This document shows positions 1-64,000 of a stretch of 64,000 nt of DNA, one piece after another. A program made the translations under genes and the position numbers. Numbering within the stretch: position 1 is the stretch's first letter; the number at the start of each line of letters is the position of its first letter. The notes below the pieces were generated by a model. The model saw only the letters and a list, made by a program, of their open reading frames with translations, ran no database searches and had not been told where the DNA came from. This stretch comes from Pseudomonas sp. 10S4 (GTDB lineage: Bacteria > Pseudomonadota > Gammaproteobacteria > Pseudomonadales > Pseudomonadaceae). The DNA lies in NCBI RefSeq assembly GCF_034344865.1, contig NZ_CP133774.1, forward strand, positions 5,022,001-5,086,000, read 5' to 3'.

Positions 1-95
1 ATAACCTGTGCGTTTGGTAACGCTTTAACCGCGCCATCACCTATCCATTTGATTCAAAACACTTTTCAACCGCTCCAGCATCGCCCTACATTCTA

Positions 96-111
96 TGGCA
101 CACTTTCTGCT
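96..111 (+). promoter_or_regulatory. Candidate sigma-54 (-24/-12) promoter
   Basis: TGGCACACTTTCTGCT fits the -24/-12 pattern: GG and GC are exactly ten bases apart and the -24 half is a perfect TGGCAC. Only the first T of the -12 TTGC box is changed (CTGC). It lies 66 bases before the start of the amino-acid-binding gene, which would give a leader of about 55 bases. RpoN control suits a nitrogen-scavenging uptake operon. No activator site was identified. Confidence 0.6.
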
Positions 112-176
112 GTCTATTCCGTTGTTACATACCTACTTCCGGTATAGCGGAATACATATCATCTGGAGTGCTTGCC

Positions 177-1025
177 ATGCATCGCCGACCTTCCTTGTTC
201 AAAGCGTGTGTTTTGATTCTCGCGGCTTCGGCCGCTGCCGTGGGTGTTGCCCAGGCAGCGGACAGCAAGCTCGATAGCGTGCTGACCCGTGGGAAATTGA
301 TTGTGGGTACGGGGAGTACCAACGCGCCGTGGCACTTCCAGGGGGCGGACGGCAAGTTGCAGGGTTTTGATATCGATATCGGGCACATGATTGCCAAGGG
401 TTTGTTCAACGACCCGAGCAAGGTTGAGTACGTGGTGCAGTCGTCCGATGCGCGGATTCCGAACCTGCTGACGGACAAAGTCGACATCAGTTGCCAGTTC
501 ATTACCGTTACCGCCAGCCGTGCGCAGCAGGTTGCATTCACCCTGCCGTACTACCGCGAAGGCGTCGGCCTGCTGTTACCCAACAACAGCAAGTACAAGG
601 AAATCGAAGACCTGCAAGCGGCTGGCGACAGCGTGACCGTGGCGGTGCTGCAAAACGTGTACGCCGAAGAGCTGGTGCATCAGGCGCTGCCCAAAGCCAA
701 GGTCGACCAGTACGACAGCGTCGACTTGATGTATCAAGCCGTGAACTCTGGTCGTGCCGATGCCGCCGCCACCGATCAGTCGTCGGTCAAATACCTGATG
801 GTGCAAAACCCTGGCCGCTATCGCAGCCCGACCTACGCCTGGAGCCCGCAAACCTACGCCTGCGCCGTTAAACGTGGCGATCAGGATTGGCTGAACTTCG
901 TCAACACGGTGCTGCATGAAGCGATGACCGGCGTCGAGTTTCCGACTTACGCGGCGTCGTTCAAACAATGGTTCGGTGTCGATCTGCCTACCCCAGCCAT
1001 CGGTTTCCCCGTCGAATTCAAATGA
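177..1025 (+). CDS. Amino-acid ABC transporter substrate-binding protein
   Basis: This is a periplasmic binding protein of the polar amino acid family (SBP_bac_3 type), 282 residues. The first 25 or so residues are a signal peptide (KACVLILAASAAAVGVAQA followed by a polar start). The mature part begins with the typical LDSVLTRGKLIVGTG strand and continues with GFDIDIGHMIAKG and a DISCQFITVTASRAQQV segment, both usual ligand-cleft landmarks. I chose the ATG at 177, not the in-frame GTG at 168, because GGAG at 165-168 is well spaced from it. Two permeases and an ATPase follow on the same strand, so it feeds a dedicated importer. The nearby RidA and amino acid deaminase suggest an amino acid that is deaminated through an enamine; the exact ligand cannot be read from the sequence. 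Confidence 0.9.
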   Translation: MHRRPSLFKACVLILAASAAAVGVAQAADSKLDSVLTRGKLIVGTGSTNAPWHFQGADGKLQGFDIDIGHMIAKGLFNDPSKVEYVVQSSDARIPNLLTDKVDISCQFITVTASRAQQVAFTLPYYREGVGLLLPNNSKYKEIEDLQAAGDSVTVAVLQNVYAEELVHQALPKAKVDQYDSVDLMYQAVNSGRADAAATDQSSVKYLMVQNPGRYRSPTYAWSPQTYACAVKRGDQDWLNFVNTVLHEAMTGVEFPTYAASFKQWFGVDLPTPAIGFPVEFK

Positions 1026-1160
1026 AAACTGCTGCGCTCGAAAATACTGCGTTGAAAACAGCCTCGAAATGCTCATTGGCTAAAGCCAACTCCGCTTTCT
1101 CGCCTGTTTTCGCCTTGTCTTTCCTTCGCTCGCGACGTTTCCATTTCTAAAATGATGAGC

Positions 1161-1182
1161 GGGGCGGCTATGAAGGCGCCCC
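1161..1182 (+). promoter_or_regulatory. Intercistronic hairpin between binding protein and permeases
   Basis: GGGGCG (1161-1166) pairs perfectly with CGCCCC (1177-1182) across a ten-base loop. It sits in a 176-base gap inside an operon whose other genes are nearly contiguous. Such stems commonly protect the upstream binding-protein message or partly stop transcription, giving more binding protein than membrane components. There is no U-run, so I do not call it a full terminator. Confidence 0.4.
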
Positions 1183-1201
1183 GTTCAAGGTACTGCTGAC
1201 C

Positions 1202-1864
1202 ATGAACTATCAGTTGAACTTTGCCGCCGTGTGGCGCGATTTCCCCAGTTTGTTAGCGGGGCTCGGTCTGGGCCTTGAGCTGGCGCTGGTGTCGATCGCC
1301 ATCGGCTGCGTGATCGGCCTGCTGATGGCGTTTGCTTTGTTATCCAAGCATCGCGCGTTGCGGGTGCTGGCGTCGGTGTACGTGACGGTGATCCGTAACA
1401 CGCCGATTCTGGTGTTGATTCTGTTGATCTACTTCGCGTTGCCGAGCCTGGGCATTCGGCTGGACAAGATCCCTTCGTTCATCATCACCCTGTCGCTGTA
1501 TGCCGGGGCTTACCTGACCGAAGTGTTCCGTGGCGGGCTGTTGAGCATTCCCAAGGGCCAGCGTGAAGCCGGGTTGGCCATCGGGCTCGGCGAGTGGCAG
1601 GTCAAGGCCTACGTCACTGTGCCGGTGATGCTGCGCAACGTGCTGCCGGCGCTGTCGAACAACTTCATTTCGCTGTTCAAGGACACCTCGCTGGCGGCCG
1701 CAATTGCGGTGCCTGAGCTGACCTATTACGCGCGCAAGATCAATGTCGAGAGCTACCGGGTGATTGAAACCTGGATGGTGACCACAGCGCTCTATGTTGC
1801 GGCCTGTTACCTCATTGCCATGATCCTGCGTTACCTCGAGCAGCGTCTGGCGATCCGCCGATAG
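1202..1864 (+). CDS. Amino-acid ABC transporter permease (HisM/GlnP family)
   Basis: 220-residue inner-membrane permease. Several hydrophobic segments are visible (for example residues 20-45 and 65-85). The EAA loop that contacts the ATPase reads KGQREAGLAIGLGEWQ at about residues 119-134, the usual EA...G pattern of the family. The IRNTPILVLILLIYFALP segment is the hallmark of polar amino acid permeases. The gene sits ten bases before the second permease, and the pair would form the heterodimeric channel for the binding protein upstream. Length and start are normal for the family. Confidence 0.9.
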   Translation: MNYQLNFAAVWRDFPSLLAGLGLGLELALVSIAIGCVIGLLMAFALLSKHRALRVLASVYVTVIRNTPILVLILLIYFALPSLGIRLDKIPSFIITLSLYAGAYLTEVFRGGLLSIPKGQREAGLAIGLGEWQVKAYVTVPVMLRNVLPALSNNFISLFKDTSLAAAIAVPELTYYARKINVESYRVIETWMVTTALYVAACYLIAMILRYLEQRLAIRR

Positions 1865-1873
1865 GAGCCTCCC

Positions 1874-2535
1874 ATGTACGAATCCCCTAGTTGGTTGCAT
1901 GAGTTGTGGGTGGCGCGGGAAGTGCTTTGGCAGGGCTTTCTGGTCACGGTGCAGTGCTCGGCCCTGGCGATTTTGCTGGGCACGATGATCGGCATTGTTG
2001 CCGGTCTGGTGCTGACGTACGGCAATGTCTGGATGCGCGCGCCGTTCCGTTTCTACGTCGATCTGATTCGCGGCACGCCGGTGTTTGTGCTGGTGCTGGC
2101 CTGCTTCTATATGGCGCCGGCGCTCGGCTGGCAGATCAGTGCGTTTCAGGCCGGTGCCTTGGGGCTGACGTTGTTTTGCGGCTCCCACGTCGCCGAGATC
2201 GTGCGCGGTGCGCTGCAAGCGTTACCTCGCGGGCAGATGGAAGCGAGCAAGGCGATTGGCCTGACGTTTTATCAATCGCTGGGCTATGTGCTGTTGCCTC
2301 AGGCGTTGCGGCAGATCCTGCCGACCTGGGTCAATTCGTCCACCGAGATCGTCAAGGCTTCGACCTTGCTGTCGGTGATCGGCGTGGCCGAGTTGCTGCT
2401 CAGCACGCAACAGATCATCGCCCGGACCTTCATGACCCTCGAGTTCTACCTGTTCGCCGGTTTCCTTTTTTCGTCATCAACTACGCCATCGAATTACTCG
2501 GCCGGCACATTGAAAAGCGGGTGGCTTTGCCATGA
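1874..2535 (+). CDS. Amino-acid ABC transporter permease, second subunit (one frameshift)
   Basis: Second polar amino acid permease. It carries the IRGTPVFVLVLACFYMAP motif and the EAA loop RGQMEASKAIGLTFYQSLG. The reading frame breaks at about 2468 in a run of T: one more T restores FFVINYAIELLGRHIEKR and the natural stop at 2533-2535, which overlaps the ATG of the ATPase gene by four bases. Without the correction the frame runs on into unrelated residues up to 2611. Because the restored tail and the ATGA coupling are exactly what the family shows, a sequencing slip is the simplest explanation. Corrected length is 220 residues. Confidence 0.85.
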
Positions 2536-3325
2536 CTCAGACTTCTACTGCACAAAACGGCCAGGCCCTGCTGGACATTCGCGGCTTGCACAAACAATAC
2601 GGCAAGCTTGAAGTGCTCAAGGGCGTCGACCTTAGCATGCAGCGCGGCAACGTGGTCACGCTGATCGGTTCCAGCGGCTCGGGCAAGACCACGCTGCTGC
2701 GTTGCGTGAACATGCTCGAAGAATTCCAGGGCGGGCAGATCCTGCTCGATGGCGAATCCATCGGTTATGACGAGGTCAACGGCAAACGTGTACGCCACGC
2801 GGAAAAAGTCATTGCCCGCCATCGCGCGATGACCGGCATGGTCGTTCCAGGCAGTTCAACCTGTTCGCGCACCTGACCGCGTTGCAGAACGTCACCCTCG
2901 GTTTGCTCAAGGTCAAAAAGCTGCACAAGGACGAAGCCGTGGCGCTGGCCGAGAAATGGCTGGAGCGGGTTGGCTTGTACGAACGCCGTGATCACTATCC
3001 CGGCCAGTTGTCCGGCGGTCAGCAACAGCGGGTGGCGATTGCCCGGGCGATTGCGATGAACCCGAGCCTGATGCTGTTCGACGAAGTCACCTCGGCCCTC
3101 GACCCGGAGCTGGTCGGCGAAGTGCTGAACGTGATCAAGGGCCTGGCCGATGAAGGCATGACCATGCTGCTGGTGACCCACGAAATGCGTTTTGCCTTCG
3201 AAGTCTCGGACAAAATCGTCTTCATGAACCAAGGGCGAATCGAAGAGCAGGGGCCACCCAAGGAACTGTTCGAACACCCGAAATCGCCGCGTTTGGCGGA
3301 ATTTCTCAAGAACACTCGTTTTTAA
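2532..3325 (+). CDS. Amino-acid ABC transporter ATP-binding protein (frameshifted)
   Basis: ATPase that powers the importer. Visible motifs are Walker [10 protein letters not shown], signature [14 protein letters not shown], Walker [15 protein letters not shown] and the switch histidine in LLVTHEM. Between about 2843 and 2858 two extra G bases interrupt the Q-loop region: removing them restores [21 protein letters not shown], the canonical sequence after Walker A in this family. The two open frames (2532-2876 and 2882-3325) are therefore one gene of about 264 residues. It overlaps the permease stop by four bases and is followed 24 bases later by the RidA gene, so all are probably one transcript. 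Confidence 0.88.
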
Positions 3326-3349
3326 CCCTATTAATCAGGAGAAACACTC

Positions 3350-3739
3350 ATGAGCATTACTCGTTACGGCACCGGTAGCAGCGCCGGTGGCGGCCAGCCT
3401 CGTCCTTTCGCCCGAGCCGTTGAAGCCGATGGCTGGCTGCATGTGTCCGGCCAGGTGCCGTCGCTGGATGGCGAAATTATTGTGGGCGGTATCGTCGAGC
3501 AGACTCACCAGACTATGAAAAACCTGATCGCCATCCTCGAAGAAGCCGGTTATGGCCTCGAAGACGTAGTGCGCGCTGGTGTGTGGCTGGAAGATCCACG
3601 GGATTTCTGGAGTTTCAACAAGGTGTTCTCCGAGTACTTCAAAAGCGAACACGCCCCGGCCCGGGCCTGCGTGCAGGCGAACATGATGGTTGATTGCAAG
3701 GTTGAGATTGACTGCATCGCGTACAAGAAAAAGGCCTGA
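3350..3739 (+). CDS. RidA family enamine/imine deaminase
   Basis: 129-residue member of the RidA/YjgF family, which hydrolyses reactive enamines and imines released by PLP-dependent enzymes. The signature near the C-terminus, PARACVQANMMVDCKVEID, contains the arginine that binds the substrate carboxylate. Length is typical. An AGGAGAAACACTC ribosome site precedes the ATG. It sits between an amino-acid importer and a PLP-dependent amino acid deaminase (4690-5907); the deaminase would make the enamine that RidA clears, so the position makes biochemical sense. Confidence 0.88.
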   Translation: MSITRYGTGSSAGGGQPRPFARAVEADGWLHVSGQVPSLDGEIIVGGIVEQTHQTMKNLIAILEEAGYGLEDVVRAGVWLEDPRDFWSFNKVFSEYFKSEHAPARACVQANMMVDCKVEIDCIAYKKKA

Positions 3740-3746
3740 ACCGAGT

Positions 3747-3827
3747 CGCGCCCATCGCGGGCAAGCCACGCTCCCACAGGAGAACGCATTCCAATGTGGG
3801 AGCGTGGTTTACCCGCGAAGACGGCCT
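3747..3827. repeat. Inverted REP pair
   Basis: Two facing arms, ATCGCGGGCAAGCCACGCTC and a diverged reverse complement around GTGGGAGCGTGGTTTACCCGCGA, separated by about 20 bases. This is the Pseudomonas intergenic REP pattern, placed after the ABC operon, where it may end or protect the transcript. Confidence 0.8.
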
Positions 3828-3885
3828 AACGGTCGCCGCTGCACTCTAGGTAAACTCCCGGCACTTTGAATGGGAACCTGATGAC

Positions 3886-4650
3886 ATGACCGAAGACACC
3901 ATCAAACGCCGGGCACGCGGTCTGGACCGGGCGTTCGATATCCTCGATTTCCTCAAGGAGATCGGCCAGCCCCTGCGCCCGAACGAAATCGCCAGCGGCA
4001 TCGGCAGCCCGAAATCCACGGTCTACGAACTGGTGGCCTCGCTGTTGGAACGGCGCATCCTCGAGGCCGTGGGCAAGGACGGTCACGTTTACCTCGGCCG
4101 CCAGCTGTACTTCCTCGGGCAGGCGCACCTGCGCCATTTCGACCTGACCCGTGAGGCCGATCACGCCTTGCAGGAAATCGTCAGCCAGACCCGCGAAACC
4201 GCGCAGATGTGCCTGCTCAATGGTCGCAAGTACACCGTTGCGCTGATGAAAGAGGGCGAGCGGCATTTCCGCATTTCCTCGGACATCGGCGAAAACGCGC
4301 CAATTCCCTGGACCGCGTCCGGACGCCTGCTGCTCTCGCACTTGAGCGACCAGGCAATCATCGACCTGATCGACTACGACGACTTTATCCTGCCCAACGG
4401 CGAACGCCTGCCGCTGGAACAGTTTCTCCAGGAAATCCGCCAGGCTGGCCTCGATGGGTTTTTCTCTTTCGATAGCGTCGCCGATACTTTTACCCATTGC
4501 TTCGCCGCCCCGGTCAAAGACCCCAGCGGCATCGCCATTGCAACCCTGTGCATCGTTGCCCCTCGGGCCGACGCCAAGAACAATTACAACGACTATCGCC
4601 GGGTGCTGATCGACAGCGCCAACAACCTGGCCCGGCGTATCAACGAGTAA
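3886..4650 (+). CDS. IclR family transcriptional regulator
   Basis: 254 residues. The N-terminal winged helix-turn-helix (about residues 15-75) contains LRPNEIASGIGSPKSTVYEL, the IclR recognition-helix arrangement. The C-terminal part is the GAF-like effector domain with the usual GRLLLSHL and SFDSVADTFTHCFAAPV segments; in this family it senses small carboxylates or amino-acid-derived metabolites. It lies between the transporter/RidA block and the deaminase/KDG kinase genes on the same strand and is the obvious candidate local regulator. No operator could be assigned. Confidence 0.85.
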   Translation: MTEDTIKRRARGLDRAFDILDFLKEIGQPLRPNEIASGIGSPKSTVYELVASLLERRILEAVGKDGHVYLGRQLYFLGQAHLRHFDLTREADHALQEIVSQTRETAQMCLLNGRKYTVALMKEGERHFRISSDIGENAPIPWTASGRLLLSHLSDQAIIDLIDYDDFILPNGERLPLEQFLQEIRQAGLDGFFSFDSVADTFTHCFAAPVKDPSGIAIATLCIVAPRADAKNNYNDYRRVLIDSANNLARRINE

Positions 4651-4689
4651 CAGCGGCTGCTTGCGGCCGCGAATGTAAGGAGTTTGACC

Positions 4690-5907
4690 ATGTCTTCTGC
4701 CGAATCGACTGCTGCCGTAGAAAAGGGCTTTGCGCACACCGGCGCGCATCTGGTGCGCGACGTCAGCCTGCCGGCGCTGGTGTTGCACCGTGAAGCGCTG
4801 GAACACAACATTCGCTGGATGCAGGCGTTTGTCAGCAACAGCGGCGCGGAACTGGCGCCCCACGGTAAAACCAGCATGACCCCGGCGCTGTTTCGCCGCC
4901 AACTGGACGCCGGCGCCTGGGGCATCACCCTGGCCAGCGCGACCCAGACCCGTGCCGCTTACGCCCATGGCGTGCGTCGGGTGTTGATGGCCAACCAACT
5001 GGTCGGCACGCCGAACATGGCGTTGATCGCTGACTTGCTGGCGGACCCGACTTTCGAATTCCATTGCATGGTCGATCACCCGGACAACGTTGCTGACCTC
5101 GGCGCGTACTTCGCCTCCCGCGGCGTGCGGTTGAACGTGATGATCGAATACGGTGTGGTCGGCGGTCGTTGCGGCTGCCGCAGCGAGCTGGAAGTGATCG
5201 AGCTGGCCAAAGCCATCACAGCGCAGCCGGCGCTGGCGTTGACCGGTATCGAGGGCTACGAAGGGGTGATTCATGGCGATCACGCGGTCAGCGGCATCCG
5301 TGAGTTTGCTTCTTCCCTGGTGCGTCTGGCGGTGCAGTTGCAGGACAGCGGGGCGTTCGCAATTCCCAAGCCGATCATCACCGCTTCGGGCTCTGCCTGG
5401 TACGACCTGATTGCCGAATCCTTCGAAGCCCAGAACGCCGGCGGGCGCTTTCTCAGCGTGCTGCGCCCCGGCAGTTACGTCGCCCACGACCATGGCATCT
5501 ATAAAGAAGCGCAGTGCTGCGTGCTCGACCGTCGCAGCGATTTGCATGAAGGTTTGCGTCCGGCGCTGGAAATCTGGGCGCATGTTCAGTCGATGCCGGA
5601 ACCAGGCTTCGCAGTGATCGCCCTCGGTAAGCGCGATGTGGCGTATGACGCCGGCCTGCCGGTGCCGTTGTTGCGTTACAAGGCCGGCGTGCTGCCGGCG
5701 GTGGGCGACGATGTGAGCGCCTGCAAGGTGACGGCGGTGATGGACCAGCATGCGTTCATGACCGTGGCGCCGGGGGTTGAATTGCGGGTGGGGGACATCA
5801 TTTCTTTCGGTACTTCACATCCGTGCCTGACGTTCGACAAGTGGCGCACCGGGTGTCTGGTGGATGAGCGGTTGCAGGTGATTGAAACCATGGAAACCTG
5901 TTTCTAA
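4690..5907 (+). CDS. PLP-dependent amino acid deaminase (DSD1/D-threonine aldolase-like fold)
   Basis: 405-residue enzyme with an alanine-racemase-type N-terminal barrel and a C-terminal D-serine-dehydratase-like domain. The barrel begins with LPALVLHREALEHNIRWM, and the PLP lysine is in PHGKTSMTP at about residues 57-65. The C-terminal part has FGTSHPCLTFDKW, in which the HxC pair is the zinc-binding pattern of the D-serine dehydratase/D-threonine aldolase group. The ATG at 4690 is preferred over the TTG at 4684 because AAGGAG lies seven bases before it. Members act on D- or hydroxy-amino acids; RidA and the importer nearby support a deamination reaction, but the substrate is unknown. Confidence 0.8.
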   Translation: MSSAESTAAVEKGFAHTGAHLVRDVSLPALVLHREALEHNIRWMQAFVSNSGAELAPHGKTSMTPALFRRQLDAGAWGITLASATQTRAAYAHGVRRVLMANQLVGTPNMALIADLLADPTFEFHCMVDHPDNVADLGAYFASRGVRLNVMIEYGVVGGRCGCRSELEVIELAKAITAQPALALTGIEGYEGVIHGDHAVSGIREFASSLVRLAVQLQDSGAFAIPKPIITASGSAWYDLIAESFEAQNAGGRFLSVLRPGSYVAHDHGIYKEAQCCVLDRRSDLHEGLRPALEIWAHVQSMPEPGFAVIALGKRDVAYDAGLPVPLLRYKAGVLPAVGDDVSACKVTAVMDQHAFMTVAPGVELRVGDIISFGTSHPCLTFDKWRTGCLVDERLQVIETMETCF

Positions 5908-5924
5908 GGCCTGAAACCGAGGTG

Positions 5925-6016
5925 CGGCCTTCGCGTGCAAGCTTTGCTCCTACGGGATCGTGTTGTTCGCGAGTGATCGCAAACCTGTAGGAGCGAGGCT
6001 TGCCCGCGAAGGCATC
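5925..6016. repeat. Inverted REP pair
   Basis: Left arm CCTTCGCGTGCAAGCTTTGC and right arm GTAGGAGCGAGGCTTGCCCG face each other across about 40 bases. It separates the deaminase and KDG kinase genes. Confidence 0.75.
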
Positions 6017-6054
6017 CTTCCAGACAACATCGCATCACCTGAGACCCCACACCC

Positions 6055-6992
6055 ATGAACACCATCAACACCCTCGGCCCCAACACCCCGCGCATCGCCC
6101 TGATCGGCGAGTGCATGATCGAGTTGCAGCAGCGGGCCGATGGCAAGCCTGCAACAAAGCTTCGGCGGCGACACCCTGAACACGGCGGTCTACCTGTCCC
6201 GGGAACTGGGCGAAGGTGGCACGGTGGATTACGTCACCGCCCTGGGCGATGACAGCTTCAGCGATGCGATGTGCCAGAGCTGGGCGGCCGAAAACATTGG
6301 CCTGGAGATGGTCCAGCGGTTACCCGGTCGCTTGCCAGGCTTGTATTGCATCCAGACCGATGCCGCTGGCGAGCGGCGCTTCCTTTACTGGCGCAACGAA
6401 GCCGCCGTGCGCGAGTTGCTTCACCACCCCGGCAGCCGCACCGATACTGGCGGCATTGCCGGATTACGACGTGCTGTATTTCAGTGGCATCACTCTGGCG
6501 GTGCTGGGCGAGCAAGGTCGGGAGAAGTTACTGGAAACCCTGACCGAGGCCCGGCAGCGGGATGCGCGAATTGTCTTCGACAACAACTACCGGCCGCGGC
6601 TGTGGGCATCGCTGGAGGAGGCGCGGGCTGCGTATCGCAGTGTCTTGCCGTACGTGGACCTGGCGCTGCTGACCGTCGATGACGAACAGGCACTGTTTCA
6701 TTTTTCCGATAGCGAGGCAGTGTTTGACGCCTACGAGCAGATCGGCACACCGGAAGTGGTGCTCAAGCGTGGCGCCGAGGCGTGCTTGATTCGCTGTGGC
6801 GGTGAGTCGTTCGAAGTGCCGGCGCAGAAGGTCGAGCGCGTGGTGGACACCACGGCGGCGGGGGATTCGTTCAGTGCGGCGTATCTGGCGAGTCGGCTCA
6901 AGGGCGGGAGCCCGGTTGAGGCGGCCGAGGCGGGGCATCGGTTGGCGAGCCAAGTGATTCAAGTCCCGGGTGCACTCATTCCCAAAACCTGA
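6055..6992 (+). CDS. kdgK: PfkB-family 2-dehydro-3-deoxygluconokinase (two frameshifts)
   Basis: Sugar kinase that phosphorylates 2-keto-3-deoxygluconate in the Entner-Doudoroff-linked uronate/gluconate routes. Conserved pieces are spread over three frames: IALIGECMIELQQRADG, then SFGGDTLNTAVYLSREL, then ARIVFDNNYRPRLW and the PfkB signature VDTTAAGDSFSAAYLASRL with its catalytic aspartate. One extra A near 6150 and a second slip near 6435 explain the breaks. Corrected length is about 312 residues, normal for KdgK. The DNNYRPRLW segment is typical of KdgK rather than ribokinase. The reason for its place next to the amino acid deaminase is not clear. Confidence 0.8.
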
Positions 6993-7017
6993 AACACAAT
7001 CTCTGCGGTGAAGAGAT

Positions 7018-7140
7018 TTTGTGGTGAGGGGGCTTGCCCCCGTTGGGTGGCGAAGCCGCCCCGGCATTCTTTCAGATAAACCGAATCCACAGGCTTACGA
7101 CTGCTGCGCAGCCGAACGGGGCAAGCCCCATCGCCACAGA
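7018..7140. repeat. Inverted REP element of the long-arm type
   Basis: GTGGTGAGGGGGCTTGCCCC on the left and GGGGCAAGCCCCATCGCCAC on the right form a long imperfect palindrome with two inner hairpins (GGCGAAGCCGCCCC; GCTGCGCAGC). A close relative lies at 13378-13500. It ends the 0-7 kb gene block. Confidence 0.75.
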
Positions 7141-7158
7141 GGCCCTCAAGCCAACCGC

Positions 7159-7433
7159 TCAATCCCGATAAAACACCTGCACCAAGTGATACCCGAACTT
7201 GCTCTTGAGCGGCCCATGCACCACCCGCAGCGGTTTCTTGAAGATCACCGCGTCAATCACTCCAACCATCTGCCCCGGCCGCACTTCACCCAAATCGCCG
7301 CCGCGCTTGCCGGACGGGCAGGTGGAGTATTTTTGGCCAGCACATCGAAGGCTTCGCCCTTGGCGATGCGTTGTTTGAGCTGCTCGGCTTCTTCCGAGGT
7401 TTTCACCAGAATATGGCGGGCTTGAGCTTTCAT
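7159..7433 (-). CDS. Parvulin-type peptidyl-prolyl isomerase (PpiC-like, frameshifted)
   Basis: Single-domain rotamase of about 91 residues without a signal peptide, so cytoplasmic. It starts MKAQARHILVKTSEEAEQLK and, after a one-base loss from a run of A at about 7333, continues in another frame with CPSGKRGGDLGEVRPGQMV and ends FGYHLVQVFYRD. These are the conserved parvulin histidine (RHILV), GGDLG and FGYHLV segments. It is a paralogue of the intact gene at 23263-23544. Restoring one A gives a full-length protein, so I treat the break as an error. Confidence 0.75.
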
Positions 7434-7487
7434 GGGGCAGGTACCTTGCAACGGTGGTGACAACGGGGCGCGGGATTATGCCTCAAC

Positions 7488-10025
7488 TCACTCTGGTTGG
7501 CCGATCATCGTGCGAATCTTGTTGGCCAGCAGGTCGATGGAAAACGGTTTGGCCACCATGTCCATGCCTTCCTCCAGGAAACCCTGGCGTTCGGCGGCTT
7601 TCTCCGCGTAACCCGTCATAAACAACACTTTGAGGTCCGGGCGATGCTGACGGGCGATTTCCGCCAGTTGCCGGCCATTCATCCCCGGCAGCCCGACGTC
7701 GGTCACCAACAGGTCCACGCGCAAGTCGGACTCGAGCAAAGGCAGGGCCGCCCTGGCGTCTTCGGCTTCATGGGCGTGATAGCCCAGCTCATTGAGCAAA
7801 TCGAGCACCAGCATGCGCACCGCCGGATCGTCTTCCACCAGCACCACCGTTTCGCCGGCAATCGCCGAGGGCGCGTCGCCAGTCACCGGCAGCAACGTGT
7901 CTTGCGGCGCACCGAGGTGCAACCGTGGCAAATACAGGCGTACGCAGGTGCCTTGGCCCGGCAGGCTGTCGAGGCTGACATGTCCGCCTGACTGCTGGGC
8001 AAAGCCGTAGATCATCGACAACCCCAGGCCCGTGCCCTGGCCGATGGGTTTGGTGGTGAAGAACGGCTCGAACGCCTTGGCCAACACCGACGGTGTCATG
8101 CCAGTGCCGTTGTCGCTGACGGCAATCATCAGATAGTCCCCGGCCTTGACTGCTTCGAGCGACGTGCTGTCGCTGCCGTCGAGGTAGACGTTGGCCGTTT
8201 CGATCAGCAACCGGCCGCCATCGGGCATCGCGTCCCGGGCGTTGATCACCAGGTTGAGCAGGGCGTTTTCCAGTTGGCTGACGTCAGTACTGACCGACCA
8301 CACATCGTCGGCCAGTTGCAGCATGAGCTCGATATGGTCGCCCTTGGTGCGGCTGAGCAGGTCTTCGAGCGAATGAATCAACTCATTGGCGTTCAGCGGT
8401 TTGCGGTCCAGCGACTGACGGCGGGAGAACGCCAGCAGGCGGTGAGTCAGGGCCGCTGCCCGGTTGGCGGAGGACACCGCCGCTTCGGTGAAACGGCCGA
8501 TCTCGGCGGTGCGCCCATCGGCGATGTAGCGCTGCATCAGGTCGAGACTGCCGATAATCCCGGTGAGCATGTTGTTGAAGTCATGGGCGATACCGCCGGT
8601 GAGTTGACCCACCGCTTCCATCTTCTGCGCATGCCGTAACGCGTCTTCGGCACGCTCGCGCTCGAACATCTCGTTTTGCAGGCGTTGATTGGCCTCGGCT
8701 AATTGTTGCGTACGAGCGATCACGCGCTCTTCGAGGGTTTCATTGAGGTTGCGCAGGGCTTCTTCGGTTTCTTTACGCTCGGTTTCGTCGATCACGAAGA
8801 TGTAGAAACCGTTGACCGAGCCGTCTGAGCCGTGTCGTGGCAAGTAATTCATCAGGGCACTGCGGATACTGCCGTCCCGATGCGGGGTGTCGATACTGAA
8901 CGAGCAGGGCCGGCCGGCCAGCGCCTCGGCAACGTAGTGGGCGCGGGTGGAATAGTTCTCGTCACCGAGCACTTCATGGATGGTTTTGCCAAACAGCTCC
9001 TGAGGCGTCAGGCCGTACCAGTCGAGGTACGCGGCGTTGTTCAGGCGGAAGCGTTCCTCGCGGTCGACGTAGCTGATCAGGATCGGCATGGCGTTGATGA
9101 TCAACTGCAGCTCAGTCTGGCTCTGGCGCAAGGCTTGTTCAGTGTGTTTGCGTTCAGTCAGGTCGAGGGCTGCGCCGAGAAAGCGCATCGGCCGGCCATG
9201 GTGGTCCTTGTAGCAACGACCCCGGGCAAACACCCAGCGCAACTGGCCGTCGGGTTGCAGCAAGCGATATTCCTCGGCGTACTCGGTGCCGTGGGTGATG
9301 CAATGCTTGATGCTGCGGGCAATCATCGCCCGGTCTTCCGGGTGGACGCCATGCAGGTAATCACTGATCGGCAACTGGCTGGCCATGGCCGGGTCGACAC
9401 CGTGCAGTTGCGCGAAGTGGGCGTCGGCGATGAAACGGTCTTCGCCTATGTCCCAGTCCCAGGTGCCGACCGCATCGGTGGCGGCCAGGGCCAGTTGCAG
9501 GCGCTGTTCGGTTTCGTGCTGGGCCTTGAGGCTGGCGGCGGAGCGCTGTTCGAGTTCGAGGGCAATACGGCGCCGCTCGTTGGTTTCGATGGCGGTGACC
9601 AGAATCCCGGCCACCTGAGCGCTTTCATCGCGGATCGGACTGTAGGTCAAGTCCAGCCAGAAGTCGGAATCTTGCCCGTCGCGCTGCAAGGTAAAGCGTT
9701 GTTCGCTGTAGGTACGCACCTGTCCTTGTAGGACGGCGCTGTAGATCGGGTCAGTAAAGTCTTTTAATTCTGGCCAGATCTGGTGCGCGGGCTGTCCGAA
9801 AGCATGAGGATGCTTGTTGCCCGCCAGCAGGGCGAAGCCGTCGTTGTAGATCTGCGTGAGCTGCGGGCCCCACAGCAAGAGCATGGGCATGGGCGAGTGA
9901 ATCACGATGTCCACCGCAGTTCGCAAGCTCTGCGGCCAGGTGCTGGCGGCGCCCAAAGGGCTGCGGCGCCAGTCCAGTCGGGCAATCAGGGCCTGGGCAT
10001 CGCTGCCAGTCGGTGATGCGTTCAT
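7488..10025 (-). CDS. Hybrid sensor histidine kinase with PAS domains and receiver
   Basis: 845-residue soluble hybrid kinase; no transmembrane segment is visible. It has an N-terminal GAF/PAS-like module (about 10-150), PAS modules at about 175-290 and 300-420 with the typical PAC ends (LDLTERKH, IDETERKE), and a short coiled linker. The phosphoacceptor box is QLTGGIAHDFNNMLTGI; the ATPase domain has NLVINARDAMPDGG (N box), SDNGTGM and GTGLGLSM. The C-terminal receiver starts VVLVEDDPAVRM and carries its phospho-aspartate in LLVTDVGLPGMNGRQL. I take the ATG at 10025 (AGGA eight bases before) rather than the GTG at 10040. No partner regulator is adjacent. Confidence 0.88.
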   Translation of the reverse strand: MNASPTGSDAQALIARLDWRRSPLGAASTWPQSLRTAVDIVIHSPMPMLLLWGPQLTQIYNDGFALLAGNKHPHAFGQPAHQIWPELKDFTDPIYSAVLQGQVRTYSEQRFTLQRDGQDSDFWLDLTYSPIRDESAQVAGILVTAIETNERRRIALELEQRSAASLKAQHETEQRLQLALAATDAVGTWDWDIGEDRFIADAHFAQLHGVDPAMASQLPISDYLHGVHPEDRAMIARSIKHCITHGTEYAEEYRLLQPDGQLRWVFARGRCYKDHHGRPMRFLGAALDLTERKHTEQALRQSQTELQLIINAMPILISYVDREERFRLNNAAYLDWYGLTPQELFGKTIHEVLGDENYSTRAHYVAEALAGRPCSFSIDTPHRDGSIRSALMNYLPRHGSDGSVNGFYIFVIDETERKETEEALRNLNETLEERVIARTQQLAEANQRLQNEMFERERAEDALRHAQKMEAVGQLTGGIAHDFNNMLTGIIGSLDLMQRYIADGRTAEIGRFTEAAVSSANRAAALTHRLLAFSRRQSLDRKPLNANELIHSLEDLLSRTKGDHIELMLQLADDVWSVSTDVSQLENALLNLVINARDAMPDGGRLLIETANVYLDGSDSTSLEAVKAGDYLMIAVSDNGTGMTPSVLAKAFEPFFTTKPIGQGTGLGLSMIYGFAQQSGGHVSLDSLPGQGTCVRLYLPRLHLGAPQDTLLPVTGDAPSAIAGETVVLVEDDPAVRMLVLDLLNELGYHAHEAEDARAALPLLESDLRVDLLVTDVGLPGMNGRQLAEIARQHRPDLKVLFMTGYAEKAAERQGFLEEGMDMVAKPFSIDLLANKIRTMIGQPE

Positions 10026-10156
10026 CAAGATGTCCTGCACGTAAGTCGGTGTGGCTGCGTCTACTATCCTTGCTAGGCGGTAGACGCTGGATGGCCCGAT
10101 GCGTCACTGTTTCGGGTCATATCTGTTCATTGAATGCTTCGCGGGTGTTTTTTGCC

Positions 10157-11266
10157 ATGGAAATCGATGTGCTGTTGCGGCAACTGGCGAGCCAGGAGGG
10201 CTCCGATCTTTACCTTTCCACTGGCGCGCCACCCAGTGCACGGTTCGACGGTGTGCTCAAATCCTTGTCTGATCAACGGTTCAAACCAGGGGAAGTCGCT
10301 GCCATTGCCGCGTCCATCATGGATGCCGAACAGCGATTGGAGTTCGAGCGAGAACTGGAAATGAACCTGGCTATCTCCCTGGCCGGGGTCGGACGCTTCC
10401 GGGTCAACATCTTCAAACAGCGCAATGACGTATCGATCGTGGCGCGCAACATCAAACTCGACATTCCGCGCTTCGAAGACCTCAACCTGCCGTCCGTACT
10501 GCTCGATACCGTGATGCTCAAACAAGGGCTGATGCTCTTCGTCGGCGCGACAGACTCGGGTAAGTCCACGTCCCTGGCGGCTTTGATCGATTACCGCAAC
10601 CGCCACAGCAGCGGCCATATCATCACCATCGAAGACCCGGTGGAATATATCCATCGCCACAAGAAATCGATCATTAACCAGCGGGAAGTCGGCGTCGATA
10701 CCCGCAGTTTTCATACGGCATTGAAAAATACCCTGCGCCAGGCACCTGATGTGGTGCTGATCGGTGAAATTCGCGACCGCGAAACCATGGAGCATGCCTT
10801 GACGTTTGCCGACACCGGCCATCTGGTGATCTCCACGTTGCATGCCCACAACGCCAACCAGGCGCTGGACCGCATTATCAATTTCTTCCCGCAGGAGCGC
10901 CGGGAGCAACTGCTGCATGACCTGGCCAACAACCTCAAGGCCTTCGTTTCTCAACGGCTAGTGCGCACACTCGACGGTCAACGCCGGGCGGCGGTGGAAG
11001 TGATGCTGGGGACGCCGACCATTGCCGACCTGATCCGGCGCAATGAATTTGATGAGCTCAAGGGGATCATGGAGAAGTCGGTGGAGCTGGGGATGCAGAC
11101 GTTTGACGGGGCGCTGTATGCGTTGGTTGTGGAGGGGGCGATCAGTGAGGACGAGGCGTTGAAACATGCGGATTCGCTGAACAACTTGCGGCTGCGGTTG
11201 AAGTTGCATGCCGATGCAGTACCGGGCCCACAGCCACCGCCCGGTGAATGGGGACTCCTGGACTGA
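10157..11266 (+). CDS. PilT/PilU-type pilus retraction ATPase
   Basis: 369-residue hexameric secretion ATPase of the PilT/PilU group. It has the N-terminal domain (ASQEGSDLYLSTGAPPSAR), Walker A GATDSGKSTSLAAL, Asp box TIEDPVEYIH, Walker B APDVVLIGEIRDRETM and His box STLHAHN. The fourth Walker A residue is Asp where PilT/PilU normally have Gly (GATGSGKS), which is worth checking. No pilus structural gene is nearby, so it is an orphan accessory ATPase. The next REP pair begins ten bases after the stop. Confidence 0.87.
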   Translation: MEIDVLLRQLASQEGSDLYLSTGAPPSARFDGVLKSLSDQRFKPGEVAAIAASIMDAEQRLEFERELEMNLAISLAGVGRFRVNIFKQRNDVSIVARNIKLDIPRFEDLNLPSVLLDTVMLKQGLMLFVGATDSGKSTSLAALIDYRNRHSSGHIITIEDPVEYIHRHKKSIINQREVGVDTRSFHTALKNTLRQAPDVVLIGEIRDRETMEHALTFADTGHLVISTLHAHNANQALDRIINFFPQERREQLLHDLANNLKAFVSQRLVRTLDGQRRAAVEVMLGTPTIADLIRRNEFDELKGIMEKSVELGMQTFDGALYALVVEGAISEDEALKHADSLNNLRLRLKLHADAVPGPQPPPGEWGLLD

Positions 11267-11276
11267 CACCGGTCAA

Positions 11277-11370
11277 ATGTGGGAGCGAGCTTGCTCGCGA
11301 TAGCGTCATGTCGTTCAGCATAAATGTCGACTGACAGTCCGCTATCGCGAGCAAGCTCGCTCCCACAATA
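11277..11370. repeat. Inverted REP pair
   Basis: TGTGGGAGCGAGCTTGCTCG and its near-perfect reverse complement GAGCAAGCTCGCTCCCACA flank about 45 bases containing TCGCGATAGCG and its partner. It separates convergent genes and may serve as a two-way terminator. Confidence 0.85.
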
Positions 11371-11380
11371 GATTTGCGTT

Positions 11381-13336
<1,956 letters not shown>

Positions 13337-13377
13337 CAGTGTCCCCTTATTTTTCTTATTGCACGCGCATTTGGTTT

Positions 13378-13500
13378 TTGTGGCGAGGGAGCTTGCTCCC
13401 GTCGGGTTGCGAAGCGACCCCCTGCATTCCCTCATTCAACCGATTCGCCTGGATTTACGACTGCTTCGCAGCCGATCTGGGGCAGCCCCTCGCCACAGGG
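13378..13500. repeat. Inverted REP element of the long-arm type
   Basis: GTGGCGAGGGAGCTTGCTCC at the left and GGGGCAGCCCCTCGCCACA at the right form a long imperfect palindrome with inner hairpins (GTTGCGAAGCGAC; CTGCTTCGCAGC). It resembles 7018-7140 and lies inside the ketone-body operon. Confidence 0.75.
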
Positions 13501-13513
13501 GGCTAGCGGCTAA

Positions 13514-14287
13514 TCACTGCGCCAACCACCCACCATCAATATTCCACGCCGCACCGCGCACCTGACTGCCGGCCTCGCTGCACAAAAACAGCACCAGTTC
13601 GCCCAGTTGCGGCGGCGTCACGAACTCAAGCGAAGGCTGCTTCTCGGCCAGCAAATCGTGCTGCGCTTGCTGCGGGTCGATCCCGGTGGCGGCGCGATCG
13701 TCGATCTGTTTCTGCACCAGCGGCGTCAGCACCCAGCCTGGGCAGATAGCGTTGCAGGTCACTTGGGTCGTCGCGGTTTCAAGGCCAACGACCTTGGTCA
13801 ACCCGATCACCCCATGCTTGGCTGCGACATACGCCGCTTTGCCCACCGACCCGACCTGACCGTGAACCGAGGCAATGTTGATGATTCGCCCCCAATTTTT
13901 GGCGCGCATACGCGGCAGGCAAAGGCGCGTGCTGTGGAACACCGCCGACAGGTTGATCGCGATGATCGAATCCCAGCGCTCTACGGGGAAGTCTTCCACC
14001 GCCGCCACATGCTGGATACCGGCGTTGTTCACCAGAATGTCGATGCCACCGAACGTACGTTCTGCGTAGGCAATCATCTCGGCGATTTGCTCCGGGTTGC
14101 TGACGTCGGCCGGGTGATGCCCGACCTTGCCGCCAAACTGTTGCACTTCGGCAATCACCTTGGATGCGTCGCCGAAACCGTTGAGGACCACGTTGGCGCC
14201 AGCCTTGGCGAGGCTGAGGGCGATGCCCAGGCCGATGCCGCTAGTGGAGCCGGTGACCAGTGCGGTCTTGCCAGTAAGATTCGTCAT
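13514..14287 (-). CDS. hbdH: 3-hydroxybutyrate dehydrogenase
   Basis: 257-residue short-chain dehydrogenase that oxidises D-3-hydroxybutyrate to acetoacetate with NAD. Motifs: cofactor loop VTGSTSGIGLGIAL, NNAGIQHVA, catalytic serine in INIASVHGQVGS, and YVAAKHG with the YxxxK pair. HGQVGS and LVQKQIDDRA are characteristic of bacterial 3-hydroxybutyrate dehydrogenases. I use the ATG at 14287. It begins seven bases after the permease stop, so both are on one message. Confidence 0.92.
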   Translation of the reverse strand: MTNLTGKTALVTGSTSGIGLGIALSLAKAGANVVLNGFGDASKVIAEVQQFGGKVGHHPADVSNPEQIAEMIAYAERTFGGIDILVNNAGIQHVAAVEDFPVERWDSIIAINLSAVFHSTRLCLPRMRAKNWGRIINIASVHGQVGSVGKAAYVAAKHGVIGLTKVVGLETATTQVTCNAICPGWVLTPLVQKQIDDRAATGIDPQQAQHDLLAEKQPSLEFVTPPQLGELVLFLCSEAGSQVRGAAWNIDGGWLAQ

Positions 14288-14294
14288 GAATGCC

Positions 14295-15686
14295 TCACAC
14301 AATGCCAGTGGCGTAGAAAGTACCGATGACCACGAAAACCGCCAGGGTCTTGATGATCGTAATACAGAAAATGTCTTTGTAGGCTTCGCGGTGCGTCAGG
14401 CCGGTCACCGCCAGCAAGGTAATCACCGCGCCGTTGTGCGGCAGGGTGTCCATGCCGCCACTCGCCATCGCGGCGACCCGGTGCAGCACTTCCAGCGGAA
14501 TATTGGCCGCGTGGGCGGCGCTGATGAATTGCTCCGACATCGCCGCCAAGGCGATGCTCATGCCGCCCGATGCGGACCCGGTGATGCCGGCCAGCAAGGT
14601 CACGGTAATGGCTTCGTTGACCAGCGGATTGGGGATGCTTTTCAGCCAGTCGGCCAGTACCAGGAAACCCGGCAGCGAGGCGATCACTGCGCCAAAGCCG
14701 TATTCCGAAGCGGTGTTCATCGCCGCCAGCAATGCACCGCTGACCGCACTTTTACTGCCTTCGGCCAACTTGCTGCGAATCGCCTGGAAGCCGAACGCCA
14801 GCACCATGATGATGCCGATCAATAACGCTGCTTGAACGGCCCAGATCGCTGTGAGCTTGGCAATTTCGGTGGTCACCGGCGTAGCCATGCCCGGCAGCGC
14901 GAGTGTATGGGTTTTGCCATACCACAGCGGAATCCAGTGGGTGAACAGCAAGTTCATGACCCCGACCATCAACAGCGGCGACAGGGCGATCCAAGGGTTC
15001 GGCAGCTTGATATCTGTAGCAGTTTCCGGCTCGTTGCGCAGTTCGGTGCCGTAGCCTTCGCCGGCCCGTTGGGCTTTGTTGCGTTGGCGCTGGAGGAACA
15101 GCATGCCGGTGCAGAACACGAAAATCGTCCCGATCAGCCCCAGCCACGGCGCGGCCCAGGCGGTGGTGTTGAAGAAGGTGCTGGGGATGATGTTCTGAAT
15201 TTGCGGGGTGCCGGGCAGGGCGTCCATGGTGAAGGAGAACGCGCCGAGGGCGATGGTTGCCGGGATCAGCCGCTTGGGGATGTCGCTCTGGCGGAACATC
15301 TCGGCCGCAAACGGATAAACCGCGAACACCACCACGAACAGCGACACGCCACCGTAAGTCAGCAGGGCGCAGACCAACACGATCACCAGCATGGCCTGGC
15401 GGGTGCCGAGCAAGCGAATGGCCGCTGCGACGATTGAGCGCGAGAAACCCGACAGCTCAATCAGCTTGCCGAACACCGCACCGAGCAGGAACACCGGGAA
15501 ATACAGTTTGATGAAGCCGACCATTTTCTCCATGAACACCCCGGTGAACGCAGGGGCGACGGCGGAAGGATCGGTGAGCAGGACAGCGCCGAGGGCGGCA
15601 ATCGGGGCAAAGAGGATAACGCTGTAGCCACGGTAAGCAGCCAGCATCAGCAGCGCGAGGGCTGCCAAGGCAATGATCACACTCAT
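14295..15686 (-). CDS. GntP family permease (likely 3-hydroxybutyrate uptake)
   Basis: 463-residue polytopic membrane protein of the gluconate:H+ symporter (GntP) family, with about twelve hydrophobic segments and conserved pieces such as LPGTPQIQNIIP, GITGSASGGMSIALAA and MASGGMDTLPHNGAV. It is the first gene of the block, with AGGAG before the ATG and a -24/-12 promoter 60 bases upstream. Family members carry organic acids; its position before the 3-hydroxybutyrate dehydrogenase and next to the RpoN-dependent regulator points to 3-hydroxybutyrate. Substrate is inferred from context. Confidence 0.9.
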   Translation of the reverse strand: MSVIIALAALALLMLAAYRGYSVILFAPIAALGAVLLTDPSAVAPAFTGVFMEKMVGFIKLYFPVFLLGAVFGKLIELSGFSRSIVAAAIRLLGTRQAMLVIVLVCALLTYGGVSLFVVVFAVYPFAAEMFRQSDIPKRLIPATIALGAFSFTMDALPGTPQIQNIIPSTFFNTTAWAAPWLGLIGTIFVFCTGMLFLQRQRNKAQRAGEGYGTELRNEPETATDIKLPNPWIALSPLLMVGVMNLLFTHWIPLWYGKTHTLALPGMATPVTTEIAKLTAIWAVQAALLIGIIMVLAFGFQAIRSKLAEGSKSAVSGALLAAMNTASEYGFGAVIASLPGFLVLADWLKSIPNPLVNEAITVTLLAGITGSASGGMSIALAAMSEQFISAAHAANIPLEVLHRVAAMASGGMDTLPHNGAVITLLAVTGLTHREAYKDIFCITIIKTLAVFVVIGTFYATGIV

Positions 15687-15745
15687 GGGTGTGTCTCCTG
15701 GAATTGTTATTTTTGTAGGGTGGATCTTTTGTGGGAGAGGGCTTT

Positions 15746-15761
15746 AGCGGGAATCGTGCCA
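15746..15761 (-). promoter_or_regulatory. Sigma-54 (-24/-12) promoter of the ketone-body operon
   Basis: Read on the minus strand, TGGCACGATTCCCGCT has a perfect TGGCACG -24 element and GG and GC exactly ten bases apart. The -12 half is CCGC, not TTGC. It lies 60 bases upstream of the GntP permease start. The gene on the other side (15987-17400) encodes an RpoN-dependent activator, which strongly supports the call. AT-rich DNA just upstream (about 15765-15800) with TTGTTGAAATATAAGG is the likely activator-binding region. Confidence 0.75.
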
Positions 15762-15852
15762 TATCATTAACTTGTTGAAATATAAGGATATTGTTGTTTT
15801 TTGAAACGACTTTGCTGATTTTTGTCTCTGTTTTGAGATTTTTAGTGATCTG

Positions 15853-15957
15853 GCGGACGCCTTCGCGGGCAAGCCTCGCTCCTACAGGGGGAGGCGCTAT
15901 TCACGGATGGTGCGTACACCTTGCACCTGTAGGAGCGAGGCTCGCCCGCGAAGAGGC
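15853..15957. repeat. Inverted REP pair
   Basis: CCTTCGCGGGCAAGCCTCGC and the facing GAGCGAGGCTCGCCCGCGAAG enclose about 50 bases. It lies between the ketone-body operon promoter and the 3' end of the regulator gene. Confidence 0.85.
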
Positions 15958-15986
15958 CTCATCTACCAATAGAGATGTCTGTCTCT

Positions 15987-17400
15987 TTATTGAGACTCGG
16001 CAATCCCCAACGCCACCATCTTCTTGTACAACGTCGACCGCCCAAGCCGCAGCCGCACCGCCGCTTCAATCACCTTCCCCCGCATTGCGCCAGGGTGGCT
16101 TCAATCAATTGCCGATCAAATCGTTCCCGAGCCTCACTGAACGTCTCATGGCCCGCGGTCTCGACTGACAACGGTATTACACGCTCAACCGGCGTAAACG
16201 TACCAATCGCCGCCCGGATATCCGCCGCATTCAGCATCAAGTCATCACTAAGCAGCGCTGCGCGTTCCAGCACGTTGCGCAACTCGCGAATGTTCCCCGG
16301 CCAGGCATGTTGACCCAGCAACTCCTGCGCTTCGCGGTTCAGCTCATGCTGACTGCGCAGTTCTTCAAGGATCGCTTCGCTCAAGGCCGGAATATCGTCG
16401 AGCCGGTCGCGTAGCGGCGGAACGTGGATCGGCAGCACGTTGAGGCGGTAGTACAAATCGGCGCGAAATTCGCCGCGTTTGATCGCCGCTTCCAGGTCCG
16501 TTGAGGTCGCGGCAATCACCCGCACATCACTCTGGATCACTTCGTTGGAGCCCACCGGCTCGAATTCTTTTCCTGCAACACCCGCAGCAACTTGCTTTGC
16601 AGGGGCAGCGGCATGTCGCCGATCTCATCAAGAAACAACGTGCCGCCCTGGGCGATCTGCAATTTGCCGATCCGGCCTTTGCGGTCCGCGCCGGTAAACG
16701 CGCCGGGGGCGGTGCCGAAGAACTCCGCCTCCAGCAATGATTCGGGAATCGCCGCGCTGTTGATGCTGACAAACGCCTTGTGCGCCCGTGGCGAAGCGCC
16801 ATGGATCGCCTGGGCCAGCAGCTCTTTGCCGGTGCCGGTTTCACCGAGCAGCAACACCGGCGACTCGGCGCTGGCACTGCGCCGGGCCCGGCGTTTAACT
16901 TCCAGGCTGGCGGCGCTGGTGCCGATGAAATGAGCAAAGTTGTACTTGGCTTGCCGCGCGCGCAGCAGCGAACGGGTGGAGGCCAGTTCTTCCTGCATGC
17001 TCAGGTAGCGCTTAAGCATCGGCGACAGGCTGCGCAATTCGTCGAACAAGGCGAAGCCGATGGCACCGATCACCGCGCCGGCATCGTCATGAATCGGTAG
17101 GCGCATCACCACCAGAGGTTCTTTGGGGGTGTCCTGCATGTCCAGCAGGATCGGCCGGCCAGTGCGCACCACCTCGCGCAGCAGACTGCCGGGGATCACG
17201 CTTTCGCAGGCTTTGCCGATCGCGACTTCTGCCGATGCCAGGCCGAAGCGCCGGGCGTAGCGTTCGTTCATCCAGACGATATTGGCGTCGCGGTCGACAA
17301 TCACCGTGCCTTCGCTCGATTGCTCGATGATCTCGAACAACGAACGGATCGCCAGCATGCGAACGCGCTGGTAGTCCTTGAGGCTTTCGGTGGTGTTCAT
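15987..17400 (-). CDS. Sigma-54-dependent regulator, HbcR-like (two frameshifts)
   Basis: Enhancer-binding protein of about 471 residues: N-terminal PAS domain (EGTVIVDRDANIVWMNERYA), central AAA+ domain with Walker A LGETGTGKELLAQ, the sigma-54 contact loop GAFTGA and Walker B GGTLFLDEIGDM, and a C-terminal Fis-type helix-turn-helix (AVRLRLGRSTLYKKM). One A is missing near 16560 (restores QEKEFEPVGSNEVIQ) and one near 16078 (restores LAQCGGKVIEAAV). Beside aacS, hbdH and the permease it matches the arrangement of the P. aeruginosa 3-hydroxybutyrate regulator HbcR; the name rests on that resemblance. Confidence 0.85.
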
Positions 17401-17430
17401 TTGGAGAACCCTGGTTGTGTATTGCTTGTG

Positions 17431-17539
17431 CGGACGCCATCGCGAGCAAGCTCGGCTCCCACAGGTTTTGCAGTGCTCACATAAATGGTGGTTACACCGC
17501 GCACCTGTGGGAACCGAGCTTGCTCTCGATGGGGGCGGC
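17431..17539. repeat. Inverted REP pair
   Basis: GGACGCCATCGCGAGCAAGC and its diverged mirror (GAGCTTGCTCTCGATGGGGG) surround about 60 bases. It separates the regulator gene from the end of the peptide-transport operon. Confidence 0.75.
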
Positions 17540-17568
17540 TCGGTTGATCGGCATGCAAAGGATTATGC

Positions 17569-19147
17569 CTAACCCTGATGCGCCGCCGCCAACAGCTCTT
17601 TGGTATACGGATGCTGCGGCGAATCGAACACGTCGTGGCTGGCCCCGCTTTCCACCACTTTGCCATCCTTGATCACGATCATGTCGTGGGCCAGCGCTCG
17701 CACCACCGCCAGATCATGGCTGATAAACAGGTACGTCAGGCCATGCTTTTCCTGGAGGTCGCGGAGCAGGGCGACCACTTGCTTTTGCACGGTACGGTCC
17801 AGGGCCGAGGTCGGTTCATCCAGCAGGATCAGCGCCGGCTTGAGCACCAGCGCCCGGGCGATGGCGATGCGTTGCCGTTGGCCACCGGAGAACTCGTGGG
17901 GATAGCGGTGACGGCTTTGCGGGTCGAGGCCGACTTCTTCCAGCGCTCGAATCACTTCGGCTTTGCATTCTTCAGCGGTCAGTTGGCTATGCACCTCCAG
18001 CCCTTCGCTGATGATCTGCGCCACGGACATCCGAGGGCTCAAGCTGCCGAAGGGGTCCTGAAACACCACCTGCATCTTCTTGCGCCACGGCCGCAGTTGC
18101 TTTTGCGTGAGACCGTCCAGTGCCTGGCCTTGAAAACGAATACTGCCTTCGGAGTCGAGCAAGCGCAGGATCGCCTGGCCGAGGGTGGACTTGCCCGAGC
18201 CGGACTCGCCAACGATGCCCAAGGTCTTGCCGCGTTGGACATTCAGGCTGATGCCATCCACCGCGTGTAAATAGGTCTTGCGTTGGAACAGACCGCCGCC
18301 AATGGCGAATCGTACTTGCAGGTTTACAACCTCAAGCACTTTCTCGCGCTCGTCCCGGGGCAAGGCTTCGCCTTCCGGTTCAGCATTGAGCAGCACGCAG
18401 CTGTAAGGGTGCTTCGGTTCGGTGAACAGCGTTTCGCAAGAGGCCTGTTCGACGATTTCCCCGGCCTTCATCACGCACACGCGCTGGGCGATGCTGCGTA
18501 CCAGATTGAGGTCATGACTGATCAGTAGCAGCGACATGCCGAGCCGCTGTTGCAGGGATTTGAGCAGCAGCAGAATCTTGCCGCTGCACGGTGACGTCGA
18601 GCGCCGTGGTCGGCTCGTCGGCGATCAGCAGCTTCGGACGGGCCGAGAGGCCGATCCCGATCAGCACGCGCTGGCGCATGCCGCCGGACAGTTGATGGGG
18701 GTAGGCCTTGAGCCGCTCCTTGGGTTTCTGGATGCCGACCAGTTCCAGCAGTTCAAGAATTCGCGCTTGCGCCACTTTGCCGGCCAAGCCTTTGTGCACC
18801 AGCAAGGTTTCGCCGATCTGCTTTTCGATGCTGTGCAGCGGGTTCAGGGAGGTCATCGGTTCCTGAAAGATCATCGCGATCCGGTTGCCGCGTAACTGAC
18901 GCAAGACCTTGGCATCGGCACCGACCAGTTCCTGGCCGCGATAACGAATGCTGCCCGTGGTTTCGGTGCCCAGTTCCGGCAGCAGTTGCAGGATCGAATG
19001 GGCCGTCACCGATTTGCCCGAACCCGGACTCGCCGACGAGCGCCAGACGGTCTCGCCGGGGCGGATGTCCAGGCACAGGTTGCGCACCACGGTCTGGCCA
19101 CTGAAGGCCACGCTGAGATCACGGATTTCGATCAGGTTGTCACTCAT
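17569..19147 (-). CDS. yejF: YejF-type dual ATP-binding subunit of a peptide ABC importer (frameshifted)
   Basis: Two fused ABC ATPase domains, about 526 residues. The N-terminal half has a Walker A region ending [12 protein letters not shown], signature [19 protein letters not shown] and Walker [14 protein letters not shown]. The C-terminal half has [36 protein letters not shown] and [12 protein letters not shown]. Indels near 19015-19030 alter residues in the first Walker A ([12 protein letters not shown] expected), and one near 18575 breaks the frame after ALDVTVQRQ. It is the last gene of a four-gene operon homologous to E. coli yejABEF and P. aeruginosa nppA-D, which import peptides and peptide-nucleotide antibiotics. 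An in-frame ATG at 19165 is possible. Confidence 0.85.
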
Positions 19148-19174
19148 ATCAATCGCCCGGCTCATAGTCGTGGA

Positions 19175-20197
19175 TCAGGATCTTGGGTCGAAGGCATCAC
19201 GCAATGCCTCGCCGATGAACACCAGCAAAGAAAGAATCAGCGCCAGGGTGAAAAACGCCGTCAGGCCCAGCCACGGCGCTTGCAGGTTCTGCTTGCCCTG
19301 GCCGATCAGTTCGCCCAATGAAGCGCTGCCTGCGGGCATGCCGAAGCCGAGAAAATCCAGGGCCGTCAGGGTCGAAATCGCACCGGTGAGGATGAACGGC
19401 AAGTAGCTCAGCGTTGCGTTCATGGCGTTCGGCAATATGTGCCGGACGATCACTTTGCGATCGCTCAGGCCCAGGGCCCGGGCAGCTTTGACGTATTCCA
19501 GGTTGCGTCCGCGCAGAAATTCGGCGCGTACCACGTCCACCAGGGCCAGCCAGGAAAATAGCGCCATGATCCCCAGCAGCCACCAGAAATTCGGTTCGAC
19601 GAACCCCGACAGAATGATCAGAAGATAAAGCACCGGCAGCCCGGACCAGACTTCCAGTAAGCGCTGGCCCAGCAGATCGAGCCAGCCGCCGTAATAGCCT
19701 TGCAGCGCACCGGCGGCAATGCCGATCAACGCACTGACAAATGTCAGCATCAAGGCAAACAGAATGGACACCCGCGCGCCGAAAATCACTCGGGCCAGCA
19801 CATCCCGCGCCTGGTCGTCGGTGCCCAGCCAGTTGACCTTCGTCGGCGGGCTCGGCGCGGGTTTATTCAGGTCGTAGTTAGGTGTGTCGTCACTGAACGG
19901 GATCGGCGGGAACAGCAGCCAGCCGCCGTCCTTCTGGATCAGCTTCTGTACGTAATCACTGCGGTAGTCGGCCTGGAACGGCAGTTGCCCGCCGAACTCC
20001 TGCTCGGTGTAGCGCTTGAATGCGGGGAAGTACAACGAGCCCTGGTAACTGACGATCAGCGGCTTGTCGTTGGCGATCATCTCGCCGCCGAGGGTCAGCA
20101 GAAACAACCCGATAAACAGCCACAGCGACCACCAGCCACGGCGGTTTTTCTTGAACCGTTCAAAACGGCGCCGGCCCAGCGGCGAGAGCTTGAACAT
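19175..20197 (-). CDS. yejE: YejE-type peptide ABC transporter permease
   Basis: 340 residues. An N-terminal transmembrane helix (WSLWLFIGLFLLTLGGEMIA) is followed by a periplasmic region typical of YejE (KPLIVSYQGSLYFPAFKRY) and five further membrane segments. The ATPase-contact loop reads EYVKAARALGLSDRKVIVRHILPN. GTDDQARDVLARVIFGARVS is the family signature. Its start codon touches the YejB stop, and YejF begins 27 bases after its end. Confidence 0.92.
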   Translation of the reverse strand: MFKLSPLGRRRFERFKKNRRGWWSLWLFIGLFLLTLGGEMIANDKPLIVSYQGSLYFPAFKRYTEQEFGGQLPFQADYRSDYVQKLIQKDGGWLLFPPIPFSDDTPNYDLNKPAPSPPTKVNWLGTDDQARDVLARVIFGARVSILFALMLTFVSALIGIAAGALQGYYGGWLDLLGQRLLEVWSGLPVLYLLIILSGFVEPNFWWLLGIMALFSWLALVDVVRAEFLRGRNLEYVKAARALGLSDRKVIVRHILPNAMNATLSYLPFILTGAISTLTALDFLGFGMPAGSASLGELIGQGKQNLQAPWLGLTAFFTLALILSLLVFIGEALRDAFDPRS

Positions 20198-21258
20198 CAG
20201 GCATTCCTCGCGGCGAAGTCGATGCGCGGATCGACCAGGGTGTAGCAGAGGTCGCCGACCAGTTTTATCAGCAGGCCGAACAACGTGAAGATGAACAACG
20301 AACCAAACACCACCGGGTAGTCCCGTGACACAGCTGCTTCATAGCTCATGCGGCCGAGTCCATCGAGGGAGAAAATCACCTCGATCAGCAACGAGCCGGC
20401 AAAGAACACGCTGATAAACGCCTGGGGAATCCCCGACACCACCAGCAACATCGCGTTGCGAAACACATGGCCGTACAGCACCCGGCGTTCGCTCAAGCCT
20501 TTGGCTCGGGCGGTGACCACGTACTGGCGGGTAATTTCATTGAGAAAGGAGTTTTTGGTCAGGATGGTCAGGGTGGCGAACCCGCCAATCACCAGCGCCG
20601 TAACCGGCAATACCAGGTGCCAGAAGTAATCGGCGATTTTGCCCACGGTCGACAGCGACTCGAAGTTGTCCGAGACCAGCCCTCGCACCGGGAACCAGTT
20701 CAGCGATGTGCCGCCAGCAAACACCACGATCAGGAACATGGCAAACAGGAACGCCGGCATGGCGTAGCCGATGATGATCGCGGTGCTGCTCCAGATATCG
20801 AAATGGCTGCCGTGATGCACAGCTTTGCGAATCCCCAGTGGAATCGATACCAGGTAGGTAATCAGCGTGGCCCAGAGCCCGAGGGAAATGGTCACCGGCA
20901 TTTTTTCCAGAATCAGGTCGGTAACCGTGGCGCCGCGGAAGAAGCTCTTGCCAAAGTCCAGCCGCGCGTAGCTTTTAAGCATCAACCACAAGCGTTCCGG
21001 TGCCGGTTTGTCGAAACCGTACTGTTTTTCGATCTCTTTGATCAGTTGCGGATCGAGGCCTCGGCTGGCTCGGGAACTGCCGTGCAAGGTCTCGCCGGAA
21101 CCTGCGCCGATACCGGCGCCGCCGATGCCTTGCAAGTGCGCGATCGCCTGTTCCACCGGGCCACCGGGGGCGGCCTGGACGATGACGAAGTTGACCAGAA
21201 GAATGATGACCAGCGTCGGAATAATCAGCAGCAGGCGCCGCAGTATGTAAGCCCACAT
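20197..21258 (-). CDS. yejB: YejB-type peptide ABC transporter permease
   Basis: 353 residues, six membrane segments. It begins [20 protein letters not shown], the usual YejB/DppB first helix, then the long YejB-specific insert [20 protein letters not shown]. The EAA loop is [25 protein letters not shown]. The start overlaps the stop of the binding-protein gene by one base (TGATG), so translation is coupled. I chose the ATG at 21258; the open frame extends further upstream only inside the previous gene. Confidence 0.92.
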
Positions 21259-23126
21259 CAGCGCGGCCCTCCGGATTTGCCGCGCTTGATCAGTTCGGCG
21301 GTCATCTGTTCGTTGGTCAGCGGGGTGGAACTCACTTCCCACCAGCTCTCGATGGCTTCGTCATTGCTCGCTTGCACGCTGGGAATGCCGAAGCGATTCC
21401 ACCACACGGTCGAACTGCCGGGTGGGTAATAGTTGGGAATCCAGTAGTAGTTCCATTGCAGTACCCGGTCCAGGGCATGGGCGTAGCGCAGCATGTCGGC
21501 CTGGGTGGTGGCGCGGACCAGGCCGCTGACCAGCGTATCGACCGCCGGGTTCTTCAGCACCATGTAGTTGTTGGCGCCGGGATCGTTGGCCGCGGACGAA
21601 CCGAAGTAGTTGACCAGTTCGCTACCGGGGAGGTGGTCACCGGGTAACCGGTGATGACCATGTCGTAGTCTCTGGACATCAGGCGGTTGACGTACTGGGA
21701 CGAGTCGATGCGCCGAATGTTGAGGTCGATGCCGATCTGTTTCAGCGTGCGCTTGTACGGCAACAGCAATCGGTCGATGCCGTTCTGGCTGGTGAGGAAG
21801 GTAAAGCTCAGCGGCTCGCCCTGGGCATTCACTAGTTGATCGCCGTCGGGTTTCCAGCCGGCCTGTTCAAGCAAGTCCAGGGCCTGCAATTGTTTGTCGC
21901 GGATATTGCCGCTGCCGTCAGTCTTCGGTGCTTCGAAGACCTGGGTGAAGACTTCGTCGGGAATCTGCCCGCGCAACGGTTCGAGGATTGCCAGTTCAGC
22001 TGCATCCGGAAGCTTGCGCGCGGCGAGGTCGGTATTGGAAAAGAAGCTCTGCTGGCGGATGTACAGGTCGCGCATCATCTGCCGGTTGCTCCATTCGAAA
22101 TCCCAGAGCATGGCCAGGGCCTGGCGGACACGGCGATCCTGGAACATCGGGTTTTGCAGGTTGAAGACGAAGCCTTGGGCAGTTTGCGGGGCTTCGGTGG
22201 CCAAGTGAGCCTTTTGCAGGCGACCGTCGCTCAGGGCCGGGCTTTCGTAACCGATGGAGTAACCGGTGGCGGAGAACTCGCGGTTGTAGTCGTAGGCACC
22301 ACCGCGCAACACCTGGCGGGCGACGTCGGTATCGCCAAAGTACTCGAGGCTAAAATGATCGAAGTTATATAAGCCCCGGCTGACCGGCAGGTCCTTGCCC
22401 CACCAGTCGGCGTTGCGCTCAAACGTGATGCTGCGTCCGGCATCGACTTTGCTCACTCGATACGGGCCGCTGCCAAGTGGTGGCTCGTAACCACCGCCGC
22501 TGGCGAAGTCGCGGGTTTTCCACCAGTGCTCGGGAAAAACCGGCAGCGTCGCGATGTCCAGGGGCAGGGTACGGTTCTCGTTGCTCTTGAAGTCGAACCG
22601 AACGGTTGATGGCGACTCGACTTCGACGCCTTTGACGTCGGCGAACTGGGTGCGATAGCGCAGGCTGCCTTGGGTCATCAGCAAGTCGAAGGTGTAGCGC
22701 ACGTCCTCTGCGGTGATTGGCGTGCCATCGGCGAAACGGGCCTTGGGGTTCAGGTAGAAACGCAGGGACAACCCGTCCTCGGCGCGCTCCATTTTCTGTG
22801 CTACCAGGCCATACACGGTATAGGGTTCATCGAGCGAGCGCTGAGCCAGGGGAGAATAGAGCAGGCCATCGATCTGGGTCACGCCGATGCCCTTGATCGA
22901 TGTAGGGCAGGACATGGTCGAAATGACCGATTTCAATGGCCGAGCGCCGCATCGTGCCACCCTTGGGGGCTTGCGGGTTGGTGTAGGCGAAATGACTGAA
23001 ACCAGTGGGATATTTCGCCGGTTCGCCGTACACGGTCAACGCGTGTTGCGGTGCAGCATTCACACCAGCGGCATTCAACAGCAGTGCCACGGCAGTGAAT
23101 ATCAAAGTGGGGAAAACCAGTCGCAT
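21258..23126 (-). CDS. yejA: YejA-type peptide-binding protein (two frameshifts)
   Basis: Periplasmic solute-binding protein of family 5, about 620 residues. Signal peptide: [24 protein letters not shown]. The mature protein begins [20 protein letters not shown] and contains [36 protein letters not shown] and near the end [21 protein letters not shown], all typical of YejA/NppA. Frame slips near 22900 (after [14 protein letters not shown]) and near 21630 split it in three. First gene of the yejABEF-like operon. Confidence 0.87.
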
Positions 23127-23262
23127 TGTCAGCCTTAGAGCCGGGTAATCGATAACCACAATTTGTACGCTAGCGGCGCGTCACTCGCCAGCCGAATCAC
23201 GTAACCAAAACACAACGGCCCACCAAATGGCGGGCCGTTATGCAGAAAACTCAGGTTTCAGA

Positions 23263-23544
23263 TCAGTCCTGACGGCTGGTCACTTCCAGCAGGTGATAAC
23301 CAAACTGGGTTTTAACCGGGCCTTGCACCACGTTGATCGGTGCGCTGAAGACCACGGTGTCGAATTCCTTGACCATCTGGCCTGGACCGAACGAACCCAG
23401 GTCTCCGCCCTGACGGCTGGACGGGCAAGTAGAGTTAGCCTTGGCAACTTCGGCGAAATCAGCGCCGCCTTCGATTTGGGCCTTGAGTTCGCTGCACTTG
23501 GCTTCGCTGGCAACAAGGATGTGACGGGCAGTGGCTTTAGCCAT
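23263..23544 (-). CDS. ppiC: Parvulin-type peptidyl-prolyl isomerase (PpiC)
   Basis: 93-residue cytoplasmic rotamase: MAKATARHILVASEAKCSEL, the CPSSRQGGDLGSFGPGQMV core and C-terminal FGYHLLEVTSRQD. The ATG at 23544 has GGAGA eleven bases before it. It is monocistronic and intact, and a paralogue of the frameshifted gene at 7159-7433 (same GGDLG, PGQMV and FGYHL blocks). Parvulins accelerate proline isomerisation during folding. Confidence 0.92.
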   Translation of the reverse strand: MAKATARHILVASEAKCSELKAQIEGGADFAEVAKANSTCPSSRQGGDLGSFGPGQMVKEFDTVVFSAPINVVQGPVKTQFGYHLLEVTSRQD

Positions 23545-23664
23545 GGGAAAATTCTCCATTCAATGTTCAGTAAAGTGCTGAGCCTACCGGATTCAGTAGC
23601 CTATTTCTTCTCAAAGTTCCATCGCAGGCGGGCGAGCGGTAGTGCATCTATATACAGAAAGGGA

Positions 23665-24545
23665 TTAGAGGCCGGCATTTCTCAAGCGCTCGGCGTGCAG
23701 CACGTACAACTCGATCGGGTCGACGCCTTTGCAGATTCGACCGGCGGTCTGGCGCAGGCTATCCATGTGATCCATTGGATAGTCGGAGCGGATCACCTTG
23801 CCCAGGTGGGAACTGAAGCGACCAACCAACCCGTCGTTTTGCCCGGCCTCGGTGATGAAATACTCGGAAAAAGCCCGGCAAAAGGCGTGTGCCGGATCGA
23901 GAGCGCCAAGTCCTTCATCAAGGATGTTCCCTTGCAGGATGCCGCTCCAGGAGTAGTACCGCACGCCATTGACCAGTTCGCGGCCCTTGCCCCCCAGGTT
24001 TTTGGCAAGCCTTGAGGGTATTTGTCGTTGAATGCGCCGACGCCTTCGGTGGTCAGCGCGTTAAGCGCGGCAATCGCGTTTTGCGGCAACTGGTGGTTAC
24101 CGCTTAGCAACGACAGGAAGTCAGCAAACAAGGTCGCGACCTTTCTTGCCACATGCTCGGGCAAACGCGCGGGGGTGAGGGCTTTGCGCAAGAAATCCGC
24201 CAACTCCGAGCCATGGTTAGGGCCGCTGACAGACGTCACCGACGCCACCAACTCTGGCGCAACTGCGGCCGCGTAACGCGCAGCCAATGCGCCCTGGCTG
24301 TGCCCGATCAGGTTGACCTGGCTCGCATCGGTTCCCTCCAGGACCCGTTCGATCTGTGCCAAAAGCTGTTCGCCGCGTACTTCGTTGCTGTGGGTGGCTG
24401 AGAGGTGGGGAACGAAGACTCTGGCGCCATGGCTTCGAAGGGCGCGTTTGACGTCATGGAACAGTTCAAACTTGCCAATGCGGTCGAAGCCGAAGAGTCC
24501 ATGTACCAGCAGGATTGGGTGTTGAGTTGTCGCATTCCGTTGCAT
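23665..24545 (-). CDS. Triacylglycerol lipase, family I.1, P. fragi-like (one frameshift)
   Basis: About 293 residues. It opens HPILLVHGLFGFDRIGKFEL, the oxyanion-hole HGLFGFD block of family I.1 lipases; the nucleophile elbow is VNLIGHSQGALAARYAAA, followed by SVTSVSGPNHGSELAD. The catalytic Asp and His lie in QNDGLVGRFSSHLGKVI. One G is missing from a G run at about 23990; restoring it joins TWGGKGRELVNGVRYYSWSG. There is no signal peptide at the start, as in the P. fragi enzyme as I remember it. No foldase gene is adjacent. Confidence 0.85.
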
Positions 24546-24885
24546 GTTAGTGCCTTTTTCGCAGAAGTTTGTGGATGTGCAATAGCGCCCACTCTAAAAC
24601 ACTCCCGTGGCCTGGCGATGTATGAAAAAGCCGCTGTAGTCGGAGGAAAGCGGCATAGGAAAAGTACGAAATTTCGGAACTGTACGAAGCCTGGATCGGA
24701 ACATTTCGACATCTTTTTGTGCAGTCAGGACTGATTCTCACCAATGGCCTACTTAGAGATCAGCATTTTTCCCGACCATGTGACGCGATCACCTGACATC
24801 GCCTCGCTCGGCGATGGGCTTAAATAGGCTTCGCTCGACGTCGACCTGCGGGACGGCGTTTATTTCCACGGACTGGAGTGTATGA
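24546..24885. other. Intergenic region, no gene seen
   Basis: This stretch separates divergent genes. A short perfect hairpin, CATCGCC-TCGCTC-GGCGATG, lies at about 24797-24816. The short open frames over it lack ribosome sites and recognisable residues. Promoters for the lipase and for the Ig-like protein presumably lie here but no convincing -35/-10 pair was found. Confidence 0.5.
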
Positions 24886-25938
24886 ATGACCTCACATGAA
24901 GTAGCTGCAGACACCTGTACAAAGTCTTTGATGCTGGCACCGCTGTTGGCGCAGGCGGATAACGGAGTTCTCGACCCAGCCTGTAAAAAAGCGGTCGTGA
25001 AGGTCATGCCTTATGCAGGCATGGCCAACGGAGACAGGCTGGTATTGCATTGGTCTGGTCTCGACGCCGAGGGGCAGGCCTATCGGCATGAAGCTACGCG
25101 TTATGTCAGTCAAACGCAGGTCGGCAAAGATGTCGTCTTCATCGTCGGCGGCGAACACATCGGCGCACTGGATGGCGGTTCACTGGAAGTCTTTTACACG
25201 CTCAGTAGCCGTTCCTTGCCCACGCCGGTGCAGTCACCGCAGTTGCAGTTGAATGTCGGTGATGTCCGATACGAGTTATTGCCGGTAGTCGCTAATGACG
25301 CTGTGGGCGGGACGCTCGACCCGAATAGAGCGGATGAAGGGACACGCGTAACGATTCGACCTTATGCGCGGATGGCGGCGGGCGATCGGGTCGTGCTGTC
25401 CTGGGAAGGCACTACACCACAAACGAGCTTCAGCGACCGGCTGAATATCGAATCCTTTGCGGTGGGGCACGAACTTTCGTTCTGGGTGAATCCCGAGTTC
25501 ATTGCGCCGGCTCTCGGATCGTCGGTGAAGATCATTTATTGCATTGAACAGCATGGGCAGGCGCCGCTTTATTCGCAATTGATGCAGTTGTCCATCGGCC
25601 CGCTGGAACGAGCGCCTCTGTCGGCTCCCATCGTATTGGAAGCCGAAGAGGGCTGGCTGGATCTGCAGGATTCGATCGACGGTGTCACCATCGTGATTGA
25701 CGACGCCCGGACAGAGGAGGGTGAGCTGGTCTATCTGAAGTGCGATGGCGTCAACTTCAGTCACCGGGACGAACGTGAGATTTCCCGGGAAATGGCCGGT
25801 GAACCACTGGTGTTCATTGTTCCTTACCGGTTCTGGAGAGAACATCAGGGCTCGACGATCCGCGTTGGTTATGCGGTCGAACGGCTCGACGATGTGAGCC
25901 AGCTATCAGACGTGGCCCTGGTGCAGGTGCAGGGCTAA
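24886..25938 (+). CDS. Protein of three tandem Ig-like repeats, unknown function
   Basis: 350 residues. I do not recognise a named family. Three repeats of about 115 residues are visible: each starts APLLAQADNGVLDP, LPVVANDAVGGTLDP or APIVLEAEEGWLDL, followed by a V-x-V/I-x-PYAGMANGDRLVLHWSG-type strand and an EVFYTLSSR, KIIYCIEQ or RVGYAVER strand. This beta-sandwich repeat style is common in Pseudomonas surface and secreted proteins. There is no signal peptide, so it may stay in the cytoplasm or leave by an unusual route. A strong stem-loop follows at 25962-25989. Confidence 0.7.
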   Translation: MTSHEVAADTCTKSLMLAPLLAQADNGVLDPACKKAVVKVMPYAGMANGDRLVLHWSGLDAEGQAYRHEATRYVSQTQVGKDVVFIVGGEHIGALDGGSLEVFYTLSSRSLPTPVQSPQLQLNVGDVRYELLPVVANDAVGGTLDPNRADEGTRVTIRPYARMAAGDRVVLSWEGTTPQTSFSDRLNIESFAVGHELSFWVNPEFIAPALGSSVKIIYCIEQHGQAPLYSQLMQLSIGPLERAPLSAPIVLEAEEGWLDLQDSIDGVTIVIDDARTEEGELVYLKCDGVNFSHRDEREISREMAGEPLVFIVPYRFWREHQGSTIRVGYAVERLDDVSQLSDVALVQVQG

Positions 25939-25961
25939 GTCGTTTCGGGAGACTGCGCGGC

Positions 25962-25989
25962 TCTCCAGTCTTCGCTTGAAGACTGGAAG
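25962..25989. terminator. Bidirectional terminator-like stem between convergent genes
   Basis: TCTCCAGTCTTC and GAAGACTGGAAGA form a 9-11 base-pair stem with a four-base GCTT loop. It lies between the convergent Ig-like repeat gene and aroF. There is no strong U-run on either side, so efficiency is uncertain. Confidence 0.55.
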
Positions 25990-25999
25990 AAGCCGTTGG

Positions 26000-27089
26000 T
26001 CATACTGGTTGTCGTGTGCGGTGCTGTGTCCGAAGCCGGTCGGCGGCTTGGCGCAGCAACTGTTCCGTCCCGGTCCAGCCGAGGCAGCCATCCGTTACAG
26101 ATACACCGTACTGCAAGGATGAACCCAACGGTTGGCAGCCTTCGAACAGGTGACTTTCAATCATCATGCCGATCAGTGTGCGATCACCTTGCAGTCGCTG
26201 TTCGAGCACGTCGTTGAATACTGCTGGCTGGCGCAATGGATCTTTGCCGCTGTTGGCATGACTGCAATCGACCATGATCCGTGCCGGGATCTTCAGTTTG
26301 GTCAGGTCGTGGTTAATCCGGGCGACGCTGTCACGGTCGTAGTTAGGTCCGCGATGCCCGCCGCGCAATACCAGGTGGGTATCAGGATTGCCTGGGGTTT
26401 GAATGATTGCAGGATGCCCCTGGCTATCGACCCCGAAATGTCGATGGGGGTGAGCTGCCGAGCGCATCGCATCGCTGGCAACCGTGACACCGCCATCGGT
26501 GCCGTTCTTGAAGACCCACTGGCATGTTCAGGCCGCTGGCCATTTCCCGGTGGATCTGCGATTCGGTGGTACGTGCACCAATGGCGACCCAACTGAGCAA
26601 GTCGTCGAAGTAGCCGGCGGCCATCGGTTGCAACAGTTCGGTGGCAATTGGCAAACCGAGACGAAGCATTTCTCGCATCAGCTCGCGAGACAGGGTCAGG
26701 CCACCGGCCATGTCGTCGCTGCCATCAAGGCGCGGATCGTAGGCCAGGCCTTTCCAGCCAACCGTGGTGCGAGGCTTTTCGACGTAGGCACGCATCACCA
26801 GGAGCATTTCATCACTGACATCGGCGGCCAGGCGCGCAAGGTTCGCGGCGTATTCGAGGGCTGATTGTGGGTCGTGAATAGAGCAGGGGCCGACGATGAC
26901 CAGCAGACGGGAATCTTCACCGTTGAGGATCGCGCGGACCGCATCGCGGTGGGCGGCGACTTGCCGGGTCAGGGCGTTGCTGAGTGGCAATTGCTGTTTG
27001 AGTTGCAATGAGCTGGGCAGACGCAGAGTCAGCGCTTCATTGGCAGGGCTCAGGGTGGACAGTGGCAGAGCAGAGGCGGACGAGTTCAT
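26000..27089 (-). CDS. aroF: 3-deoxy-7-phosphoheptulonate (DAHP) synthase, class I (one frameshift)
   Basis: First enzyme of the shikimate pathway, condensing phosphoenolpyruvate and erythrose 4-phosphate. Family blocks: LLVIVGPCSIHDPQSALEYA, MRAYVEKPRTTVGWKGLAYD, ELLQPMAAGYFDDLLSWVAI, GARTTESQIHREMASGL, and after the break LVLRGGHRGPNYD and IMVDCSHANSGKD with the metal-binding Cys-His. A slip at about 26515 (expected VGFKNGTDGGVTVASDAMRS) splits the frame; corrected length is about 363 residues. Two upstream small open frames and an intrinsic terminator (27138-27555) indicate attenuation by aromatic amino acid supply. Confidence 0.92.
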
Positions 27090-27137
27090 ATTCAGGCTTC
27101 CTGGGCTGGCAGCGGGTTCGTTCCCGCGTGCTCGGCC

Positions 27138-27290
27138 CTACTGGGGTGTTCGACAATTGGCCGGATTGGCTGCGTGTGTGTGCTTGCCACCTGTGGGTGA
27201 CCGATCGGAGGCGGCAGGCTGTCCCGAGCGGAGGCTGGTAAATCGCCAGGCGGTAAAACTGTCGTAACGGTAATAAGTGGCGTAGTTCAT
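27138..27290 (-). CDS. Tyrosine-rich small ORF between attenuator and aroF
   Basis: A 50-codon frame begins MNYATYYRYDSFTAWRF and has GAGGA about twelve bases before its ATG. Four of its first nine residues are tyrosine, with Phe and Trp following, which is unlikely by chance. It lies downstream of the terminator stem and ends 48 bases before the aroF ATG. The remainder (rich in Ser, Pro, His) has no recognisable feature. It may be a second leader that couples Tyr-tRNA supply or translation to aroF. No homologue is known to me. Confidence 0.45.
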   Translation of the reverse strand: MNYATYYRYDSFTAWRFTSLRSGQPAASDRSPTGGKHTHAANPANCRTPQ

Positions 27291-27340
27291 TTTCTAAATC
27301 CTCAGATGTTTGGTGTGTCGCTAAAAATGTGCAGGGGCTG

Positions 27341-27378
27341 AAAAAACAAAACCCCCGGTCGGGAAGCCGACCGGGGGT
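27341..27378 (-). terminator. Attenuator terminator upstream of aroF
   Basis: On the minus strand ACCCCCGGTCGG pairs with CCGACCGGGGGT around a CTTC loop (twelve perfect pairs), followed directly by TTTTGTTTTTT. It sits 48 bases after the aromatic-rich leader peptide stop and 250 bases before aroF: the position and shape of a transcription attenuator. Confidence 0.88.
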
Positions 27379-27426
27379 TGAGAATTCTCTGGTGGCGACC
27401 CGTTTAAAGTGGGCGCCGTGTGGGTA

Positions 27427-27555
27427 TCAGGCGCGCCAGTGGCTAAACCAATACCCAAAATAAAAGCTTGCCGGAGCACAAACGTCATTCACCCGGGCAG
27501 CCGCCACCGAGCGCAGGGCGCTGACGGTACGAAGCTGTGAGAGGGCGTTGAACAT
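27427..27555 (-). CDS. Aromatic-rich leader peptide of aroF attenuator
   Basis: A 42-codon frame, MFNALSQLRTVSALRSVAAA..., ends with SFYFGYWFSHWRA. Seven of the nine residues FYFGYWFSHW apart from G, S and H are Phe, Tyr or Trp. GGAG lies eight bases before the ATG and a sigma-70-like promoter (27580-27609) just upstream. Ribosome stalling at the aromatic cluster under starvation would change folding of the following RNA and prevent the terminator at 27341-27378. This is the classical logic of phe/trp leaders, here for the DAHP synthase. The alternative antiterminator pairing was not worked out in full. Confidence 0.8.
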   Translation of the reverse strand: MFNALSQLRTVSALRSVAAARVNDVCAPASFYFGYWFSHWRA

Positions 27556-27579
27556 GGTCTGTCTCCGATGAATGCGCCG

Positions 27580-27609
27580 AGCTTACTCGAGGGCGGTAGG
27601 CGGATTCAA
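27580..27609 (-). promoter_or_regulatory. Candidate sigma-70 promoter of the aroF leader
   Basis: On the minus strand TTGAAT (27609-27604) and TAAGCT (27585-27580) are separated by 18 bases. Transcription would start near 27573, about 18 bases before the leader peptide ATG, a length that suits an attenuated leader transcript. Confidence 0.55.
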
Positions 27610-27665
27610 TCAGAAAATGCTATCGAGTACTGACGGTGCTTTCTATCGCTTGAGTGCCTGTAGGG

Positions 27666-27706
27666 TTGTGACACACTTCGTGTTTCGCAAAAGCACACTG
27701 TCACAA
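27666..27706. promoter_or_regulatory. Inverted repeat in front of the nitrilase-fold gene
   Basis: TTGTGACA (27666-27673) and TGTCACAA (27699-27706) are perfect mirror arms 25 bases apart, with extra CAC/GTG symmetry inside. The right arm runs into the ribosome site (CAAGGA) of the gene at 27716. It may be an operator or an RNA stem that masks the ribosome site. No regulator is assigned. Confidence 0.35.
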
Positions 27707-27715
27707 GGACGCGTC

Positions 27716-28474
27716 ATGACAACCCTGACCATCGCTGCGGCTCAATCGATCTCCATCGCCGGTGACCTTGCCGCCAATATTGCCTGGCACCGGCGCTTTA
27801 TGCAGATAGCTGCGGAACAAGGTGTGCAACTGCTGGTTTTTCCGGAGTTATCGCTGACCGGTTATGAGCGTGGTCTGGCCGCAGAGTTGGCCATTACCCC
27901 GCAGGCCGGCATATTACAGTCGTTGCGAGATTTCGCGCGGGAGATCGGTGTGACGACTGTTGTCGGGATGCCGATTCGTCTGTCAGACGATTCGCCGGTT
28001 TTGATCGGGGCTTTGGTTCTGGGCGCGGATGGCTCGCTTGGGGTTTACAGCAAGCAGCATTTGCACCCTGGCGAAGAGGTCGCGTTTGCGCCGGGGGCCG
28101 GCGGCTCGACACTCTGGGTCGGTGCTGACACTGTCGCGCTGGCGGTATGCGCCGATTTTTCTCATGCAAGTCATGCGGCCGCGGCGGCAGAGCAGGGGGC
28201 GGACATCTATGCTGCAGGCGTGCTGATTACTGAAAAAGGCTACGCTGCGGATACAACGCTGCTTCAGGGCTATGCCAATAAACATTCAATGGTGGTGCTG
28301 ATGGCCAACCATGGAGGGACTACGGGTGGCTGGGAGTCGGCCGGGCGCAGCGCCATTTGGGCGGCGGACGGTTCGCTGATTGGCATCGCGCCGGGTAAGG
28401 GCAACTTGATGGTCATCGCCCGCCGCAACGCCGATGGCTGGAAAGCGCAAATTGTGACCGTTTCGGAGCGTTGA
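27716..28474 (+). CDS. Carbon-nitrogen hydrolase (nitrilase superfamily)
   Basis: 252 residues. The catalytic triad of the superfamily is visible: Glu in LLVFPELSLTGY (about residue 44), Lys in VYSKQHLHPGEE (about 112) and Cys in VALAVCADFSHASH (about 145). Members hydrolyse nitriles, amides or carbamoyl groups; the substrate is not evident. The start ATG at 27716 follows CACAAGGACGCGTC. The acetyltransferase gene begins directly after the stop, so the two are translationally linked. Confidence 0.87.
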   Translation: MTTLTIAAAQSISIAGDLAANIAWHRRFMQIAAEQGVQLLVFPELSLTGYERGLAAELAITPQAGILQSLRDFAREIGVTTVVGMPIRLSDDSPVLIGALVLGADGSLGVYSKQHLHPGEEVAFAPGAGGSTLWVGADTVALAVCADFSHASHAAAAAEQGADIYAAGVLITEKGYAADTTLLQGYANKHSMVVLMANHGGTTGGWESAGRSAIWAADGSLIGIAPGKGNLMVIARRNADGWKAQIVTVSER

Positions 28475-28918
28475 ATGGTTTTCGAATTACGCCCGGCGAC
28501 ATCCCGGGATCTGGGCTTCGCTCGGGACCTGACCTGTCAAAACATGTTGCGCTATTACATTCAGCACGACCTGCTGTGGCTCGACGAGGCGTTCGATGTG
28601 GCCTGGGCGGGGCGGGAAAACTGGTTGATTGTGCAGGACGACGTTGCGGTGGGCTTTTTCAGCCTGAGTCGTGATGCCAAGGCCCTATACATCCGCGAAC
28701 TGCACTTGGCTGAAGCCTTTCAGGGGCAGGGCGCAGGTTCCTGGGTGATCGATCAGGTATGGACCATGACGTGCGCAGAGCGTAGGCCCGCGTTACGCCT
28801 GACCGTTTTCAAAAATAATCCGGCGCAGTCGCTGTATCAGCGAAAGGGCTTGGAGGTGGTCGGCGAGGACGAGTATTTCCTGAGAATGCAGCGCGAAGTC
28901 GATGTCCCTTGTCGCTGA
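28475..28918 (+). CDS. GNAT family N-acetyltransferase
   Basis: 147 residues with the GNAT fold order: N-terminal MVFELRPATSRDLGFARDLT, the central strand ALYIRELHLAEAFQG, then the acetyl-CoA loop QGQGAGSWVIDQVW (Q-x-x-G-x-G/A), and near the end the LTVFKNNPAQSLYQRKGLEVVGE block. The ATG abuts the stop of the nitrilase-fold gene (TGAATGG). Substrate unknown. Confidence 0.85.
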   Translation: MVFELRPATSRDLGFARDLTCQNMLRYYIQHDLLWLDEAFDVAWAGRENWLIVQDDVAVGFFSLSRDAKALYIRELHLAEAFQGQGAGSWVIDQVWTMTCAERRPALRLTVFKNNPAQSLYQRKGLEVVGEDEYFLRMQREVDVPCR

Positions 28919-29045
28919 AACGCACAGACGGCAAGCCCCCAAAGATGAATTGAAACTTTTTATATGTCGCTTGACGCTAGGTCTGCCAGTTGCTTTTTGC
29001 TAAGGTGTTCGGCAACCCAATACGACCATATCGCGAGGTGTCTGC

Positions 29046-29687
29046 TTGATTAGGGTGCTAGTAGTCGATGACCATGATCTCGTTCGTACAGGCATTACAC
29101 GAATGCTGGCTGACATCGATGGCCTGCAAGTAGTCGGCCAGGCCGAGTCAGGGGAGGAATCCCTGCTCAAGGCGCGTGAGTTGAAACCCGATGTGGTTCT
29201 GATGGACGTCAAGATGCCCGGGATCGGCGGTCTTGAAGCCACGCGAAAATTGCTGCGCAGTCATCCCGACATCAAGGTTGTCGCGGTCACTGTGTGTGAA
29301 GAAGATCCGTTTCCTACACGGTTGTTGCAGGCCGGTGCGGCGGGCTATCTGACCAAGGGCGCAGGTTTGCCGGAAATGGTCCAGGCCATTCGGCTGGTGT
29401 TTGCCGGGCAACGCTACATCAGCCCGCAAATCGCCCAGCAATTGGCGATCAAATCGTTCCAGCCGACCAACGATTCGCCGTTCGACGCATTGTCAGAGCG
29501 TGAGATCCAGATCGCCTTGATGATTGTCGGCTGTCAGAAGGTTCAGATCATTTCCGACAAACTTTGCCTCTCGCCAAAAACCGTGAATACCTACCGTTAC
29601 CGCATTTTCGAGAAGCTTTCGATCAGCAGCGACGTCGAACTGACGCTATTGGCGGTTCGTCACGGCATGGTTGATGCCAATCTCTGA
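29046..29687 (+). CDS. gacA: Response regulator GacA
   Basis: 213 residues, nearly identical over long stretches to what I know of Pseudomonas GacA. The receiver domain (1-120) has [11 protein letters not shown], the phosphorylated Asp in [16 protein letters not shown] and the lysine in GYLTKGAG. The C-terminal LuxR-type helix-turn-helix contains [19 protein letters not shown]. GacA activates the small RNAs rsmX/Y/Z and so controls secondary metabolism, exoproducts and biofilm. Start is TTG at 29046, as known for fluorescent Pseudomonas gacA. uvrC starts two bases after the stop, the conserved gacA-uvrC pair. Confidence 0.96.
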
Positions 29688-29689
29688 AA

Positions 29690-31512
29690 ATGACTGAAGT
29701 CTTCGATCCGAGTGCCTTCCTGTCGACCGTGAGCGGACGCCCCGGCGTTTATCGCATGTTCGACAGCGATGCGCGCCTGCTCTACGTCGGCAAGGCCAAG
29801 AATCTCAAGAAGCGCTTGGCGAGTTATTTTCGAAAAACCGGGCTTGCGCCCAAGACCGCCGCGCTGGTGGGCCGTATCGCCCAGATCGAAACCACGATCA
29901 CGGCCAATGAAACCGAAGCGTTGTTGCTTGAGCAGACGCTGATCAAGGAATGGCGTCCGCCCTACAACATTCTGCTGCGCGACGACAAATCCTATCCTTA
30001 CGTCTTTCTATCGGATGGCCAGTTTCCGCGCTTGAGCATCCACCGGGGTGCAAAAAAGGCCAAGGGCAAGTATTTCGGCCCTTATCCAAGTGCAGGTGCC
30101 ATTCGAGAAAGCCTGAGTTTGCTGCAAAAGACCTTTTTCGTTCGCCAATGCGAAGACAGCTATTACAAGAACCGCACGCGGCCTTGCCTGCAATACCAGA
30201 TCAAGCGCTGCAAGGCACCGTGTGTCGGGCTGGTGGAGCCGCAGGTGTATGCGGAGGACGTACGACACTCGGTGATGTTCCTTGAGGGGCGCAGCAACGC
30301 GCTGACGGACGAGTTGTCTGCAGGGATGGAGGAGGCTGCGATCAACCTCGAGTTTGAGCGTGCGGCCGAATTGAGAGACCAGATTTCATTGCTGCGCCGG
30401 GTCCAGGACCAGCAAAGCATGGAAGGTGGAACCGGCGATATCGATGTGATCGCCGCGTTCATCAATCCGGGCGGCGCCTGTGTTCACTTGATCAGCGTGC
30501 GTGGCGGCCGGGTACTGGGCAGCAAGAATTTCTTCCCGCAAGTGGGTATTGAAGAAGACGTTTCCGAAGTCATGGCTGCATTTTTGGGCCAGTACTTCAT
30601 CAGCAGTCCTGAACGGGATTTGCCGAGCGAGTTGATCGTCAACGTGGTCCACGATGATTTCCCGGTCCTGATCGCCGCCATCGACGAGCTGCGCGGGCGC
30701 GAATTGTCCATCAGTCACCGGGTGCGCGGTACGCGAGCGCGCTGGCAGCAACTGGCGGTCACTAATGCCGAGCAAGCCTTAAGCGCGCGACTGGCCAATC
30801 GTCAGCATGTCGCCGCGCGTTTCGATGCTCTGGCGCAAGTACTGAACCTGGATGAGCCGCCACAGCGCCTTGAATGTTATGACATCAGCCACTCCAGCGG
30901 TGAAGCCACTGTGGCATCCTGCGTGGTGTTCGGTCCGGAAGGCCCGATCAAGTCTGACTACCGTCGGTATAACATCGAGGGTGTGACACCCGGCGACGAC
31001 TACGCCGCAATGCATCAGGCTCTGACCCGACGCTTCAGTAAACTGAAGGACGGCGAGGGCAAGTTGCCGGACATCCTGCTGGTGGACGGGGGCAAAGGTC
31101 AGCTGTCCATGGCCCGGGACGTACTCAATGAACTGGCAGTGCCTGATCTGATTTTGTTGGGCGTGGCCAAGGGCGCGACGCGCAAGGCCGGTTTCGAAAC
31201 CTTGTACCTGAATGACGCTGCACATGAATTCACGCTGCGCGGTGATTCCCCCGCGCTGCACTTGATCCAGCAGATTCGCGACGAAGCCCACCGTTTCGCC
31301 ATTACCGGGCACCGGGCGCGGCGGGGAAAACCCGTCGTACCTCAACGCTTGAAGGCGTTGCGGGTGTCGGGCCGACACGTCGGCGCGATTTGTTGAAACA
31401 TTTTGGTGGATTGCAGGAGCTGTCTCGTGCCAGCATCGAAGAGATCGCCAAAGCACCCGGGATCAGTAAAAAGCTCGCTGAGTCGATTTATGCAAATCTG
31501 CACAGCGAGTAG
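29690..31512 (+). CDS. uvrC: Excinuclease ABC subunit C (one frameshift near the end)
   Basis: 607 residues after correction. It has the GIY-YIG nuclease ([29 protein letters not shown]), the cysteine region ([18 protein letters not shown]), UvrB-binding segment ([20 protein letters not shown]), the second nuclease domain ([35 protein letters not shown]) and the C-terminal double helix-hairpin-helix ([40 protein letters not shown]). One A is missing from AAAA at about 31330; otherwise the C-terminal HhH would be lost. UvrC makes both incisions in nucleotide excision repair. Its last codons contain the left copy of the prophage attachment repeat. Confidence 0.94.
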
Positions 31513-31518
31513 AATGCC
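31508..31518 (+). repeat. Candidate attL core of the prophage remnant
   Basis: AGTAGAATGCC, spanning the uvrC stop codon, is repeated exactly at 37822-37832 just before pgsA. The two copies bracket all phage-derived DNA, and joining them restores a tight uvrC-pgsA junction of about 45 bases. Confidence 0.55.
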
Positions 31519-31566
31519 TACTTGGTGACACATGAGGTTTAACCCAATGAATTCAGGGGTTTGACC

Positions 31567-31860
31567 ATGCTGCACACCACCTCAACGACCCAAAGTGTTA
31601 GAACAGTGTTAGACCTTGCGTGTCCCTATCTGTATAGGCGTCAAGGTCGGTACACCCTCAGAGTCCGCCCAATGGGCTCGAAGAGAACCTGCACAATCTC
31701 CCTCAAGACAACCCACAGGCAAACCGCATTGGCTACGGCTTCACATCTCCTTGGCACACTCAGAGCGTTCCACCTCGACAATCCCGAAAAGACTTGGCCT
31801 GAGCTTAAGGGGCATCTTCAAGACATTGCGGAAGGCGTCCTACAGACTGGCTCTGTTTGG
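31567..31860 (+). pseudogene. Phage integrase, N-terminal fragment
   Basis: Residues YLYRRQGRYTLRVRPMGSKR, ISLKTTHRQTALATASHLL and LRAFHLDNPEKTWPELKGHL are the N-terminal arm and SAM-like region of Pseudomonas tyrosine recombinases. After about 95 residues the frame runs into sequence of a different phage gene (GSGRIYADVRSDLNEIA), and the catalytic domain is absent. Position next to the left attachment repeat is normal for an integrase. A deletion removed the rest of the phage early and middle genes and fused the two ends. Confidence 0.65.
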
Positions 31861-32672
31861 GACCAGATGGGCGGCTCGGGTCGAATCTATGCGGATGTGC
31901 GTTCTGACCTCAATGAAATCGCCTGTGGCGTCTGGCTGATCGCATGGCTGACGAAGTGGTTATTCGTCCTCACAAAGTGTCCAACCTCGACACCAAAGCT
32001 TTCGGCGTAGGTGTGAAGATGCTCATGCAGTTCAAGAGTTTTCTCGTGAAGTCGCTCAATGAGCGCCTGATGCGCGGTGTGAATGAGGCCCGCATGAATG
32101 GCCGGGTGATGGATCAGACCTACACAGCAGCTCTGTCGGCCCTGGCTGGCGGGAGCTTCTACGCCTCTACTGCCTACTTGAAAGCTCAGATGATGCCTAC
32201 ACATAGCCGGAAGCAGTACCTAAAAGACGCCCTTGATCCCAACATGATTGCCTATGCGGCTCTGACTCGTGGGTCGTACCTCGGAACTCCCTTTGGCCTG
32301 GCTAACATCGTAGCTGCACCATTGGGCTTTGATCAGGCGGCGATGGTGCGAACTTCGATTCTTCCTGAGGCAGCTCGCAAGAGGGACCCAAAGGAGAAAG
32401 CATGGTTGTATGGTCTGAGCGACATCGACAAGCCCGGTGAGATTCTTACAGGTGCCCTGAAGCAGGTTCCAGCGGCTGGCTTGGTTAGCAGTGCTGCGCA
32501 GGTCGGCTACAACCTTGCAGGCCTTGCAGGAACCATTAACAGTCCCGATATGGCCCAGCAATACCGAACGGGAGTCTTCAACGGATTCCGGGGGTTGATA
32601 CCCAACGATCCTGTGAGCCAGCGAGCGACCGTTGAGATGTTTGAGCGGTGGGGCATCGACACCACGAAGTAA
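31861..32672 (+). pseudogene. T7-like internal virion protein (gp16-like), C-terminal fragment
   Basis: From GGSGRIYADVRSDLNEIA the coding sequence shifts frame at about 31915 to WRLADRMADEVVIRPHKVSN and runs to FERWGIDTTK, about 260 residues. The pieces ADRMADEVV, LNERLMRGVNEARMNGRVMD and the end GLIPNDPVSQRATVEMF fit the C-terminus of large internal virion proteins of T7-like podoviruses, which have over 1,000 residues. N-terminus missing, frame broken, so not functional. Family call from memory; moderate certainty. Confidence 0.5.
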
Positions 32673-32688
32673 ATCGCCGTGACTTCAA

Positions 32689-32718
32689 AGGGGACCTTAA
32701 CGGGTTCCCTATTTTTTT
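32689..32718 (+). terminator. Phage-type intrinsic terminator
   Basis: AGGGGACC and GGTTCCCT form eight pairs (one G-U) around the loop TTAACG, followed by ATTTTTTT. It starts 17 bases after the virion-protein stop. Confidence 0.75.
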
Positions 32719-32756
32719 AGAATGGCCACCTCTGAGAGGCCCGGCCTATAAGGCCT

Positions 32757-32780
32757 CCAAAAGTCCTCACTATAACCAGA
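32757..32780 (+). promoter_or_regulatory. Candidate T7-type phage RNA polymerase promoter
   Basis: TCCAAAAGTCCTCACTATAA contains CTCACTATA, nine bases identical to the core of the T7 promoter (ACTCACTATA), and an A-rich upstream half as in promoters of Pseudomonas T7-like phages such as gh-1 (AAAAACCCTCACTAT type, from memory). No phage RNA polymerase gene remains in the window, so it is probably silent unless a related phage infects. Confidence 0.55.
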
Positions 32781-32887
32781 GGGGACTTAAGGTTCTTACT
32801 ACAGTTGACCCCTTAAGGCTCCTTAAAGGCTCTGTGAGAGGGTGGTTATCAACACTACCAAACCTACAGCTCAAGGAGGGCTATGCG

Positions 32888-33061
32888 ATGACTACACGGT
32901 GGAATACCTGTGTTGCTGTACTCCGCACTCTGGCTACCCACCGTGTCACCTACCGATTTCTTGGTCTACTCCTTGTCACTCTGGGAGTTGCTCAAGGTGG
33001 TCCTTTGGTCGAAGGCCTTGGGGATGTCGTCTGCGTTCTATTTGGTGGCTGTGACGGGTGA
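32888..33061 (+). CDS. Small phage membrane protein of unknown role (possible lysis protein)
   Basis: 57 residues, MTTRWNTCVAVLRTLATHRV..., with one hydrophobic span (FLGLLLVTLGVAQGGP) and a second short one (DVVCVLFGG). AAGGAGG lies nine bases before the ATG, among the best ribosome sites in the island. Its place after the virion protein, terminator and phage promoter is where T7-like phages put holin/lysis genes; that role is a guess. Its 3' end makes up the 72-base repeat found again at 34572 and 36753. Confidence 0.5.
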   Translation: MTTRWNTCVAVLRTLATHRVTYRFLGLLLVTLGVAQGGPLVEGLGDVVCVLFGGCDG

Positions 33062-33079
33062 CCTTGCCGTTGTCCTTGC
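33008..33079 (+). repeat. 72-base phage repeat, copy A
   Basis: Begins GTCGAAGGCCTTGGGGATGT. Copies B (34572-34642) and C (36753-36825) differ at only a few positions. Copy A covers the end of the 57-codon gene and most of the overlapping 33-codon frame; B and C lack the 5' parts of those genes. Confidence 0.85.
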
Positions 33080-33125
33080 GGATGCGGCCTCTGATAGACT
33101 CGCCGAAAGGTTGGCAGGAGAGTGA
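33024..33125 (+). CDS. 33-codon frame overlapping the small membrane-protein gene
   Basis: MSSAFYLVAVTGDLAVVLAD... starts within the 57-codon gene (overlap 38 bases, other frame) behind a GGGG stretch, and has one hydrophobic helix. The start and first 20 or so codons are kept in all three copies of the 72-base repeat (MSSAFYLVAVMGDxAVVLA in B and C). Overlapping small membrane genes are common in phage lysis modules. It may be real, or conserved only because the repeat is recent. Confidence 0.3.
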   Translation: MSSAFYLVAVTGDLAVVLADAASDRLAERLAGE

Positions 33126-33131
33126 CTGCAA

Positions 33132-33620
33132 TTGGACATCCAAGAATCATATTACTTTCTTCGAATGTACTCGATTGACCTAAACACGGCGCTGCACTCG
33201 ATCAAGGTCCTTCGGCGCTACAAGCGGCCTGATGTCCAATACGCTTTGCTACGAGATTTAACGGTCACATATGTGCGGCCTTTCTCTGGGAACAAAGTAG
33301 ATCAAGGCAACAAGCGCAAGCATATGCTTACCACGAAGAAACGTGTCCCTAAGCATCTGTTGCCACTGCACAAGGAACTCGAAAGGCTTCGAATGCAGCA
33401 GTTCGCGCACACGGACCTGAGTTACTACAAACCAAGAGCCGTGGGGATTAGCTTCGTTCCTTCAGGAGCCTATGGGATGTCCTTCAAGGGGTACGACTAT
33501 GCAGCACTGCTCAGAAAGCTACCTCAGATAGAAGAGCTTATCCGAGCGGTCGAAAAGAGTGTGAATGCTGAGATAGCAGTCTACGAGGCAAACCCCACCT
33601 TATTAAACGAAGTTCCTTAG
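33132..33620 (+). CDS. HEPN-like protein, unknown function (cargo module 1)
   Basis: 162 residues from a TTG start with AGGAGAG upstream; an ATG at 33165 is the alternative. I see no close family, but the all-helical composition and the segment ELERLRMQQFAHTDLSYYK, an R-x5-H motif followed by TD, resemble the RNase motif of HEPN/AbiU2-type proteins. It is encoded just after repeat A, in DNA clearly less GC-rich than the flanking chromosome, and its stop overlaps the end of the opposite-strand nuclease-like gene by four bases. A defence or toxin role is inference only. Confidence 0.5.
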   Translation: MDIQESYYFLRMYSIDLNTALHSIKVLRRYKRPDVQYALLRDLTVTYVRPFSGNKVDQGNKRKHMLTTKKRVPKHLLPLHKELERLRMQQFAHTDLSYYKPRAVGISFVPSGAYGMSFKGYDYAALLRKLPQIEELIRAVEKSVNAEIAVYEANPTLLNEVP

Positions 33621-34357
33621 ATATCCACCCTGCGCTGACTTACCTCAACCACCTCATTGAAGACAGTTTTGTAGATGAGAATTCGCTCGAAAGGGGTCTG
33701 CCCTACGGTCTCCTCTGTGGGCCAACGGATGTCCTGATCCTGAGCGGGCTCCCAAAAATCGACAATAATTAGAAGCCATAAAGCCTCGCAGTTCTGATAC
33801 TCCAGGGCCTTCGCGGATTTATCCCTCACCACCTTCTTTACTCGCTCAACTAACAGCGCTGGCACGTCATAAACTTGCGGGATCTCCCAGTTACTGAGGG
33901 GGTACTCCTTGCCGTCGTGGTGGAGGTAGCTAATCTCAGGAGCCGCTTCGACAGGGCTGTATCCCGTGTAAAAATCCCTGTGAGTCGAGATTTCCAAAGC
34001 GAAGAGAGCCAAGCGCTCAGCGGTCTGCTCTACGTGGTCCTTACTGAGAATCGGATAGTTAGGATCGAAGGCAATATGTAGACAAATTTTCCGTCCACCT
34101 CTCGAGTGATAGATTTTCTCTGCTCTATCAATGACATTGCGCCGCATTTTGGCTTGTCTCTGTTCGCAGTCGGAGTCCTCACCGTCTTTTTTGTAAAGCT
34201 CTGTTATCTCTATACCGAGGATTTTCTTCGCGCCTTCACCACGAATGAGTACATCTGGTCTGTCACTGTGTTCGATGGTTCCGGGCGGCAGTGCATAGTG
34301 TTGGCGAAACGAATTAAAGCGTTTTTCCTCAAGCTCTCGGTTCGTCGTGCGTGCCAT
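33617..34357 (-). CDS. PD-(D/E)xK-like nuclease-like protein (cargo module 1)
   Basis: 246 residues. Near the N-terminus HSDRPDVLIRGEGAKKILGI is followed by EITELYKK: a PD, some 14 residues, then E-x-T, the spacing seen in PD-(D/E)xK folds where the final lysine is replaced or displaced. The rest is mixed alpha/beta with no other motif recognised. It is convergent with the HEPN-like gene and lies between repeats A and B. The ATG at 34357 has weak ribosome-site support. Function unknown; a defence-type role would fit the setting. Confidence 0.45.
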   Translation of the reverse strand: MARTTNRELEEKRFNSFRQHYALPPGTIEHSDRPDVLIRGEGAKKILGIEITELYKKDGEDSDCEQRQAKMRRNVIDRAEKIYHSRGGRKICLHIAFDPNYPILSKDHVEQTAERLALFALEISTHRDFYTGYSPVEAAPEISYLHHDGKEYPLSNWEIPQVYDVPALLVERVKKVVRDKSAKALEYQNCEALWLLIIVDFWEPAQDQDIRWPTEETVGQTPFERILIYKTVFNEVVEVSQRRVDI

Positions 34358-34467
34358 TTATGACCCCGAATCAGTGATATGGAACTTGTAGCGTAGCGTC
34401 AGATTGATTCCGCCCTTTGAGAATCTGACAGAAAAATCTGAATGACCACCTCACTACCCATACGTGC

Positions 34468-34504
34468 CAGGTTCCCCTGTAGGCCCTCGCGCCTGAGCCT
34501 TATC
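34468..34504. repeat. 37-base island repeat, copy 1
   Basis: CAGGTTCCCCTGTAGGCCCT and the following bases up to TATC match 37631-37665 (copy 2) with a few changes. It lies about 70 bases before repeat B, and copy 2 lies near the right end of the island. Confidence 0.7.
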
Positions 34505-34571
34505 ACCTTGAACGAACCAACAAGAGCCACTACGGGACTGGTCCAATGAGATGGGACGGTAGGGCTGCTTA

Positions 34572-34642
34572 GTCGAAGGCCTTGGGGATGTCGTCTGCGT
34601 TCTACTTGGTGGCTGTGATGGGTGACCTTGCCGTGGTGCTGG
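34572..34642 (+). repeat. 72-base phage repeat, copy B
   Basis: GTCGAAGGCCTTGGGGATGT through GTGGTGCTGGC, nearly identical to copies A and C. It separates the HEPN/nuclease module from the PAAR toxin/immunity module and has no complete gene of its own. Confidence 0.85.
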
Positions 34643-34651
34643 CAGGGCTCC

Positions 34652-35065
34652 TTAGGGGCGGAAAGGATCAGCATCACCCTCACACGGCTTCAAGCGGGCA
34701 ATAACGTTAGGAGAGGTTTGAACAGTGTCGATGCGACCTGCTCCATTGAGGTAGATATCTAACGCGCTCCCCCATTTTGGCGTTATGTCGATGCACCTCT
34801 GGAAACCCTTGTCAGTCCACCAATCGAACATCATGAAGAAGTCCTCATTGGGGAAAATATGCCCATTATCAAATGTGGCTTGCCCCGGAAGCATCCTTTC
34901 TTTATGAATATTGTGCTGCGTGTTCCAGATTAACCGAAGTTCGTCTGTGCCCTCTTTGGAGTAATGGACACGGATGAGTGGGGTCGCCACGTACCAAAAC
35001 AGCAACAGAGCTACTAAGACGAATAGAACTGCATGACGGAACTTAATTTTTCTCGCATTGATCAT
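34652..35065 (-). CDS. Membrane-anchored immunity-like protein, copy 1
   Basis: 137 residues. One N-terminal transmembrane helix (HAVLFVLVALLLFWYVATPL) is followed by a soluble domain, in the orientation expected for a periplasmic domain. It is a paralogue of the next gene: both have ELR-IWNTQH, GHIFP--DFFMMFDWW, CIDITPKWG, GRIDT-TS--VIARLKPC and end DPFRP. Located directly behind the PAAR toxin, it is the expected immunity position. The ATG at 35065 is chosen; a GTG at 35107 is possible. Periplasmic exposure suggests the toxin acts on the cell envelope. Confidence 0.7.
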   Translation of the reverse strand: MINARKIKFRHAVLFVLVALLLFWYVATPLIRVHYSKEGTDELRLIWNTQHNIHKERMLPGQATFDNGHIFPNEDFFMMFDWWTDKGFQRCIDITPKWGSALDIYLNGAGRIDTVQTSPNVIARLKPCEGDADPFRP

Positions 35066-35108
35066 CAATGAAGCCTGCTCCCCATTCTTGTGATACTGGT
35101 AGGGCACC

Positions 35109-35534
35109 TTAGGGTCGGAAAGGGTCCAGTTCGCCTTTGCAAGGTTTCAAACGAGCAATAACGTCAGAGGAAGTTTTTGCAGTGTCGATCCTCCCTGTTT
35201 CATCAAGGTTGATTTCTGTCGTTGTCCCCCATTTAGGCGTGATGTCGATACACCTCCGAAGCTTCTTGTCGGACCACCAATCGAACATCATGAAGAAGTC
35301 CTTATCAGGAAAAATGTGGCCGATGTCTGCTGTCCCTTCACCGGGGAGCATGCCCCCTTTGTCGATACGGTGCTGGGTGTTCCAGATATAGCGCAGCTCC
35401 TCCTTGCCATCCTTGGGGTAATTGACGACTACTCGCGGCAGCGTTACATACCAAAATACAAGTAATGCGAGGAGGCAGAGCACTACTACCTTCCCCTTAC
35501 TCAGCTTTCTTGCAAACGTGGACAATAACGCCAT
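35109..35534 (-). CDS. Membrane-anchored immunity-like protein, copy 2
   Basis: 141 residues with an N-terminal helix (GKVVVLCLLALLVFWYVTLP) and a soluble domain very similar to copy 1. Its start lies inside the 3' end of the PAAR toxin gene (overlap 38 bases), the coupled arrangement typical of effector and immunity. Duplication followed by divergence of immunity genes is common in polymorphic toxin loci and may protect against related toxins. No named immunity family is recognised. Confidence 0.7.
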   Translation of the reverse strand: MALLSTFARKLSKGKVVVLCLLALLVFWYVTLPRVVVNYPKDGKEELRYIWNTQHRIDKGGMLPGEGTADIGHIFPDKDFFMMFDWWSDKKLRRCIDITPKWGTTTEINLDETGRIDTAKTSSDVIARLKPCKGELDPFRP

Positions 35535-36642
35535 CGCCCCAATCCTCTGGTTTAACTGCAAGAACTTTCTCCATGATCATTTTGGCGGTGATGCCTCCGT
35601 TAGGATGCTCAGCGAATAGTTCGATCCCGATGCCAATCGATATCCGATCCGGTGCATCGTCGTAAGCCTTCATCCCATCGACACCTGGGGTTGCATGAGG
35701 TCCCCGACGTTTCTTCCAATCAAATACCTTTCGGATGGAGTCCGAGGCAATCTGCTCAACACCGGCACCGTCGGCCAACACGCTTTCGGAAAGGCCGCCA
35801 GCTCGTCCGACGTAGCCGTAGTGGATGTTCGACCAGATATCATAGAAATAGTCGTATTTACCCTGCTTTTGGTAATAATCGCCGAACCTCGCATAGATTT
35901 TCGGCTTGTGGTCCCAATCCCGCTTCTGCCCAACACGTTCAGTCCAAATCGCCATTGCAGCCGCGCCATTCGCAGCGCCAATAGCTTGAGGGCTCGTCGC
36001 GCCAACTTGGGCATACCAAGGCAGATCCATTTGCTTGCGGGTCTCTTTGGCAACGTCATAGCTGAGCAGCTCTTTCATCTTTAAAACGGAAGGGTGATGA
36101 ATATTGCGATTCATCTCGTCCGCGATGTAGTCCGCCACCTTCTCCATCATGTCAGGGTCTTTGCAAACGACAGGTTCCGCTTTTGGCTCAGGCTTCGTCT
36201 CTGGCTGTTTTGAGGCTGCCTTGGGATCTACCAAAGCGTTCGCCGCTGTGGCTTTCTCTGTGAGCTTAGGGTCGGCCAACAAGGTCGCCATCTTCTCGTC
36301 GTCCACAGTGCCATCTGGCCGGAATGCTCCGAGGGCCATAAAGTTGATGATGGTTGCACCGCCAGCGTCACCCATGACAAAGCCACCACCGACGTCGCCT
36401 GACCCCGTGATGATTGTCCCGCCGTGACTGGTAGGGCTCCCTAAGTGGGCCATGGGGCGACCGTTCACTTGTATAGAAGGAAAGCCTGTAGTGATGACCG
36501 CGCCACATCCACAGGTATCGCCGACACGAGCAGAGCCCATGAAGTTGATGTTGGTATCAGCGGATGCGGAGGCAATAGGGGTGGTGCCGTGGCCTGGCAA
36601 TGGGCAGACGTGTTTGTCACCCAATCGAGCAGAAGAAATCAT
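35497..36642 (-). CDS. PAAR-domain polymorphic toxin (toxin-44-like C-terminus)
   Basis: 381 residues. The N-terminal PAAR domain (1-95: ARLGDKHVCPLPGHGTTPI, GSARVGDTCGCGAVITTG, GRPMAHLGSPTSHGG, GSGDVGGG) tips the type VI secretion spike. A Lys/Pro/Glu-rich linker (about 140-165) leads to a C-terminal domain (about 175-381) with NIHHPSVLKMKELLSYD, the DIWSNIHYGYVGRAGGLSES block and AGVEQIASDS, which I associate with polymorphic toxin type 44. Two tandem immunity-like genes follow. No VgrG, chaperone or secretion gene is in the window, so it must borrow a T6SS encoded elsewhere. It sits inside a prophage remnant between repeats B and C. Confidence 0.8.
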   Translation of the reverse strand: MISSARLGDKHVCPLPGHGTTPIASASADTNINFMGSARVGDTCGCGAVITTGFPSIQVNGRPMAHLGSPTSHGGTIITGSGDVGGGFVMGDAGGATIINFMALGAFRPDGTVDDEKMATLLADPKLTEKATAANALVDPKAASKQPETKPEPKAEPVVCKDPDMMEKVADYIADEMNRNIHHPSVLKMKELLSYDVAKETRKQMDLPWYAQVGATSPQAIGAANGAAAMAIWTERVGQKRDWDHKPKIYARFGDYYQKQGKYDYFYDIWSNIHYGYVGRAGGLSESVLADGAGVEQIASDSIRKVFDWKKRRGPHATPGVDGMKAYDDAPDRISIGIGIELFAEHPNGGITAKMIMEKVLAVKPEDWGDGVIVHVCKKAE

Positions 36643-36752
36643 TGAGCATCGTCCTTGCGTCTTTCGTCCATGGTCATGAACCAGTTTTATGCTGGCTCGC
36701 GGAAGGCTACCGGAAAGAGAAGGGCGGGTCTGTAGGAGAAATCCTAATGTTG

Positions 36753-36825
36753 GTCGAAGGCCTTGGAGATGTCGTCTGCGTTCTACTTGGTGGCTGTGAT
36801 GGGTGATGTTGCCGTGGTGCTTGCG
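36753..36825 (+). repeat. 72-base phage repeat, copy C
   Basis: GTCGAAGGCCTTGGAGATGT through GTGGTGCTTGC. It ends about 105 bases before the secreted-protein gene and separates it from the PAAR module. Confidence 0.85.
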
Positions 36826-36930
36826 CCAGCTCAGGCCGAGAAAAAACTTAACGTCGTGTCCGGGATTAGTTGATCACTACAGTGTATATTTAGGCTCGTG
36901 TCCAAGCGCTTTGAATAACAGGGAAAAGCC

Positions 36931-37296
36931 ATGAAATTTCGCTTTCTGATTTTGACTATGGTTGTTCTTACGGCCGAATCAGCAAATGCTGAACTTGCAC
37001 CGCAACTGATGGATGCTTTGAAAGTCGAAAATGCTTGTGCGAGCGCAATGGTTCCAACTGTTGATGATGGTGTTTCTGACGCGGGAACGGTGGCCATAGC
37101 CCTGTCTCTGCGATGTGCGAAGGAATATCAAACCGTCACCGAAGCTTTCAAAACGACCCTTGAGAACGATACGCAGCGGAACATGCTTGCTCATCAGCGC
37201 ATGAGCAACGATCAAAGGGAGCAAGAGTTTCTCACGGTTGTAATGGGCTATCGCCAGTGGAAGAAAACCCATCCAGACCAACCCTCCAAGCAATAG
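36931..37296 (+). CDS. Small secreted protein, unknown function (cargo module 3)
   Basis: 121 residues with a clear signal peptide (MKFRFLILTMVVLTAESANA, cleavage after ANA). The mature part has two cysteines (ENACASAM and LRCAKEY) that could form a disulfide, and a helical, charged C-terminus. CAGGGAAAAGCC before the ATG provides a ribosome site. No family recognised. Its place behind repeat C, parallel to the other modules, suggests that it arrived as separate cargo. Confidence 0.65.
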   Translation: MKFRFLILTMVVLTAESANAELAPQLMDALKVENACASAMVPTVDDGVSDAGTVAIALSLRCAKEYQTVTEAFKTTLENDTQRNMLAHQRMSNDQREQEFLTVVMGYRQWKKTHPDQPSKQ

Positions 37297-37821
37297 CCCT
37301 ACTATGACTTGTCGTGGTGCCTTTCCTGTCCGAAACAGGCACGCTTCGTATGTGTCCGGGCATCCCGTCTTGCGTAATTAAACCGGCTGCCACCTATGCG
37401 GAAGCAACTGCTCCATTTCACTCGCCCGCTGCGTCGGCAGGAGCGAGACACATTGTCGCTTGCTCTGAATACGCTGGTGGGCGTCATGCGGCAAGCTCTG
37501 GAAGACCTCCACGGCCCTTACCGATAGCTATTACGGCCAGCTACCTGCTGAGGCTGTCTTGGGTCCTGATGAAGGCTACCCAGAAAATAGCGAAATTTTG
37601 GGAGACAACACCTCAATGCTTTAATAGCTGCAGGTTCCCCCGTAGGCCCCCGCCTGAGCCTTATCGCGCGTCTGCATGGGTCCTTACCGTGCCCGCGCAG
37701 GCCTCTGGATGAGGGCCTCTGAGATGCCACAAAGTGTTAGAACTCTGTTAGAACAGTGTTAGACATGGCCCGAAAGAAGCCCGTAGAATGGGCCAACACG
37801 CCTCATTGCCTGTCCTTTTCA
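37297..37821. other. Right end of prophage remnant, no confident gene
   Basis: An open frame of 132 codons over 37314-37712 looks non-coding in composition. A 43-codon frame (37396-37527, MRKQLLHFTRPLRRQERDTL...) has more natural composition but no ribosome site, and may be a scrap of a phage gene. Copy 2 of the 37-base repeat is at 37631-37665. A tandem of GTGTTAGAAC units at 37735-37764 matches a shorter run at 31592-31613 near the left end, inside the integrase start, so it is probably phage-end sequence. Confidence 0.5.
37631..37665. repeat. 37-base island repeat, copy 2
   Basis: CAGGTTCCCCCGTAGGCCCC and following bases to TTATC, similar to 34468-34504. It confirms that the right end shares phage sequence with the DNA before repeat B. 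Confidence 0.7.
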
Positions 37822-37832
37822 AGTAGAATGCC
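37822..37832 (+). repeat. Candidate attR core of the prophage remnant
   Basis: AGTAGAATGCC, identical to 31508-31518 at the uvrC stop. It lies 26 bases before the pgsA ATG. Confidence 0.55.
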
Positions 37833-37858
37833 AACTCACCTCGTAGCCAGTTGTGCCG

Positions 37859-38419
37859 ATGAATATCCCTAATCTGATTACCGTTCTACGCGTCCTGCTC
37901 ATTCCGATCTTCATTTTACTGTTCTACCTGCCGTACCAATGGAGCTATCTGGCTTCCAGTTCAGTCTTCGCATTCGCCGCTGCCACTGATTGGCTGGACG
38001 GATACCTGGCTCGCCGTTTGGAGCAAAGCACACCGTTCGGGGCTTTCCTCGATCCGGTGGCTGACAAGTTGATGGTCGCTGTCGCGCTGGTATTGCTGGT
38101 GCAAGAACACGGCAATCTGTGGCTCACGCTGCCGGCAGCGGTCATTATTGGTCGCGAGATTGTCGTCTCGGCGTTGCGAGAGTGGATGGCCGAACTCGGC
38201 GCCCGTGCTCACGTCGCCGTGTCGAACCTGGGCAAATGGAAAACCGCCGCGCAAATGCTGGCGCTGGTGATCCTGCTGGCCAATCCGTCGGACTTCAGCT
38301 TCTGGGTCCTGGTGGGTTACGCCTTGTTGCTGGTGTCGGCAGGCCTGACATTGTGGTCCATGGTCCAATATCTGCGGGCTGCCTGGCCACATCTGAAGAC
38401 CGACGTAGAAAAGAAATAA
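37859..38419 (+). CDS. pgsA: CDP-diacylglycerol--glycerol-3-phosphate 3-phosphatidyltransferase
   Basis: 186-residue membrane enzyme making phosphatidylglycerophosphate. It starts [18 protein letters not shown] and contains the CDP-alcohol phosphotransferase motif in [18 protein letters not shown] and AFLDPVADK, with all conserved Asp, Gly and Arg residues. About four to five hydrophobic segments follow. The ATG at 37859 matches known PgsA starts; a GTG two codons upstream is possible. gacA-uvrC-pgsA-tRNA-Gly is the normal Pseudomonas order, here interrupted by the island. Confidence 0.95.
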
Positions 38420-38439
38420 AACTTTTTTGAATCAAAGGG

Positions 38440-38467
38440 TTGACGGGGCTTCTGGATTCTATAGAAT
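38440..38467 (+). promoter_or_regulatory. tRNA promoter
   Basis: TTGACG (38440-38445) and TAGAAT (38462-38467), 16 bases apart, lie 15 bases before the tRNA; the -10 can also be read as TATAGA at 38460. A GC-rich stretch GCGCCACACC after the -10 is typical of stringently controlled stable RNA promoters. Confidence 0.75.
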
Positions 38468-38482
38468 GCGCCACACCAAGAC

Positions 38483-38558
<76 letters not shown>

Positions 38559-38564
38559 AATACA

Positions 38565-38598
38565 GAAAAAACGCCACTCAATGAGTGGCGTTTTTTTT
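38565..38598 (+). terminator. Intrinsic terminator after tRNA-Gly
   Basis: CGCCACT and AGTGGCG pair around CAATG, flanked by AAAAAA and followed by TTTTTTTT. Confidence 0.9.
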
Positions 38599-38624
38599 GC
38601 GCGTTATTTTATTGTCAGCATTGT

Positions 38625-38649
38625 AAAAAGAGGCTTCGGTCTCTTTTTT
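38625..38649 (+). terminator. Second terminator with TTCG tetraloop
   Basis: AAAGAGGC-TTCG-GTCTCTTT forms a stem closed by a C(TTCG)G tetraloop with a following T run; the flanking A and T runs make it work on both strands. Confidence 0.75.
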
Positions 38650-38702
38650 CGTTTCAGTAAGTTCCACTCGAAACCACTACCAGTCGCGATTTTTAATTCG
38701 GC

Positions 38703-39056
38703 TTACAGCGTAGGGGAGCGCACCGGCACCGGTGATTCCAGGCAAAAGCCTGAACCGGCAATTATCCGGATCTTCACTCCAAGGTTATCGCTGAAGGGCA
38801 GGGGCTCGGTCGAGTAGTGGCTGTAATAGCCGTGGCCTTGTTCATGTTCTTTCGGCGAGGCCTGCCAGATTTGCAAGCTGTGCATGCGAAAGCCGCTGGC
38901 CATGAGTGATTTGGGGGGACGTTCGACATGGGCGATCGCGCTGCCGGCCATCATCCCGCTGACGTCACTCGGTTTCACCCATTGATCCGAGCCTAGGCTG
39001 TCCTTGTGCCGGATTTCTCCTTCGAGCAAGTAGGTCAGAGTAGACAGGCCAATATG
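38703..39056 (-). pseudogene. Pirin family remnant
   Basis: Read in frame, HIGLSTLTYLLEGEIRHKDS is immediately preceded by a stop codon and continues to LGVKIRIIAGSGF. It corresponds to the middle of the pirin cupin (HPHIGLxTxTYLxEGE, DSLGS, SGMMAGSAIAHVER, LQIWQASPKEHE). About the first 50 residues, including the first metal-binding histidines, and most of the C-terminal domain are gone. No ribosome site is visible. It is wedged between the tRNA terminators and the diguanylate cyclase gene. Confidence 0.75.
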
Positions 39057-39059
39057 TCA

Positions 39060-41006
39060 TTAATGCCCGGGCATTGGACTGCTTGGGCGTTTTACATCGC
39101 GTTTTCGCTTTGCCAAGTCAGGGCTCGCAATGTGGCTCGGTTGAAGCAGCCGGGGTGTACGCAGTAACAGACTGATTTCCTCTGCGCTGACCGCTCTGCT
39201 GAAAAAGTGGCCCTGAATTTCATCGCAACCGTTTTCACGCAGGAAGGTTTGCTGCTCTTCGGTTTCGACACCTTCGGCAATGACCTTGAGGTTCAGTTTG
39301 TGTCCCAATGAAATCACCGCGGTGGCGATGGCTTTGTCGTTCTCGTTGTCGGGCAGATCGCGCACGAAAGACTGGTCGATCTTGAGTCTTGCGATCGGGA
39401 AGCTTTTCAATGCGGCGAGGCTGGAATAGCCGGTGCCGAAGTCGTCGATTGAGAGACTGATCCCCATTGTTTGCAGTTCTTTCATTTTGCTGATGGCTTG
39501 CTGAAGGTCTTGCATGATCAGACTTTCGGTCAGCTCCAGCTCAAGGTACATCGGGTCCAGTCCGGTTTCTTGCAAGGCATGCCTCACCCGGTCGATCAGA
39601 TCCCTTTCGATGAACTGGCGTGCTGAAATATTCACCGACATGGTGATCGGTGGCCAACCCGCATCCTGCCAGTCCTTGTTCTGTCTGCACGCGGTATGAA
39701 TCACCCAGTCGCCGATGGGCACAATCAACCCGGTCTCTTCGGCCTGCGAAATGAATTTGATTGGAGACACCATGCCGAGCTCGGGGTGCTGCCAGCGGAT
39801 CAGTGCCTCTACGCCGATAATCTGACCTGACTGCAAATCCACCTGTGGTTGGTACAGCAGCAGGAATTCGTCATGGTTGAGTGCGTTTCGAAGCCCATCT
39901 TGCATGGCGAGCTTGCCCTGAACCTTGTTATTCATCTCGCTCGTATAGAACTGGTAACTGTTGCGACCCAACTCCTTGGCCCGGTACATGGCGGCGTCCG
40001 CGTTGCTGAGCAACGTGTCGGTATCGCTGCCGTCGGCAGGGTAGGTGGCCAACCCCATGCTGCAGGTGACGTGGAGTGTATGTCCGCTGAGCTGAATCGG
40101 CCGCAGGATGGCTTCCTGGATTTTGTGCAGGGCTGGAGTAACGCCGTCGAGGTCTGAGGGCTGGTCGAACAGGATAATCACAAACTCGTCGCCACCCAGT
40201 CGCACGACGGTGTCGGTGCGGCGTACACACTCCTGCATGCGCCGGGCGACGGTTTTCAGCAGTTCGTCTCCAGCACTGTGCCCAAGGCTGTCATTCACCA
40301 GTTTGAATTTATCCAGATCGAGAAACACCACCGTCACCAGGCGGTCGTAGCGCTGAGCATAAAGTATTGCCTGCTTGAGACGGTCTTCGAGCAGTGTGCG
40401 ATTCGGCAACCCAGTCAGTGCGTCATGGTCGCCCATATAGCGAATGCGCTTTTCGGTAAGTTGGCGTTCTATCGCAATGCCGGCAAGAGGTGTCGCCATG
40501 TCGATCAGTCGCGTCTCGGTCGCGCGAGGGCTGCGTACGGTGTTGGAATACAAGGCAAACGTACCCAATACCTTTCGCTCATGGGACAGAATCGGCGTTG
40601 ACCAGCAGGAGCGAAATCCATAGGGCGCAGCAACTGAGCGGTACGCCTCCCACAGCGGATCCAGCTCGATATCCGTGACGATGACCGGTTCTCGTCGATA
40701 CACCGCAGTGCCGCATGAACCGACGTTAGGACCGATCGCAATCCCGTCAATGAGCTGGTTATAGGCTTTCGGCAAACTGGGGGCAGCCCCGTGCAGCAGG
40801 TGCTTGCCATCCTCATCCAGTACCAGGATGGACACCATCATCCCCTCCAGTTGGGACTCAACCAGGTGAGCCAGGCTGTCGAGGACTTCTGCAAGCTCGG
40901 TGCTCCTGGCAATTAGCTCCAGGACATGACCTTGTCCGGCGCGGATGATGGCTTCTTGCTCTAATCGGCTGTTTTGTACGGCGAGCCGCTCTGTGGCGAT
41001 ACTCAA
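39060..41006 (-). CDS. GAF-GGDEF-EAL cyclic-di-GMP enzyme
   Basis: 648 residues, no transmembrane segment. GAF domain at about 15-185 (GSCGTAVYRREPVIVTDI, GFRSCWSTPILS), GGDEF at about 195-360 with the intact active site VVRLGGDEFVIIL, and EAL at about 370-625 with GVEALIRWQHPELG, LELTESLIM, SIDDFGTGYSSLA and VIAEGVETEEQ, so synthesis and breakdown of c-di-GMP are both possible. Its ATG overlaps the stop of the HAMP protein (ATGA), making it the output of a three-gene signalling operon. Confidence 0.92.
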   Translation of the reverse strand: MSIATERLAVQNSRLEQEAIIRAGQGHVLELIARSTELAEVLDSLAHLVESQLEGMMVSILVLDEDGKHLLHGAAPSLPKAYNQLIDGIAIGPNVGSCGTAVYRREPVIVTDIELDPLWEAYRSVAAPYGFRSCWSTPILSHERKVLGTFALYSNTVRSPRATETRLIDMATPLAGIAIERQLTEKRIRYMGDHDALTGLPNRTLLEDRLKQAILYAQRYDRLVTVVFLDLDKFKLVNDSLGHSAGDELLKTVARRMQECVRRTDTVVRLGGDEFVIILFDQPSDLDGVTPALHKIQEAILRPIQLSGHTLHVTCSMGLATYPADGSDTDTLLSNADAAMYRAKELGRNSYQFYTSEMNNKVQGKLAMQDGLRNALNHDEFLLLYQPQVDLQSGQIIGVEALIRWQHPELGMVSPIKFISQAEETGLIVPIGDWVIHTACRQNKDWQDAGWPPITMSVNISARQFIERDLIDRVRHALQETGLDPMYLELELTESLIMQDLQQAISKMKELQTMGISLSIDDFGTGYSSLAALKSFPIARLKIDQSFVRDLPDNENDKAIATAVISLGHKLNLKVIAEGVETEEQQTFLRENGCDEIQGHFFSRAVSAEEISLLLRTPRLLQPSHIASPDLAKRKRDVKRPSSPMPGH

Positions 41007-42079
41007 TTGGACCGTTCTTTTTCCAGCTGAAGTCGGTCTTTAAGGAATTGATTCACCGCACTCGCCATGTTGCCGATCTCGTCCTTCCCATGCTCTGCCA
41101 TCACTAAATGCGTTTTGTCCGTGTGCTCCTGACGCAATTGCCGGCTTATTTCATTCAGGCGCACGAGCACATGACGGCCCATGAAGACCCGGGTCACGAA
41201 CCAGGCGAACACCAGGCTGGCACCCAACATGATCAGCACCCATTGCTGGCTACGATTGGAGGCCTCGACCAGACGCTGCACAGCTTCGCGATAGTCTTCG
41301 GTGTAAGCACTGGATTGCGCACGGGCCACCGCGACCAGAACCCCGGCTTCATTCTTCAGTTCTTCATTGAAGCGCTGTATGACGTTGCGCTGATTGATGA
41401 GCCTCAGGTGCAGAGAGAAGAGATCAGGCGTCTGCACGTCAGCGTTGGGTAACTTGCCTGCGGTGCCTGACAGGCGCTCATACCGGATCCGCAGCCGTTC
41501 CACGGCATCACTGTCAACAGCCTGCGGCAGATCGAAAAGTAACACCGCCAGTTCCAGGCTGGCGCGGGTCTGGGTCGCGGTTAACCGGGCGGTATGCTCC
41601 TTCAGGGTTTGCTCGAAGGTGACCTCGGTTTGCAGCAGGCTTTCTCGCAGTTGCGCAACGATGTTGGCGGTGTTGCGGAACATCTGGCTCGACTGGTACA
41701 TGTCAAGTATCGCCACGCCACTGTTCGAGGCAGTCAGCTGCTGCACCAGTTGATCAAGGGCTTCAAGCTGTTCGACGGTCGCCGCATAGCTTGAACGCAG
41801 GGCGTCGGGGGAGCGGGTTGTCAAAAGCTGATCGGTCTGGCGTTCGATCAGCAAGGTACGCTGCAGCATGTCTTGCCCATTTTGCATGCGGACCAGTCGT
41901 TCATCTGTCAGCTGGCGGGTGGCGCTGTTTGACGTGCGCAACGCGTAGACCGCAGTTGCACCACCCGCCAGGATCAGCAGCGCCAGCGTCAGAAACGCCA
42001 GCGTGAACTGCGCGCGTAGCGATTGCGGCAATAGCCAGCGTCCGAGTCGGGAAGTAACGTCCAATGTCAGGGATTCCAT
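41003..42079 (-). CDS. Membrane signal transducer with HAMP domain and no output domain
   Basis: 358 residues: transmembrane helix 1 at about 23-47 (FTLAFLTLALLILAGGATAVYA), a helical periplasmic domain of about 230 residues, helix 2 at about 278-297 (WVLIMLGASLVFAWFV), then HAMP (RHVLVRLNEISRQLRQEHTD, KDEIGNMASAVNQF) and a short coil ending at residue 358. Kinase or methyl-accepting domains are absent; the output would be supplied in trans by the GGDEF-EAL protein whose gene overlaps its stop. It overlaps the binding-protein gene by 13 bases. Confidence 0.85.
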   Translation of the reverse strand: MESLTLDVTSRLGRWLLPQSLRAQFTLAFLTLALLILAGGATAVYALRTSNSATRQLTDERLVRMQNGQDMLQRTLLIERQTDQLLTTRSPDALRSSYAATVEQLEALDQLVQQLTASNSGVAILDMYQSSQMFRNTANIVAQLRESLLQTEVTFEQTLKEHTARLTATQTRASLELAVLLFDLPQAVDSDAVERLRIRYERLSGTAGKLPNADVQTPDLFSLHLRLINQRNVIQRFNEELKNEAGVLVAVARAQSSAYTEDYREAVQRLVEASNRSQQWVLIMLGASLVFAWFVTRVFMGRHVLVRLNEISRQLRQEHTDKTHLVMAEHGKDEIGNMASAVNQFLKDRLQLEKERSN

Positions 42080-43269
42080 TGGTGGCGATAGATGTCTCGA
42101 TAGCCATTGTCAGGGTCGTACTGGAATTTCTTCCCGCCGTCGAAGGCGATGTTGTCGGCATTGACTAGGTGAATCGGCGCTACGAAGCCACTCACCGGCT
42201 GACCTGCAAACAGCCGGTTCAATTCATCTATCACTTGCCAGCCATGCAGGTTGAGCGGCTCGGCCACGGTGACGGTCTGGTAGGTTTTTGCCTGTATGCG
42301 CAAGAAAGCCGAAGCGCTGCCATCACCGGCAGACAACAGACTGATGCCGTCACTGGGTATTGCAGCGTTGGTCAATGAGGCAATCGAGTAGTCGAAATAG
42401 ATATCGTTGATGGCCAGGGTGTGGGTCCAGCGCTTGCCATAGCGCTGAAGCAGCTCCTTGGTGATCGCCGGCATCTTCTCGCTACTTTCGGAGATCGCGA
42501 CATCGCGTACTTCCAGTAACGTACATTCCCGACAGGCCCGAATGACGTCTTCCATGGCCTTGGCTTTCGCCATGGCGATGCTGTACTTGGAGTCAGTCAG
42601 GATGACCACGCCGGCGTGTCCGTTTGACTGTGCCACTGCCGCCATGGCCGTGAGGCGCGCCACTTCTATCGGGTCGGTCGTGACGTTCATGGCCACTGGC
42701 GTGCCGTCAATCGGCCCGGGTCGTGCCCCGGCGTGCCAGCCAACCACCGGCACCTTCCTGTTGGCGAAGAGCATCAGCGCCGCATTGTTCTCAAGGGCGT
42801 CGGAGCCGCACAGAATGAGGCCGTCGGGTTTCGCCGCCAAGGCATCGGAAAAGGCCTTTGCACGCCCGGCCGATGATCCAGCGCCATCGAATATTTTCAG
42901 CGTCCAGCCCATCGCCTTGGCTGCCTCGCGAGCGCCCTGCGCGACACCGACAATTCCTCCGTTACGCAAATCTTCTGCGACAAAGGCGATGCTCTTGCCT
43001 CGTTGGGCTTGCGGACCAGATTCAGGACCGCTCCAGCGAACGGCTTCGAGGGTGGCCCTGGAAACGATTTCCTGCGCTTGAATCACCGTAACCGTGGCGT
43101 TTTCGGCACCCGCTGCGGCTGGCAGGTTCTGGCTGTATCCGGGAGTTGCTGTGAAAAGACAGAAAACCGCAATTGAGGCCATCCAGAGTCGCCTGGGCTT
43201 GATCAGATAGGTTCGATCACCGCATGTGAAGCCGGGGCTGGAGCCGATGGCGCGATCATAGTCTGGCAT
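42067..43269 (-). CDS. Periplasmic sugar-binding-like sensor protein (RbsB/LuxP type)
   Basis: About 400 residues. Signal peptide near residues 25-45 (LWMASIAVFCLFTATPGYSQ). The mature protein has the type I periplasmic-binding fold: KSIAFVAEDLRNGGIVGVAQ, KPDGLILCGSDALENNAALM, GHAGVVILTDSKYSIAMAKA, TLAINDIYFDYSIASL. I take the ATG at 43269 because AAGGGA lies seven bases before it. There is no ABC permease or ATPase nearby; it heads an operon with a HAMP transducer and a c-di-GMP enzyme, so it probably presents a ligand to the transducer, as LuxP does to LuxQ. Confidence 0.87.
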   Translation of the reverse strand: MPDYDRAIGSSPGFTCGDRTYLIKPRRLWMASIAVFCLFTATPGYSQNLPAAAGAENATVTVIQAQEIVSRATLEAVRWSGPESGPQAQRGKSIAFVAEDLRNGGIVGVAQGAREAAKAMGWTLKIFDGAGSSAGRAKAFSDALAAKPDGLILCGSDALENNAALMLFANRKVPVVGWHAGARPGPIDGTPVAMNVTTDPIEVARLTAMAAVAQSNGHAGVVILTDSKYSIAMAKAKAMEDVIRACRECTLLEVRDVAISESSEKMPAITKELLQRYGKRWTHTLAINDIYFDYSIASLTNAAIPSDGISLLSAGDGSASAFLRIQAKTYQTVTVAEPLNLHGWQVIDELNRLFAGQPVSGFVAPIHLVNADNIAFDGGKKFQYDPDNGYRDIYRHQWNP

Positions 43270-43723
43270 GGTGTCCCTTTTTGCCAAGAGTGCAGCGTTC
43301 ACTGTCCGAAAGAATAGTCGGTTCTGCTGTCATCAGGTCGTTTGTGGGTGACGTGCTCGAATTTAGTCCTGAATATTCAGGAAATAGGGCAGGGTGCCAT
43401 GGCACAAAACAAGGGACGAAGGCCAATTGCATCGTTGACTACATTGAGTGGTTTTACAAGGCTTCGACTTTGCACAAACGCCAGGCAAAAAAACGGCACC
43501 TGGCGTTTTTGTTTGTGTGTGATTTGTTGGGCTGTTCCGAGGAAAAGATCGCGATCTGTACATTCGTTCCGCCGCTTTCTGCGAAAACTATCCCTGAGGC
43601 CGTTTCTCAGGAAAGTTCGGCAGGCGGCTAGAGAGGACTGTCTCAATCTCCAGTCTTAAGGTGTCCACATAAGCACAGAGGTACGGTTTAGTACCTGAAA
43701 GCACCTGACCTTGATGGATAAAC
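43270..43723. other. Intergenic region with one terminator
   Basis: Apart from the stem-loop at 43477-43511 I see no feature. Open frames over 43281-43659 have atypical composition and no supported start. Confidence 0.5.
43477..43511 (+). terminator. Intrinsic terminator
   Basis: ACGCCAGG (43478-43485) and CCTGGCGT (43499-43506) pair around 13 bases, followed by TTTTGTTT. It points along the plus strand but no plus-strand gene precedes it, so it may end an unrecognised small transcript. Confidence 0.65.
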
Positions 43724-43960
43724 CTAGTTTACGTCGAGGTTCTTCTTGAACCCGCGAAGGTTCATTAGAAAAAGGAAAATCTGCAAGACGATGAGAGCAT
43801 AGGCTTCTACGTACACCCCCCAAATCACCCACAGCAAATTGCTCAAACTGAAGCATACGAACCCTGTCATCCGCCTTGCGGGTCGTTGAGACCCGATAAG
43901 CCACGCTGCAAACACCGTTACCAGCATCGCAGGCCATTGAACCCAATCCAGGTAGCTCAA
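43724..43960 (-). CDS. Small membrane protein (DUF, 'amino acid transporter'-like)
   Basis: 78 residues from a TTG start with AGGGAG six bases upstream. Three hydrophobic helices: QWPAMLVTVFAAWLIG, RMTGFVCFSLSNLLWVIWGV and AYALIVLQIFLFLMNLRG. Similar short three-helix proteins are found in many pseudomonads and have been loosely labelled amino acid transporters. Function not established. Monocistronic. Confidence 0.65.
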   Translation of the reverse strand: MSYLDWVQWPAMLVTVFAAWLIGSQRPARRMTGFVCFSLSNLLWVIWGVYVEAYALIVLQIFLFLMNLRGFKKNLDVN

Positions 43961-44174
43961 AATTACTCCCTAAATTTCTCCGAGAATAAAAGATAGAGGG
44001 TGATATTGACGAATGATTCAGAGTTTTTCGTGAGACGTACTCCGTAACCACTCGTCCGGGAATGATTAGATTTGTTGAACGTGTGTTCCTTTATCGCAGA
44101 CAGATAAATCATGTGCTGACGAAACGCACTCCTCGTTCGGCTACCTCTTAAATATCACCATCCAGGAGAAAATC

Positions 44175-45014
44175 ATGAGAGTGCTCGTTACGGGAGCAGG
44201 TACAGGGTTTGGCTATGAAGTAGCCCTCAGACTCGCCAAGAGAGGGCTGGATGTCATCGCCGGAGTCGAGGTCGTGGCCCAGGTGCATTCACTCGAACAA
44301 GAAGCGAAGCGTCGTGGGGTGAGTCTTCGTGTCGAGAAGCTCGACGTCACACACGAAGGCGACCGGCTAAAAGCTGCTGAGTGGGATGTGGACGTGCTGC
44401 TAAACAATGCAGGTATCTCAGAAGGCGGAGCGACAGTTGATATTCCTGCCGAAAATTTGCGTCGTCAGTACGAGGTCAATGTGGTCGGCCCGCTGATGCT
44501 GACTCAACTGATTGCTAAGAAGATGGTGTTGAAGAAAAAGGGCAAGATTGTCTTTATGTCCTCAGTCGCAGGCCTTACAGCCGATCCATTCGCTGGCGCT
44601 TATTCGTCTTCCAAGCACGCGGTGGAGGCTATTGCAGAAGCGATGGGTCTTGAACTCAGAGAGTTTGGTATCGAGGTGGCAACAGTGAACCCAGGGCCGT
44701 TCCTGACCGGGTTCAATGATCGTATGTTTGAGACGTGGAAAACTTGGCAGGACGATCCTTCCACGCGTCTCTTCGACTACAACAAACTAGCTTTCCCGCA
44801 TGAACAGTACGATCCGGAACCGGTATTCGAAACTACCATCGGTGTTATCACCGGCACCGTCGACACTTACCGGAATGTTGAGCCAAAGGAAATTATTGAT
44901 CAGCAACGTAAGCAGATCGACTCCGCTTGGACCCGCAAGAGCAGGGAAGGACTAGGTAAGCGCGCTGAACTTGTTCAGAAGGCGTATGACATTGAGCCTG
45001 GCACGCCTGTCTGA
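44175..45014 (+). CDS. Short-chain dehydrogenase/reductase
   Basis: 279 residues, classical SDR: cofactor loop VTGAGTGFGYEVAL, LLNNAGISEGG, catalytic serine in IVFMSSVAGLTADPF and YSSSKHAVEAIAE. The CAGGAGAAAATC before the ATG is a strong ribosome site. The Gly-rich loop has Phe (TGFG) rather than Ile, seen in some SDRs. Substrate unknown. It lies in a less GC-rich stretch with no partner genes, possibly acquired. Confidence 0.88.
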   Translation: MRVLVTGAGTGFGYEVALRLAKRGLDVIAGVEVVAQVHSLEQEAKRRGVSLRVEKLDVTHEGDRLKAAEWDVDVLLNNAGISEGGATVDIPAENLRRQYEVNVVGPLMLTQLIAKKMVLKKKGKIVFMSSVAGLTADPFAGAYSSSKHAVEAIAEAMGLELREFGIEVATVNPGPFLTGFNDRMFETWKTWQDDPSTRLFDYNKLAFPHEQYDPEPVFETTIGVITGTVDTYRNVEPKEIIDQQRKQIDSAWTRKSREGLGKRAELVQKAYDIEPGTPV

Positions 45015-45179
45015 CATTTATGAAAGGGTAAGGGGGCGCTCGCAACGTGCGGAATCCCTTGCCTTCAATTATTCCTAATCATGCAGATTTTCTTCGGGCA
45101 CCCCGACTGTTTGTCAACGGGCGTGCCATCGACGGCGGCCTCTGACCGGTCGGGTACAACTATAAAAAGGGTGATCGCG

Positions 45180-45413
45180 ATGAATTGTCTTATCTGTATA
45201 GGTATCGCTGAACGTATTCAATGCTCTGGCCCTTGGGAAGAAAGAGACTGCCTGGACTGCGGACGCTATCGCATCTCGGACGAACTCATATTGGCCTTGA
45301 TGCAGCAGGGCCAGATTTTCGACGTCAGCGAAACTAGGAGGTGGCTTAACGGCCAGCGTCTAGAAGTTGCGATTCCTACTATTGAGATTCATCAAGCACT
45401 GCTGGCGTCTTAA
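45180..45413 (+). CDS. Small zinc-ribbon-like protein, unknown function
   Basis: 77 residues starting MNCLICIGIAERIQCSGPWE; AAAGGGTG precedes the ATG at 45180. Two CxxC pairs (CLIC near residue 3 and CLDC near 30) could hold a zinc ion, followed by a helical region (ISDELILALMQQGQIFDVSE). No family recognised. It probably stands alone behind its own promoter. Confidence 0.6.
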   Translation: MNCLICIGIAERIQCSGPWEERDCLDCGRYRISDELILALMQQGQIFDVSETRRWLNGQRLEVAIPTIEIHQALLAS

Positions 45414-45817
45414 GCTTTGTGCGGTTCGTTGGGAGGCAGTTTGTTGCTGGGTTTGCTGTGAGGTATTGGCGATTGGCATCGCAGGTCGCCTGGATGAAAA
45501 GAGTAAAAATTGTGAGTTGCCCAGATTTCCTAAGCGCACCCCACAGGCTGCTTTTGGCCCAGAGTGTGTAAAAACGCTGAGCCAAAATTGAAGTCTGCGT
45601 TTCTATGCCGAATCTGAAATTTATCGGCTGGTTGGCAGACCTGGATTTTGCGTAGAAACGCGATTTTCAGTTCTACTTTGGCGTGAGTAGATGAGGTGAT
45701 AACTGATCGAGTGAAGCGCCGCCCCGCGGACATGACTGCGAGTACCTGTCACACCCTGGCTCCATGCACGGGCCAGGCAATCTGGTCCAGATCCCGGTTG
45801 CTGGTAAAAATGCAAAC
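45414..45817. other. Intergenic region, no gene seen
   Basis: No supported coding sequence. AGAGTGTGTAAAAACGCTGA with AAACGC repeats (45575-45660) is reminiscent of insertion-sequence ends, but no transposase fragment or matching inverted end is visible, so I do not call an element. Confidence 0.5.
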
Positions 45818-45841
45818 CTGCCGATACCTGGGTATCGGCAG
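45818..45841 (-). terminator. Terminator of the halovibrin-like gene pair
   Basis: CTGCCGATACC and GGTATCGGCAG form eleven perfect pairs around a two-base TG spacer; on the minus strand the stem is followed by GTTTGCATTTTTA. It lies 24 bases after the stop of the gene at 45865. Confidence 0.8.
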
Positions 45842-45864
45842 ATCGGGTTTTGCCGTTTAAAGCC

Positions 45865-47104
45865 TCAGTAGGGATTACAGTGTTGCGCTACGGCTGTGGC
45901 TTGGTCGACGTACGGCCGCGCCGGTTCAAGGTTCCATTCGGGCTTGTTCCTGACAGGCTTGCCGTCGACGGTTGCTGCCAGATGACAAACCATTTGCCGG
46001 CGCAGTGACCCGCCATTGACGCTGTACGCCCTCCATTGCTGATCGTCTTTATGTTTGTTGTACAACTCGGCAAACATTCTGTCGGTCTGATCATCCTTGA
46101 TCGCGCGGCCGCAAGCGGTAGGCACCACCTGGAGCGACCAGGTGTTCGGTCCGAGTTTTGGATCGGGACGTTGTGCCCAGCTGCTTGATTCGATGTACTT
46201 GTCACAGAACTGTTGCGAGGGTGGAGGCGTGGTTTTGATGCACGAGAAGCTGGCCTTGCTCGTCGGGGTTCTTGGGAAATCAATCTTGACGATGTTACGG
46301 TCCTTTCCTGTCTTGTTTTTATAGTCCCGCTGATTGGCCAAGGCATCGTTCAAGCCACGTTGATCGCTGTAGAAAAAAGCCAGAATCGGTAGTTCGTCAT
46401 CTTTCGGGTTACCCAAGCGTAATTCTGTCTGGGTTTGAAACTCACGGGTGTTGATGACTTTCCGTGCCTCCATGAAGTTGCGAAAGGCGTCTACTCGATC
46501 CTTGCTGCTCATGGGATTGCGCATATTGAAGCCACATTGCAACTGGTCTTGCTTGATGTCGTTGTTGAACTTGGTGAAATGCGCAACCCAGGCATTCGCG
46601 CTAAGGATAGGGGGTGCCATGGCTTGGCATACGGCCTCTGTCTGGGCGGTGTTTTTATTGTTGCCACAGCCCCGATCGTCTCGAAAATCGGTCCAGGCGT
46701 CGTTGGGAAACGCACAATAAACATGCACCGGAGTCTCGGGATCGCGTACCAGATCTCTCGGAGTGATGATGTAGCCGTTCTGCGTACTCATGCCAGGATC
46801 TTCATAGCTGATGCCATCGGCACGCATAAAAGACGCGGCAAACGTACCCAGCTCTTTGGCTTTAGGGCTTGGATTCCAGACATCCCATTTCTGCCCCTTT
46901 GCCGGGTCGGCTCGGTGAGTGCCCCGGATCATCAATCCCGAACAGTCCGACGCCGGATCCTGCCTCGCAACTATCGACTGTGTTGTTGTACAACGTTTCA
47001 ACCCGTTTCAGCGTCTCCTCGCATGATTCGGCGTTGGCTAATGTCGTTTGCAAGAGCAACGGAAATATAAGTAATGACGTAATCCTGTTCAGACGTTTTT
47101 TCAT
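45865..47104 (-). CDS. Secreted halovibrin-like protein with C-terminal DUF2599-like domain (one frameshift)
   Basis: About 413 residues. Signal peptide MKKRLNRITSLLIFPLLLQT..., mature start ESCEETLKRVETLYNN. A slip near 46975 joins this to DCSGLMIRGTHRADP. The body has CSGLMIRGTH, VYCAFPNDAWTDFRDDRGCG, QCGFNMRN and LPILAFFYSDQRGLNDALAN, blocks I associate with proteins called halovibrin HvnA, secreted NAD-degrading enzymes of Vibrio fischeri. The C-terminus (YIESSSWAQR, TWSLQVVPTACGRA, WNLEPARP) matches the repeated domain of the neighbour. The name is tentative; NAD hydrolysis is inference. Confidence 0.6.
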
Positions 47105-47274
47105 GGGGCTACTTCCTTGTGGTTGGAACCGGTAGCCGGCGTGGGCGTCCATGCCGGTGCTACAGAAAACAGAAGGGTTCGTTGCACGCGCCAGCCTCAT
47201 TCGCCGACGACTTGCGCGACCTGCCGCGGACAACCGCAGCGCCCTCGGCAAGGGCGCCACAGTGCCCCGCAAAT

Positions 47275-48969
47275 TCAACGCTGCACTGGGTTGCAACCTG
47301 CGGCCCGGGTCTCGCTCTCCGACAACGCAGGCCTGAAAGGCTCGAGATTCCAGGGCGTCTTGCTGCGGTAGTTGACCAGTACGCAGCTCAATTGCTGGCG
47401 CATGCTGCCGGCGGAACTTTCATTGTCACGCCAGTTGCTATCTGCGCCCTTGAGGGTGAACAACTGGTCGTAAAAAGCCCCGGCCTGCTCGTTGGGCAAC
47501 GCGCGGCCAGCCGCCGTGGGCACCACGCTCAAGGTCCATTCATCCTTGCGGGTGCCGGGGTCGTAACGCTTGACCCAATCGGCAGACGCGATGTATTGCG
47601 GTGCCTGTAGCGGCAGCGGATTGCAACCGGCCTTGGCCGCTTCCTGGGGTGTGACATTGGGGCGAAACGGTTCCAGGTTCCATTCGGTCTTGGCCGGATA
47701 GTTCTGCACCAGACAGCTCAGTTGCTGGCGCATGCTGCCCGGTGATTTCTCGTTGTCGCGCCACTGGCTATCGGCTCCACGCAGCTCGAACAGTTCCTTG
47801 TACAAGGCGTCCTGGTCGCTGGCCTGGATCGCCTTGCCCTGAGCGGTGGGTGTGACCTGGAGGGTCCATTCGTTTTTCTTGCTGCCCGGGTCGTAACGCT
47901 CGATCCAGGTAGCCGCAGCGATGTAGCTGGGCGCCGGTTTCGCCGGCGTCGGCTGTGCACCGCCAGCAACCGTCAGGTCTATCGCCTGGTCGGCGGCGAC
48001 ATAGCTGAAACGCTGCTCCGCCGGCTTGGTGAAGTCCAGCCGCAGGACCGGCACGCTGTAGCCCTGTGCCTGGAGTTTCTTCTGGAAGTTGCGCGCGCTG
48101 TTCAGGCCGTCCTCCGGTTTCGGTGGCAACTGGTCACCGCGGGTGGCGAAGTTTTGCGTGCTGTTGACGTTGTAGATGAAGGCATCGATGTACTTCATGT
48201 TTTCGCTGCCGTCGTTGGTCGCCGAGGCATTCTTCAACATGAACTCGTTGACCTGGGCACTGAAGGCGAAGGGATCCTTGTTGGTGGTGTTCGGCCGGGA
48301 CTCGTGGACCCGGATCATGGCGTTCCAGTCACTCGGTTTTTCTGCGTTCCAGGAGCACTGGCTGTATTGGATCGGCCCCTTCATCAGTCCGGTGTATTTC
48401 TGGGTCCATTGCTCGGCGGTGCTGACTGTGGCTTCCGCGCAGGTGCCGTAGGCCAGGGCGGCGTTGCGGTTGTTCATCGCGCCCTGGGCCGCACGCGGTG
48501 GCTCGCGGCTGTCGAAGAAGCCGCAGCCGTACCATTTGCGCTCCGGCCCGGTACCGCCATCGAAGGCGTAGATGCAGGTCCAGCCCTGTTCCTTGATCGG
48601 CAGGTTCAAGGCCGCCGCATCGGTTGGGGTACGCAGGATAAAACCGGCCGGGTGAATGAGAATCCGGGTGCTCAGGTCCTTGCGGATCCAGGAGTAGGAG
48701 GTCGCGCCGATCTTGATCGCGTAGGGGCTGTAGTCCCAAGGGTTGAATGCCCCGTCGTTGACCATACGCAAGGTCACGCCGCTGCAGTAGTAGTGACCGC
48801 GCGCGGCACCGGTATCGGGTTCCTGGCAGGCGTCCTTGAGGACGTTGTAGTTGTGGTTGATGCGGTTCAGGGTCTGTAGCGGATCGAGCGGCGGCTGGGC
48901 GGCAACTGCACAGAACGCCAGGGGCAGGGTCCAGGCCAGGGCCATAGACGAACGAACGGCTGGGTACAT
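47275..48969 (-). CDS. Secreted halovibrin-like protein with two C-terminal repeats
   Basis: 564 residues. AAGGAG precedes the ATG at 48969; signal peptide MYPAVRSSMALAWTLPLAFC... to AVAAQP. The body has CSGVTLRMVNDGAFNPWDYS, WTCIYAFDGGTG, YGCGFFDSREPP and YIDAFIYNVNSTQN, matching the neighbour in order. Two repeats of about 103 residues follow (about 349-451 and 459-561), each with YIA-A-W--RYDPG---EWTL, GADS-WRDNE, GSMRQQLSC and WNLEPFRP, then GCNP; this may be the DUF2599 domain. It lies 254 bases after the beta-propeller gene, so it may have its own promoter. Confidence 0.6.
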   Translation of the reverse strand: MYPAVRSSMALAWTLPLAFCAVAAQPPLDPLQTLNRINHNYNVLKDACQEPDTGAARGHYYCSGVTLRMVNDGAFNPWDYSPYAIKIGATSYSWIRKDLSTRILIHPAGFILRTPTDAAALNLPIKEQGWTCIYAFDGGTGPERKWYGCGFFDSREPPRAAQGAMNNRNAALAYGTCAEATVSTAEQWTQKYTGLMKGPIQYSQCSWNAEKPSDWNAMIRVHESRPNTTNKDPFAFSAQVNEFMLKNASATNDGSENMKYIDAFIYNVNSTQNFATRGDQLPPKPEDGLNSARNFQKKLQAQGYSVPVLRLDFTKPAEQRFSYVAADQAIDLTVAGGAQPTPAKPAPSYIAAATWIERYDPGSKKNEWTLQVTPTAQGKAIQASDQDALYKELFELRGADSQWRDNEKSPGSMRQQLSCLVQNYPAKTEWNLEPFRPNVTPQEAAKAGCNPLPLQAPQYIASADWVKRYDPGTRKDEWTLSVVPTAAGRALPNEQAGAFYDQLFTLKGADSNWRDNESSAGSMRQQLSCVLVNYRSKTPWNLEPFRPALSESETRAAGCNPVQR

Positions 48970-49222
48970 TATCGACACTCCTTGTCGCACGAGATGATTT
49001 CCTTTAACGGATCAACGTAGTCAACTCAGACCTTCCGGTCAAATCAGTACTTGCTCACAGATCAACCTCCCGGTTCATAACCCTATCCATGACATTGGAC
49101 CGCACGATAGGTTTGGGGCGACCCCGTAGCGGCAGCGTGAATTTCACCCCTGTAAAGGATGTCCCCGGTTTCTACCCGAGCCGGCCCTTTCCCGCGTAGG
49201 TCTGGCGCCAGACAGGTGCTTT

Positions 49223-50278
49223 TCAGAGCTGCACCCGACGGAGTCTGCCGCTCAACGGGACGACGTTGTTGTCTGGCGTAGGCAGTGGCCGGCCCGCTAA
49301 TCCCATGCCTTCGCTCACCAGTACCGCATCCTTCAACACGCACAGGTTGGAAGGGGTATCCAGGTCGCGGGCGAGCACGGCCACTTGGGCTGTTTGCAGG
49401 TTGCAGCTCAACAGTCGACCCGTGAATCGGGTAAAGCCGCCATGGAGTACTTCGCCATTCCAGTCAGGCGGCAAGGGTTGCTGCAGACGGTTGCAGAGCT
49501 CCAGGACCAGCACGTTCCCCTGCGGACACAGCGCCAGTCCGGTAGGCAGTTGCAGACCGCGAATCAGGATGTCGATTTGCCCGCTGGCCGGCCAGACCCG
49601 AATCACTTGGCCTGCCTTGTCGGCAAAGTCGATGCCCTTGCGGGTCGGATCGCCTTGCAGTTCTCCGGAGAACAGGCTGATCAGCACGGCGTCTGTCGCC
49701 GGTTCGTACACCAGGGTCACGGGCACGGCTTCCTGGCCCAGCTCCAGTTCGGGTAATTGGACCAGTACGCGCTCGTTCTGGCCGGTGCTGAACTCCACCA
49801 ATTGATTGGTATCGGGTTTGACGGCCAGCCAGCTGCGCCGGGTCGGGTGGTAACACAGCGCATTCAGATTGCCACGGCTGTGAAACACCGGCTCGGGCGG
49901 GGTGTATTGCAGGTCCAGCAGTTTAGAGCCCTCGACATAATCGGTCTGGCTGACCAGACAGCGCCCGTCACCGCAGGCGATGTCCGACAGCCCCATGATT
50001 TCATCGCGCAGCATGCGGGCCTGCATGTTCATGGCGCGAAAACCTTGCGCGAGTATTTCGCGGGGCAGATAGGCGCCGGGGCTGGACGGATCCGGTCGCA
50101 GTCGACTGATACGGCCGCTGAAGGGCTGGTCTGGCAGGCCTGAGCCGGCTTCGGTCAGCAGCAGACTGCCATCGGCTTGCACACAGACGCCGCGGGGGTT
50201 CAGCAGGCCTTCAGCGATGATGGTGCTCGGGCACAGGGTTTCGCTGGGTCGCGCAGGGATATGAACGGGAATTTGCAT
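49223..50278 (-). CDS. ScyD/ScyE-like beta-propeller protein
   Basis: 351 residues without an obvious signal peptide. The start TIIAEGLLNPRGVCVQADGS and LLLTEAGSG match the ScyD/ScyE propeller pattern (VVAxGLxNPRGLxxxxDGxLYVxEAG), and PTGLALCPQGNVLVLELCNR repeats the blade motif later. In cyanobacteria ScyD and ScyE are encoded in the scytonemin (tryptophan-derived pigment) cluster. It follows the second VioB-like gene by 33 bases and closes the contiguous array that begins with the ebo genes. Function unproven. Confidence 0.65.
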   Translation of the reverse strand: MQIPVHIPARPSETLCPSTIIAEGLLNPRGVCVQADGSLLLTEAGSGLPDQPFSGRISRLRPDPSSPGAYLPREILAQGFRAMNMQARMLRDEIMGLSDIACGDGRCLVSQTDYVEGSKLLDLQYTPPEPVFHSRGNLNALCYHPTRRSWLAVKPDTNQLVEFSTGQNERVLVQLPELELGQEAVPVTLVYEPATDAVLISLFSGELQGDPTRKGIDFADKAGQVIRVWPASGQIDILIRGLQLPTGLALCPQGNVLVLELCNRLQQPLPPDWNGEVLHGGFTRFTGRLLSCNLQTAQVAVLARDLDTPSNLCVLKDAVLVSEGMGLAGRPLPTPDNNVVPLSGRLRRVQL

Positions 50279-50311
50279 AGGTCTCTCTCCATGGGCAAGG
50301 GGTGGGCGCGA

Positions 50312-52119
50312 CTACTGCGGCGGTTGCCACGGTTCACCCGTGAGATAGGCCCGCAGCAGTGCGCGCTGGCAGGGAGACATCGAGCGCACCACAGGCATGA
50401 ACAGCGTGGTGCCTTTGTAGGCATCCGAGGTTCGGGCGAGGATCGGATTCTTGGCGGCCATGATTGCGTCGGGCTGATTGAGCGGGATGTAACGAGACAT
50501 GGCGGGGAAGGCCAGGTAGTGAAAACGCAAGACGTTCGGATACATCAGCGGCCAGGTGATGGTGGTGCCCGCGGGGATGCCGAAGTCGGTCTGTGCGTAT
50601 TTGCGAAAGCTGGTGAAATAGCTGCCACTTGCAAGGCCGTTGACTGTGTAGGTCAGGGCGACGAAACCCGCCTGGGCGGCAGTACCCGGTTTTACCGTGA
50701 CGGGGAAACTGACGGCGAGCTGACCGGTGTTTACGGTCAGTGAGGCAGGGAAGTCGAGGAAGTCCCAGTTTTGCGGTTGATCGTATAAAGCAGGGGGGTT
50801 GCCTTCAGGTCGATTTCGGTAGCACTGTCGACCGGAACGCCCAGATGCCTGACCTGCAGGGTGATCGACAGGCCATTGGGGTGGTCCTCCAGATAAACGT
50901 TGCGCTGATCGGCATACACCCGATAGATCGATTCGGTTGCGTGAAGCGTCGACTTGTAGACCGTGTCGGGCGCGTTGATGGCCAGTGGGTTTTTCTGCAC
51001 CGCTAGCTGCTGGCTGGAACTCAGGGGCAGGTCGACGATGCCGCCATACACGTAGTAGTTGAACAAAGGGCTGCTGGTCGGGTCGAGGGTGGTCAGGGTG
51101 GTAGCGCCTGCAGTAATGGTGACGGGACCGTAATTAGCGTTGGGTCCGATGGGGCTAGTGATGTCGTCCCTGACGACCCTGAAGTTTTGTTTCGGGATGA
51201 CGTTCACCATGTCGATGCTCAGGAGGCCACTGTCGCCCAGATCGGCATAGCCGGTGCTATTCGTGTACTTGTTGACCAGTTGCCGGCCCGGCTGGCAGTT
51301 CATCGGTTCGTCGGCGAAGGCTGGGGCCAGTGTGCCGATGACCCGGCCGATGCTCGGGTTGGGGGTGTTTCTGCCAGCGGCATAATCGGCATCCAGTTGT
51401 TCGGTGGTCATCTCGGGGCACATTTCGAACATGACGAAGCGCAGGACGATCCCCGTTGCCCCCGGTGCCTGAATGATCGACTGCAGGCCACTGCTGTTCT
51501 GGTTCCAGCTCACGATGCTGCTCAGGGGAAAGGTCAGCTGAAACGTACCGCTGAGGCGGAAAGAACCCGGCGCATCCATATCCTCTGGCTCCAGAATCCT
51601 CTTTTTGACATCCAGGCTGCTGCAGACCGTGTTGGCGCGAATCAGCAACTGGATGTTGTCGCTCCCGCCAATCTGCAGGCCGCCGACGAATATCTGGGTG
51701 GTGTTTGTGGCGGTGGGGTCCAGGTCCACCATCATCGGGCCGGAAACAGGCCCCTGTCCGGTTACCGGGTCCACTGAACCGAGCAGATAGACAGGCTGGC
51801 CGACCTGATCGCCCGTCGTGCTGATGTTGCCCGGATTCCCCTGGGAACTGATCAAGGCGCTCTGCATATCAACGACATGCTGCCCGTAGTGATTCCAGCC
51901 GCCAGCGGTGTAGTAGTCGCCGTTTGGGGCATTGATCATGTCGTTCAGTTGATCGTCGGTGTAAGACTGGGCGCCCGGCGCCAGGGTCGAGGTGGTCAGG
52001 TCGAAGAGCGGCCAGCCGTCAGGCTCTCCTTGAGGGATAGTCGGGGAGTTGTTCGGCAAGCTGACATCCGTGCGGATGCCGCCCCAGAAATTCAGTCGTG
52101 GGCCGTTCAGGATGCTCAT
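50312..52119 (-). CDS. VioB/RebD N-terminal-domain-like protein 2 (one frameshift)
   Basis: About 602 residues. It opens MSILNGPRLNFWGGIRTDVS, the same opening style as VioB (MSILDFPRIHFRGWARVNAP, from memory) and as its paralogue at 54424-56790. A slip at about 50795 (poly-C) hides the last part: NWDFLDFPASLTVNTGQLAV, then FPAMSRYIPLNQPDAI and TLFMPVVRSMSPCQRALL, which aligns with the end of VioB's N-terminal half (YPFMSDKVFSLAD, YYMPSTRELSAPKARL). The ferritin-like catalytic half of VioB/RebD is absent. No signal peptide. It starts three bases after the cytochrome-like gene. Confidence 0.6.
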
Positions 52120-52122
52120 GAT

Positions 52123-53414
52123 TTATTCCTCGTCCTTGATGGTTTTGCCGATAGGCGCATTGGCGAATTTGAACAGGTAGGAGTAGTCGGACTTGTAGGG
52201 GCTTTTGACCGGTGTCGCCATGGAGTGGCAGTTCATGCAACTGCTGTTGGGCTGGATATAGCTCTCCATGGTCACGTTGGCCGAGAGCGAAGGCGTCGGC
52301 TGGCCCAGTGGATTGCCAGGGTTGTCCGGCATCAGCGGGCGTTGGGTGGTGATGAGCTGGTAATACTTCAACGCGCTTCTTTGCAGCCCCGGATCGGAGC
52401 GGTAATTGGCGTTGACCCCATTGGTGACTTCGGCAATCGGGGTGACCCGGTTCAGCGGGTTCGGGGTCTGGAACGTGGTGCCGGGTTTGGGTACGCAGAC
52501 CAAATGCGCGTCTTGAGTCTGCCAATCGCAGGGCGACTGGTTGAGGGTGACGGCGGGGGCCGCGGCGTTGAAGTAGGAATAGGCCGTGCCGGATGCCGGT
52601 TGGTCGACCCACTGGCCGTTCACCAGCGCCTTGGGCGGAACGTTATCGACCTGCTCGAATGTCGACCAGATCCACTGTGGATAACCGTTCGCCTTGGTGA
52701 TGATGTGCAGGCCCACCAGACCCAGGTACGCCTCGGTGACACCGATGCGCTGGCCTTGGTCGTTGAACTTGGCCACGCGCGCGAGCATGGTTAGGTAGTG
52801 GCTGGCGTTGTCAGCGGTCGTGAGGACGCGCCAGCTCGATTTGACCTCAATGACGCCATAGGGAAACTGGATGTTGTTGGCTTTGGAAACGACATCGGCG
52901 TTATAAAAACTGTTGCCGACGATGTAGTTGTAAGAGGTCTCGTTGGCCGAGATGTCGTAGTAGGTCGGGTTACGGGCCTGGTCGATCAGCCAGCCGCCGA
53001 CGGCCTGATCGACGGCATTCACCTGTGAGCTGTTCTTCAGCGCGGCGATGTTGATGATCCCCAGGCTTTTTGCGGCCTGCGGGCTATTCCACGGGCCAGG
53101 GTTGGTTGCTCCCGGCAGAAAGATTTCCTCTACGGTTTTGTAGGTCTGCCAGACGGTGTAGCCGGCATCCCCGGGCTGTTTGCTGCAGTCGGGATTACCT
53201 CGCTGCCCGTCCTGTGCCGGCCAGCTCAAGGCGATGAACATCTGCCAGCTGTATTGATCGAACAGATCCTGACTGGCGGTGGCGGCCGGCGCGGTGCTGG
53301 GGGCTGGCAATTCAGGTTGGTGGCCTGCGTCGACGGCATTGCCTGTTCCCGGGCCAGTGCCGGCAGACTGGCCAGGCCCAATAACATCACGGAGAGACGG
53401 AGTGTGGTTTTCAT
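52123..53414 (-). CDS. Secreted one-haem c-type cytochrome-like protein 2 (one frameshift)
   Basis: About 430 residues. Signal peptide MKTTLRLSVMLLGLASLPALA, with AAGGA before the ATG at 53414. A slip near 53300 (poly-C after LNCQ) joins the body, which begins SQDLFDQYSWQMFIALSWPA. Near the C-terminus SCMNCHSMA is a CxxCH haem-attachment site; only one is present. Shared with the paralogue at 56801-57940: an AWEL/SSWRV strand, GLHIITKANGYPQWIWSTFE and the C-terminal CxxCH. The rest does not resemble a classical cytochrome c, so the body may be a novel domain. It pairs with VioB-like protein 2. Confidence 0.7.
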
Positions 53415-53433
53415 GGCGATCCTTCGTCATTGG

Positions 53434-54356
53434 TCAGGGTTTGCGTTGCATGAGCTTGTTCCATTGCGCCTTGTGGCCGTTGCTCTGTGACGCCGGTGGC
53501 TCAAACAATTGGCAGGGCGGCGGATTCGACGGGCACATGGCGGCTACCTGTGCCCAGGTCTGGGCCGGGTCCGGTTTGGCGATGCGGAAGTCGGTGTAGT
53601 TCTGGCTGACGATGGGCGCATTGGCGACGCTGGTGTCCCCGGAAAAAAGAACGACTGGGGATGCCGGTACGGCGGCTGTCCCGACGGTTTTTTGTAAAAG
53701 GCATAGCCGAACAGGATCGGACCTTGCGGTGATTCGAGGTCCAGGGCGTAGGCCTGCACGCTGGCGTCGAGGTTTTTGCTGCGTTCGGCGCTGTAGGGCA
53801 GGTGCTCGATGAAGTCTTGCCGAGGCGGATGATTCATCGGTGAAAACATGCAGCAGGCCGGCATGTCTTTGGGGCGGTCTTGCGGGTACGTCAGGAAATA
53901 CGCCTTGTTGCCAAGGGATACGAACGAGCAGGTGTAGTTGTTGTTCTTGATCGGGAAGATCGGCAGACAGTACTTCTCGTAGTGCTCCATCATGGCGCCG
54001 AAGCCGTCGCCATCCGGCGGGATATAGGTCGTGTCGTAGTAGCTGGTCCCGCGGGAGACGGTGTAGTCCGCCGGGGTCAGAGTGGCAGGTGGGTTGCTGT
54101 ACGGCGGCTGATTTTTTTCGTAGTTGTGCATCACTCGGTACATGGTCCAGTTGCTGATCCAGAACGCCGGAAAGAACGGATCGGAAGGGTCGCCCGGTGC
54201 GCGTTTGGCGATGCAGTTGCCGTTCTGCTCATCGCACCCCTGGGTGTTGTGCACTCCCATGGTGAAGTAGATGGCGCCGCTGTCCTCCTGGGCGAAAAGG
54301 GCTGGGCTGAGCAGCAGGGTCAGCAGCAACAGTCGGTTCAAGATGCTGGCTTTCAT
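53434..54356 (-). CDS. Secreted cysteine-rich protein, unknown function (one frameshift)
   Basis: About 307 residues. Signal peptide MKASILNRLLLLTLLLSPALFA. The mature protein has GVHNTQGCDEQNGNCIAKRA, KYCLPIFPIKNNNYTCSFVS and ACCMFSPMNHPPRQ, rich in Cys, Tyr and Pro. A slip in a T run at about 53645 restores SGDTSVANAPIVSQNYTDFR, CPSNPPPCQLFEPPASQSNG and the end KAQWNKLMQRKP. That C-terminal ...HKAQWNKLM resembles the end of the cytochrome-like protein 1 (KRAQWQR). It sits between the two cytochrome/VioB-like pairs. No family recognised. Confidence 0.6.
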
Positions 54357-54423
54357 ATGACACTCCTGTGAAATTCCGGGTGACAGGCTCGTCACCCGGT
54401 GGTCCTGCTTGAAGCGTTGTTGT

Positions 54424-56790
54424 TTAGCCTTGTTTGTAATCGCTCATGCTGAGGGGGAAGGGCGGGTAATTGCGTTTCACCAAGGACTGCGCCCAGAGCT
54501 CCAGTACTGCGCGTCGGCTTTGCGGCATATCTCGGGTAATGGGCATCGCCAGGGTGCTTTCTTCCTGATATTCCTTGCTGATCAGCACAATGAGTTGGTC
54601 GACGGCACCCTCTATCCGGTGCAGCGAATTGAGCGGCATATATTTGCTCATGATCGGGTACATGTAATAGAAGGGCTGCAGGATGCGTGGGTAGATGAAG
54701 GTCTCCCAGATCAAGGTGCTGGCATCCGGGCGCTGATAAATGCGGTTCCACTCATCGACAAAATCCTTCTGCATTTGCGGCTCCAGCGGCAGGATGCGCA
54801 TCGGTGCGAGGAAGTCGGTATAAGCCTGCGAGAGCGGGAAACTGAAGGGGATGACGGGTGTCTGCTCTCCTTCATGCACGAAGAAACGCAAAGTCGGAAA
54901 GCCCGGGGCCTTTGCCTTGACGGTCAGTCGGGCGATGCCATTGGCGTCGGTTTGAATCTGCGTCAGGCAGTAGTGCACGGCGCTGTTCTGGGAGTCCTGC
55001 AGAACACCTTCCATACGGATTGGATTGTCGAACGACAGGCAGGGGCTCAGGGCGACCGAACCGGGTGTCGGCAGGTATTGCAGATAGCTCACCGGCACCT
55101 CGGTACCGGATGGCTCGGCGGCCCGCGTCGCCATGAGCCTACGGCCAGTGCCCTCCGTCACTTGGCTGGGTATCGCAGGGGTATCGCTAAATTGCGGCAG
55201 GTTGGATCTGTTCTTGCCGCGATTTTCCGGATCGTCGTAGAACAACGTAAAGTCGGCCGGGTTGCTGAACGCCAGATAGTAATCGGTCGTGCACATCATG
55301 TAGGCGTTGCCATACTCCGCCACCGATAGCACGGTGCCGGCCGGTGCCGGCAGACCGTCATATTGCACCATGATCTGCAGCGTCTTGCTGTCGCCGACGT
55401 CGATGAAACTTGCGCTCTCGACCACTTCTGCAGTCCACATCTGCTGGGCTGCGGCTAGCACCGGGTTTGTTCCCGCTAGTTGCAGCTCCAATGATCCGGT
55501 TTGCAGCTTTTTCTGTGCGTCGGCACTGAGAGGCAGATCAAGGATGCCGGAGCGTTTATCGAAAGCCGCCTGCTCATAGTCCTCAAAGCCAATACTCGCC
55601 AACGGAGTGAATTGCCCGTCTTGGCGTATCCCGAGTTGGTAGCTGCCGGCATCGAATTTTTCTGCCACCGGGATGTCAGCGGCCGGGTCGATCGGATAGC
55701 TCGGGAAGGTGTTGCCCAGATCCAGCGATAAGGTATCGCCATGGGCCTGTGCCGAGATTACGCCCAGTGTCGCCTGTTTGGGGGCGTCCCCGGTTTTTTG
55801 TAGAGTCACCGCGTCGCAAGGGATCAGACGCCGCCCGGCCGGCGCGGTGGGAAACTCGTCGTCAAACCACAGGCCCAGGGTGCCTACGGTGCTGCTGTAG
55901 GCGGGGTTGAAGAAAATGCTGGCGACGTTGTCCAGCCCTTTCTGATACATCTCCTGGACTTTGGCCAGGGCCGACGGGGTGGTGGAACGGCTGTTGAAGG
56001 GCGGGTAGTTGTTGAAAATGCCGTTTTTGTCGTAGCAGGTCAGGTAGGTGGAAAACCGGAACATCAGGCCTTTGGCTTTTTGTTGTTCCATCTGTTCCTG
56101 GAGATTTTTCAGCAGGGCCGAATTGCCGATCGCCCAGGCCAGATTTTCTTTCGGGAAGCAGGTTTGCCACGTGGTGGTCACATAGATCAGGCCACCCAGG
56201 TTTGCCCATTTGAAGTTCAGGAAGCGATCGAGCATCCGATATTGACGCTTGAGCGTCAGGCCGCATTGGTCGTCGCCCAACACCAGTTTGTCGAAGTACA
56301 ACGCGGTGAAGGTGTTCTGCCAGGGGCTGACGTCGACAAAGCGGGCCGCGGTGGGGCTTGTGCTGCCAAAGGGATTGCCGAGCAAATTGTAGCTCTGGTT
56401 AATCAGGGCATCCTGGTCAACGTACCCACCGTTCGGGAGTTCGCCGCCGATGATGACGGACTGGGTCTGGTTGTAGCTGACGGTGCCACAGGCGTTGTCA
56501 CCAAACAGGTTCCATTCTCCGGGGATCATTATCGGAGGATTCTGTGAGACGTTGCCCGGCACCTGCGTGACGTAATTGGGCGCCTCGTGTAACACCCGAG
56601 GGGCGATCGTCCAGGGCATCAGTGTGCTGGCGGCATTTTCTGGTGTGATGTTGTAGTAATCAAGAAACCGCCAGTTCATCCGCATTTTTACCGCATCGTA
56701 GAGCGGGTACATATCGTTGTTGTTGGCCGTCGGCGGGTTCCAGAACATATGGCCGTTGAGGTAGATGCGAGGGAAATTCAATACGCTCAT
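54424..56790 (-). CDS. VioB/RebD N-terminal-domain-like protein 1
   Basis: 788 residues, intact. Start MSVLNFPRIYLNGHMFWNPP followed by TANNNDMYPLYDA closely resembles VioB (DFPRIHFRGWARVNAPTANR, from memory). Middle: TVGTLGLWFDDEFPTAPAGR and RLIPCD correspond to VioB's VGVVGLWRRGELASYPAGR, and SGILDLPLSADAQKKL to its GIVDLPLL segment. End: PFYYMYPIMSKYMPLNSLHR and MPITRDMPQSRRAVLELW. The ferritin-like domain that follows in VioB, RebD and StaD is missing. AAGGAG lies eight bases before the ATG, ten bases after the stop of cytochrome-like protein 1. No export signal. Confidence 0.7.
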   Translation of the reverse strand: MSVLNFPRIYLNGHMFWNPPTANNNDMYPLYDAVKMRMNWRFLDYYNITPENAASTLMPWTIAPRVLHEAPNYVTQVPGNVSQNPPIMIPGEWNLFGDNACGTVSYNQTQSVIIGGELPNGGYVDQDALINQSYNLLGNPFGSTSPTAARFVDVSPWQNTFTALYFDKLVLGDDQCGLTLKRQYRMLDRFLNFKWANLGGLIYVTTTWQTCFPKENLAWAIGNSALLKNLQEQMEQQKAKGLMFRFSTYLTCYDKNGIFNNYPPFNSRSTTPSALAKVQEMYQKGLDNVASIFFNPAYSSTVGTLGLWFDDEFPTAPAGRRLIPCDAVTLQKTGDAPKQATLGVISAQAHGDTLSLDLGNTFPSYPIDPAADIPVAEKFDAGSYQLGIRQDGQFTPLASIGFEDYEQAAFDKRSGILDLPLSADAQKKLQTGSLELQLAGTNPVLAAAQQMWTAEVVESASFIDVGDSKTLQIMVQYDGLPAPAGTVLSVAEYGNAYMMCTTDYYLAFSNPADFTLFYDDPENRGKNRSNLPQFSDTPAIPSQVTEGTGRRLMATRAAEPSGTEVPVSYLQYLPTPGSVALSPCLSFDNPIRMEGVLQDSQNSAVHYCLTQIQTDANGIARLTVKAKAPGFPTLRFFVHEGEQTPVIPFSFPLSQAYTDFLAPMRILPLEPQMQKDFVDEWNRIYQRPDASTLIWETFIYPRILQPFYYMYPIMSKYMPLNSLHRIEGAVDQLIVLISKEYQEESTLAMPITRDMPQSRRAVLELWAQSLVKRNYPPFPLSMSDYKQG

Positions 56791-56800
56791 GTCATGCTCC

Positions 56801-57940
56801 TTAGCGTTGCCACTGGGCGCGCTTCAGCGACCAGACAAAGTCCAGTTTGTTGTAACCGACAAAATCGGATGCCGGCAGCGGGGCAGTTGGGTAAACAAGG
56901 CCGCCCTGTTCTTTCAGAGCGAAATTGAAGTAGCCGTTCTTTTTTGAGTACGCGGCCGTACCGTGGCAGGCGAAACAGGAGGACTGGCTCTGAAAGGCTG
57001 ACTCGAGCTGGGAGTTGGCGAGCAATGTCGGTGTTGTCTGGGATTGGGTGCCGATCAGTTCGTACTGCGCCAGGGCAGGGTATCTGGCCTGGAAGTCGGT
57101 GTTCACCGGTTGGGCAGCCGGTGTCGGTCCGGTGCTGTTGGTCATCGGGGTGGACGGGATCGCATTGGTCACGGTGTACTTACTGTTGTTGCGATTTTCG
57201 AAGGTGGTCCAGACCCAGTCGGGGTTTAGCTTGTTGATGACGTGCAAGCCACTCAGCGCGGCATAGCCGACCAGATATTCATTACCCTGCTGATAATAGG
57301 CCTGGGCGATGTAGTAACCATCGCTTGCCAGTTGCTTCTGGTAGCTCGGATTGTTGCCGATCCACAGCCAGGAGGCTTTCAACTCCCAGGCGCTGGAGGG
57401 GAATGTCAGGTCGCTGGTCAGGGCGGCTTGGCCATTCATGTTGTAGACCTGTTTCTGCACGATGTAATCGAACGTGTCTTGGCCCATCAACAGTTGGAAA
57501 CGCACCGGCTGGCCTTTTTCTGCGTCCGGCACCGCGCCGCCCATCTCCAGGATCAGACCGTCCACCTGTTGCGTGGCGTTCAGGTTGTGGAACGTGCGAT
57601 TGACGTCCATGCCCTGATCTTTGGCCTGTTTAAGCACGTCGGATGGAAGCGGGGCGCTCTTGCCGTATGGCAGGGGCGCGGCGCCGTTGCTCAGGTAGAC
57701 CTGATCCGAGGGCTTCATGGTTTCCCACACCCGATCGGGACTGTTCGCGGCGGCAGGCTGGTTCAGGCAGACGAACCAGTTCCAGGTCAAGGTTTCGGGA
57801 CCCTGGGTAAATTCGGCCCGGGTCTTGTCGATGTTTCCTCCAAACTGCATGAAATTGTTGCAGTCGAAGGTGTTGGTGTTCTCAGCCTGAGCCAATCCGG
57901 CCAGTGCACTGAGAACGGTTATAGAAATGGCTCGCCGCAT
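56801..57940 (-). CDS. Secreted one-haem c-type cytochrome-like protein 1
   Basis: 379 residues. Signal peptide MRRAISITVLSALAGLAQA, mature ENTNTFDCNNFMQFGG. One haem site, SSCFACHGTA, near residue 325. Other conserved pieces shared with protein 2: SSAWELKASWLWIG, GYAALSGLHVINKLNPDWVW and TTFENRNN. It starts inside the 3' end of the eboF-like gene (overlap 22 bases) with its AAGGAG there, so it is translated from the ebo message. Periplasmic; an electron-transfer role is inferred from the haem site only. Confidence 0.72.
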   Translation of the reverse strand: MRRAISITVLSALAGLAQAENTNTFDCNNFMQFGGNIDKTRAEFTQGPETLTWNWFVCLNQPAAANSPDRVWETMKPSDQVYLSNGAAPLPYGKSAPLPSDVLKQAKDQGMDVNRTFHNLNATQQVDGLILEMGGAVPDAEKGQPVRFQLLMGQDTFDYIVQKQVYNMNGQAALTSDLTFPSSAWELKASWLWIGNNPSYQKQLASDGYYIAQAYYQQGNEYLVGYAALSGLHVINKLNPDWVWTTFENRNNSKYTVTNAIPSTPMTNSTGPTPAAQPVNTDFQARYPALAQYELIGTQSQTTPTLLANSQLESAFQSQSSCFACHGTAAYSKKNGYFNFALKEQGGLVYPTAPLPASDFVGYNKLDFVWSLKRAQWQR

Positions 57941-59364
57941 GGAAGCTCCTTGGCATTGGCCAGGTCGGTGTGTGGGTGCCCCAGGAAATGCTGCAGGAGC
58001 AGTTGTTTCACTGCCGTGGCCGCAAGGTGTTGCGGCAACGGCAGATCACAATTGGTGATGAGCAGCGGGCCGGTCTGCGCGCTACCGGGCAGGCGGCCAT
58101 GACTGCCGCGGACCAGTCCGGTGTCCAGCGGGATCAGGTCCATGTAGTAGCGAAAGCCGAGCTTTTTCTGCAGCAGGCGGCGCGCCACTTTCAATTTGGG
58201 GAAACGAATGGCCGGGTCGATGAACAGCTCCAGCGGGTCGTAGCCGGGCTTGCGATGGATGTCCACGGTGCGGGCAAAGTCGGGGGCCTTGCGATCATCG
58301 AACCAGTAGTAGTAATCGAACCAGTAACCCGCTGCGGCCACGGTCACCAACTCGCCACTGCGAGGATGATCCAGCTGCCAGGCCCGTTGCTCGGCCTTAT
58401 CCAGCACCTGCTCGATGCCGGGCTGACACTGCAACAGCGCTTTGACGCGGGGGATGTCTTGAGCCTGCTTCACGTAGATATGCGCGATCTGATGATCGGC
58501 AACGGCAAAGGCTGCGCTGGCGCCGGGGTCGAGCAATTCCCAGCTCAACGATTGGCGCACCTCTAACAAACCTTCCGAGCGCAACACGCGGTTGATCGAA
58601 ACAGATTGCTGGACGGCTTCGATCCCGTATTCGGACAGCAGCATCACCGCTGCGCCTTGCTCCTGGGCGAAGGTCAGCAGGCGACCGACTTCACTGTCGA
58701 TAGCCCGTACCTCGTCAGCAATCGACGGATGATCGGGGCCCAGACGCTGCAGGCTGTAGTCGAGATGGGGCAGGTAGATCAACTGCAGGTCAGGGCGATC
58801 GAGCTGGAATTCGGCGATGGCGCAATCGACGATCCAGCGGCTCGACTTAATGCCGGCCGCCGGGCCCCAAAAACTCGGAAAAGGGAACTCGCCAATCTGC
58901 CGCTCGATACGCTCGCGCAACGATGCCGGTGACGAATACAGACCGAACATTTTGCGGCCATCGGCCGGGTAGTGAGGGCGCGGGGTGATGGCGGCATCCA
59001 CGTCCGCGTACATGTTGTACCACCAGAACAACTGGCTGCAGCGAAACCCGGGTAGCTCACGCTTGAGTTCCTGCCAGACCTTTTCACCCTGGATCAGTGC
59101 GTTGGGTTGCAGCCAGAAGCGTACTTCGGCCTGATCGCGAAAATACCAGCCATTGCCCACGATGCCGTGCTCCGACGGCGGTAGGCCGGTAAGGATCGAG
59201 GCCTGCACCGTCGACGTGACGGCCGGAAACACCGGTTGCAGGCTGGCCATTTTTGCCGTTTTCAACAGGGCATTGATGTGAGGCGTCGCGGCTCCCAGCA
59301 GCGCTGGCGTCAGCCCGACCACGTTGATCAGCAGCAGCGGTTGACGCGGATGATCAGAGGGCAT
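57919..59364 (-). CDS. eboF: EboF-like nucleotide pyrophosphatase/phosphodiesterase family protein
   Basis: 481 residues of the alkaline phosphatase superfamily. Metal and nucleophile positions: LLINVVGLTPALLG near the start, then FPAVTSTVQASILTGLPPSEHGIVGNGW split over residues 50-80 (Thr nucleophile in the TST segment, HGIVGNGW as in NPPs), YLPHLDYSLQRLGPDHP and, late, DHQIAHIYV. These are the NPP/PglZ-type metal ligands. The ATG at 59364 overlaps the eboE-like stop by eleven bases. It corresponds to the sixth gene of ebo clusters. Substrate unknown. Confidence 0.82.
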   Translation of the reverse strand: MPSDHPRQPLLLINVVGLTPALLGAATPHINALLKTAKMASLQPVFPAVTSTVQASILTGLPPSEHGIVGNGWYFRDQAEVRFWLQPNALIQGEKVWQELKRELPGFRCSQLFWWYNMYADVDAAITPRPHYPADGRKMFGLYSSPASLRERIERQIGEFPFPSFWGPAAGIKSSRWIVDCAIAEFQLDRPDLQLIYLPHLDYSLQRLGPDHPSIADEVRAIDSEVGRLLTFAQEQGAAVMLLSEYGIEAVQQSVSINRVLRSEGLLEVRQSLSWELLDPGASAAFAVADHQIAHIYVKQAQDIPRVKALLQCQPGIEQVLDKAEQRAWQLDHPRSGELVTVAAAGYWFDYYYWFDDRKAPDFARTVDIHRKPGYDPLELFIDPAIRFPKLKVARRLLQKKLGFRYYMDLIPLDTGLVRGSHGRLPGSAQTGPLLITNCDLPLPQHLAATAVKQLLLQHFLGHPHTDLANAKELPCGEPFL

Positions 59365-60586
59365 CGGCGTACGCCTCCTGCGCTTGTGGTTGCAGCAATT
59401 GCCGCTGCCGCAGTTGCTCTTCGACCCAGTGCAATTCTGCGGCGATCCCCTGGAGTTGGGCGTACTCGGTAGTGGGCCGCAACTGGACGGGAAGGACGCC
59501 CCAACTGTAGGTTTCCACTTCCAGCACCGGACGAAAATCCCCATGGCTGGCGAGAAAATCGAAGGTCTGCGACAGGGCGATCTGACTGCCGCTGAGCTCG
59601 GGCAACAGCAAGTGTTCGCTGAACAGTGGGATGTGGAAATGAATCCTCAGTTCGGGGTATTGCCCCGGGTGCTTTGCGCAATCGTCGAGGGCGGCGGGAA
59701 GGTCCGCCCAGGCCATTAACCGGTCCTGTGCATCGCGAGCTTTCACTTGATGCAGGTAGGTGGTTTCGGCAAATTCGCCCAAGGTCTTGAGAACGTGTTC
59801 ACGCCGGTTGTCGTCTTGAGAGGGCAGGCGACAAATCAATGCGTTGGACAGCTGAATCTTGCCGATGGGCACCCGTGCCTGACGCAGCCTGTCCAGCGAC
59901 TGATAGCAGTCTTCGAACATCACAGCCTGGTGGCAGACATCAAAACACAGCGCTAAATACTCATAGTGCGGGTCAGTGGTTTGCCAGCGGCGGAAGAAGG
60001 CGATGGCCTGGTCAGTGTTTTCCAGCACGCAGTCCGGCTCCATCTCCAGGCAGAACACGATTTTCTTGCCAGTCTTCAGATGCAGCCTGGCCAGTGAGGC
60101 GGTGAGTTGGCGCAGTTGATATTCGGCATGTTGCTGTAACGTCGGGTTCCAACTGGCGGCATAGCCCAGCGGCACGCTGGAAATCACTCCCTGATGGCAG
60201 TCTGGCGGCAAGGCCAGCGCGAGGATTTGCGCCAGATTCAGGCTGTACGCCAACCGTTTTGGTTCGGCCCAACTGGGCAGGTAGACCTCGGCTTTCACCG
60301 CGCCATCATGAAATTGGCCGTAGGGAAAACCGTTAAGCGAGGTCAGACGTAGCCCACTGCGTTGCAGCAGACTCAGGAACTCCGAACGCGCCGATGTCTG
60401 CTGTAATTCGGCCGCGGCGAGGGCACTGATCCACAGTCCACTGTCCTGCTCGTTCAGCCTGCGTAGCGTGCGCACGCCCTGAAAGTGCTGTTCGATGGAG
60501 GACCGTAGCCCGGCCAGGTCACGGGTCGGATGCACGTTGCTGCAATAACCGACCTGCGCGGCAGCCCACCCCGTGCCGGCATTCAT
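59354..60586 (-). CDS. eboE: EboE-like TIM-barrel protein
   Basis: 410 residues related to xylose-isomerase-like TIM barrels. Typical blocks: VGYCSNVHPTRDLAGLRSSI at the start, LTSLNGFPYGQFHDGAVKAE, FCLEMEPDCVLENTDQAIAF and CFDVCHQAVMFED, whose Glu, Asp and His residues would bind a metal. Described in ebo clusters as metabolite traffic protein EboE. I use the ATG at 60586; a GTG at 60631 is possible but has no better ribosome site. It is 79 bases after the eboB-like start. Confidence 0.85.
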   Translation of the reverse strand: MNAGTGWAAAQVGYCSNVHPTRDLAGLRSSIEQHFQGVRTLRRLNEQDSGLWISALAAAELQQTSARSEFLSLLQRSGLRLTSLNGFPYGQFHDGAVKAEVYLPSWAEPKRLAYSLNLAQILALALPPDCHQGVISSVPLGYAASWNPTLQQHAEYQLRQLTASLARLHLKTGKKIVFCLEMEPDCVLENTDQAIAFFRRWQTTDPHYEYLALCFDVCHQAVMFEDCYQSLDRLRQARVPIGKIQLSNALICRLPSQDDNRREHVLKTLGEFAETTYLHQVKARDAQDRLMAWADLPAALDDCAKHPGQYPELRIHFHIPLFSEHLLLPELSGSQIALSQTFDFLASHGDFRPVLEVETYSWGVLPVQLRPTTEYAQLQGIAAELHWVEEQLRQRQLLQPQAQEAYADAL

Positions 60587-60665
60587 TTGATCACCGGTTC
60601 CTGCCCCCGGAGGGCGGAGTTTTCCTGCCACTGCCGACGCTGATCGATGGGTAGCGGGGTACTGA

Positions 60666-61466
60666 TCAGGGCTTTATCCATTTGGCCGCTTTGGGCAAAA
60701 AGTCCACCGGGTTGTGGAACAGCACCTGTTCGACCTGAGCCTCGCTGAAGCCGGCCGCCAACATGGCCTGGCCCGTTTTTGGCACCTTGAGCGGGTCGCT
60801 GATGCCCCAGTCGGCAGCGCTGTTGACCACCATTTTTTCGGTGCCGTACTGCTGGAGCAGGGCCACCATGCGCTGTTCCGACATTTTGGTGTTGGGGTAG
60901 ATGGAGTGGCCGCGCCAGCAGTCGCTGTCCAGCACCAGAGGCAGCGTCAGTTCATTGAGGTGGTCGATGATCACCAGATGCTCGGCAATCCCCACTTCGC
61001 GAATCACTGCCAGGGTGCGTTTGGTGCCGCCGATCTTGTCGCGGTGCGGGGTGTGCACCAGCACCGGCAAATTGAATTGTTTGGCCAGCTCCAGTTGAGC
61101 GGCGAGAAAGCGATCCTCCTCGGGCGTGATGTCGTCGTAGCCGATTTCGCCGACCGCCACGACGCCGTCTTTCACCAGATAGCGCGGCAGAATCTCCAGC
61201 ACCTCATTGGCCACCGACAAGTCATTGGCCTCCTTGGGGTTGAGGCCGATGGTGCAGAAGTGATGGATGCCGAACATGCTGGCGCGAAAGCGCTCCCAGC
61301 CCAACAGCGTGTCGAAGTAATCGATAAAACTGCCGACACTGGTCCTGGCCTGGCCCTGCCAGAAGGCCGGCTCGATAACCCCGGTAATGCCGGCGGCTGC
61401 CATGTTCTGGTAGTCATCGGTGGTGCGGCTGACCATATGAATGTGCGGGTCGAAGTACTTGAGCAT
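60666..61466 (-). CDS. eboB: EboB-like TatD family metal-dependent hydrolase
   Basis: 266 residues. Metal ligands of the amidohydrolase/TatD fold: FDPHIHMVSR at the N-terminus (HxH), VVAVGEIGYDDITPEE, LPVLVHTPHRDKIGG, LVIIDHLNELT and MVVNSAADWGISDPL. The last block and AFWQGQARTSVGSFIDYF are typical of ebo-cluster TatD proteins rather than DNA-repair TatD. It precedes eboE in transcription order and follows eboA by 36 bases. Confidence 0.88.
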   Translation of the reverse strand: MLKYFDPHIHMVSRTTDDYQNMAAAGITGVIEPAFWQGQARTSVGSFIDYFDTLLGWERFRASMFGIHHFCTIGLNPKEANDLSVANEVLEILPRYLVKDGVVAVGEIGYDDITPEEDRFLAAQLELAKQFNLPVLVHTPHRDKIGGTKRTLAVIREVGIAEHLVIIDHLNELTLPLVLDSDCWRGHSIYPNTKMSEQRMVALLQQYGTEKMVVNSAADWGISDPLKVPKTGQAMLAAGFSEAQVEQVLFHNPVDFLPKAAKWIKP

Positions 61467-61502
61467 GGTGAATCCTCGTCAAAGGAAGGGAGCCATTGAG
61501 CA

Positions 61503-62276
61503 TTAGTTCGGTGAGGTGCCGGCCAAGCGGTCACGCCATTCCGGCGGCAAGCGTTGCTGCTGACTCAGGCCTGCCAGGCGCTGGTGTTGCGCCGGGCTGA
61601 GCAGGTTGAAGGCAATCGCCAGGGGCAACCCGGCGGACACCGTTCGTTCGGCCGCGAGCTGTTCGTCCAGCAGGTCGAGGGCCAACTGATTAAGGGGGAC
61701 GCTGAGTCGTTGCGTCAGGCCGATCAGACGTCGTACGTCGAGCCCCATGCCCAACGCCTTCAGTACCAGTTGATGGAAGGCCCGTTCGGGGTAATGACGT
61801 GACGGGTAGTGGGTGTCGAGGGCGAGGGCGGCAAACACCTGGCTGTTACTGGTACGCCCGGCCTGCAACGCCAGCTCCACGCACAGCCCACGGCTATCGA
61901 GCCAGTCGAGGGCCTTCAAGGTGGCGATCTTTTCCTGATCGTCGCCCCACAGAAACAACTGGCGCAGCAGGGGCAGTTGCCCGTCGGCGGGCTGTTGCTC
62001 AAGGACCTGCGCCAGCAACAACGCGCGCGCCAGTTGGATGTGGCTCCAGCCGGCATTGTTGGGCAGTGCATGCTCCTTGAGGTTGCGCTTGCACTGACTG
62101 CTCAAGAGCGCCGCGGTGTTGGCGTTCGGGTGTTGGGTAAGCCGCTCCTGTGCCTGGCGCCACCACTGCTGCTCGGCTTCATCGAGCTGTTGGGTCAAGG
62201 CCTGGCGTTGTTCGGCGAGGCGGTCGTGGCGCATTTCGAGGGCCGTTGATGACGGCGCAGTGACGTCCATTTTCAT
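61503..62276 (-). CDS. eboA: EboA-like protein
   Basis: 257 residues, mostly helical, no membrane segment. QEKIATLKALDWLDSRGLCV and NSQVFAALALDTHYPSRHYPERAFHQLV (split over residues 155-185) are characteristic of EboA, whose biochemical role is unknown. The ATG at 62276 overlaps the stop of eboC (ATGA), fixing the start. The long upstream open frame is a shadow inside eboC. Confidence 0.85.
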   Translation of the reverse strand: MKMDVTAPSSTALEMRHDRLAEQRQALTQQLDEAEQQWWRQAQERLTQHPNANTAALLSSQCKRNLKEHALPNNAGWSHIQLARALLLAQVLEQQPADGQLPLLRQLFLWGDDQEKIATLKALDWLDSRGLCVELALQAGRTSNSQVFAALALDTHYPSRHYPERAFHQLVLKALGMGLDVRRLIGLTQRLSVPLNQLALDLLDEQLAAERTVSAGLPLAIAFNLLSPAQHQRLAGLSQQQRLPPEWRDRLAGTSPN

Positions 62277-63163
62277 GTCGGTTTGATCCAGCGCTGAAAG
62301 TGTGGGAGCAGGAAAAACACCAGGACACATAACAGGCTGCCCAAAGGCTGATTGGCCACGGCCATCACCAGGGCATCGAACAGGGGCAGGGCTGCCAGGC
62401 CGGCACCGATAAAGGCCCGAACCTTGCGATGTTGCGGGTTGGCCAGGTTGTGCCAGTAGTGCCAGCCCAGCCAGCCAAGCCATATCAGCAGCACCGGCCA
62501 AAACCAGAGGTTGTCGGAATAGATCGCCAGGGCCAGCGGACTCAGCATCAGGATCAGCGGGAGGCGGCTGAGCAACTGGTTGTTGTGTTCATTGCGGGCG
62601 AGGTAGGTCAGGCCGCTGATGTAGACGCCCAGCAAAATCGCGCAGAGCCAGATCGGTTCCGGAGGCACCGCCAGGCTGGCCGCCGCCGTGAGGTAGAGCG
62701 TCGAGCGGCAAGCGCCCATCAACCAGACGCTGTGGGCGTACTTCTTGTGCAGCAGGTTGTAGCCGAAGATGCAGCCCGCCAGCAGGGTGACGCTGCCCAG
62801 CAGCCAATGCGGCTGATCGATCAGTCGGCTCAGACCCAGCACCGAGGCTGCGGCCAGCATCAGCAACAACACAGTGGCCAGGCGCACTTGTTGTCGACTG
62901 ACCAGGCCCAGGGTGATGGGCCGAGGGTTATGGTGTTGTTGGTCCCAGTCGGCATCCAGTAGATCGTTCAACAACATGCCGGCCAGATACAGCAGCGACA
63001 GTGTGGCCAGCAGCAGGATCCACACCAACGACGACGGCGGCGCCAGGGCCCCGGCACTGCTGGCCAGCAGCGCGGCGGCCAGGGTGTTGGTCCATACGGT
63101 GGGCAGGTTGGACACCCGGCCGAGGGTCATCCAGGTCTTCAGATTCAGCGGTGTCTGGCTCAT
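62273..63163 (-). CDS. eboC: EboC-like UbiA family prenyltransferase
   Basis: 296-residue membrane protein with about eight helices. The prenyl-diphosphate site is AGMLLNDLLDADWDQQHHNP (NDxxDxxxD), followed by RPITLGLVSRQQVR. TYLARNEHNN lies in the C-terminal half. UbiA enzymes attach prenyl chains to aromatic rings; the aromatic acceptor in ebo systems is unknown. Start and stop overlap the neighbours (ATGA at both ends), so translation is coupled from eboD to eboA. Confidence 0.9.
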   Translation of the reverse strand: MSQTPLNLKTWMTLGRVSNLPTVWTNTLAAALLASSAGALAPPSSLVWILLLATLSLLYLAGMLLNDLLDADWDQQHHNPRPITLGLVSRQQVRLATVLLLMLAAASVLGLSRLIDQPHWLLGSVTLLAGCIFGYNLLHKKYAHSVWLMGACRSTLYLTAAASLAVPPEPIWLCAILLGVYISGLTYLARNEHNNQLLSRLPLILMLSPLALAIYSDNLWFWPVLLIWLGWLGWHYWHNLANPQHRKVRAFIGAGLAALPLFDALVMAVANQPLGSLLCVLVFFLLPHFQRWIKPT

Positions 63164-64000
63164 TGCGCGAAGCCCTCGTTCAGGGTGAGCGCCGGGCCGC
63201 TGCGGGTGGACAGTCGCAACAGCGCTTGCTCCATCCGCGCGTCATCGATTTCATGCAGGTCGACTGACTCGCCGATCCGGCTAAGCATGGGGATGGAGAG
63301 TTGCCCGCCCAAGTGCTGGCGGAATTCCTCCAGCCCGAGCAACACCTGTGAGCGCCCCTGTGCATCTTTCAAGGTCAGTTCCGGCGGGCACAGGTTGAAA
63401 CCGAGCTTGAGTAAAAGGTTCAGAACCCGTTCAGTGTCGGCGTCGCTCAATAGCCCCAACGCATTGGCATAAAGTCCATCGAGGGCCATGCCCACTGCCA
63501 CGGCTTCGCCATGGCGCAGCCGGTGGTGACTGAGGTTTTCCAGTTTGTGCGCGGCCCAATGCCCGTAATCCAGTGGCCGTCCGTTACCGCGTTCGAAGGG
63601 GTCGCCGGCACCGGTGATGTGTTCCAGGTGCAGTTCGGCGCAGCGGCGAATGGCATAGCGGCTGGCCGGGTGATCGAAGTGGGCGAGGGCGTCGGCCTGT
63701 TGCTCCATCCATTGGAAGAATGACTGGTCCTTGATCAGCGCCACCTTGACCGCCTCGGCCAGCCCGGCGATCTGGTCGCGTCGGGTGAGGCTGGTCAGCA
63801 GCTGGAAGTCATTGATCACCGCAGTGGCGGGGTAGAAGGCCCCCAACAGGTTCTTCTGGCCGAAGGCATTGATGCCGTTTTTCACCCCGATGCCAGCGTC
63901 GTTCTGGGCCAGCACCGTGCTCGGGACGCGGATCAGGCGAATGCCACGGTGGAAGGTGGCGCAGGCGTAACCCACCGAGTCCAGCACTGCGCCACCTCCC
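63160..64000 (-). CDS. eboD: EboD-like 3-dehydroquinate synthase family enzyme (5' end outside window)
   Basis: About 280 C-terminal residues; the start lies beyond the right edge. GGGAVLDSVGYACATFHRGI and RLIRVPSTVLAQNDAGIGVK are the NAD/substrate region of sugar-phosphate cyclases; metal ligands appear in LAEAVKVALIKD, RHGEAVAVGMALDGL and DYGHWAAHKLE. It is of the EboD type (AQNDAGIGVKNGINAFGQKN) rather than AroB. In ebo clusters it would cyclise a sugar phosphate. First visible gene of the long minus-strand array. Confidence 0.87.
   Translation of the reverse strand, partial: GGGAVLDSVGYACATFHRGIRLIRVPSTVLAQNDAGIGVKNGINAFGQKNLLGAFYPATAVINDFQLLTSLTRRDQIAGLAEAVKVALIKDQSFFQWMEQQADALAHFDHPASRYAIRRCAELHLEHITGAGDPFERGNGRPLDYGHWAAHKLENLSHHRLRHGEAVAVGMALDGLYANALGLLSDADTERVLNLLLKLGFNLCPPELTLKDAQGRSQVLLGLEEFRQHLGGQLSIPMLSRIGESVDLHEIDDARMEQALLRLSTRSGPALTLNEGFAQ

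What the first reader, a model, noticed from the sequence alone, without database searches (positions are those of the whole stretch)
49223..64000. Candidate undescribed system: ebo genes fused in one array with two cytochrome/VioB-like pairs and a ScyD/E-like propeller
From 64.0 to 49.2 kb eleven complete genes plus the eboD fragment run on one strand with overlaps or short gaps: eboD-C-A-B-E-F, haem protein 1, VioB-like 1, a secreted Cys-rich protein, haem protein 2, VioB-like 2, ScyD/E-like propeller. Seen: motifs, coupling (eboF/haem protein overlap 22 bases), signal peptides and CxxCH sites. Known: ebo genes are needed in cyanobacteria to bring the scytonemin monomer to the periplasm; ScyD/ScyE are in that cluster; VioB/RebD/StaD dimerise tryptophan-derived imines; a Pseudomonas cluster with ebo genes has been linked to repelling nematodes. 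Inference: this array makes, prenylates or exports an aromatic metabolite and oxidises or couples it in the periplasm with haem proteins. No VioA, RebO or ScyA/B homologue is in the window, so the precursor route is open.
Basis: partly seen in the sequence, partly recalled or inferred. Interest (0 to 1): 0.92.

Follow-up and report, generated by a model that had tools for sequence, protein, structure and literature searches.

The report
EDB-type ebo cluster with split VioB
A Pseudomonas carries a known kind of gene cluster, linked in a relative to repelling nematode worms with indole compounds, and its poorly understood half appears to pair a piece of the violacein enzyme VioB with an exported haem protein, next to an export kit that contains a likely lipid-flipping domain.

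Summary
The array is real and conserved. It is an ebo cluster of the kind in the EDB ("edible") cluster of P. fluorescens NZI7, so it is not undescribed as a whole. All 31 other EboE-positive genomes among 249 Pseudomonas carry haem protein 1, VioB-like 1 and the propeller behind ebo; haem protein 1 over 600 bits occurs in those 32 genomes plus one fragmented draft. Not found described in the papers seen: (1) VioB-like 1 matches the N-terminal part of VioB and lacks its ferritin-like domain PF12902; in Mycetohabitans and Gloeothece a VioB-N protein sits near ebo genes with a separate PF12902 protein, a haem protein, or both, so the haem protein seems to take the ferritin-like partner's place. 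(2) The haem proteins look exported; the model of haem 1 resembles cytochrome P460/c'-beta. (3) EboD is fused to a VTT/DedA domain, a family that includes undecaprenyl-phosphate flippases. (4) The leader before eboD holds two conserved Rsm-type hairpins. (5) The Cys-rich protein belongs to a large unnamed family. In this genome the Cys-rich, haem 2 and VioB-like 2 frames are each broken. The propeller is only distantly ScyD/E-like and lacks a signal peptide. Chemistry and direct partnership are inferred.

The parts
63160..64000 (-). eboD, 3' part in the window; whole gene about 622 codons at L005:161-2032, with N-terminal VTT/DedA domain and 3-dehydroquinate-synthase-like C-terminus
   Evidence: Pfam PF09335 37.0 bits (cut-off 33.9), PF01761 120 bits; NF004852 640.6 bits; fusion in 30 of 32 ebo-positive Pseudomonas genomes
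62273..63163 (-). eboC, UbiA-like prenyltransferase
   Evidence: NF035940 85.2 bits, below cut-off 250; PF01040 45.3 bits
61503..62276 (-). eboA (start placed by eye; the raw ORF to 62501 starts too early)
   Evidence: NF035938 EboA domain 132.8 bits, cut-off 50
60666..61466 (-). eboB, TatD-like metal hydrolase; frame differs from P. gingeri at its extreme C-terminus
   Evidence: PF01026 46.7 bits
59354..60586 (-). eboE, TIM-barrel metabolite traffic protein (start placed by eye)
   Evidence: NF035939 401 bits, cut-off 250
57919..59364 (-). eboF, type I phosphodiesterase/nucleotide pyrophosphatase (start placed by eye)
   Evidence: PF01663 207.6 bits
56801..57940 (-). haem protein 1: signal-peptide-like N-terminus, single C-terminal CFACH; P460/c'-beta-like fold predicted
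54424..56790 (-). VioB-like 1 (VioB-N): homologous to the N-terminal part of VioB, no PF12902
   Evidence: TIGR04492 positions 1-163 and 262-448; alignment A3; no Pfam hit
53437..54356 (-). secreted Cys-rich protein, frame interrupted once in this genome
   Evidence: family alignment A4
52123..53414 (-). haem protein 2: signal-peptide start lies in another frame than the main frame, interrupted once in this genome; CMNCH
50312..52119 (-). VioB-like 2 (VioB-N), C-terminal part in another frame, interrupted once in this genome
   Evidence: relatives have open frames of about 603 codons
49223..50278 (-). beta-propeller, distantly ScyD/ScyE-like, no signal peptide seen
   Evidence: NF033206 56.7 bits, cut-off 80; 0 of 31 relatives with hydrophobic N-terminus

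Best explanation
This is an EDB-type ebo cluster for making and exporting an oxidised, probably tryptophan-derived, indole metabolite. Proposed working: (1) the cytoplasm supplies a tryptophan-derived intermediate such as indole-3-pyruvate or its imine (no dedicated tryptophan oxidase lies in the array); (2) VioB-N proteins, the VioB part without its ferritin-like domain, bind or process it; (3) the Ebo proteins move it across the inner membrane, perhaps on a prenylated cyclitol carrier made by EboD and EboC, with the DedA-type domain fused to EboD as a candidate flipping step; (4) exported single-haem proteins with a P460/c'-beta-like fold, aided by the Cys-rich protein, oxidise or couple it in the periplasm. 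Haem protein and VioB-N are encoded as a pair, stand where other genomes have VioB-N with a ferritin-like protein, and probably were duplicated as a pair (no tree was made). Gac/Rsm control acts on the leader before eboD. Shown by computation: gene content, order, co-occurrence, domain relations, partner exchange between genomes, fusion, leader hairpins. Inferred: substrate, direction of transport, catalysis, binding of Rsm proteins, physical contact of the pair.
Confidence: 0.6

Rival explanations
1. The haem proteins are electron carriers or acceptors for an oxidoreductase, not catalysts, and VioB-N proteins are structural beta proteins; the cluster decorates the envelope rather than making an indole.
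Against: No GMC gene in the array; VioB-like 1 shares sequence with VioB; VioB-N lacks a signal peptide; EDB expression in E. coli gave indoles (review).
Confidence: 0.2
2. VioB-N works alone in the cytoplasm on the tryptophan-derived substrate and the haem proteins act later on the exported product, as ScyE is proposed to do in scytonemin; the pairs are linked by pathway, not by contact. (This overlaps with the best explanation and differs in the partnership.)
For: Opposite export signals; scytonemin precedent of cytoplasmic steps, ebo transfer, then periplasmic oxidation (PMC6282210).
Against: Adjacency and order in 58 of 58 loci, kept in Telmatospirillum with rearranged ebo, and two paralogous pairs in the same order suggest a closer tie.
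Confidence: 0.35
3. The pairs are unrelated to VioB chemistry; the VioB match reflects a shared beta-rich scaffold only.
For: VioB scores of 21 to 60 bits are far below the family cut-off of 1250.
Against: Several members match different VioB segments; 26 columns are invariant in an alignment of nine members that includes a PF12902-fused one; split VioB-N/PF12902 genes stand with ebo.
Confidence: 0.1

Closest known systems
EDB ('edible') cluster of Pseudomonas fluorescens NZI7
   Same: Pseudomonas cluster with a full ebo set plus non-ebo ORFs with signal peptides (PMC6282210, passages read); reported under GacS control (PMC4406715, passage read), fitting the Rsm-type leader here
   Different: No sequence difference could be tested, since NZI7 was not found under that name; the Burlinson 2013 and Zhou 2022 papers are not held. 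In this genome the second cassette is broken
ebo + scy clusters of cyanobacteria (scytonemin)
   Same: ebo genes beside a ScyD/E-like propeller and exported proteins
   Different: No ScyA/B/C seen in the array; propeller without signal peptide and under the family cut-off; the passages read on scytonemin name no VioB or cytochrome
VioB / RebD / StaD (haem enzymes that couple two indole-3-pyruvate imines)
   Same: VioB-N proteins align with parts of the first about 590 positions of VioB
   Different: No ferritin-like PF12902 domain; a separate exported c-type haem protein stands beside it instead
Cytochrome P460 / cytochrome c'-beta
   Same: Single C-terminal CxxCH and predicted beta fold of haem protein 1
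   Different: About twice the length or more, no sequence-profile match; 'gene cluster' does not occur in the review PMC11928373
DedA/VTT family (PF09335)
   Same: N-terminal domain of EboD scores over the Pfam cut-off
   Different: Fused to a dehydroquinate-synthase-like enzyme; which DedA subfamily it belongs to was not tested; the main text of the survey PMC10127716 does not contain the word dehydroquinate

Membership tests
ebo cluster | eboA, B, C, D, E, F present together | tested here: met
   EboE 401 bits over 250, EboA domain 132.8 over 50; EboC 85.2 is under its own cut-off of 250
EDB cluster of P. fluorescens NZI7 | full ebo set plus non-ebo ORFs with signal peptides in Pseudomonas | tested here: met
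   definition from PMC6282210
EDB cluster of P. fluorescens NZI7 | sequence orthology to the NZI7 genes | not testable with these tools
   NZI7 not named in the scan; papers not held
EDB cluster of P. fluorescens NZI7 | GacS control | tested here: inconclusive
   two Rsm-type hairpins before eboD in 26 and 27 of 30 loci; no expression data
VioB/RebD/StaD | N-terminal VioB region | tested here: met
   VioB-like 1: TIGR04492 7e-11, positions 1-163 and 262-448, alignment A3; VioB-like 2 not by profile
VioB/RebD/StaD | ferritin-like domain PF12902 | tested here: not met
   no hit at E<=1 for either VioB-like frame, while L166 and the separate proteins of L221, L222, L223 hit at 7.8e-51 to 2.5e-78
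VioB/RebD/StaD | VioB family cut-off 1250 bits | tested here: not met
   40.7 bits
ScyD/ScyE family | NF033206 cut-off 80 bits | tested here: not met
   56.7 bits; five relatives 50.0 to 67.8
ScyD/ScyE family | Sec signal peptide, periplasmic (ScyE) | tested here: not met
   0 of 31 relatives (simple hydrophobicity test)
Cytochrome P460/c'-beta superfamily | single c-type CxxCH with beta-sheet fold | tested here: inconclusive
DedA/VTT | PF09335 over cut-off | tested here: met
   37.0 bits over 33.9
DedA/VTT | lipid-carrier flipping activity | not testable with these tools
   reported for other DedA proteins (PMC9876793 passages; PMC10127716 passages)

The most novel reading that the evidence does not exclude
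A bipartite VioB-type system: the VioB scaffold part has exchanged its ferritin-like part for an exported P460-type haem-c enzyme, so oxidative coupling of a tryptophan imine is split across or moved over the inner membrane, and the ebo machine supplies the crossing through an EboD-fused DedA-type flippase. This would give both the missing transporter of the ebo system and a new class of bisindole-type oxidase, present from Pseudomonas to cyanobacteria.
Probability: 0.25. Interest if true: 0.85.

Novelty: new variant of a known kind. Interest (0 to 1): 0.62.

Why it matters
The 2018 paper left open how ebo proteins move a metabolite over the inner membrane (PMC6282210, section read), and no answer was seen in the papers listed by my searches; the EboD-VTT fusion names a testable candidate. 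The exchange of partners around VioB-N suggests that VioB/RebD/StaD are fusions of two modules that also exist apart, which gives a handle on which part does what. The same gene set describes the non-ebo half of what is probably the nematode-repellent cluster type and shows its spread and its probable post-transcriptional control.

Tried and rejected
Rejected: VioB-like proteins as full VioB homologues (no PF12902). Anti-phage defence: no PADLOC match for six proteins. Sequence relatives with solved structures: none credible for VioB-like 1 (three alanine racemase rows at E 0.025 to 0.03) and none for haem 1. Foldseek with VioB-like 1 gave five matches at E<=0.001, but the TM-scores by query length are at most 0.10 in the 50 rows shown; the Ig-like rows are generic. 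The VioB profile in 274 class genomes rang in 5, none over the cut-off. The Cys-rich family in 274 class genomes: only the own genome, so plasmid records were used instead: 4 records, of which three were viewed. VioB-like 2 against plasmids: 1 record, Gloeothece. haem 1 against plasmids: 38 records, of which three were viewed. The eboF N-terminus also passed the crude hydrophobicity test in 11 of 31, which shows that the test is loose. Old decay of the broken cassette: third-codon-position changes dominate in all three genes, as in the intact core genes, so the breaks are recent or assembly errors; this could not be decided. Literature on a link of these topics: among the papers listed (7 of 7; 18 of 18; 15 of 38; 9 of 9; 10 of 149; 4 of 4) I saw none that joins VioB, P460 or DedA with ebo; most were seen as listings only, and the library lacks most subscription journals, so this is weak evidence of novelty. 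PMC5133447 does not hold the words Pseudomonas, EDB, VioB, cytochrome or scyE in its main text.

Full report
What is there. The window lies at 5,022,001-5,086,000 of a 7.27-Mb Pseudomonas genome. From the right edge to 49.2 kb one minus-strand array reads eboD-C-A-B-E-F, haem protein 1, VioB-like 1, a secreted Cys-rich protein, haem protein 2, VioB-like 2 and a beta-propeller. haem 1 and haem 2 are paralogues (25.9% identity, E 5e-16), as are VioB-like 1 and 2 (22%, E 1e-6). Three genes of the second cassette, Cys-rich, haem 2 and VioB-like 2, each have their reading frame interrupted once; their missing ends are visible in other frames, and P. gingeri and others have intact copies. eboB differs in frame from P. 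gingeri at its extreme C-terminus. Substitutions against P. gingeri fall mostly on third codon positions in these genes as in the core genes.

Conservation. EboE occurs in 32 of 249 Pseudomonas genomes. The regions of all 31 others hold haem 1, VioB-like 1 and propeller behind eboF; the second cassette is optional (haem 2 and VioB-like 2 in 23 of 31, Cys-rich in 22 of 31 at 70% coverage or more). In one of the 31 (L046) eboC is only a short frame. A haem-1 profile over 600 bits rings in 33 of the same number of genomes, 249: those 32 and one fragmented draft. A named scan gave 58 loci, many of them from the same species as the unnamed set: in 58 of 58 VioB-like 1 is the next match after haem 1; 51 of 58 match all nine core profiles (fragments counted), and 40 of those 51 the cassette as well. 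They include Rheinheimera, Azomonas, 'Pantoea' Cy-639 and 'Paucimonas' MAG records (the last two labels may be wrong; not tested), Xanthobacteraceae contigs (4.1 to 7.7 kb, no ebo in view) and Telmatospirillum, where the pair stands before a rearranged ebo set without propeller. By contrast, 0 of 14 further EboE-positive genomes in a class-wide sample of 369 have the pair in the stretch fetched around EboE; two of them carry VioB-N matches on other contigs (74 and 51 bits). Phylum-wide the haem profile rings in 6 of 398 genomes, four of them distantly.

VioB in two parts. VioB-like 1 matches VioB profile positions 1-163 and 262-448 and relatives match 1-290, 485-591 and 505-573, while PF12902, the ferritin-like domain of the VioB class (that association is recalled; L166 shows it with the VioB profile in one chain), is absent. 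VioB-like 2 does not match the VioB profile. L166 encodes VioB-N plus PF12902 in one chain; L163 has them as neighbours on opposite strands. Twenty-six columns are invariant over nine diverse members, among them M749, P750 and R753 of VioB-like 1. The Cys-rich protein led further: its family has 742 hits at E<=0.001 (120 listed), with 52-81% identity of 19 chosen members to the first row, and no Pfam domain in the 120 rows. In plasmid records it stands with VioB-N and a separate PF12902 protein in Mycetohabitans (with eboD, E, C, A, B, F), in Azospirillum (no ebo in view) and in the cyanobacterium Gloeothece, which also has a VioB-N/haem pair (303 and 212 bits) and eboB and eboD. So VioB-N goes either with the ferritin-like domain, fused or split, or with the haem protein. 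The PF12902-linked VioB-N proteins match our profiles weakly (14 to 36 bits).

Export. EboD here starts with a VTT domain. The fusion is in 30 of 32 ebo-positive Pseudomonas genomes and in 49 of the 54 loci L067-L120 of the named scan; of the five others one has no eboD in view, one is cut by a contig end and three have eboD without the domain. It is absent from Telmatospirillum, Gloeothece and Mycetohabitans and from the 12 class-wide ebo loci with an eboD match, one of them cut by a contig end. DedA proteins are named as candidate or actual undecaprenyl-phosphate translocases (PMC9876793 passages; PMC10127716 passages). Klicki et al. proposed a prenylated cyclitol carrier for ebo (PMC6282210, section read). 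The fusion fits that idea and supplies a candidate flipping step; this is inference.

Control. The leader of eboD, outside the window, holds two A-N-GGA motifs, one at the ribosome-binding site. In 30 loci (two with unfused eboD were left out of 32) they fall into hairpin loops in 26 and 27, against shuffled-flank means of 3.6 (maximum 7) and 7.2 (maximum 13) in 50 shuffles. The loci are related, so these counts are not independent. That such sites bind RsmA/E is recalled knowledge. EDB was reported under GacS control (PMC4406715 passage).

What is known. Klicki et al. state that EDB contains a full ebo cluster and that some other EDB ORFs have signal peptides. A review reports that EDB expressed in E. 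coli gave indoles, two of which repel C. elegans moderately (PMC9655573 passages). The primary papers are not held. RebD/StaD/VioB are described as haem-containing enzymes that couple two imines (PMC10851217, PMC10847564 passages). EboC homologues from marine bacteria preferentially farnesylated quinoline derivatives (PMC9235831 abstract and section 5).

Verdict. The system is a known kind (EDB-type ebo cluster); its non-ebo half is described here as a split-VioB variant with a haem-c partner. Function is inferred.

Noticed in passing
window 45865-48990 (-): Two DUF2599 proteins lie left of the array; the first also looks interrupted, with a signal-peptide-like start in another frame.
   Followed up: no
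L005:4939-15932 (-), right of the window: A second biosynthetic-looking cluster stands about 3 kb upstream of eboD: ketosynthase-like protein, double acyl carrier protein, FAD monooxygenase, AMP-ligase, reductase, as judged by eye from the translations.
   Followed up: no
L207:7346-11429 and 7 similar loci: A third branch of the haem family sits with a small subunit and a GMC oxidoreductase, also in a genome of the same species (G216) that has no EboE match.
   Followed up: partly
L224, L225: Bradyrhizobium and Rhizobium plasmids carry distant haem-family genes near genes annotated as PKS or NRPS.
   Followed up: no
L222:537-3598: Mycetohabitans has a gene annotated LodA/GoxA-type oxidase and one annotated tryptophan 7-halogenase about 3.4 kb before its VioB-N gene, a possible imine source (annotation only).
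   Followed up: no
P0231: A haem-family protein is filed under the nematode Diploscapter pachys, most likely bacterial contamination.
   Followed up: no
L087: The closest haem 1 relative of the named scan (95% in its best segment, Pseudomonas sp. TH31) has broken frames in most genes of the cluster, which looks like a poor assembly.
   Followed up: no
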